Part shown: piece by piece, positions 1 to 30,043 of the stretch
Position numbering within the stretch: position 1 is the first letter of the stretch
Layout: every line of letters begins with the position of its first letter
Virus record (IMG/VR): IMGVR_UViG_3300021087_000057
Location: 1-30,043 of that record
Reading direction: 5' to 3' (one strand)
From: a virus
DNA length: 30,043 nt
The notes under the pieces: model-generated
Database searches by the model: none
What the model was told of the DNA's origin: nothing
The model's input: only the letters and a program-made list of their open reading frames with translations
Made by a program: the position numbers and the translations under genes

Positions 1-337
1 CAAAATCTGTAATAGGGGTATCAGGTTTGCCTTTTGCCATTTCTATTACAACAAAAAGCATCCCTACAGAACATATCATCACATGTGTAGTTTCTGTTTC
101 TTTTTTTAAAAGGTTAGAAACTTCACTTTGTTTACATAATTTAATATAATGCCCAGTTCCAGCACCAGTACCTCCACCAGACATTTGTAGATACGTCATC
201 TGCGTTTGTTTTTCTACACCATAGTCCCATTCAAGTTTATCTGGATATGTAACTAAATATAGTAATTTTTTAGTCTTAACAGGGAGTATAAAGGACTTTA
301 AGCTAATAAAAGTTTTAAATTCTTCAAAACTATCCAT
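1..337 (-). CDS. Unknown protein, N-terminal 112 codons (runs off left edge)
   Basis: Translating the minus strand from the ATG at 337-335 gives an uninterrupted frame to the edge of the window. It begins MDSFEEFKTFISLKSF and includes a glycine-rich SGGGTGAGTGHYIKL stretch at about residues 54-68. A hydrophobic segment (HVMICSVGMLFVVIEMA) follows near residue 95. The start overlaps the end of the preceding hydroxylase-like gene by 8 nt (ATGGATAG), so it is probably translationally coupled and the last visible member of the leftward cassette. I do not recognise the family. The company of a glycosyltransferase and a methyltransferase-like gene suggests a sugar- or surface-related role, but that is context only. 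The C-terminus lies outside the window. Confidence 0.7.
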   Translation of the reverse strand, partial: MDSFEEFKTFISLKSFILPVKTKKLLYLVTYPDKLEWDYGVEKQTQMTYLQMSGGGTGAGTGHYIKLCKQSEVSNLLKKETETTHVMICSVGMLFVVIEMAKGKPDTPITDF

Positions 338-1019
338 CAATTTCTTTCAACGCATCCAATCCAAATTGTTTAGCAACCGACCTTTTCATTAGAAATTCTC
401 TTTCTTTATTACTACCACCATGTATTATAAAGTGAAATCTATTTTCATTTGATGAATTATATGCTTCGTGATTAACTCCATTATCAAACCAAAACCCTGT
501 ACAATTTTCAAAAGGAAGTTCTTCTTTTGTAGAAGATCGTCTTAGGTAACAATTATCTGGTTGATAGAACGCAAGGTTAATTGCAGAAGAAATGTTACGT
601 TTTCTACCTTCGTCAGTTCTTTTTTGATTGGAATCATTATGTTTTTCTATTGAACCTTCTGGTTTCAATAACATAAATCTACATCTTCTATATTGTTTGT
701 GGGGGAAGTCTTCTAACCATTTTTTAGTCTCTGGACAAATTTCTTGTAATTCTGTCCATCCCCAATCAACATCTTCTTCTTCTAAATTATAAGCAGAGGG
801 ATTTTTGGTGTGATGCCACCCTCCAGCAATATCCTTACCCTTCTCAACAAAACCATGTAGTGCAGAAGAGCACCAACCATCTCCAACACCGTAACGATGG
901 TCTACAAAAAAACCTTCATCATATACCTGTTGTGCTTCTTTAATACATGCTTCTGGTATTTCTAAATCTATCTTGAGATACCATATATCATTTGCCCTGC
1001 ACCATTCTACTACATTCAT
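330..1019 (-). CDS. Aspartyl/asparaginyl beta-hydroxylase-like 2OG-Fe(II) dioxygenase
   Basis: The 229-aa product has the double-stranded beta-helix signature of the Asp/Asn beta-hydroxylase-like branch of 2-oxoglutarate/Fe(II) enzymes. An H-x-D metal pair lies at H127-N128-D129 after the strand RCRFMLLKPEGSIEKH. A distal metal His is at H184 in DNGVNHEAYN, and a 2-oxoglutarate-binding Arg candidate is R194 in NENRFHFIIHGG. The catalytic triad therefore looks intact. The family hydroxylates amino-acid side chains or small molecules; the substrate cannot be told here. The start overlaps the upstream methyltransferase-like stop by 4 nt (ATGA), and its own end overlaps the next gene by 8 nt, so it is co-translated in a modification cassette behind the tail-fibre genes. 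Confidence 0.75.
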   Translation of the reverse strand: MNVVEWCRANDIWYLKIDLEIPEACIKEAQQVYDEGFFVDHRYGVGDGWCSSALHGFVEKGKDIAGGWHHTKNPSAYNLEEEDVDWGWTELQEICPETKKWLEDFPHKQYRRCRFMLLKPEGSIEKHNDSNQKRTDEGRKRNISSAINLAFYQPDNCYLRRSSTKEELPFENCTGFWFDNGVNHEAYNSSNENRFHFIIHGGSNKEREFLMKRSVAKQFGLDALKEIDG

Positions 1020-1678
1020 TTACCTATCACCATAAATCGAGTAAATCCATTTTGTAAAACTTTTCTACCAGTATACCAAACATCTAGAAGTCTTGCTTGA
1101 TCTATTAATTCTTCTTCACTTTCTACTGTGTTTATATGATCTTCACAATATTCCTTTTGATTTGTAGATTGTAAAACATATAAAGGATCTTCTAAGTTAT
1201 AATTTATTTCTCTAAATTTCCACATAGGAAACATATGTTCACAAGAAGTATTCACTATTACATCATAAGGATCTTCTCCATCCTCAAGTGCTTTGGTGGG
1301 CATTAATGCATTAAACATTATATTTTTTCGCATTGATCTATATTTTCCTGCATCCTTATACCGTCTATTAAATTTAAAACTAACAAAATGAGCATCTTCA
1401 TCTATTTCAAAATTCATTACTAATTCAACATCTAAATATTCTATTAAAATAGAAGTCAAATAATGTGCATACCAACCTCCTAATAATGCAACTTTCTTTG
1501 GTTTAATTTCCAATTTTTTCATCTCATCTCCCAACCATAACTTACCTTCAAGTTGAGATGAATTCATAGAATCCACAAGTCTAGGATATGCCCAAGGTCT
1601 TTCTTTTTGAGTCTGATTATGTGCATTTGTCCAATTATTTGTTGTTTCAGGAGTATATATAATATGATCGACTACCAA
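1016..1678 (-). CDS. Class I SAM-dependent methyltransferase-like protein
   Basis: The 220-aa product carries the order of motifs expected of a Rossmann-fold methyltransferase. A glycine-containing motif I follows a beta strand (KKVALLGGWYAHY, residues 61-73). An acidic motif II is at the end of strand 2 (MNFEIDEDAHF, residues 88-98). A motif IV-like strand is DPYDVIVNTSCEHMFPMW (residues 137-153). Motif I is unusual, GGWYAH in place of GxGxG, so cofactor use should be regarded as probable rather than proven. The gene starts inside the glycosyltransferase stop region (7-nt overlap) and ends with an ATGA overlap onto the hydroxylase-like gene. Likely substrates are a sugar or a protein side chain; nothing in the sequence decides this. 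Confidence 0.65.
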   Translation of the reverse strand: MVVDHIIYTPETTNNWTNAHNQTQKERPWAYPRLVDSMNSSQLEGKLWLGDEMKKLEIKPKKVALLGGWYAHYLTSILIEYLDVELVMNFEIDEDAHFVSFKFNRRYKDAGKYRSMRKNIMFNALMPTKALEDGEDPYDVIVNTSCEHMFPMWKFREINYNLEDPLYVLQSTNQKEYCEDHINTVESEEELIDQARLLDVWYTGRKVLQNGFTRFMVIGK

Positions 1679-2415
1679 AGTTTTCTCAATTCTTCTATCT
1701 CAAACATATCTTCATATGTTTCCTTCGTGCTATTATTAAATAAACAAATTTTATGATCTTCTCTGATTTTTTTAAGCTCCATATCATCTGGGAAAATATT
1801 TCCCTTATACCAAGAATATATATCTCCTTTCGGAAAAGGATTGAAAAAGGAAACCTTTTCGTCCCATATTTTATAAAAATTATGATTAAAATAATTATCT
1901 ATGGTTTTGTAAGTAAAAAATATAATTTCTGGATGTTCTTCAATAAAGTTATATACCCCTCGCATTTGCCCTCTATTCCATCTAATAACAGAAGAATTTA
2001 AGGGAGTAGATTTTATTTGACCAAAATTCTTTCTACACGTATTAATATCATTCCACCAACCCTTAACAATATAAGGTTTTTGCATATTTAATTTAAAAAA
2101 ATATTTTAAATCTTGATGGATAAGGATATCAAGATCTAGGTATAAAAACTGTGTGCCGTCCATTTCAGGAAATAAATTTTCATTAAACATATAACATTTA
2201 CGATATGCCCAAAAGAAATTCTTCTCAGGATCATAGTATTGATCCCAATCAGTTGGAAGTTGTATGTCATATTCTGTTTCGGGATTGTCTGTCAGACAGT
2301 AGAAATTATAAGGCAAATCTAAATTACGATCAACTTGTTCTTTTAAATTAAGAATGTAATCAGAGTCATACTTATCACCCCACTTAACACATAATATTGT
2401 ATATAATGAATTCAT
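1672..2415 (-). CDS. Glycosyltransferase-like protein with DxD motif
   Basis: The 247-aa product begins with a strand-helix unit (NSLYTILCVKWGDKYDSDYI) and a FYCLTDNPE segment. It has a DxD-type nucleotide-sugar and metal site at D94-L95-D96 inside QFLYLDLDILIHQDL. This pattern is typical of GT-A fold glycosyltransferases; the family within GT-A is not certain. No signal peptide or membrane segment is apparent, so it should act in the cytoplasm of the infected cell. It starts one base after the stop of the 169-aa gene and overlaps the methyltransferase-like gene. It could glycosylate a virion protein such as the adjacent fibres, or a host glycan. Confidence 0.7.
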   Translation of the reverse strand: MNSLYTILCVKWGDKYDSDYILNLKEQVDRNLDLPYNFYCLTDNPETEYDIQLPTDWDQYYDPEKNFFWAYRKCYMFNENLFPEMDGTQFLYLDLDILIHQDLKYFFKLNMQKPYIVKGWWNDINTCRKNFGQIKSTPLNSSVIRWNRGQMRGVYNFIEEHPEIIFFTYKTIDNYFNHNFYKIWDEKVSFFNPFPKGDIYSWYKGNIFPDDMELKKIREDHKICLFNNSTKETYEDMFEIEELRKLW

Positions 2416-2416
2416 A

Positions 2417-2926
2417 TTATTTTACGAAAGAATTGTATAAAACTATAGCCTCCAAAGGTGATTCTGCTTTTCTTAAATCAGTTTTTGCTTTTCTTTTCTT
2501 ACTAGATTTTACTTCATCACGATCAAAGAATTTTAATTTTAATTTAAACAATTCTTCTTTCTGCTCATTATCTTCGGGATCGAAATTAAAAATTAAATCT
2601 TCAATGTTTAATAGAATAATTTCTTCTTTTTCTTTATCTTCAGGAGTACCGCCATCTTCAGTGTATCCATATAAATTTCGTTCCTTTGCATATCGTTCAA
2701 ATGCTTGGTGAAATTCATTTCTTGCATTTTCTACATATACTTTTGTCGATTCATCTAAACTATCGTAAGACCACTCACCCAGTAATTCTTGAAACTGATC
2801 ATCCTCTTCATCGACCATAAGATAATGCTCACGTGCAACTTTACCGTCACCCCACATTACGCATACGGTATCACGTTCACTATTAGTGTAGTATGCATTT
2901 ATTATATTACCAGTAAAAGCAGCCAT
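2417..2926 (-). CDS. Conserved-looking acidic protein of unknown function
   Basis: The 169-aa product has an N-terminal mixed region (MAAFTGNIINAYYTNSERD) and a strongly acidic middle (MVDEEDDQFQELL and EDGGTPEDKEKEEIILL). It ends in a charged Lys/Arg-rich stretch (KLKFFDRDEVKSSKKRKAK). No catalytic motif, signal or membrane segment is seen. The start is preceded by AGGAG, and an exact TATAAATA late promoter lies 19 nt upstream, so it heads a late unit that also includes the glycosyltransferase cassette. A fibre-assembly chaperone or host-surface function is conceivable from its position, but I cannot assign one. Confidence 0.75.
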   Translation of the reverse strand: MAAFTGNIINAYYTNSERDTVCVMWGDGKVAREHYLMVDEEDDQFQELLGEWSYDSLDESTKVYVENARNEFHQAFERYAKERNLYGYTEDGGTPEDKEKEEIILLNIEDLIFNFDPEDNEQKEELFKLKLKFFDRDEVKSSKKRKAKTDLRKAESPLEAIVLYNSFVK

Positions 2927-2937
2927 TCTTTATTCTC

Positions 2938-3879
2938 CTATGCTTTATTTATACGCAATGCAGTCGTAGTAATTGTTTGTGCAGAACCATTAGGATGTTC
3001 TTGAGCACGATAATCATCACCCGACTGTAAAGTCCTATGCACACCAGCACCATCTAATTTAGTATCCACCATTGCTGTTCCTCTAGTATTACCACCAGAA
3101 GTTGCTATAGTGTAAGTTATTTGATATCCATCAGTAGATTCAGATGCTGTTTCTCGTATCCACTCTGTAAGCAAACCATCAATTGTTCCCTCTGTAAATG
3201 TTTGTATATCATTAGAACCAGTAATAAATACTGGATCACGTGCTGGTGCTGTATCTGTTCCAGTTCTTATATGTAAAAAATAACTTGTTATTGTTGTTGG
3301 TTGATCAAGTGTCTCTGGGATACCAGCAGCGGAATATAGAGAGGTATCTGCCCTTGTGTCTGCAAAAATTGCCACACCACTACCTACATTAGTATAATTA
3401 GACGCTGGAGTCGCAGAAGTAGTCACCGTATACGTTCCAGCAGTTGTAGCAGACTCCGATCCAGAAACTAATAGGTCAATTGCAGGATGAAGAAACGTAT
3501 CTTTAATATCTGTAAGAGACATTGCCTGTAAATCGTTATCACCATTAATATATACTGGCCACGTGGTTCCAGTATCAACTGTCGGAGACACACTGGCATT
3601 TGTCTTAGTTACCTTGTCATAAGTTACTGTTACTGTAGTAGGTTCTGCTGTGGTTGCCTCATTAGGAAATGCTGATGCCGACTGTGAAGTTGCTCCTGCC
3701 GCCAATCTAGTATCATCTAAAGAAGCCAAACTTCCTGAACTACCCACAACAGTGAGAGTAACAGAAGGACTAGAACCATACAGAAAGCACACCTGTTCTG
3801 TCCACTCCAATACCTCGGCAGTGGTCATTTCTATCAGGTTATTACTGCTGTCAATGTATATGGGTTTTCTTACAGCCAT
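2938..3879 (-). CDS. Virion/fibre-like structural protein built of three ~100-aa repeats
   Basis: I choose the start at 3879 (MAVRKPIYID), not the longer in-frame ORF start at 3924, because 3879 gives a TAATG overlap with the stop of the upstream fibre gene. The 313-aa product consists of three tandem units starting at P6, P108 and P216. Each opens with P-[IV]-[YF]-I-x-x-x-N-[ND]-[LI] and an acidic helix-like stretch. Each then continues through Thr/Ser-rich strands with a T-x-x-D-T-[RK] or D-D-T-R element. No enzyme motif is present. Its place directly behind the long fibre suggests a fibre tip, adaptor or receptor-binding accessory. That role is inferred from position and composition, not from homology. 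Confidence 0.7.
   Translation of the reverse strand: MAVRKPIYIDSSNNLIEMTTAEVLEWTEQVCFLYGSSPSVTLTVVGSSGSLASLDDTRLAAGATSQSASAFPNEATTAEPTTVTVTYDKVTKTNASVSPTVDTGTTWPVYINGDNDLQAMSLTDIKDTFLHPAIDLLVSGSESATTAGTYTVTTSATPASNYTNVGSGVAIFADTRADTSLYSAAGIPETLDQPTTITSYFLHIRTGTDTAPARDPVFITGSNDIQTFTEGTIDGLLTEWIRETASESTDGYQITYTIATSGGNTRGTAMVDTKLDGAGVHRTLQSGDDYRAQEHPNGSAQTITTTALRINKA
2946..2953 (-). promoter_or_regulatory. T4-type late promoter TATAAATA
   Basis: This is an exact TATAAATA on the minus strand, lying within the last codons of the 313-aa gene and 19 nt upstream of the 169-aa gene start, with AGGAG in between. It should drive the 169-aa gene and the modification cassette. Confidence 0.78.
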
Positions 3880-6647
3880 TATGTCGTAACCCCTTCTTGT
3901 GTACCAGCAGTATGATATGTCCAAAGAACTGCACCAGAAGAGTTACATAGATTAAGTTTATTAGGAAACATATGTTTTGCTGTATTATCCATATGCCCCA
4001 TTATTCTATGTATATCGTTATAATCTGTTTGGGTTGTTATGACCTCTGCTTCTTCCACAAGAATATTACTATCGGCATTAGTAGAGGAACCATCTGTTCC
4101 ATTCAAAACCACATCATCACCAGCATTAGAACTACTAGAATCTGTTCCATTTAACAGGATATTATCTCCACCCTGCTTATTAGGAAAGACCATTTTACCT
4201 GTAGAACTAAGAGACATTGCTTCAGATGCCGCTTCTGATACACCTGTCATGAAACTTAATTTAGTTGCATTATTTGATGCACTAAAGTCACCCTCTGAAA
4301 TTGCTTCGATAGCAGCGGTAACTAAGTTTGCGTCTGTTCCAGTTGTTTCTGCTGGTGCTCTATATTGTAAAGAACCAATAACATCGTCCAATTCGATATT
4401 TTCTTCACCAGTTTCTAATGTAAGTCTTACAGTGCTACCATCACCAGTTGCATTATGTTTTACTAAAATTCCTGAATTAAGTTCATGTATAACTTGTATC
4501 TCATTACTCTCTCCCATAGAAAGTATTGCACCATCTGAATCCATAATGATGTCATCTTCAACTTGGACATCTTGTGAGAAGGTAACTAAACCACCAGCAG
4601 AAATTGCAATCGCATCCGTATCAGAGTTGGCACCAACATTACCTCCGTCTGCAATCTTCAATCCACCTGTAAAGGTTGCCTGTTGTGAAAATGTAACCTT
4701 ACCATCAGAAGCAATTGCCATTGCATCTAAGTCTGAGGCAGAACCTATATTTCCATCATCAGCAACAACCACACTGGTAAGGGTTCCTACGGCAGTAATA
4801 GCAGATTGAGTAGCACCAGTAACAGTTGCGGCGGTGCCACTTGCGTTTCCAGTTACATTACCTGTAAGTGGTCCTGCAAATGCTGTTGCAGTAAGAGTAT
4901 CAGTAGCAGAATTAAACGTAAGACCAGCAGCGGACTTTGCCGATAAATTACCAGTAGCACCTGTTACAAATACAGGAAAACATGTTGTATCAGAAGATTC
5001 ATCTGCTACAGTAAATGTTCCAGCATTAGAACCAACAACACCAGAAAATGATAGAACACCATTGCCATCAGTAACTAATGCATCACCAGCAGATGATCCA
5101 TCAGCAGTTGGTAATTTCCAAATCTGATTTCCAGCAAGTGAGGTACTAGCAGCGAAACCAACATAATTAGAACCATTATACCATCTTAGTTCTTTCTCAT
5201 CACCAGTTAGATGTACATAATCTGCTGGTTCTATTCCCTGACTAAAGGATACTATACCACCAGAACTAATTGCCATAGCATCAGTATCAGAAGCAGAACC
5301 TATGTTTCCAGCATCAGCAATAGTCAATCCTGTTAATGTGCCTACGGAAGTGATGTTTGCTTGAGCAGCGGTCTGAAGTGTACCAGTATATCCTGTCGAA
5401 GTTATTATTCCAGTACTTGGATTGTATGTTAATCCAACATCAGTTTCAGCATCTTGTGCTCCTGTTTGCCCATCCACAAAAACAGGATAAACAGTTTCAT
5501 TCGCACTGTCGTTAGCAGATGAAGTAAATTGGGTTGCCGTGTCAGCATTACCAGTTAAAGCACCTGTAACATCACCTTCTAGGTTAGAAATTAATGTTCC
5601 TGTTGCAACTGTAAGTGATCCAGTTGCTGTTCCTATAGCAGTTGTTGTTCCTAATTTAAATTTATCAGATGCCTCTACCCATACAAAAGCAGCGTTATTT
5701 CCAGTAGAACCACGTTCAAAAATAAACCCTAAGTCATTTGCATTACTGGATGCGCCTGTGTTTAATTCTATAAGACTATCGGCAATAACAGAGTTAGTAG
5801 AGGAAATAGTTGTTGTTGCACCTTGAACTTCAAGAGTTCCAGATACAAGTAAGTTTTGAGAAACAGTTACGTTACCAGTAGCATCTATTGCTATAGAATC
5901 TGTATCGGATGCAGAACCTATATTACCATCATCAGCAATAACCAAACCTGTTAGTGTGCCGACAGAAGTAATTTGACTTTGAGCGGCATCGACACTAAGT
6001 GTATTCGTTGAAAGAGTAAGTCCAGTTCCATCCACAAGGGCAGTCTTTGACATTGCAATGGCGGCATCTGATTTAACATCAGCATTAATAATAACACCAG
6101 TACCAATTGCAGCTATTCCTGTAACATTACCACTACCATCAAAGGATGCAGAAGTCCATGTTACATCTCCTGTGGATGCAATAGTTCTAGCACTTGCTAG
6201 TGCAGTAGCAGTCGTAGCATTACCAGACAATGCACCAGAGAATATGGTTGCGGCCACTGTTCCAGAACTAGGATTATAAGTTAGATCACCATCTGATTCA
6301 AGAGAGACAGTACCACCATCTAAGTCAGCATCAGCAACAAATACAATTGCATTATTTTCATTTGTAGATTCATTGTCTGTAACAACAACGGTGGTGCCAG
6401 TAACAGTCGAACCTGAAGTTAGAACTGTCCCAGTTTCATCAGGAAACGTGATAGTGCGATCAGCAGTAGGGTTTGTTTGCGTCCACGTGGATTCAAAATC
6501 ATCAGCAGAAGAACCTTCAAAAACGAGGGAACTTGTGAAGGAAGAATTATCTTTAATATCATTAACATCTGATATTAATTTATTAAATTCTAGTCTAAAC
6601 TCTTCTAATGTTTGTCCAGAAGTTATATTACTCGCAGTAATTGCCAT
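3879..6647 (-). CDS. Long tail fibre protein, repetitive
   Basis: The 922-aa product is rich in Ser, Thr, Ala, Gly and Asp and is built largely of short beta-rich repeats, as in marine myovirus fibres. The N-terminus has a helical segment (LEEFRLEFNKLISDVNDIKD). A DDFESTW...PTADRTITFPDETGTV module follows at about residues 48-80. Four copies of an IADDGNIGSASDTDAIAI-type unit follow, separated by collagen-like or linker sequence such as LSGNATTATAL. Near the C-terminus are two NGTDSSSSNAGD-type units. No peptidase S74 intramolecular chaperone domain is seen at the C-terminus (ending HTAGTQEGVTT), so trimerisation probably needs a separate chaperone or the tip proteins. It lies 4 nt after the 75-aa coiled-coil gene. 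Confidence 0.85.
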   Translation of the reverse strand: MAITASNITSGQTLEEFRLEFNKLISDVNDIKDNSSFTSSLVFEGSSADDFESTWTQTNPTADRTITFPDETGTVLTSGSTVTGTTVVVTDNESTNENNAIVFVADADLDGGTVSLESDGDLTYNPSSGTVAATIFSGALSGNATTATALASARTIASTGDVTWTSASFDGSGNVTGIAAIGTGVIINADVKSDAAIAMSKTALVDGTGLTLSTNTLSVDAAQSQITSVGTLTGLVIADDGNIGSASDTDSIAIDATGNVTVSQNLLVSGTLEVQGATTTISSTNSVIADSLIELNTGASSNANDLGFIFERGSTGNNAAFVWVEASDKFKLGTTTAIGTATGSLTVATGTLISNLEGDVTGALTGNADTATQFTSSANDSANETVYPVFVDGQTGAQDAETDVGLTYNPSTGIITSTGYTGTLQTAAQANITSVGTLTGLTIADAGNIGSASDTDAMAISSGGIVSFSQGIEPADYVHLTGDEKELRWYNGSNYVGFAASTSLAGNQIWKLPTADGSSAGDALVTDGNGVLSFSGVVGSNAGTFTVADESSDTTCFPVFVTGATGNLSAKSAAGLTFNSATDTLTATAFAGPLTGNVTGNASGTAATVTGATQSAITAVGTLTSVVVADDGNIGSASDLDAMAIASDGKVTFSQQATFTGGLKIADGGNVGANSDTDAIAISAGGLVTFSQDVQVEDDIIMDSDGAILSMGESNEIQVIHELNSGILVKHNATGDGSTVRLTLETGEENIELDDVIGSLQYRAPAETTGTDANLVTAAIEAISEGDFSASNNATKLSFMTGVSEAASEAMSLSSTGKMVFPNKQGGDNILLNGTDSSSSNAGDDVVLNGTDGSSTNADSNILVEEAEVITTQTDYNDIHRIMGHMDNTAKHMFPNKLNLCNSSGAVLWTYHTAGTQEGVTT
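4060..4170 (-). repeat. Two NGTDSSSSNAGD-type units in the fibre C-terminal region
   Basis: Two adjacent copies of a short unit (LNGTDSSSSNAGDD and LNGTDGSSTNADSN) match the motif that recurs many times in the 1629-aa wedge-associated protein and once in the 2161-aa protein. They are followed by an acidic VEEAEV segment. Confidence 0.8.
4570..5945 (-). repeat. Four DGNIGSASDTDAIAI-type repeats inside the tail fibre
   Basis: Four copies of a ~30-aa unit (pattern IADxGNIGSASDxDAxAIxxxGxVxFSQ) lie at about 5855-5945, 5237-5327, 4680-4770 and 4572-4660. They are partly conserved at the nucleotide level. Three are preceded by a T-x-V-G-T-L-T-x-[LV] strand. They probably form repeated beta units along the fibre shaft. 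Confidence 0.8.
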
Positions 6648-6651
6648 TTAT

Positions 6652-6879
6652 TCACTCCACTAGTTTAACAAGTAAGTTCTTAATTTCATGCATCTCAGAT
6701 TTTAAACTATTTATCTCCCTTGTTGCATCACGAATTTCATCTCTTTGACGTTGTGCGTCATCGACCCTGCGTTTTGCTCTAGCATAGGCATTATGATTTC
6801 GATTGACAATCGCATTTGATTGTGTATCTCGTATCAAATCTGCGTTATCTTCTACTTGTAAAAATTGTCCTTCTTTCAT
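6652..6879 (-). CDS. Small coiled-coil protein, probably virion-associated
   Basis: The 75-aa product begins MKEGQFLQVEDNADLIRD and its second half (about residues 36-75) is a continuous charged amphipathic helix ending EINSLKSEMHEIKNLLVKL, which is compatible with a coiled coil. It starts directly at the stop of the 2161-aa protein (TAA immediately followed by ATG) and ends 4 nt before the fibre gene. Small proteins of this look accompany fibre and structural genes in marine T4-like phages. A connector or assembly factor is plausible, but nothing here proves it. Confidence 0.75.
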   Translation of the reverse strand: MKEGQFLQVEDNADLIRDTQSNAIVNRNHNAYARAKRRVDDAQRQRDEIRDATREINSLKSEMHEIKNLLVKLVE

Positions 6880-9800
6880 TTATGTTGCCAGTGCTATACA
6901 TCTCAAGTCTTTAATTCTTGGAGGTTCTGATGAATTTGTTCCCTGCATAACAATTTTAATAGAGAAGGATATAAATTCATCTAATGCTGTTTCTGTTCCA
7001 TCATCCTTCACACCAGCAGTATATTCATATTGCTGAAAATCATCGACTGTCAGAGAAGTATTTGTTGGTGTATCAGTAGTCCCTGTAGTATTAAAATATG
7101 TCCATCCTAAATCATCAAAATCAGAAGCATCGTCCGTTCTTAATGTCTTAAATAAAACTTTAATCTCAGCAGAACTATGTCGATAACCAGCAAAGAAAAC
7201 TCTCAAAGCAGTTGCAGGATTTTCAAGAGTAACTTTCTTTGTCATATAAATCGCTGCATTGTTGTCACCTTCAGGATCAGTCACCGCAACAAAATCTGTG
7301 GTTGGAAAGACATCAGAAGATGAATCTATATTATCCAATCTATTGGCAACCGCAATCCACGATGCTCTTTCTGTATCAATTACAGGAGATAAATTGACTC
7401 TTGTTGAAGCTAATGTTAATGGTATTTGTAATGATGGAGATCCAGATAATTCATTTGATTCATTAATAGCAGAGCACACCATTTGTGTTTCATCAAAATA
7501 TACATTTTCTCCTATAGGAATGCTTGTTGCATTTGATACGGATGTTTCTATAAACGAAGTTTCAGCACCTGATGGACTTGTTCCAGTAGTAGATTGTATC
7601 TGTGCTTTAATATCTGTATTATTCATTTTCATTGTAGAAATCATTGTCATACCAGTATTATAAATTGCATTTTCTGTTACAACTACAGAGGTTCCACCAT
7701 TTTCTGCTGTATCAGACCCACCAGCAATTACTGGTGTGCTTGAAAGAACAATAGTATAATAATCCATCCCGATATTAGCAATCGCAGTATGTGTCTTATT
7801 AATCTCAGTAAATGGAACCTTATGCAACATATAAAGTTCTACAGTTGCACCATCAGCATGAGCTGCAGCGGTAGTACTATCTTGTGCTCTAGTAATACCA
7901 GACACAGCAGTCGTACTGATGGCATTATATTTCATAATTTCATCATCAATTTTAATATACCATTCACTACTAGCATCTTGAGAAAATTTGCCAGAAGTGT
8001 CATCAAAGTTTGTTTCCAAAGTAAGTGTTAAAGTTGTTTGAGCTGCTGTAATTGCACCATTAAGTGTTGTAGTAGCACCAGATTTCACTCCACTTATTGT
8101 TACATTATTTGCCGTAGAATGCATATGGTGATTTGGATGTTTAACACGTAAAATTGTGCTACTGTTTGTAAAAATTAATGGATTTCCTGCCAGTGTTTTG
8201 GTAGGCACGGCATCATTCTTCAAAGTAACAACACCAACAGTTCCTATCGTAAACTCAGCTTTTCTTAAAGTAAACTTTAAATCTTCTCTTAAAGAAGGAG
8301 CAAAAGTTCTGTTGTTATGACCTTTAAATAATACACCTGTATGTGGTTGTTCTGAAATAGTCCTTGTTCCACCAATGTCTGTTTCCCCCATACGAGAGAT
8401 CCATACCTTATGTGTAGGTGTGGATGCTATAACAACAATACAATATTCATGTCCACCTTGAACATAAACAGGTGAAGGAAAAGTATATGTCGTTGCTGTA
8501 GATGCATCATCTGAAACATTAATATCTGATGTTTCTTTTACAACCCTACCAAAAGGAAGAACCTTTGGTCCAGGATGTCCATTAATAACATTTCTAATCT
8601 CTACAGTAACAGGAAGATTATCATCTTTTTCTGCATGAAAAAGATCAAGACTAGTAAGGAATAGTCCAGCTTCTCCATCACTAGAACTCTCTTCTATAAA
8701 GAAGGTTTGTGCGAGAGGATCGTCGTATCCAGCAAATTGGCCAGTATCTGTTTCATCTTCCGTACCGCCTGGGGATGTTGTATCATTCTGCGACACTGTG
8801 GAGGTGTCTGGGCTGCCAAGAGGTTCATTGCCTGATTCACCTCCACCACCACCAAAGTTTCTTGGGGGAGATAATCTAACAGAACTAGAAGATGTTGATG
8901 ATGTTTCATTAACACCACGTACTTGTATTTCAGCATTTCTAATAGCAAGAATAGATTCCTGTTCTGTTTCTAAAATACCTTTCGCATAATATATTGCTTG
9001 ACCAGCAGTAACAGGGTCAACGGTAGTAATATTCGTTTCACTAGAGGTCAGTCTAAATTGTAGTTCTCCTGCTTGCCATATTATATTTCCAGCAACCAAA
9101 GGATCAGGAATTACAAAAGTTCCACTCACCTTACCACTAGCAGATGTAACCATAGGACTTCCTTGTACTATAGTTTCTTCCGCAACAGAAAATCCAGCAT
9201 CAGGAGTGCAAAATTCACTTATTGCTCTTTTATCAAAAAATGCAAAAACTCTTGTATTAGGATAAAATCCTTGTCCCACAAATTTAACATTTCTAGACCG
9301 AATATAAGGAATAACTGCCCTAGCAATTACCTTTGTTCCTTGAGATTCAAAATCAACTCTTTCTACAACATCTGTTCTAATACCTGTTCTTACTAAATCA
9401 GTTCTACTAGTTGTAATTGTTCTTGTTTGCCGACCAGGATTGGCTATAACTCTGGTAGATACTACACCGCTCCATTGAGTTTGCCAAGCATTCCATACAG
9501 TACCAATTTGACTTTGGTTTGCCTCAAAGAAAGTATCAAAGTTTCCTTCAACATTAATAATAAGATCAGGAGCAACTTCAGTTTCAAACCATTCATCACT
9601 AGACGGAGTTAACTCAATAGTCCCTCTCCAATTCGAAATAAGAACAGGAGTTATTCTTTCTACCCTAGAGGCAAATGGTTGATTTTCAGATGTTACTTCC
9701 GTATAAGGTAATGTAATAAGATCACCAGTTTTTTGATATCCAACACCAGCACGTTCTGCATCTGTCGTAGCAGTTTCTATTAAAGAAATACCCTTCATTT

Positions 9801-12800
9801 GATGTTTTGGTCTTAATTCTTTCTTTTCAAAATCAATAGCATTTTTATAATCAACGTGCTGAGTATCACCAACACGATGTCCAGAAAAATTATCTACTAC
9901 AAATCCAGATTTAAATCTGTTAAGGCCATTAGAGTCTTGAATTTCAAAACTTTCTGCATCTCGTTCTAAAAGAGAGAGTGCTGTATAATATTCTACATTA
10001 TCAATACGATCTTCAAGTCTACCAATATCTTTCATAGTATACCGTTGATTTTTTTGTCTTCTAACAGATACATCTTGTGGTTTAAAAGTAAATGCTGGTA
10101 AATATAATGTACCCAATTTCATCATACCATCAGGTTCTTTTGGCACCACAGGTTGCTCATCAGATTCTCCCTCTGTAATAACAAATTCACCTTGTCTATT
10201 AATATGGACTAATACCCACTTTGGCAGAAAATATTCAAAATCACTTTGAATGTTTGCCCCAGGATTTGGAAAATTTGTTGTAGACGAACCAGTACCATCA
10301 AATTGTCTGTGGAAATAATCAAAAGAGTTTCCTGTTATTTCGTCCACGACTTCTCCAGAACTTGAAGCACCAGCAATATCTTCTACTCTAGGTCTAAAAT
10401 CATATGCATCATACAAAGGATATTCGCCTGTTGGAGCTGGATTGTCAGGATCAACCTTTGTAGCAGTGTATGTTGGTATATCTTCAAAATTCATTTGATC
10501 TGCTACATCTACATAAGAATCAACAGTAAAACATTCTCCAGCACCATGTTCCATATAATCATGCACTATAAGAAGTCTTCCTAGAGGTTTCTCTGATCCA
10601 GATTTTCTTACTATTCTAGAAATATCATAAAAGTTATCTCTCTGACCAGTATCAAGAAGATACCTGTTAGTAACAACAGTACTTCCTTCTGTCACAGCAG
10701 AAACCGTTCCAGTTGCACCAGTAGAAGATCCAGTTATAGTATCTGATATAGCAAAATCTTTTAAACCTGATCGGACAAAACTTATAGGACTAGTATTATT
10801 AATAATCCTTCCCTTGGCACCAGAGGTTCCACCTGTTATTACTTCACCCTTAGTAAATACCCCAGTAGTTGCACTTAATGTTAATGTTGGTGCGGCCGCA
10901 TCAGCTGAAGTATCTTCCGAATCATACACACCAACAAGTTTAAAGGAATCTGCTCTTCCTAGAGATATTGTTTTGTCTGTAGGTCTTGTTCCATATGCAT
11001 CAGTCGCACCAGTATCTACCTTAACCTGTTTCATTAAAGTACAAGTTTTAGATTTAGCAGTAACACCTGTTTTTAATAATGTGGCAATTATTTTAACCTT
11101 GGCACCATTACCAAGAACTCCTGCATTAGTAATTGTTACGGTTGATGTACCACCACCTGAAAATCCAGTACCACAACTAACAACATCTCCCTGTTGTCCA
11201 GAACCAGCACCACCAGCAGAAAGAATTGTCATCGTATAATTTGCTTCACTATGCGATAAGAATGTCTCTCCTGTTTCACCACTTATAGTAACTACACCAA
11301 CGGCACTGCCACTTACCACATATTGCCGTCTAACTTGAAACTGAGTATCACTTACCCCATTATTGGTAGTTGTCAAATGTGTCTTAACTGTTTTCTTTAT
11401 TGCTTTAAATAGAGAAATATTTTTTTCTGCTTCCTGTAGTTTTGCTACTAATTTTGACGAACCAGTTCCAGCAGAGGCACCCAATTCTATAGAAGTATGA
11501 TCACCATTACTAGTCGTTGTAGTAGTTCCATCCTCCATTCTTAAATTATCTTCAGCATTTGCAGATGTTGAATCTGTTCCATCCAAAAGTAAAAAGGAAG
11601 CATCAGTATTAATAGTAGATAATGCTATATCGGCAGAGAAATTTTCTCCTGTATCATCATCGGCCATAAAGACTTGTCTTACTTCTGAAAATGAACTTAG
11701 TTTAATAGAGACTATTGTTAAATCTGTATTACCCGAATTCTCAACAATCAAGTCTGATTCGGCCGAATCAGATGCCTTAATATTTTCTCCAGACACAAAA
11801 TTGCCAGCAACATTTGTTAGTATAACCTGAGTGCCACTAGTACCATCTGCAAATACAAATCCCGTTGCCCCTGAAGTGTTTCCCGTTACCTGAACACCAC
11901 CGTCTGAATGATTAGCAGTAAGAGTAGCACTAGGAGTTCCACTTAATGTCAAGAATGTAAATGGCCGTATATCAAAAAGAAATAGTTTATATATTGTTTC
12001 TTCTAGGCCCACAGTACCACTACTAAATTCCATAGTCCTTGCTCGACCAATACCAATTCTAGTTCCAGCAGAAGACCCCCTTGTTATCGTTGGTGTGTCA
12101 AAAAGAGATATCTGTTTATATGCAGTTGCTTCATTAGTAATTGCTGAAATATCAGGACTACCATACACATTATTAATATTAACAAAATTACCAACATCAA
12201 AAGAAGTAATTCCAGCATTCACAGTATTAAAGTCTCTTGCCTTGTTTATATCTTTCAAGACAGGAGAAATTTTTTCTAGTTCATATCCTTTAACATATAC
12301 TTTACCAGGAGATACTTTGAGTGAAAGTAAAGAACTTGATGCCGTATTGTCATCCTCAGTTGTTTCATCAACGGCAAATACACCTTCATTCTCATTCACC
12401 GTAACACATTCTCTTAGTTCAAATTGAAAAGGTCTGACTGAGTAGTCACCAGATTCATCAAAGGTTCTACGAGCAAAGGTATCTTCTATCGTTCCAAATT
12501 CTGTATCTCGAACTTGGGATAATACAAAACCTTTTCTTACTCTCATCAACTCAACAAAATCTTCATCAGCAGTAGATGTTTCCGAAAGAGTTGCCAAGGC
12601 ACATGAAATTTTAAGTCTATGAGCACCCTTTGCGGCGAAGTTTGAAGACCCCTGAGAATTATCTGTAAGAGAAGAATCTACTTCAGGTGTTACAAGAGTT
12701 TCAGTAATTTTAAGACCAACTCTCCCAGAAAATCGTTGATCAAATTTTGATAAAACTAATGTCTCTTCTTCTACTTCTACAAACTGCCCTCTTATATAAT

Positions 12801-13365
12801 AAACCCCTGCTTGAATATTTGATCCACTACCTACCCCTGTAGCATCTGTCGATGCAGTAGTAGCAGAAGCAACACCAGAGGAATAAGAAGTTGTGTGTGT
12901 AATACCTACATCGGCAGAAAGATTTTCTCCATTAGCAAAAACAAGAGTAGTATTATCTGTACCTGAAGCAATGTATTGGACATACAATACTGGAGGATCT
13001 TCAGTGGTAGGTTCTACGATAAAATGAACCTTTGCTTTAACTCCAGTTGTTGCACCAGTTAAAGTTACGGGGGTTGCGGTATTTAAATATTGAGCAAGTT
13101 TTATAGTTTCTGAAGAAAATGAATTTTCTAATTTTACAAATGCGAGTTGTGGTTGTAAACTTATTTGACCAGGAATTATCATAGCACCTTCTTTAAAAAG
13201 GTGTCTACCCTGATGCTCCATTTGATTCTGTAACAAACTTTGTAGTTGTGTTAATTCTCTTGCCTGAACAGCAAATCCAGGTCTAAACAATACCTGTTGA
13301 AAATTATCTGTAGAATCAAAATCGTCAAAATATGGAGCGACATTTAAATTTGTTTTTTGTGCCAT
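6880..13365 (-). CDS. Giant virion structural protein (DUF4815-like N-terminus), baseplate periphery or fibre
   Basis: The 2161-aa product opens with a segment I recognise from marine T4-like phage structural proteins: NVAPYFDDFD followed by FRPGFAVQARELTQLQSLLQ (residues 27-46) and a KEGAMIIPG element. I associate this with the DUF4815 family. The long middle is Thr/Ser/Gly-rich beta sequence with GExIxGxTSGAxG modules and one LLDGTDSTSANAED unit (about nt 11540-11590). Around residue 1545 a distinct domain begins (DDPLAQTFFIEE, then LFLTSLDLFHAEKD and VEIRNVINGHPGP). It sits just after gp8, where T4 has gp9-gp12, so it may take over part of the gp10 or fibre-attachment role. That is inferred from synteny. 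Confidence 0.85.
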   Translation of the reverse strand: MAQKTNLNVAPYFDDFDSTDNFQQVLFRPGFAVQARELTQLQSLLQNQMEHQGRHLFKEGAMIIPGQISLQPQLAFVKLENSFSSETIKLAQYLNTATPVTLTGATTGVKAKVHFIVEPTTEDPPVLYVQYIASGTDNTTLVFANGENLSADVGITHTTSYSSGVASATTASTDATGVGSGSNIQAGVYYIRGQFVEVEEETLVLSKFDQRFSGRVGLKITETLVTPEVDSSLTDNSQGSSNFAAKGAHRLKISCALATLSETSTADEDFVELMRVRKGFVLSQVRDTEFGTIEDTFARRTFDESGDYSVRPFQFELRECVTVNENEGVFAVDETTEDDNTASSSLLSLKVSPGKVYVKGYELEKISPVLKDINKARDFNTVNAGITSFDVGNFVNINNVYGSPDISAITNEATAYKQISLFDTPTITRGSSAGTRIGIGRARTMEFSSGTVGLEETIYKLFLFDIRPFTFLTLSGTPSATLTANHSDGGVQVTGNTSGATGFVFADGTSGTQVILTNVAGNFVSGENIKASDSAESDLIVENSGNTDLTIVSIKLSSFSEVRQVFMADDDTGENFSADIALSTINTDASFLLLDGTDSTSANAEDNLRMEDGTTTTTSNGDHTSIELGASAGTGSSKLVAKLQEAEKNISLFKAIKKTVKTHLTTTNNGVSDTQFQVRRQYVVSGSAVGVVTISGETGETFLSHSEANYTMTILSAGGAGSGQQGDVVSCGTGFSGGGTSTVTITNAGVLGNGAKVKIIATLLKTGVTAKSKTCTLMKQVKVDTGATDAYGTRPTDKTISLGRADSFKLVGVYDSEDTSADAAAPTLTLSATTGVFTKGEVITGGTSGAKGRIINNTSPISFVRSGLKDFAISDTITGSSTGATGTVSAVTEGSTVVTNRYLLDTGQRDNFYDISRIVRKSGSEKPLGRLLIVHDYMEHGAGECFTVDSYVDVADQMNFEDIPTYTATKVDPDNPAPTGEYPLYDAYDFRPRVEDIAGASSSGEVVDEITGNSFDYFHRQFDGTGSSTTNFPNPGANIQSDFEYFLPKWVLVHINRQGEFVITEGESDEQPVVPKEPDGMMKLGTLYLPAFTFKPQDVSVRRQKNQRYTMKDIGRLEDRIDNVEYYTALSLLERDAESFEIQDSNGLNRFKSGFVVDNFSGHRVGDTQHVDYKNAIDFEKKELRPKHQMKGISLIETATTDAERAGVGYQKTGDLITLPYTEVTSENQPFASRVERITPVLISNWRGTIELTPSSDEWFETEVAPDLIINVEGNFDTFFEANQSQIGTVWNAWQTQWSGVVSTRVIANPGRQTRTITTSRTDLVRTGIRTDVVERVDFESQGTKVIARAVIPYIRSRNVKFVGQGFYPNTRVFAFFDKRAISEFCTPDAGFSVAEETIVQGSPMVTSASGKVSGTFVIPDPLVAGNIIWQAGELQFRLTSSETNITTVDPVTAGQAIYYAKGILETEQESILAIRNAEIQVRGVNETSSTSSSSVRLSPPRNFGGGGGESGNEPLGSPDTSTVSQNDTTSPGGTEDETDTGQFAGYDDPLAQTFFIEESSSDGEAGLFLTSLDLFHAEKDDNLPVTVEIRNVINGHPGPKVLPFGRVVKETSDINVSDDASTATTYTFPSPVYVQGGHEYCIVVIASTPTHKVWISRMGETDIGGTRTISEQPHTGVLFKGHNNRTFAPSLREDLKFTLRKAEFTIGTVGVVTLKNDAVPTKTLAGNPLIFTNSSTILRVKHPNHHMHSTANNVTISGVKSGATTTLNGAITAAQTTLTLTLETNFDDTSGKFSQDASSEWYIKIDDEIMKYNAISTTAVSGITRAQDSTTAAAHADGATVELYMLHKVPFTEINKTHTAIANIGMDYYTIVLSSTPVIAGGSDTAENGGTSVVVTENAIYNTGMTMISTMKMNNTDIKAQIQSTTGTSPSGAETSFIETSVSNATSIPIGENVYFDETQMVCSAINESNELSGSPSLQIPLTLASTRVNLSPVIDTERASWIAVANRLDNIDSSSDVFPTTDFVAVTDPEGDNNAAIYMTKKVTLENPATALRVFFAGYRHSSAEIKVLFKTLRTDDASDFDDLGWTYFNTTGTTDTPTNTSLTVDDFQQYEYTAGVKDDGTETALDEFISFSIKIVMQGTNSSEPPRIKDLRCIALAT

Positions 13366-13368
13366 GTT

Positions 13369-14868
13369 TTAAAATTCCACTATGAGTTTAATATCCTCTG
13401 TCTGATCAGATGATCGACTTATTGGTTTTCTATTTTCTATATAAATTATCTCTCCACTATCTGCTTGTAATTCCGAATTTGCATATCCATCAGTAAAGGT
13501 TATTGAATTACCACCAGAGAGGGTCACTGCTGAGTCAGAAGTAGAATCAGGGGTGCCTGTTGCAGAAGAAGTTGCACCAGTTACAACATTTGCTCCACTA
13601 AATGCAACTTGAGATCCAGTAGTTGTAGAAGTACCATAATCTCCAAATCTCTCTTGTGTATAGTAAAGAATATTGAGAGAAGAATCCCATTCTACAACTT
13701 TACCTATAGCACCAGTAGTTGCCTGAGAGATCTTTTCATCTCCATCAAACGATCCTGATACAGATGTTAGATGTAATGCCTTTGTTTGCCTACGAGTAGA
13801 TTCTGTTGCAATAGTAGTAGTCCCAAAATCATAAGGGTCTACTACAAGACCAACTCTACGAAAATCATTAGCAACCGTAATATCATCACCTTCTGCCTGA
13901 GTTAAAGTAGTATTCATCATTACATAATGTCCACCAAGTTCCTCTATGGCATCATATCCATGCCCACCTTTAGGACCAATAATCACAGAGATCGTTCCTT
14001 CTGTTCCACCTAAGTTTGCAGCGGATGATAATCCCGTATCAGAAAAAGTGTAACCAGCAGTAAGTACAACCGTTCCAAATGTATAACCAGAACCAGCTGC
14101 ATGGATAGTTGTATCTGTTCCAGCAGTTAATCCATAAGAAACAATTACACCACTACTAACAACGATACTAACAATAGCACCAGAAGAAGTTCCTTGACTT
14201 GTGCCGTCACCATAAACAGCAGCGTAATACGTGCCATCACTTTGTCCAGAACCACCAGAAGTAACTATAACGGAATCTATTGCCCCATCTGTTGCGGCCG
14301 CACTCACTGTAGTATCTGTAGATGCTGGTTGAAAATCTGTAGTAAGAAATTTTTCTACTTCAGCCGAAGTAAGAGTGTACATATACTGTATCACATATCC
14401 CCCAGAAGCAAAAGGATCATTTCCAGTAGCAGTAGGGGCTGCTCCTGACCATGCTGTTCCTCCATTATTATCAAGTACCTTATATACCCGATAAGCATCT
14501 GTCATAAAATAAAATGAGGAATCATAAATATTCGTAGCACCAGAAGTAGTAGTATTAGAAGAACTAATATTATGTTCATACATATCATATATTGTACCAT
14601 TAGCAAAATCTCTACGAGGAATTGCATAAGTAACATCACTTGATGAAATTAATTTAGCAGCTAGCATATCATCCCAATAATAGAACTCTGAACCAACATC
14701 ATCGGCGGGAGTTGGAGGTGAAGCATCAGTTCCACCTGTCGTTCCTGTGGTATATGAATTAGATTTACCTATAAAAAGATAATATGTGTTTTTTGCCGAT
14801 TCACTAAACGACTCATAAAATTGTGTCGCATTGTGAACCCTAAATTTTTCTGTAATTATTGCTGACAT
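13369..14868 (-). CDS. 8: Baseplate wedge subunit gp8
   Basis: The 499-aa product has both ends of T4 gp8. The N-terminus is SAIITEKFRVHNATQFYESF (T4 gp8 has AIVTSKFR) and IPRRDF is at residues 83-88 (T4: IPRRDW). The C-terminus SGEIIYIENRKPI...DQTEDIKLIVEF matches the gp8 C-terminal pattern of MIYMENRPPI and DQTEEINILF. T4 gp8 is 334 aa. The extra ~165 residues lie in the middle and are Gly/Ser/Thr-rich, including a SGGSGQSDGTYY unit and an ISQATTGAIGKV module. gp8 connects inner and outer parts of the baseplate wedge. A CATAAATA late promoter overlaps the stop codon of the preceding gene, 15 nt upstream of the start. Confidence 0.92.
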   Translation of the reverse strand: MSAIITEKFRVHNATQFYESFSESAKNTYYLFIGKSNSYTTGTTGGTDASPPTPADDVGSEFYYWDDMLAAKLISSSDVTYAIPRRDFANGTIYDMYEHNISSSNTTTSGATNIYDSSFYFMTDAYRVYKVLDNNGGTAWSGAAPTATGNDPFASGGYVIQYMYTLTSAEVEKFLTTDFQPASTDTTVSAAATDGAIDSVIVTSGGSGQSDGTYYAAVYGDGTSQGTSSGAIVSIVVSSGVIVSYGLTAGTDTTIHAAGSGYTFGTVVLTAGYTFSDTGLSSAANLGGTEGTISVIIGPKGGHGYDAIEELGGHYVMMNTTLTQAEGDDITVANDFRRVGLVVDPYDFGTTTIATESTRRQTKALHLTSVSGSFDGDEKISQATTGAIGKVVEWDSSLNILYYTQERFGDYGTSTTTGSQVAFSGANVVTGATSSATGTPDSTSDSAVTLSGGNSITFTDGYANSELQADSGEIIYIENRKPISRSSDQTEDIKLIVEF

Positions 14869-14883
14869 TTCTTTTCCCTACCT

Positions 14884-14891
14884 TATTTATG
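14884..14891 (-). promoter_or_regulatory. T4-type late promoter, near-consensus (gp8)
   Basis: On the minus strand this reads CATAAATA followed by AGG, one mismatch from TATAAATA. It overlaps the stop codon of the 236-aa gene and lies 15 nt before the gp8 start, close to the spacing of the exact matches elsewhere. Confidence 0.6.
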
Positions 14892-15597
14892 CACCAGCTC
14901 CGTAAATGGTTTTTAATGTTGATCCACCTGAGTTTTTAATTAATAGAGTAACCAGAGTTTTTAATTGATCTGAACCTATAGCATCATCTGCCATATTTAC
15001 TTCACCAACAGTATCCACCGCAATCATTGCCCCTGTAACAAGTCGGGAACTACCTGTACTTACAACTGTCCCTGTAGCATCCTCAAAAGTGATAGTACGA
15101 TCAGCTGTCGGATCTGTAACGTCAAAAGTAGTTTCAAAATCGTTTGCTGTCCCTTCTACTAGAAAGAGATCAACCGTACCACTGGACACAGCAGTATTTA
15201 TATTCATAACTGCATCTGTGGTTATAGCACCAATAGAAAGAGTTCCAGTACCAGTTAAATTTTCATTCCCAAAACTAATAGCACCAGAACTATCCGTAAG
15301 TGATCCAGCAGCTAATGTTGCTGTACCAAAATTACCAGTAGTTCCGTTTACTGTGGTTGTTGCAAGAGTTGTAATTGTTGCAGAAGTTTGTGTTCCACCT
15401 ACCACACCTGTAATTGTTGGAGCAGTGAGAGTAACTACTGAAGCAGTAGCACTGATGCCACTGCAAAGATCAGTTGCATCACCAAATTTAGTATAAATTT
15501 CTAGGAAATTATCATTAATTTTGTCTCCACCATCACGTAGATTATCACCAGTGCCGTCATTGGCTTCGGAACCCAAGTCTATACTTTGTAGTGCCAT
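14887..15597 (-). CDS. Fibre-like virion protein with DGTGDNLRxGxxKINDNF motif
   Basis: The 236-aa product starts MALQSIDLGSEANDGTGDNL and continues to KINDNFLEIYTKFG. This N-terminal motif is common in phage tail-fibre and baseplate-attached proteins. The rest is Thr/Ala/Gly-rich beta sequence. Near residues 150-185 it holds NDFETTFDVTDPTADRTITF and EDATGTV, almost the same module as near the N-terminus of the 922-aa fibre. The C-terminus is LIKNSGGSTLKTIYGAGA. An AGGAG ribosome-binding site and an exact TATAAATA lie upstream. It is probably a short fibre or fibre-attachment protein; the exact role is unknown. Confidence 0.8.
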   Translation of the reverse strand: MALQSIDLGSEANDGTGDNLRDGGDKINDNFLEIYTKFGDATDLCSGISATASVVTLTAPTITGVVGGTQTSATITTLATTTVNGTTGNFGTATLAAGSLTDSSGAISFGNENLTGTGTLSIGAITTDAVMNINTAVSSGTVDLFLVEGTANDFETTFDVTDPTADRTITFEDATGTVVSTGSSRLVTGAMIAVDTVGEVNMADDAIGSDQLKTLVTLLIKNSGGSTLKTIYGAGA

Positions 15598-15616
15598 AAT
15601 TACTCCTTATTTGTTT

Positions 15617-15624
15617 TATTTATA
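15617..15624 (-). promoter_or_regulatory. T4-type late promoter TATAAATA
   Basis: This is an exact TATAAATA on the minus strand in the 44-nt gap between the 1629-aa gene and the 236-aa gene, 19 nt upstream of the start at 15597. AGGAG lies between it and the start codon. Confidence 0.8.
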
Positions 15625-15641
15625 AGTTTAAAATCAGTATC

Positions 15642-18600
15642 CTATACCGTTTCATCAAATGTTTGTTGTGTTGTATCCCAAGAGGAATTTGAACTGTCAA
15701 AGTTAGGACTGAAACCAGCAACAACTTGTGGTGTTGATTGTCCTACCAAGGATAAATATGTACCAATTTCAAAATCAATCTTACCCCCTGCCATAGTACC
15801 TGATGCATCCACTTGATCAAATACTACTAGACCTGGATTATGTTGATCTAGAATTGCTTTAGTACCTTCTTCTGAAAGTATCTTATCTCCAGCATCCCGA
15901 CCAGTAGAAATAGTTTGATTTAATATTATATTATCACCAGCATTTGTACTACTACCATCAGTTCCATTTAATACAAATTCTACCGTTTCTCGTTCATCTT
16001 GTAATGCAACGTGACCATGAGTTCTCGTTTTTATCGTTGCTGGTCTGGTAAAATGTACAAAATTAGTTCCAGATGTAAAATTAACTTCTGGTATTGTAGA
16101 TCCACTTTCTGCTTGTAATAATTGACTATCCAACAAGAATTTTCCACTACGTTGTGGAGAGGTGTTCGTTTCTATCAACATATTATTACCAGCAATAGAA
16201 TCTTCCGTCACAATTATAAATCCAGTTTCTAATAGTAAATAATTTTCTGTATCACTACCACTGCTATCAGATCCATCTAAAAATATACCTTCAAAATGAG
16301 TTTCTAAAACAAGATCACCCTCTCCCATATTGGGATCAGAATTTTCCATTTGAAAATATTCTGTAACAATATTATCTCCCAATCCTCTGCCTTCTTGAAC
16401 AAGGAGAGGAGTACGAACTATTTCTTCAATTGTTATTTCACCACTAAGAACATCTTCTGAAACAAAGTTGCTCCCTGCATCCGTAGATGAACTATCTGTT
16501 CCGTCTAATACAAAATTATCTCCATAAGAATTAGTATCATCTTGATGTAAAACCCTAGAGTTAGCATGAGAACCACCACTATCCGTTCTATCTAACAACA
16601 ATAAATTTGGTGTGTTGACATCTACTTGAGTATCTGTAGCATTTTCTAAAGAAACTATATCATTAAATGTTGTTGTCTGTTCCAATGCAAATAAATCATT
16701 AGATCTAAATTGTATATCATCAAAAGTTAAACCACTCCCAAAATCTGCATCAGACGCATCTTCTAACTCTAATGCTTCACCAATATCACCTATAGATCCT
16801 GAATCTTGTACAATTCCGTTTGCTATAATAACACTCCGTGATATAGTTGGTCTGGTAAATACGGTTCCATCTTCAAGTTCAAATCCATTAGCAATAACCT
16901 GAGTTTCAGCAAAGAGTGGTAATCCTGATCTTGACCCTCCTTTAACTGGCCAAGTAACCTCTGGAAGTTTCATGGTTAATGTTACTTTTTGTAAAAGAGA
17001 TACATCTCTATTCCCTGTTGGTGCGAGAGGTGCTTCTTCTGATGAAATTCTTTGAGAGGTATTATCTGTTATAATATGCTCATCAACTAATGTTTCATCT
17101 CCAAGTATAAAACTTCCAGCATTTGTACTGCTACCGTCTGTGCCATCTAATAATTCATATCCACTGTCATCTTCAAATCTGATAAGATAAGGAGATTCCA
17201 ATAACATTCTCTGGAACAACCCAGTTCTCTCTTGTAAAGTTGGATTTGGAATGCCCAATCTTCGTTGTATCTGTATCTGAAAAATTCCTTCCAAAAAGGA
17301 AGCAAGTTCAGGAGAGAATCGTTCCGTATCACCAGTATAATCTACTACATCTCCAGCAGTTGGTATTTGAATATTGGCGGCAATGGAAGATGCCATAGTA
17401 ACCTTACCAAAGGCAGCGAACCCTACTGGATGGGTTGCTTTTTTTAACTCTGTAATATAAGTACCGACTGATTGTCCTAATTTAATTTCATATGAAAAGT
17501 CCTGATAAAAGAAAGAGTCTTGTAATCTAATAACCCCGTCACTAATATGATGATCAGTATTTTTATAAAATCCCTCTTTTTCTGAAGTAATATTAGCATT
17601 CATTGTTACTTTTGCATTATACTGATTTACAATAGTTGCACTGGCACCTCCAGCATCTGATATTACATTATTTTTAATATCAGGGTCACTTTCACTTATC
17701 AAATATGATCCTGCATTATCACTACTAGAATCTGTCCCATCTAATAAAGCATAACCTAAAGTTACAACTTCTCCTTCATCAATAATAGAATCACCAAGAA
17801 TATCTGGAAAATCACCAAAATTTAATCCAGACTCTTGTTTAAGATTAATACCAAATTCTTCATCTATTACATAACCACCATCTTCTAATAAAAGTCGAAG
17901 AACAGAATCTATACCAACATTGATATGATTATCTAATACTATATTGGTACTGTCTCCAATTGTGGGAGCATCTAATAAACTCGTTTCCAATATAAGAGGT
18001 TCGTATGCTTCTCCCATAATTCTAGGAGCAGATACGGTAGCTCCTACAGTGGGATTATCATGCTTAATCGTTACCTGTTCTGTAAATTCATAATCTCCAG
18101 CATCGTTACTATTACTAAAATGATTTTCCATCAACAAAAATTCTTTTGTGTTGACTGTAGCATCTGCTACTGCATCTTCCAAGAGAATATTTGCTTCGGC
18201 ATCTACTGATCTAAATCCACCATCTTCGAAAGTAGTATCGGTTCGTGGATCATTTGTCCCATCATCTGTAATCCATCCTCTAACAGTAAATCTCTGTCTA
18301 CCTGATCCATTTAACTGAAATTTATCTCTAATTATCTGAACATCAGGATAAGGTTTTTCATCTTCAAATAAAAGGTCATCTCCAGCATCTGTGCCACCAC
18401 TGTCAGTTCGATCTAATAATAAACGACTTTCATCTCCCAACAGAGCACCACTTTTTGTTTGTTCATTTTCAAGTTGAACAAATTGGTTCATAGTCGTGCC
18501 TAGCAAAGCTCTCGTAATTTGTTCAACCTCTATTTGATCGATATATGTTTCTAGGGCATCAGAAATTAAATTACCACTACCATCTTCTAATGCTATACTC

Positions 18601-20531
18601 CCACCTTGATCGGTTAAAGTATTATCTAATTGTATAAATTTTCCTGTGATACTAGGAGATTCTAATTCAAACTCTTGTGTTACATCTGCACCAATGGTTT
18701 CAAATTCTATTCTTTCTCTATTCTCTAATGATGCTGTTAATAATTTAGTATCATCATCATAAGCCTTCACAGTACCTACATGACCAGTAGTTGTAAAGGG
18801 ACTTCCTGGTAAAAAAGAACCAGTAACATCCTTTACTATAAGCTTAGTATCAAATGTTCCTACTGGATCAGAATTATAATTAAATCCCCCATCGATTATT
18901 TTTACAGCTGTTATCTGTCCTATAGTATTAGATGTTGCTGTAACAAGTCCACCTGTTCCAGCAGTACTTGTAATAGAAATTGTAGGTAATTTTGTATATC
19001 CACCCCCAGAATCGGTAATGATTATTCTAGAAATAGAACCTTCAGTATCAGCTGCTCCAGCTTCTATTTGAAATCTGTCATTATCTGTACCTGTAATATC
19101 CTGCTGTCTTGTTGTTTGTTCTGTAAGAAAATAATAACCAGCATCCAACGCACTGCCATTTGTACCATCTATTAATATTTGATCTCCAGCATTACTTCTT
19201 GAGTCATCAGTTCCTTCCAAAACCAAAGTAAAATTAACAATACTCTGATTTGTATCTGGTTCCTGTATAAGAAAATCGTCATTATTATCAGTATCTTCCA
19301 ATAAAATACTGCCATCAATAACACCAACAAATCCTTTGGCAGATTCTACAGTAGTATCTGATGCATCAGGAGTAAAGACTAAAGGATCACCAACTCTATA
19401 TAAAGAACCTATGTCATCAATAATAAATCCAGTTACACCTCCAGAAGATATCTCACTAACCTCTGCCGCTGCGAAATTATTACCCACAGTAGGATCAATA
19501 GTAACAGGATCACTAACAGAATAGTGAGCCCCCACTTTCGTGATAGTCGATCCCGACAAAAATGATTTTATAACAAATGACATTGTAACATCTTGTGTAT
19601 TAGATGTTGCTGTTATGGTTTCCCCTGTTTGAAATGTGCCAACAGTTTCTTTAGGATCTATTTCCAACTCAGAAATAGAAACATTCCCTTGAAAGAAAAC
19701 TGTAGAGTTAAGAACAACACTGGTTGTCCCAGAAGAACTTCCTGTTATAGTTTGTCCTACAATATCAGTTGCATCAGATCCACTAACAGCAGCGACTCTC
19801 ATAATAGTAGGTTGACTCCAATTACCCTTGGAAACACGTAACATAAATTTGTTTGGATATACAACCTCTGCTTCCTCATCAAAAAGAATTCTTAAAAAAA
19901 GTTTATGTGCTTCAGACGTTCCTTTTGAAGCATATAGATCCTTAATATTCTTAATAAGATTACGTTTCGAAACTCCTGATGCAAGGGTCTTTGGAATTGA
20001 TTCCAAAAACATATTAAACATCTCATCCAAAAATACAGTAGTAGTATTATCTGTATTTGTATACTCCAAAAGTTGTTGCATATTCTGAACAGGATTTGCA
20101 CGATATGAATCTATCGTTGCTGTTGCATCGGAAGTAGAACCTGTTATGGTTTCACCTATCTCAAATTTTTGTTGGGAAGATACGAAAAGTCTTTTATTAC
20201 CTAGATCATCTACAAGAACTGTTGCGGTTGCTTTAGATGTAGAACCAGTTATAGTTTCATTTGCTACAAACTTACCAGTGGTTCCTGTCCCTGTTTCTGT
20301 ATTAATCTTTACAGGGACATCACCTTCTGATAAAATAAAATTTGTGGAAACTGTTTCTTGTCGTATGCTGTCAATAGTAACAGTCACAATCAATTCCGCT
20401 GCTTCTAGGAATTGATAAAAACTCTTAACAAAAGAAACAAACTTCGGGTGGTCTGCTTGGACAAAATCAGGGACTTGCCCTTCTATCAAAGGAGAAATCT
20501 TTGTAGTTAATTTTCCATCAAAGGGTGCCAT
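15642..20531 (-). CDS. Giant wedge-associated structural protein in the gp7 position
   Basis: The 1629-aa product lies between gp6 and gp8, the place of gp7 in T4 (1032 aa). The N-terminus (VPDFVQADHPKFVSFVKSFY, residues 19-38) is typical of marine T4-like structural proteins. So is a core near residues 155-240, with NMQQLLEYTNTDNTTTVFLD, NLIKNIKDLYASKGT and FLRILFDEEAEVVYP. Between and after these are at least three GExITGSTSxATAT modules, several GGGYxxxPxI-type units and about eleven LDGTDSSxxNAGD units with an acidic tail. Functional equivalence to gp7 is an inference from synteny; I see no convincing residue-level match to T4 gp7. Its start is 4 nt from the gp6 stop. Confidence 0.8.
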   Translation of the reverse strand: MAPFDGKLTTKISPLIEGQVPDFVQADHPKFVSFVKSFYQFLEAAELIVTVTIDSIRQETVSTNFILSEGDVPVKINTETGTGTTGKFVANETITGSTSKATATVLVDDLGNKRLFVSSQQKFEIGETITGSTSDATATIDSYRANPVQNMQQLLEYTNTDNTTTVFLDEMFNMFLESIPKTLASGVSKRNLIKNIKDLYASKGTSEAHKLFLRILFDEEAEVVYPNKFMLRVSKGNWSQPTIMRVAAVSGSDATDIVGQTITGSSSGTTSVVLNSTVFFQGNVSISELEIDPKETVGTFQTGETITATSNTQDVTMSFVIKSFLSGSTITKVGAHYSVSDPVTIDPTVGNNFAAAEVSEISSGGVTGFIIDDIGSLYRVGDPLVFTPDASDTTVESAKGFVGVIDGSILLEDTDNNDDFLIQEPDTNQSIVNFTLVLEGTDDSRSNAGDQILIDGTNGSALDAGYYFLTEQTTRQQDITGTDNDRFQIEAGAADTEGSISRIIITDSGGGYTKLPTISITSTAGTGGLVTATSNTIGQITAVKIIDGGFNYNSDPVGTFDTKLIVKDVTGSFLPGSPFTTTGHVGTVKAYDDDTKLLTASLENRERIEFETIGADVTQEFELESPSITGKFIQLDNTLTDQGGSIALEDGSGNLISDALETYIDQIEVEQITRALLGTTMNQFVQLENEQTKSGALLGDESRLLLDRTDSGGTDAGDDLLFEDEKPYPDVQIIRDKFQLNGSGRQRFTVRGWITDDGTNDPRTDTTFEDGGFRSVDAEANILLEDAVADATVNTKEFLLMENHFSNSNDAGDYEFTEQVTIKHDNPTVGATVSAPRIMGEAYEPLILETSLLDAPTIGDSTNIVLDNHINVGIDSVLRLLLEDGGYVIDEEFGINLKQESGLNFGDFPDILGDSIIDEGEVVTLGYALLDGTDSSSDNAGSYLISESDPDIKNNVISDAGGASATIVNQYNAKVTMNANITSEKEGFYKNTDHHISDGVIRLQDSFFYQDFSYEIKLGQSVGTYITELKKATHPVGFAAFGKVTMASSIAANIQIPTAGDVVDYTGDTERFSPELASFLEGIFQIQIQRRLGIPNPTLQERTGLFQRMLLESPYLIRFEDDSGYELLDGTDGSSTNAGSFILGDETLVDEHIITDNTSQRISSEEAPLAPTGNRDVSLLQKVTLTMKLPEVTWPVKGGSRSGLPLFAETQVIANGFELEDGTVFTRPTISRSVIIANGIVQDSGSIGDIGEALELEDASDADFGSGLTFDDIQFRSNDLFALEQTTTFNDIVSLENATDTQVDVNTPNLLLLDRTDSGGSHANSRVLHQDDTNSYGDNFVLDGTDSSSTDAGSNFVSEDVLSGEITIEEIVRTPLLVQEGRGLGDNIVTEYFQMENSDPNMGEGDLVLETHFEGIFLDGSDSSGSDTENYLLLETGFIIVTEDSIAGNNMLIETNTSPQRSGKFLLDSQLLQAESGSTIPEVNFTSGTNFVHFTRPATIKTRTHGHVALQDERETVEFVLNGTDGSSTNAGDNIILNQTISTGRDAGDKILSEEGTKAILDQHNPGLVVFDQVDASGTMAGGKIDFEIGTYLSLVGQSTPQVVAGFSPNFDSSNSSWDTTQQTFDETV
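15865..19230 (-). repeat. About eleven LDGTDSSxxNAGD units in the 1629-aa protein
   Basis: Units with the pattern h-h-L-[DN]-G-T-[DN]-[SG]-S-x-x-[ND]-A-G-[DS] followed by h-h-x-E are seen near 15867, 15937, 16240, 16470, 16550, 17110, 17700, 18095, 18375, 19130 and 19180. Several are similar at the DNA level (recurring plus-strand ccagcattt...ctactac and tctgttccat...ctaat), which argues for duplication or exchange. The Asp/Gly/Ser/Asn loops could bind a divalent cation; that is untested. Confidence 0.8.
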
Positions 20532-20534
20532 TTT

Positions 20535-22442
20535 TTAAAAACTCGATGTTTCTGGTACTGCCCCAGTTGTTACATAAGTAGACGCCGCACCTGGAACTCC
20601 AGCAGCGATTGTATCCACCTGTCCTGTAACTGTTGTGTTTATAAAATCTATTTCCAGTATCTGATTTCTAACTGCTCTAATATCTTTAGAATCAGGAACA
20701 CATGTTATTCTAATCTTTGTAGAAGTTACACCATCAACATCTTCTACTGATGTTAATTTTATAGAATTTATTTTAACACTTCCTATAGTATAATCAACGG
20801 TCCCTGCTGTCAGGTCTGTATATGTTCTAGTAGACCCTACCAAATAGAACATTCTCATATTTCCCTCACCATCATCATCAAAAAATTGTACATTTTCAGT
20901 ATCCCCACTAACCTTAAATCCTGTTGAAGCAAGGATGCCACCATTCAAAGCGTTATGCCCTGCTACTGGATGATGAAAAGGATTATTAAAAAATAAATTA
21001 TATCCTTGTGCTGTATCTAAAGTAGGTTCAAATATCTGTGCCATAGTAACATTAGTGATATTACTTAATATAGCAGAATCAACGTCATCAATAAGTCCAG
21101 TAATTTCTGAATGTCTAAAAGTATTATTAAACTCTGTCAAAGTATTAGAATTATATGTTTGAAGAACAGAGGTTACATCTGTAACTAATGTTTCTTTTGT
21201 TTTTGTTGTTGTACTAGAATTAAATTTAAACACTACTTGAAGAATAAGAAAAGTTGTTTGTGGATCGATAATAACAGGAGTAATAGATGCTACATTAAAT
21301 TTTCTAAGATCTATAATAAGATCATCCTTTTGGGTTTGAGTAAGATTATTACCAGTAGAAGATTTAATAGATATAAAAACCTTTCCAAACTCTTGTGTCT
21401 CAACTACACCAAGACTAGAATCAAACGAACCATCTTCACCACCAAAGACATTCACTGATTTTGTTTGAGGAAATAGTTTTCTAGCAAACACTTTGTAGTC
21501 ATTTACAGTAACACATCTTCCTTGTGCCGAAAAGTCTAATGGAGCATTAAGTTTTATAGAAGAAAGATTTTCTCTTTCACCTCCACCATCAGCACTACTT
21601 ACAGTCGTAACTGTAATGTCTGCTTCACCATCTATCGCACCAGTATTCGTAAATGTTGAAGCACCATTAGCAAGTGATTTATTTGTTGCGACAAAAGTTA
21701 GTAAAACTATATTACCATCTGACAGTGCCTTACTAACAATACCGTCACCAAAATATACTTCAAACTTACCTGACTCTACTTCTTGTAAAAAGAAAACAGA
21801 ACTATCCCCTGTCAATTGAGTAATATCAGTTGCCTTTGTATATGTAGAAGTTGTCGTATCAGATACAGAATTTTGAACAATAACAGATAAAGTACTAATA
21901 TCGATACGATTATCATTAACTACAAATCTTTGATCTGCATCAGAACTATCTACTGTATATCTTTGTGTAACAAAAGTACCCTCAAATATCTCCACATTAT
22001 TAAAAATAATATCCAGTGCAGATTTGTTTGCTGTTATATCCGAGACAGTAACAAATTGAAAATTAGTTCCATCTACTGAAGTAGAAAATGTAGTTCCTGC
22101 AACAATTGTTCTAGTAGAAGTAGAAGCATTGTTCATTGTTACATTCACTGTTGCCTTTGGTGCTGTTGCAGAACCAACTTCATATCCCAAAGTCTTTGCG
22201 TGAGAAACTATACTAGATCTTATAGCTGCTGTGTCAATAAACATTTCATTAGCAAGCATGTTCGAATTAAAACCAAGGTAGTGTGTATTATAGGCAAGCA
22301 AATCCAGCAGAATGTTTATACCAGAACCTTCAAAATCATAATCAGTAAATTCAGTCTGTGCTCTAAGGAAAGTTTTTAAATTATCTTTAACGTCATCAAA
22401 ATCAAATTCTGTAATATCTAATCGTCGGGATTGTGTGGCCAT
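20535..22442 (-). CDS. 6: Baseplate wedge subunit gp6
   Basis: The 635-aa product matches T4 gp6 (660 aa) in length and position. It has the characteristic N-terminal pattern of gp6/baseplate-J proteins: DITEFDFDDVKDNLKTFLRA, then FTDYDFEGSGINILLDLLAY, NTHYLGFNSNMLANEMFIDT and RSSIVSHAKTLGY. The middle contains QGRCVTVNDYKVFARKLFPQ, also usual for this family. gp6 forms the dimeric ring linking wedges around the hub. It overlaps the gp25 stop by one base (TAATG), so the two are translationally coupled, as expected for wedge partners. Confidence 0.93.
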   Translation of the reverse strand: MATQSRRLDITEFDFDDVKDNLKTFLRAQTEFTDYDFEGSGINILLDLLAYNTHYLGFNSNMLANEMFIDTAAIRSSIVSHAKTLGYEVGSATAPKATVNVTMNNASTSTRTIVAGTTFSTSVDGTNFQFVTVSDITANKSALDIIFNNVEIFEGTFVTQRYTVDSSDADQRFVVNDNRIDISTLSVIVQNSVSDTTTSTYTKATDITQLTGDSSVFFLQEVESGKFEVYFGDGIVSKALSDGNIVLLTFVATNKSLANGASTFTNTGAIDGEADITVTTVSSADGGGERENLSSIKLNAPLDFSAQGRCVTVNDYKVFARKLFPQTKSVNVFGGEDGSFDSSLGVVETQEFGKVFISIKSSTGNNLTQTQKDDLIIDLRKFNVASITPVIIDPQTTFLILQVVFKFNSSTTTKTKETLVTDVTSVLQTYNSNTLTEFNNTFRHSEITGLIDDVDSAILSNITNVTMAQIFEPTLDTAQGYNLFFNNPFHHPVAGHNALNGGILASTGFKVSGDTENVQFFDDDGEGNMRMFYLVGSTRTYTDLTAGTVDYTIGSVKINSIKLTSVEDVDGVTSTKIRITCVPDSKDIRAVRNQILEIDFINTTVTGQVDTIAAGVPGAASTYVTTGAVPETSSF

Positions 22443-22894
22443 TATCGTACTCTCTCTAACATAAGATCTAGTGTTACTAATTCAGTTGGAACATTAACCA
22501 CATAAAATTCTATAGTGCATTCATATATATTACGATCCAAATCTGGTTGTGCTCTAACCCCTACAAGTCTTGCTCTCGGTTCAAAATTTTCTATAACATC
22601 CTCTATATGTCTAGTAATAATAACAGCAGTGATAGGGGTCATAAGTTCAAACAACATATCTCTAACTCCAGAACCTATTTCTGGATGGAAAGGTTTTTCA
22701 TAATGATTAAGCAAAACAAGATTACGTATAGATCGTTTAACTGCTTGAACATCTGTTACTTTATTAATATCAGAAGTCGATGGTTTCCTTTGAAAGAAAA
22801 GATCCAAGTCTCTCCATTGACGAACATTGCGAGCAATATCATTTTGCCCTTGTGCATCATTAAATGCTTCTAAAGAGGTGGGTGTTCCTACCAT
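22442..22894 (-). CDS. 25: Baseplate wedge subunit gp25 (GPW/gp25 family)
   Basis: The 150-aa product has the family hallmarks. These are RSIRNLVLLNHYEKPFHPEI with GSGVRDMLFE (residues 54-83), the EPR core at residues 105-107 (NFEPRARLVGV), and a final YECTIEFYVVNVPTEL strand pair. gp25 sits at the sheath-wedge junction and is conserved across contractile systems. An exact TATAAATA lies 18 nt upstream with AGGAG between, so gp25 heads the wedge unit gp25-gp6-1629 aa. Confidence 0.95.
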   Translation of the reverse strand: MVGTPTSLEAFNDAQGQNDIARNVRQWRDLDLFFQRKPSTSDINKVTDVQAVKRSIRNLVLLNHYEKPFHPEIGSGVRDMLFELMTPITAVIITRHIEDVIENFEPRARLVGVRAQPDLDRNIYECTIEFYVVNVPTELVTLDLMLERVR

Positions 22895-22912
22895 ATTAAA
22901 CTCCTGTTCCTT

Positions 22913-22920
22913 TATTTATA
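22913..22920 (-). promoter_or_regulatory. T4-type late promoter TATAAATA (gp25)
   Basis: This is an exact TATAAATA on the minus strand in the gap between the 73-aa gene and gp25. The motif ends 18 nt before the gp25 start, with AGGAG in between. Confidence 0.82.
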
Positions 22921-22929
22921 ACTATAACT

Positions 22930-23151
22930 TCAATCTGCGGTCTGTTTCATTCTATAAGGTTCATATTTTCTCCAGACATGTTCTGCTGGAACACGAATGA
23001 ATGGTTTTGCAGTCTCACTCTTAACTGGATTTTCAATAGTAAGAAATACCTTCTTCCCTTTTGTCCAAGCATTCATTTTATGCAATGCCTTTTGCATGGA
23101 AGTTCTTTTTCTTTTAATTGAATTACATATTTTTTTATTCACGCTTGACAT
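22930..23151 (-). CDS. Small basic protein of unknown function
   Basis: The 73-aa product is rich in Lys/Arg (SSVNKKICNSIKRKRTSMQK) and ends IRVPAEHVWRKYEPYRMKQT. No domain is recognised. It has AGGAG upstream of its ATG, follows the membrane-protein gene by 12 nt, and precedes the gp25 late promoter. The basic character fits RNA, DNA or scaffold contact, but there is no direct evidence. Confidence 0.65.
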   Translation of the reverse strand: MSSVNKKICNSIKRKRTSMQKALHKMNAWTKGKKVFLTIENPVKSETAKPFIRVPAEHVWRKYEPYRMKQTAD

Positions 23152-23163
23152 TCTATATTTCTC

Positions 23164-23682
23164 CTATAATGTCCATTTCTCTGTATAGAACATAAACATA
23201 ATAAACATGCCTAGTACAACTAGGACTGTTATTATACCGTTTTTGGTATACTCAAACCATTTGTCTATTTGTTCTTTCTTTTTTTCTCTTTCTTTTTGTT
23301 GTCTAGTCTTTGCTTTATCAAGTCTTTCCTGACGTTCCATCATAATATCTTCCCATGTACCTAAACCAAATCGCCGGTTCACCATAAATCTAACTTTTTT
23401 CAACTCTTCTTCGGCAAGTTTCTGATTTATTTTCTCCTGTGCGATTGAACCGATAGATAATGACCCTTCATTATCAATTCCTTTCGCACCCATCATTCGC
23501 CCCCACTTACTAGCAATTCTGCTTGATGGTTTCGCCGCATTATCTACTTGAGCTTTACCATCAATCAATTGATCTATTGATCCTGCTAGTTGACTTACCT
23601 CTTTGCAATTATTAATGCCCTCCTTAATTGCTTTAAAGGCACTATTACAAAGAGTTATTCCTGCAATGATCTCCGCCACCAT
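23164..23682 (-). CDS. Tail-anchored membrane protein with charged coiled coil
   Basis: The 172-aa product has a mildly hydrophobic N-terminus (MVAEIIAGITLCNSAFKAIK) and a long charged helix at about residues 80-142 (QEKINQKLAEEELKKVRF and RQQKEREKKKEQIDKWF). A single C-terminal membrane segment spans residues 149-166 (GIITVLVVLGMFIMFMF), followed by a short tail. It has a GGAG ribosome-binding site. A tail-anchored coiled-coil protein among baseplate genes could assist tail docking, membrane penetration or lysis. The class I/II holin pattern is not met, because there is only one clear membrane segment and it is C-terminal. Confidence 0.7.
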   Translation of the reverse strand: MVAEIIAGITLCNSAFKAIKEGINNCKEVSQLAGSIDQLIDGKAQVDNAAKPSSRIASKWGRMMGAKGIDNEGSLSIGSIAQEKINQKLAEEELKKVRFMVNRRFGLGTWEDIMMERQERLDKAKTRQQKEREKKKEQIDKWFEYTKNGIITVLVVLGMFIMFMFYTEKWTL

Positions 23683-23750
23683 GATTATCTCCTTAGTTTG
23701 TACTGACTCCTTTCTCGTTCAATGTCTTACAATCACGTTCAGTTTTTTTA

Positions 23751-25040
23751 TCAAGTGCTAATCGTCTCGCCCGTCATTTTCCCTTTGTTGTTAGCGTTTA
23801 TAAATTTCTCTTTGAATATTTTAATCAACGATTCCGCATCCTTTATAACCTTTGCAGAAGATTGTTGAAGAGGTTTTATATCATAATTCAATTCTTCATT
23901 GGCAAGATCATTACCATGATAAACTTTTTCATTATTCATAAATGCTTGTAACTCATCTCTTTTATTCCAAATATTAATCCAAGATATTTCGGGTAATATT
24001 TTACGTCCATCTTCGTCTGGTTCAGTTGGAAATTTATCAGGAGAGTTTACATATACAAACTTACCATCTGCTTCGCCCGTTTCAGGATTGACTGCCGAAT
24101 TATGTGGGAATGGCCTTCGGGAAGTTTTCAGCATTGTAAATAATATGTTAAGTTTTGCTGTAGCATCTGCATGTAATTTCATAATGCTTCTTGCAGTAGA
24201 ATTTCTAAACACTTCCTCGTCTGATAAATTATTACCATCACCACTTGTATTTGCAGCGGTTTCTAAAAAATTTAAAGATCCCCCATTCAATATTTGACTA
24301 AAATTTCCAGGACTAGCTGTAACTCCTCCCAAGATAGATTGTATTGATAATCTTGCATCTGCTTTAGAAGCATTTAATCTTTGTTCAGGTGTTATTTTTA
24401 ACCCCTCTGAAACTGTCTCTCCTTTTGCCATCTTTGCAATAAATGTACTTGCGGCTCCAAAGAAAGATGATGTCTGTGATGTTAAAGATGCAAATGAAGC
24501 AGAAACATCTGCTTTATTATCTTCGGGTTTTGCTGGTGCTTCTCCTGATGGCGCTTCATCAGCAGTAATAGTATTTGCTGGTTTCTCTTGTGCAGTTCCT
24601 CCTGCAGCGGGTATGATCATGTTTGGGGAACAATCACAAGAAGGGATACCACCTTTAACATCACTTACTAATGTATTAAAGTCTTTTCCTATTCCAGCAA
24701 GAGCTGATCCAAATGAAGCATCAAGTTCTAATTTCTTTGCAGTAAATTGTGCAAGACCAGATACAGAATCTGTAGCAATGCTTGCTAGACTAGTTAATTC
24801 AGCACTTAAAGATACATCTGGTAGTGAAGGTAATTCTGGCATTTTTAATTTATCTAATTCACCAATTGCGGCTTTTAAATCTTCTTTTGCTTTGTCAACA
24901 ATATCAGTTGCTGGTAATTCAATATTTAAATTTAAATTATCAAGAGAAGCAGTTAACTGTTTTTGAATATCATTAAATCCTGCCTTTGCTCCACAAAGAT
25001 TAGGAAGTTTAAATTCTGGTGTTATTTTTGGAAATGCCAT
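23751..25040 (-). CDS. Unknown structural-region protein, 429 aa
   Basis: I start it at 25040 (MAFPKITPEFKLP), not at the longer in-frame ORF start at 25184, because an AGGAGG site lies 5 nt upstream and the upstream 48 codons lie over the PAAR gene in another frame. Residues 20-150 are predicted mostly helical with many Leu/Asp/Lys. A Cys-x-Cys (SCDCSPN) occurs near residue 130. A Pro/Glu/Ala linker (EAPSGEAPAKPEDNKAD) follows. The C-terminal half has a PHNSAVNPETGEADGKFVYV strand region and a final helix. It follows the PAAR tip with a 2-nt gap. A hub or tail-tip component, or ejected protein, is possible; I recognise no family. Confidence 0.7.
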   Translation of the reverse strand: MAFPKITPEFKLPNLCGAKAGFNDIQKQLTASLDNLNLNIELPATDIVDKAKEDLKAAIGELDKLKMPELPSLPDVSLSAELTSLASIATDSVSGLAQFTAKKLELDASFGSALAGIGKDFNTLVSDVKGGIPSCDCSPNMIIPAAGGTAQEKPANTITADEAPSGEAPAKPEDNKADVSASFASLTSQTSSFFGAASTFIAKMAKGETVSEGLKITPEQRLNASKADARLSIQSILGGVTASPGNFSQILNGGSLNFLETAANTSGDGNNLSDEEVFRNSTARSIMKLHADATAKLNILFTMLKTSRRPFPHNSAVNPETGEADGKFVYVNSPDKFPTEPDEDGRKILPEISWINIWNKRDELQAFMNNEKVYHGNDLANEELNYDIKPLQQSSAKVIKDAESLIKIFKEKFINANNKGKMTGETIST

Positions 25041-25042
25041 TC

Positions 25043-25333
25043 CTAACCTCCTGCAAATACATTGGGACTGCCGGCGGCAACTGACGTACATCCAGAAATT
25101 GCATCCCCAATTCTGCCAGCACCTAAACCATTTACAAATACTGTAGAGGAACCTGTAGCAATACCAGCGGTATGTGTAGGACACACTGCTGGTGGAACTA
25201 AGTGTGGTGTATTGATATCACTTTGCCTACTCCACGCAAGGCCGTTTACAAATACGTTAGGTGAACCAACTGCTCTAGTCATCCCAGAACAATGAGGAAC
25301 ATCTGCATCTGTAATTCTAGTCGCTGCTGGCAC
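25043..25333 (-). CDS. PAAR-repeat spike-tip protein (gp5.4-like)
   Basis: The 96-aa product is a PAAR protein. It has three beta-hairpin repeats (GSPNVFVNGLAWSRQSD, GSSTVFVNGLGAGRIGD and a terminal GSPNVFAGG). Candidate metal ligands are H14, C15, H44, C51, H54 and C82. PAAR proteins cap the trimeric gp5 spike and sharpen the membrane-piercing tip around one metal ion. It overlaps the 72-aa gene by 17 nt. Its last Gly-Gly-stop codons form part of the AGGAGG ribosome-binding site of the next gene. Confidence 0.92.
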   Translation of the reverse strand: MPAATRITDADVPHCSGMTRAVGSPNVFVNGLAWSRQSDINTPHLVPPAVCPTHTAGIATGSSTVFVNGLGAGRIGDAISGCTSVAAGSPNVFAGG

Positions 25334-25535
25334 GTTCTTTCTCCATTAATTGCTGTAACCTTTCATTCCATAAGGCCATTTGTTCATGATCTTCTTCTGT
25401 GTGCTCTTCTGGTATAGGGTCTGGTATAAATTTAATTAGATGATCAAACTCTTCTGGCACATCTTCCCATTTCGTGATAGTAACCAACTGACCATCTATT
25501 TGAAATACAAATTCTGCCACTTTAACTACCTTCAT
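25317..25535 (-). CDS. Small acidic protein between spike and PAAR genes
   Basis: The 72-aa product begins with a strand-rich part (MKVVKVAEFVFQIDGQLVTI) and ends in an acidic helix (EEHTEEDHEQMALWNERLQQ). It overlaps gp5 by 14 nt and the PAAR gene by 17 nt, so the three are very likely translationally coupled. No family is recognised. The position suggests a helper for spike or tip assembly, which is an inference. Confidence 0.75.
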   Translation of the reverse strand: MKVVKVAEFVFQIDGQLVTITKWEDVPEEFDHLIKFIPDPIPEEHTEEDHEQMALWNERLQQLMEKERASSD

Positions 25536-27192
25536 TCAAATTGATATTTGCTGTAGAATCTATATCAATATTTGCTCCAGCATCAATATCCATACCAGCA
25601 CTAGTATCCAAATCAAGAGCACCCGTAATATCTGTTTTCTGACTTGCAAGAAAAATTTCTGTAACCTTGCCCGTAACATTCACGTCTAATACATTACTAA
25701 AAGTTTCTGTAACCGCACCAGTGTTATTCCAGTTGGCGGCACCAGCAACAGTCAAATTAAATATGGAACCAACTTCTGGATCGAGTGGTGTGGTAAGATC
25801 ATTATTATCCAATTCAACACCAGCAACAGTAATATTCAATCCGTCAAAATCTGTTTGGAGATTCATACTTGTTGCTGATTTCAAGTTCATTTTATTTGCG
25901 GCGGCAATTGTAATCTGACCTTGTTGTCTAAAATCGGGAGCAGGACCAGTACCTGGATTTGTAGTGCTCACTATTACGTTTCCATTAACCTTTCGCACCA
26001 TATCTCCGGCGGTTATATCAATAAACGAATTTCCCCCATTTACTTGCTTTGTATCAGTACCTGATAATATTTTTGTAACATTCCCTCCAATAGTATGTCT
26101 TACTTCCTTTGGTCCTGTTGGTGCTGTCCCTGTTGTATAGTTGACAGCATTTGCTATACTGATAGCATGACTACCTACAATTTCCTCTTCACGATTACCT
26201 CCACCACCTTCGGTCAATACATTTCCACCTTCATCAAGTTTTCTTTCTATTCCTCTTGCCCCAACTTTCATATAATGGTTTTTATGTATCTTCTGTGTAT
26301 AGTCTCCCTTAACTTCTAATATATAATCTCCCTGCACAAGATGTTTCATGGTTCCTTTAGTAGTAAGGTTTACATCACCAATAATATAGATATTGGAATC
26401 CCCAAAAACTATTTCATAATTATCTTTGACCACTTTTGTTACCTTCGATCCATCTGGGTGGATTTCTTCGAAAGTTCCTAACACATGCTGTTTAAGTAGT
26501 CTAGGTGCGCCGGGAGTATCATCTATTTCATGAACATGTCCTATTTCACTTTCATGAGTATGGTTATAAGGATACCGAGGGATTGTACCCCCTGCTGGTT
26601 CTGGTTCTTCCCAGTTAACACGGGAGTCATCTGTTTTTAAAGTATCACTTACGGTTTTGAGGTTAGGTTTCGTTGCAGTAGGAACTGAGGTTCCATTTAA
26701 ATCCAATACTCCTTCAGCAGTTGTCAAAGAGAACTTTTTATTTCTCATTTGTTCTCGTTTGATTCTTGAAGGATGAAACTTTGACAATGCCCCTCTTGCA
26801 AGAAGACTTACATCCGAATCCCCATCCGTTTTAGGATACACACCATTTGGATCGTTAAATCCTTTACTGGGGTTTGGTTTTTCGGTATTATATCCTGGCA
26901 GGGTTCCCAGAACAACAGGTTGCTGAAGATCGTTTACATCTCTAAAGAAACCCAAGACCCAACTACCTTCTACTATAAATGGAGGTGTATTTCCTAGTCC
27001 ATTCATAGAAGGAGTATCCGTAGGTGACATTACAGTTGCCCACGGCAGATCTTCAGTTTCTATTTTAGATTTATTCTCGGTATGTAATCCAAGGCATCGT
27101 ACACGAACACGTCCCAATCTCTCAGGATCATCTCTATCTTCTACGACACCTACGAACCAAACGAACCCATCTTTGCCCATAAAATCGGACAT
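25522..27192 (-). CDS. 5: Baseplate central spike gp5-like protein without lysozyme domain
   Basis: The 556-aa product opens with the gp5 OB-fold (WFVGVVEDRDDPERLGRVRV from residue 12, LPWATVMSP and GSWVLGFFRDVNDLQQPVVL). A linker follows, then from about residue 215 a long repeat-rich beta-helix (KHLVQGDYILEVKGDYTQKI). It ends in alternating DIDAGANIDIDSTANINL strands that form the spike needle. The T4 gp5 lysozyme domain between OB fold and beta-helix is absent, as in other marine relatives. The trimer would be the membrane-piercing spike capped by the PAAR protein. A late promoter lies 36 nt upstream with a GGGGAG ribosome-binding site. Confidence 0.9.
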   Translation of the reverse strand: MSDFMGKDGFVWFVGVVEDRDDPERLGRVRVRCLGLHTENKSKIETEDLPWATVMSPTDTPSMNGLGNTPPFIVEGSWVLGFFRDVNDLQQPVVLGTLPGYNTEKPNPSKGFNDPNGVYPKTDGDSDVSLLARGALSKFHPSRIKREQMRNKKFSLTTAEGVLDLNGTSVPTATKPNLKTVSDTLKTDDSRVNWEEPEPAGGTIPRYPYNHTHESEIGHVHEIDDTPGAPRLLKQHVLGTFEEIHPDGSKVTKVVKDNYEIVFGDSNIYIIGDVNLTTKGTMKHLVQGDYILEVKGDYTQKIHKNHYMKVGARGIERKLDEGGNVLTEGGGGNREEEIVGSHAISIANAVNYTTGTAPTGPKEVRHTIGGNVTKILSGTDTKQVNGGNSFIDITAGDMVRKVNGNVIVSTTNPGTGPAPDFRQQGQITIAAANKMNLKSATSMNLQTDFDGLNITVAGVELDNNDLTTPLDPEVGSIFNLTVAGAANWNNTGAVTETFSNVLDVNVTGKVTEIFLASQKTDITGALDLDTSAGMDIDAGANIDIDSTANINLNEGS

Positions 27193-27228
27193 ACTTCTCC
27201 CCTAAAAATAATCACAGTATTATACGAT

Positions 27229-27236
27229 TATTTATA
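27229..27236 (-). promoter_or_regulatory. T4-type late promoter TATAAATA (gp5 unit)
   Basis: This is an exact TATAAATA on the minus strand, preceded by TT, in the 48-nt gap before gp5. The spacing to the start (36 nt) is longer than at the other late promoters. Confidence 0.8.
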
Positions 27237-27240
27237 AGGT

Positions 27241-27423
27241 TTAATGTAAGTCTGGATCACGTCCGTATCGTTTTGCTTGGGGATCATACTCTTCCATAAC
27301 AAGACCATCTTTTCCTTGATCTTCGTATGTCGCCATGACGATCATTGCTTCGTCTTGAGTAAGATTTTCCACTAACACTTCCCTAGCAACAATTCTATAT
27401 CTAATTGTTTCTATGTTGATCAT
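27241..27423 (-). CDS. Small unknown protein, 60 aa
   Basis: The product starts MINIETIRYRIVAREVLVEN, continues LTQDEAMIVMATYEDQGKDG and ends DPQAKRYGRDPDLH. It looks like a compact alpha/beta protein without known motifs. It follows the 2OG oxygenase by 8 nt and ends just before the gp5 late promoter. The frame is clean and its spacing fits an operon, so I take it as real. Confidence 0.65.
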   Translation of the reverse strand: MINIETIRYRIVAREVLVENLTQDEAMIVMATYEDQGKDGLVMEEYDPQAKRYGRDPDLH

Positions 27424-27431
27424 GGTAAATT

Positions 27432-28010
27432 CTATTTAGTCTTTATATTTCCAGCAACTACGATTCTATCATGTTTACAAGTCTGAGTAGGCACAGAATG
27501 TAATATCCATGCAGGAAACAATATCATATTTCCTTCTTTTGGTGGAATCTCATGAGTGTGATATTGAGTCTTGAACATTAGGGGAGAACATTCAGAACAA
27601 CTCTCTACATTATACACCCAACTCCATATGTTCGGCCAGTGGTCATGCGTCTGTGTAAAATCACCTTCTTTATACACAGCACCCCAACATTCAGAGGTTT
27701 CCATTCCTATTTTATGAGGACCGTTCTTTTCTGCCAGTTCTATTGCCTGTGTACAAAGTTCGGCAAAGATAGTTTCATTTTTATGCATCCACCAACTAGT
27801 CATAGATGCCTTGACATTAGTTCTACGATTTTGGGTATCTCCATTCTCTAATATAATGGATTTGATATGCTGGTTAGACATACGAGCAAGACAGTCTTCC
27901 TTTGTTACAACAGGGACTATACTCGTAAATGCTATCGCATCAGGATGGTTCCGTAATGCGGTTTTCATAGGAGTTGCCATCATTTCTGCTAGATCTTTAA
28001 GAGCAGACAT
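27432..28010 (-). CDS. 2OG-Fe(II) oxygenase, PF13759-like (phage type)
   Basis: The 192-aa product has the layout of the 2OG-Fe(II) oxygenase family common in marine T4-like phages. These features are an H-x-H/H-x-D type site at H122-D123-H124 in QTHDHWPNIWSWVYNV, the strand LMFKTQYHTH, the PPKEGNMILFPAWILHSVP segment with distal His H171, and the 2OG-binding Arg candidate R182 (HDRIVVAGNI). The likely Fe(II) centre is complete. The substrate is unknown; phage members are suspected to act on proteins or nucleotides. It starts with a TAATG overlap on the 84-aa gene and lies upstream of the spike unit. Confidence 0.8.
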   Translation of the reverse strand: MSALKDLAEMMATPMKTALRNHPDAIAFTSIVPVVTKEDCLARMSNQHIKSIILENGDTQNRRTNVKASMTSWWMHKNETIFAELCTQAIELAEKNGPHKIGMETSECWGAVYKEGDFTQTHDHWPNIWSWVYNVESCSECSPLMFKTQYHTHEIPPKEGNMILFPAWILHSVPTQTCKHDRIVVAGNIKTK

Positions 28011-28264
28011 TAATGAAGAGTCCTCTCCCCAATTTTCTGAGACATCTTCGCCCGATTTTCAGGAAGTGCGGTTTTTACGATATGATCCAGCAAATTCTCT
28101 ATCTCTTCATCAGAAAGAATAACAGTATACAATTCCATTGCTACTTTCATCATCATACCAGAAGTAGCAAGCAATTGAGACGGATCTTGAGGACCAACAT
28201 GATCATTGACAATATCCCACAATTTCTGTGATATTTCCTGTAACTCTTTATCTTCTACAGGCAT
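28010..28264 (-). CDS. Small helical protein of unknown function
   Basis: The 84-aa product is predicted almost entirely helical (DKELQEISQKLWDIVNDHVG, MMMKVAMELYTVILSDEEIE). No motif is recognised. It overlaps the preceding 88-aa gene by 10 nt and the 2OG oxygenase by one base (TAATG), so the three form one translational chain under the sigma70-type promoter at 28557-28585. Confidence 0.7.
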   Translation of the reverse strand: MPVEDKELQEISQKLWDIVNDHVGPQDPSQLLATSGMMMKVAMELYTVILSDEEIENLLDHIVKTALPENRAKMSQKIGERTLH

Positions 28265-28521
28265 TTCAAGATTTCCTTAAAATAAATGTAATCATTTCTC
28301 TTACCATCCTTGGAAGAAACTCCGAGAAATACTGTACCAATATTCTTTTCCTTTACAGGTACGTACTTCTTTAACTTCTTGGAATAGTACAGAGGAACTC
28401 CATCCTTCAGTTTCATATCTTCATACGAATCCATATCAGAGGAAACTTCGGTGATTTTTCCCACACGCAGAACAGAAGGTTCCACGGAGTATTCAATCAG
28501 ATCATTTATATTGCATGTCAT
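28255..28521 (-). CDS. Small unknown protein, 88 aa, first gene after a sigma70-type promoter
   Basis: The product begins MTCNINDLIEYSVEPSVLRV and continues through VGKITEVSSDMDSYEDMKL and VPLYYSKKLKKYVPVKEK, with an FLGVSSKDGKRNDY strand near the end. It looks like a small beta-barrel-type fold, but I assign no family. A Shine-Dalgarno-like AAAGGA lies upstream, and a TTGACA-17-TATAGT promoter predicts transcription starting about 30 nt before the ATG. Expression may therefore begin earlier than the TATAAATA-driven late genes. Confidence 0.72.
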   Translation of the reverse strand: MTCNINDLIEYSVEPSVLRVGKITEVSSDMDSYEDMKLKDGVPLYYSKKLKKYVPVKEKNIGTVFLGVSSKDGKRNDYIYFKEILKCL

Positions 28522-28556
28522 AATATATCCTTTCGCATTGCAATGTTAATAGTAGT

Positions 28557-28585
28557 ACTATACACTATTATAAAAGGTTTGTCAA
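28557..28585 (-). promoter_or_regulatory. Sigma70-type promoter TTGACA-17-TATAGT
   Basis: On the minus strand a perfect -35 hexamer TTGACA (28585-28580) is followed by exactly 17 bp and then TATAGT (28562-28557, one mismatch). The predicted start is near 28550, just upstream of the 88-aa gene. It shares its hexamers and spacing with the rightward promoter at 29495-29523. Confidence 0.8.
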
Positions 28586-28660
28586 GCATTCATTTCATGC
28601 AGTACCAAATAGTGTAGCAATATAAAAAGAACATTATAATAAGAATATAAATGTCAAATA

Positions 28661-28903
28661 TCAATGACCTAGTTCCGTATTTCTTTTAATAACTTCTTCC
28701 CTAGTCGTACATTCAAACTCACCTATGCTGACAAGTGTCTTCGGGAACCTTGCCTGTATCTGTATACGCATCTGAGGTTCCATTAAAGCAATCTTCTTTT
28801 GGCAGAGAGATTGACTTGTATATGCATCTGTATATTGAATCCATCCTGTCGGAATGGGACCAATTAATGTTATTAGTACTGTTAAAAAATAAAGTGTTGT
28901 CAT
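28661..28903 (-). CDS. Small exported or membrane-anchored protein, 80 aa
   Basis: The product starts with a hydrophobic segment (LYFLTVLITLIGPIPTGW, residues 4-21) that could be a signal peptide or anchor. A charged domain follows with two cysteines, C34 (SLCQKK) and C64 (FECTTRE), which could form a disulphide in the periplasm. No family is recognised. CCTAAATA at 28912-28919 and TATAAATG at 29010-29017 lie upstream as weak late-promoter-like sites. The strong leftward sigma70-type promoters further upstream would transcribe through the structured RNA into this gene. Confidence 0.65.
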   Translation of the reverse strand: MTTLYFLTVLITLIGPIPTGWIQYTDAYTSQSLCQKKIALMEPQMRIQIQARFPKTLVSIGEFECTTREEVIKRNTELGH

Positions 28904-29009
28904 AATGTTTTTATTTAGGTTTCGTTTTTAAATATCCAGTTAAGTGTCAGTAAAAAAATGGGGTATGGGGGGAGTATCACCTTTGAAATTTCTCTTTGGA
29001 TACTTATTG

Positions 29010-29017
29010 CATTTATA
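29010..29017 (-). promoter_or_regulatory. Possible late promoter TATAAATG
   Basis: The minus strand reads CTATAAATGC, one mismatch from TATAAATA at the last base, about 107 nt before the 80-aa gene. The distance is long, so this is a weak call. Confidence 0.3.
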
Positions 29018-29034
29018 GATTGATGGAACCTATG

Positions 29035-29333
29035 CATAAACTTTTGACCCACTGTCTGTTAGATACGGAGAGGGAGAGTGTCGGTCCACACTGAACTTCA
29101 TCATTTTACGAAAGACCATTCGGGACACTCTCAATATTAATTCCGATTCATGACAGGGAAATTAGGCTCTACACCTTGGAGGGGAGCAACCCTGTCCTTG
29201 ACCTATTTTACATCCGACCCCCTAGTGTGCCAACGGACTATGCCTAGAACCCGATCAAGTGGGTAACACACGGTGTCTATGGGGTTAACTCTAATTCGTC
29301 ATGTCTTTTATTTCTCTCTCTTTCTCACTCTAT
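29035..29333 (-). ncRNA. Candidate structured non-coding RNA or structured 5' leader
   Basis: A leftward promoter (29340-29368) predicts a transcript from about 29333. Three consecutive stems follow. Stem 1 is 29277-29285 with 29217-29225 (8 of 9 pairs), extended by 29267-29270 with 29226-29229. Stem 2 is 29190-29196 with 29152-29158 (7 pairs, CCCTGTC/GACAGGG) and carries an inner 5-bp stem at 29183-29187 with 29166-29170. Stem 3 is 29124-29132 with 29074-29082 (9 perfect pairs), with an inner GGTC/GACC (29114-29117 with 29083-29086). A further 7-bp match (29258-29264 with 29047-29053) could form a long-range or pseudoknot pairing. I find no match to tRNA, tmRNA, 6S, RNase P or known riboswitch motifs. 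It could be a free RNA or the 5' leader of the 80-aa gene. The ends are approximate. Confidence 0.6.
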
Positions 29334-29339
29334 ACTTAC

Positions 29340-29368
29340 AGTATACACCACTCAGAGGGGATTGTCAA
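29340..29368 (-). promoter_or_regulatory. Sigma70-type promoter TTGACA-17-TATACT
   Basis: The minus strand has TTGACA (29368-29363), 17 bp, then TATACT (29345-29340). The -10 element lies in an inverted repeat TATACT-TAC-AGTATA at 29331-29345. The transcript would run directly into the structured-RNA candidate. Confidence 0.78.
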
Positions 29369-29431
29369 GAGAAATCGACATCAATATCTGTCTTTTTTTC
29401 ATGTGTGATTTATATGCAACACAACATAGAT

Positions 29432-29460
29432 AATATAGCACAAAAAAACACCCTTGTCAA
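29432..29460 (-). promoter_or_regulatory. Sigma70-type promoter TTGACA-17-TATATT
   Basis: The minus strand has TTGACA (29460-29455), 17 bp, then TATATT (29437-29432). It stands 92 bp upstream of the other leftward promoter, in tandem with it. Confidence 0.72.
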
Positions 29461-29494
29461 GTCCCTTTTTAACATTAGGCACCCCTGGAAGCGC

Positions 29495-29523
29495 TTGACA
29501 GAATGCCTCTGATATACTATAGT
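29495..29523 (+). promoter_or_regulatory. Rightward sigma70-type promoter TTGACA-17-TATAGT
   Basis: The plus strand has TTGACA (29495-29500), 17 bp, then TATAGT (29518-29523), with predicted start near 29530. An 8-bp palindrome AAGCGCTT (29489-29496) overlaps the -35 element and could be an operator. It points at the hesB-like gene, giving a ~220-nt leader. Confidence 0.78.
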
Positions 29524-29529
29524 GTTGAA

Positions 29530-29752
29530 TGAGAATACACAAAGAATGCACACCAGAACTAGTGTCTTAGAGAACCGAAAAGGGGCTAACCAGGGAAAGC
29601 AACATATCGAGGGTAGGATTTCGATTATTCGATTATCTCGGTATAATACTGGGAGGTGCTCAGAGAAAAGATCGATGAGTAGCAGAGTAAGACCACAACA
29701 ACTCCATGTTTTTTAGCACCTTTATTGAAAAGTTCCGCAACTAAATACTACT
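29530..29752 (+). promoter_or_regulatory. Leader upstream of hesB-like gene, possible structured RNA
   Basis: The predicted rightward transcript contains an ATCGA/TCGAT stem near 29608-29633, a tandem 8-mer TTCGATTA-TTCGATTA, a TATAAT hexamer at 29642-29647, and a long-range stem AGGTGCT (29654-29660) with AGCACCT (29715-29721). The last arm is followed by TTATT and could act as a weak terminator or translation control. No clear Shine-Dalgarno precedes the downstream ATG; instead ACTAAATACTACT lies directly before it. Confidence 0.45.
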
Positions 29753-30043
29753 ATGGTATCACTCACAAGTAAGGCAAAACAGTACATGAAATCAGTAGTT
29801 CTCAATGGTGACTACGTAACCCTCTCAGTAACAGGTGGTGGTTGCTCTGGTTTTCAATATGTGTGGGGATTAAAATACAGTCAGTCCTCGGATATTGAAT
29901 GGTCTGATCCCATAGAGGGTGTTCTGGTCATAGACCCAGTTGCTGAGATGTATGTTTTGGGCAGTGAAATAGACTATGTTCAAGAACTAGGTGGGTCTTT
30001 TCTCAGTGTCAAAAATCCTATGTCCACTAATAGTTGTGGTTGT
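29753..30043 (+). CDS. HesB/IscA-like A-type iron-sulfur carrier (3' end outside window)
   Basis: The visible 97 codons read MVSLTSKAKQYMKSVV, then a beta-rich core, and end in the family signature. The three conserved cysteines are C31 (TGGGCSGFQY) and C95-G96-C97 (NSCGC), with the usual 64-residue spacing between the first and second. A-type carriers bind Fe-S clusters or iron and deliver them to apo-proteins. The domain is essentially complete; only the extreme C-terminus is cut by the window edge. It is the only convincing plus-strand gene here and is divergent from the late operon, so it probably belongs to an early or middle unit. HesB-like genes are known as auxiliary genes in marine T4-like phages. 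Confidence 0.9.
   Translation, partial: MVSLTSKAKQYMKSVVLNGDYVTLSVTGGGCSGFQYVWGLKYSQSSDIEWSDPIEGVLVIDPVAEMYVLGSEIDYVQELGGSFLSVKNPMSTNSCGC

Follow-up and report, generated by a model that had tools for sequence, protein, structure and literature searches.

The minus strand of the window, the whole 30,043-nt stretch of DNA analysed here, carries a compact hairpin at positions 29071–29135 that belongs to a structured-RNA family of phages. The family is almost certainly real and is apparently new. The novelty lies in the RNA family itself, since small RNAs of phages are already known as a class, and the window is one slightly unusual member. The first-pass annotation had proposed an undescribed structured RNA transcribed leftward through 29035–29333. 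That proposal stands for the third of its three stems, a segment of about 60 nt (29071–29135), and is not supported for the 250–300-nt block as one RNA. Decisive comparative evidence exists for stem 3 only.

The CGAAUGG hairpin and its family

The CGAAUGG hairpin was delineated with a covariance model and with alignments of 18 and 39 sequences that show covariation. It consists, in order, of the closing helix P1, the bulge CGAAU, helix P3, an internal loop in which UUWCGUAWA faces GUG, and the variable hairpin P2. In the window, the 5′ strand of P1, GAGAGUGUC (29124–29132, minus strand), pairs with the 3′ strand, GACACUCUC (29074–29082), at 9 of 9 positions. P3 is formed by GGUCU (29113–29117), placed by RNAalifold, and GGACC (29083–29087), placed by the alignment and RNAalifold. 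P2 is a mini-hairpin with the strands UGA/UCA (29092–29103). The P1/P3/P2 architecture with compensatory changes is found with models R1/R2.

RNAalifold, unaided, recovers P1 (10 pairs) and P3 (5 pairs) from 18 sequences and again from 39. In the 39-sequence alignment P1 shows changes on both sides at all 10 pairs with 96% of cells paired, and 97.5% of cells are paired over the whole structure. Double-change cells number 141, against 33.2 ± 4.5 in shuffles and 25–49 in slid controls, so the compensatory changes by which the first-pass annotation proposed to judge its RNA are present in stem 3. The letters of P1 differ entirely among phages and the pairing is kept, as in CCCCCAUC/GAUGGGGG (L083), GUUCGUCAAACA/UGUUUGACGAAC (L094) and AGCGGGGA/UCCCCGCU (L118). 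In P3, GGUC/GACC of the window becomes GGUG/CACC in L044/L122, its closest syntenic relative, and GGUG/CACU in L127, the same compensatory flip from C-G to G-C. P2 varies in sequence and length with pairing kept (GC, GGC and GGG/CCC elsewhere) and is extended by an additional hairpin in 11 of the 39 sequences; its pair 56-71 varies yet pairs (CG 22, GC 14, AU 3). G-U pairs, the sole non-Watson-Crick standard pairs on the minus strand, fill 43 of 611 cells, as expected for RNA of that strand.

Two further pairings were considered. A possible CGAA/UUCG pseudoknot between columns 16–19 and 26–29 is unsupported; the intended columns are invariant except for column 27, where 4 of the 39 rows have A in place of T. 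Pairing of GGUCUUUC to 23S rRNA is rejected on the ground that GGUC is already base-paired within P3, where it covaries.

Family members are fragments of phage DNA, drawn from public collections of environmental sequences. The 19-mer GAGAGTGTCCCGAATGGTC from stem 3 matches exactly in 18 viral stretches, which have the whole hairpin in common and mostly different gene neighbourhoods. Gapped patterns find 27 stretches, and 61 in the final search; the covariance model supports 60 of the 61 pattern matches at E<1e-8. Three stretches fail, with E values in the range 0.01–0.1: L112, among the 61, and the chance matches L080 and L090, which came from other scans. All supported copies have P1 save one truncated by the contig end. 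The window copy scores 79 bits (E 3e-19, filters off, with the window in the training set). The search pattern fixed CGAAUGGUSUUWCGU and GUGSACY of the core, and their invariance is partly imposed: the pattern-fixed core (CGAATGGTSTTWCGT, GTGSACY) is invariant partly by construction, while P1, P2 and A31/A33 were free. P1 lies outside the search pattern.

Rfam 15 at gathering scores gives 0 matches for the window, L061, L063, L064 and L072, consistent with an undescribed RNA, and E-value scans of window positions 28880–29760 and of the L079 element give sub-threshold chance matches only. ARAGORN predicts 0 tRNA or tmRNA genes in the window. BLAST against 50,697 phage records and plasmids returns promoter or chance matches only. 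Since a core of this length makes a poor BLAST query, nine complete phage isolates, including Melnitz, were also scanned with the covariance model, and no copy was found in them. Model R2 finds none in 398 Pseudomonadota genomes, under stricter filters and without a positive control. The strict pattern has three matches in a bacterial genome collection; R2 gives nothing for two of them and a weak E of 0.035 for one. The core letters were not found printed in the literature searched.

The window copy and the flagged block

The window is part of the genome of a T4-like phage whose nearest isolates are Melnitz, Mosig and HTVC008M, with baseplate wedge proteins 50, 47 and 46% identical, respectively. 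A strong early-type sigma-70 promoter, TTGACA-17-TATACT, is confirmed at 29368–29340 on the minus strand. It would drive the leftward transcript, whose predicted start is near 29333, about 200 nt upstream of the hairpin. The purine-rich leader GTATAGAGTGAGAAAGAGAGAGAAATAAA (29304–29339, minus strand) is of the early-gene start type, and here a 3-codon ORF is all that follows it. The same promoter and leader begin early genes in related phages. The leader is 94% identical over 34 nt to one directly upstream of a Melnitz CDS, related leaders occur in L007 and L020, and the -10/purine leader lies directly 5′ of ATG in Melnitz and metagenomic relatives. The purine-rich 5′ end is thus an ordinary early-gene start, and the role of alternative closing helix once suggested for it is not needed. 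A coding remnant after the leader was rejected as well, as the frames are closed and offer MTN* only.

A second leftward promoter, TTGACA-17-TATATT (29432–29460, minus strand), is unchanged in contig L006. Between the leader and an 80-aa ORF at 28903–28661 (minus strand) lie about 430 nt without a gene; this ORF, the first gene past the element, has a hydrophobic N-terminus and is 88% identical in L044/L122. An intrinsic terminator (stem plus U-run) is absent from 27500–30043, and the sequence after P1, CCTCTCCG, has no U-run. Because the hairpin sits about 200 nt into the leader with no U-run behind it, the window copy would be a domain of a longer leftward transcript, or be freed from it by processing.

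The pairings described for the rest of the block are all present on the minus strand: stem 1 (29217–29225/29277–29285) at 8 of 9 positions, stem 2 (29152–29158/29190–29196) at 7 of 7, and the long-range match (29047–29053/29258–29264) at 7 of 7. The enrichment in G+C is borne out (45% in 29035–29333 against 36% for the whole window). The block is gene-free as reported; all three minus-strand frames are stop-rich, and its edge is overlapped only by a 79-aa plus-strand ORF (29273–29512) judged an unlikely gene. The folding energy, which the earlier annotation also proposed as a check, is no better than that of shuffled sequence. The minus strand of 28980–29335 folds at -78.8 kcal/mol against -85.0 kcal/mol for dinucleotide shuffles (z +1.2), and the plus-strand fold of the block gives z +1.3. 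Taken singly, stem 3 clearly beats chance (z -2.6, 1.5% of shuffles), the stem 2 hairpin (29152–29196) does so weakly (z -1.6) and the stem 1 stem-loop (29217–29285) does not (z +0.5); no independent support was found for stem 1.

L006 is 99.6% identical to the block, with a single substitution, A to C at 29051. This change breaks the long-range 7-bp helix. A piece of stem 1 used as an exact pattern matches in the window's two near-identical contigs only. Stems 1 and 2 are known only from two near-identical contigs; in L044/L122, the next relative, the sequence breaks off at the hairpin. That all of 29035–29333 is one structured RNA of about 300 nt, with the hairpin as one of its domains, is compatible with the other readings considered below and is improbable. 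Its identity in L006 exceeds that of 28522–28903 (86–89%) and 29531–29752 (72%), and the promoter is shared. However, the fold does not beat the shuffles, the long-range helix is broken, stem 1 is in no other contig and the upstream part is missing from the relatives. L006 comes near 100% identity elsewhere as well, so recombination could account for the conserved patch.

Genomic contexts and proposed role

Collapsing near-duplicates leaves 34 distinct contexts. A sigma-70 promoter ends 3–20 nt before P1 in 13 of the 34, compared with 2.8% at random positions within the same loci (binomial 3e-12), and a T-run of at least 4 follows P1 in 22 of the 34, compared with 6.8% in the control (5e-18). 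The hairpin thus tends to open transcripts, ending at a terminator-like U-run. The family as a whole has its own promoter and terminator-like end; the window copy is without a close promoter or T-run. A U-run is missing in L044, L094, L096, L114, L126 and L127 as well. Each member contig searched whole, including those of 111, 89, 82, 73, 72, 57 and 51 kb, has exactly one good copy; some contigs measure 3–10 kb, so the evidence for one copy per genome comes from the longer contigs, all of them incomplete genomes.

The neighbouring genes change from locus to locus. They include a small ORF flanked by DNA polymerase and UvsX, phrog_11903 with RNase H, an exonuclease-like gene, DNA ligase, RtcB-like, RNA-ligase-like and glycosyltransferase-like genes and tRNA arrays; several of these names come from reading the sequence by eye and not from a profile search. 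The tRNA-rich phage contigs L127, L096 (34 tRNAs in 14.5 kb) and L114 carry the hairpin, which in L127 lies upstream of RtcB-like and Pth2-like genes. One copy, an own promoter, a terminator-like end and changing neighbours are more in keeping with a small-RNA gene than with an element that regulates in cis.

The reading we favour, with an even chance of being right, is a phage sRNA that acts in trans through a partner bound by its invariant core. We infer that the RNA accumulates as a discrete species, acts in trans and has a binding partner. The single-copy gene would yield an RNA of about 65–85 nt that folds as one hairpin, with a P1 clamp of free sequence, the invariant bulge CGAAU, P3 (GGUC/GACY), the likewise invariant UUWCGUAWA loop against GUG, and P2 as its variable tip. 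This RNA would in many phages start at its own early promoter and end at, or be trimmed to, the U-run past P1. P1 may shield the ends of the RNA, and the invariant core may offer a surface that a protein, or some other partner, binds in infected cells, most likely in trans. A regulatory or decoy role, as first put forward, is possible. More tentatively, the family may be a phage-specific one, with one copy per genome across several T4-like and other aquatic lineages, whose core is dedicated to binding or inhibiting conserved host machinery. Candidates are RNA polymerase, the ribosome, a tRNA enzyme and a defence nuclease, and the RNA would then be an RNA-based host-takeover factor. The RNA covaries heavily and occurs in about 60 fragments with unrelated neighbourhoods, but in 0 of the 9 isolates scanned; these findings point to a step of infection in aquatic phages that is based on RNA and has gone unstudied. 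The RNA is small with a sharp core, and P1 should be freely swappable while P3 and the core should not, so the partner could be sought directly.

The main rival to the sRNA reading, which we consider rather unlikely, is control in cis by a conditional terminator, or by an antiterminator or put-like polymerase-modifying element. Situated where one early operon begins, it would decide whether polymerase reads on into the genes that follow. A promoter close upstream and a U-run close downstream of the hairpin would suit such an element. In six loci (L078, L079, L097, L100, L106 and L110) an ORF starts 11–32 nt after the element, too close for another promoter, so its message must cross the hairpin. 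Against cis control are the single copy per contig, the lack of a consistent downstream gene, the one hairpin rather than two, and several loci in which the next hundreds of nucleotides contain only tRNA-like or non-coding sequence.

The HK022 put RNA and the manA and wcaG motifs are the closest working analogues, and the tests place the hairpin in neither group. Binding of the beta' zinc-binding domain of RNA polymerase is a defining feature of put RNA. The two stem-loops of put occur in two copies per genome and act in cis on RNA polymerase, with putL directly after PL and putR about 270 nt past the PR start (PMC9378689); the latter distance is close to that of the window copy, about 200 nt past its promoter, and speaks for the cis reading. 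Like put, the hairpin is a phage RNA of similar size with a predicted place in early transcripts, near the promoter or about 200–270 nt past it; the place near the promoter is seen in 13 of the 34 contexts, and the window copy lies about 200 nt downstream. Unlike put, it is a single nested hairpin (P1-P3-P2) with one copy per contig, a distinction drawn on described features. The manA and wcaG motifs (RF01745, RF01761) of T4-like cyanophages lie in the 5′ UTRs of particular sets of genes (PMC2864571). They too are structured RNAs from marine T4-like phages and metagenomes, but the hairpin has no Rfam match and no consistent downstream gene. Methylophilales phage Melnitz has a glutamine riboswitch and a two-piece tmRNA near an early promoter (PMC9004378). 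The likeness is that of a small structured RNA near an early promoter in a related phage; in contrast, the window has no Rfam or ARAGORN match and Melnitz has no copy of the CGAAUGG hairpin.

In many loci the element lies 2–18 nt past a stop codon (a few nucleotides in L098, L099, L102, L109 and L120), with T-runs next. This position would suit a transcript-end stabiliser or plain terminator, in which P1 would cap mRNAs at the 3′ or 5′ end while the core brings in a protein that blocks nucleases. We regard this as improbable too: conservation of a 40–60-nt loop is not seen in ordinary terminators, the window and the six contigs named above have no U-run, and a general stabiliser is expected in multiple copies.

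The compact conserved loops bounded by helices and the clamp of free sequence resemble twister, pistol, hatchet and hammerhead, but the hairpin has no Rfam match to those families. A new class of self-cleaving ribozyme, with a variable P1 clamp, conserved loops, unrelated neighbours and nearby tRNAs, is very unlikely. In size, and in the proportion of variable stem to conserved loop, the element is like small ribozymes, and it precedes an RtcB-like gene in L127 and an RNA-ligase-like gene in L097. Still, a cleavage motif was not recognised, and as no Rfam family matches, none of the ribozyme models in Rfam does. Least probable of all is a ligand-binding riboswitch. A conserved core near a terminator-like stem and before some ORFs recalls one, but the downstream genes share no common pathway or consistent class, and no Rfam riboswitch matches.

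Motif B and other features around the locus

A second conserved element, motif B, is CTATAAATGCAATAAGTATCC in the window (28998–29018, minus strand), about 55 nt beyond the hairpin. In about 20 relatives motif B (TCTATAAATGCAATAAGTATCC) follows 100–300 nt after the hairpin, and it is present without the hairpin in Melnitz, L019, L051, L053 and L057. It is like a T4 late promoter but longer, and ends in TATAAATG as against TTATAAATA at the other late-promoter-like sites of the window. Between hairpin and motif B, tRNA-like sequences occur in L060 (about 3590–3750), L062, L070, L072, L074, L085 (two in tandem) and L088. They have acceptor stems, perfect T-arms (e.g. GGGGGTTCGATTCCCCC) and odd middles; ARAGORN makes one call only among them (L072, His). 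Long non-coding stretches stand directly before motif B in L051 (about 3100–3620), L053 (about 3100–3620) and L020 (about 9565). They share a recurring element, GTYA(C/T)GTTAAAGTTCC...GGTGTGAC, and could represent additional structured RNAs in this position.

Early promoters stand back to back at 29432–29523, the second leftward promoter (TTGACA-17-TATATT, 29460–29432) with TTGACA-17-TATAGT on the plus strand (29495–29523). The plus-strand promoter aims at an IscA/HesB-like ORF at 29753. Past it, 29552–29641 is swapped in L006 for unrelated repeats (AAAGAATGCACTTTAGAGGAGATGTTTTGAAA twice) between flanks of near 100% identity. Near the gene-poor block, 27432–28010 (minus strand) is a 2OG-Fe(II) oxygenase-like gene (phrog_81, E 6e-27). 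Farther away, 15642–20531 (minus strand) encodes a 1629-aa structural-type protein with many DGTDSS(S/G)xNAG-like repeats, and the same type of repeat occurs in 3879–6647 and 6880–13365.
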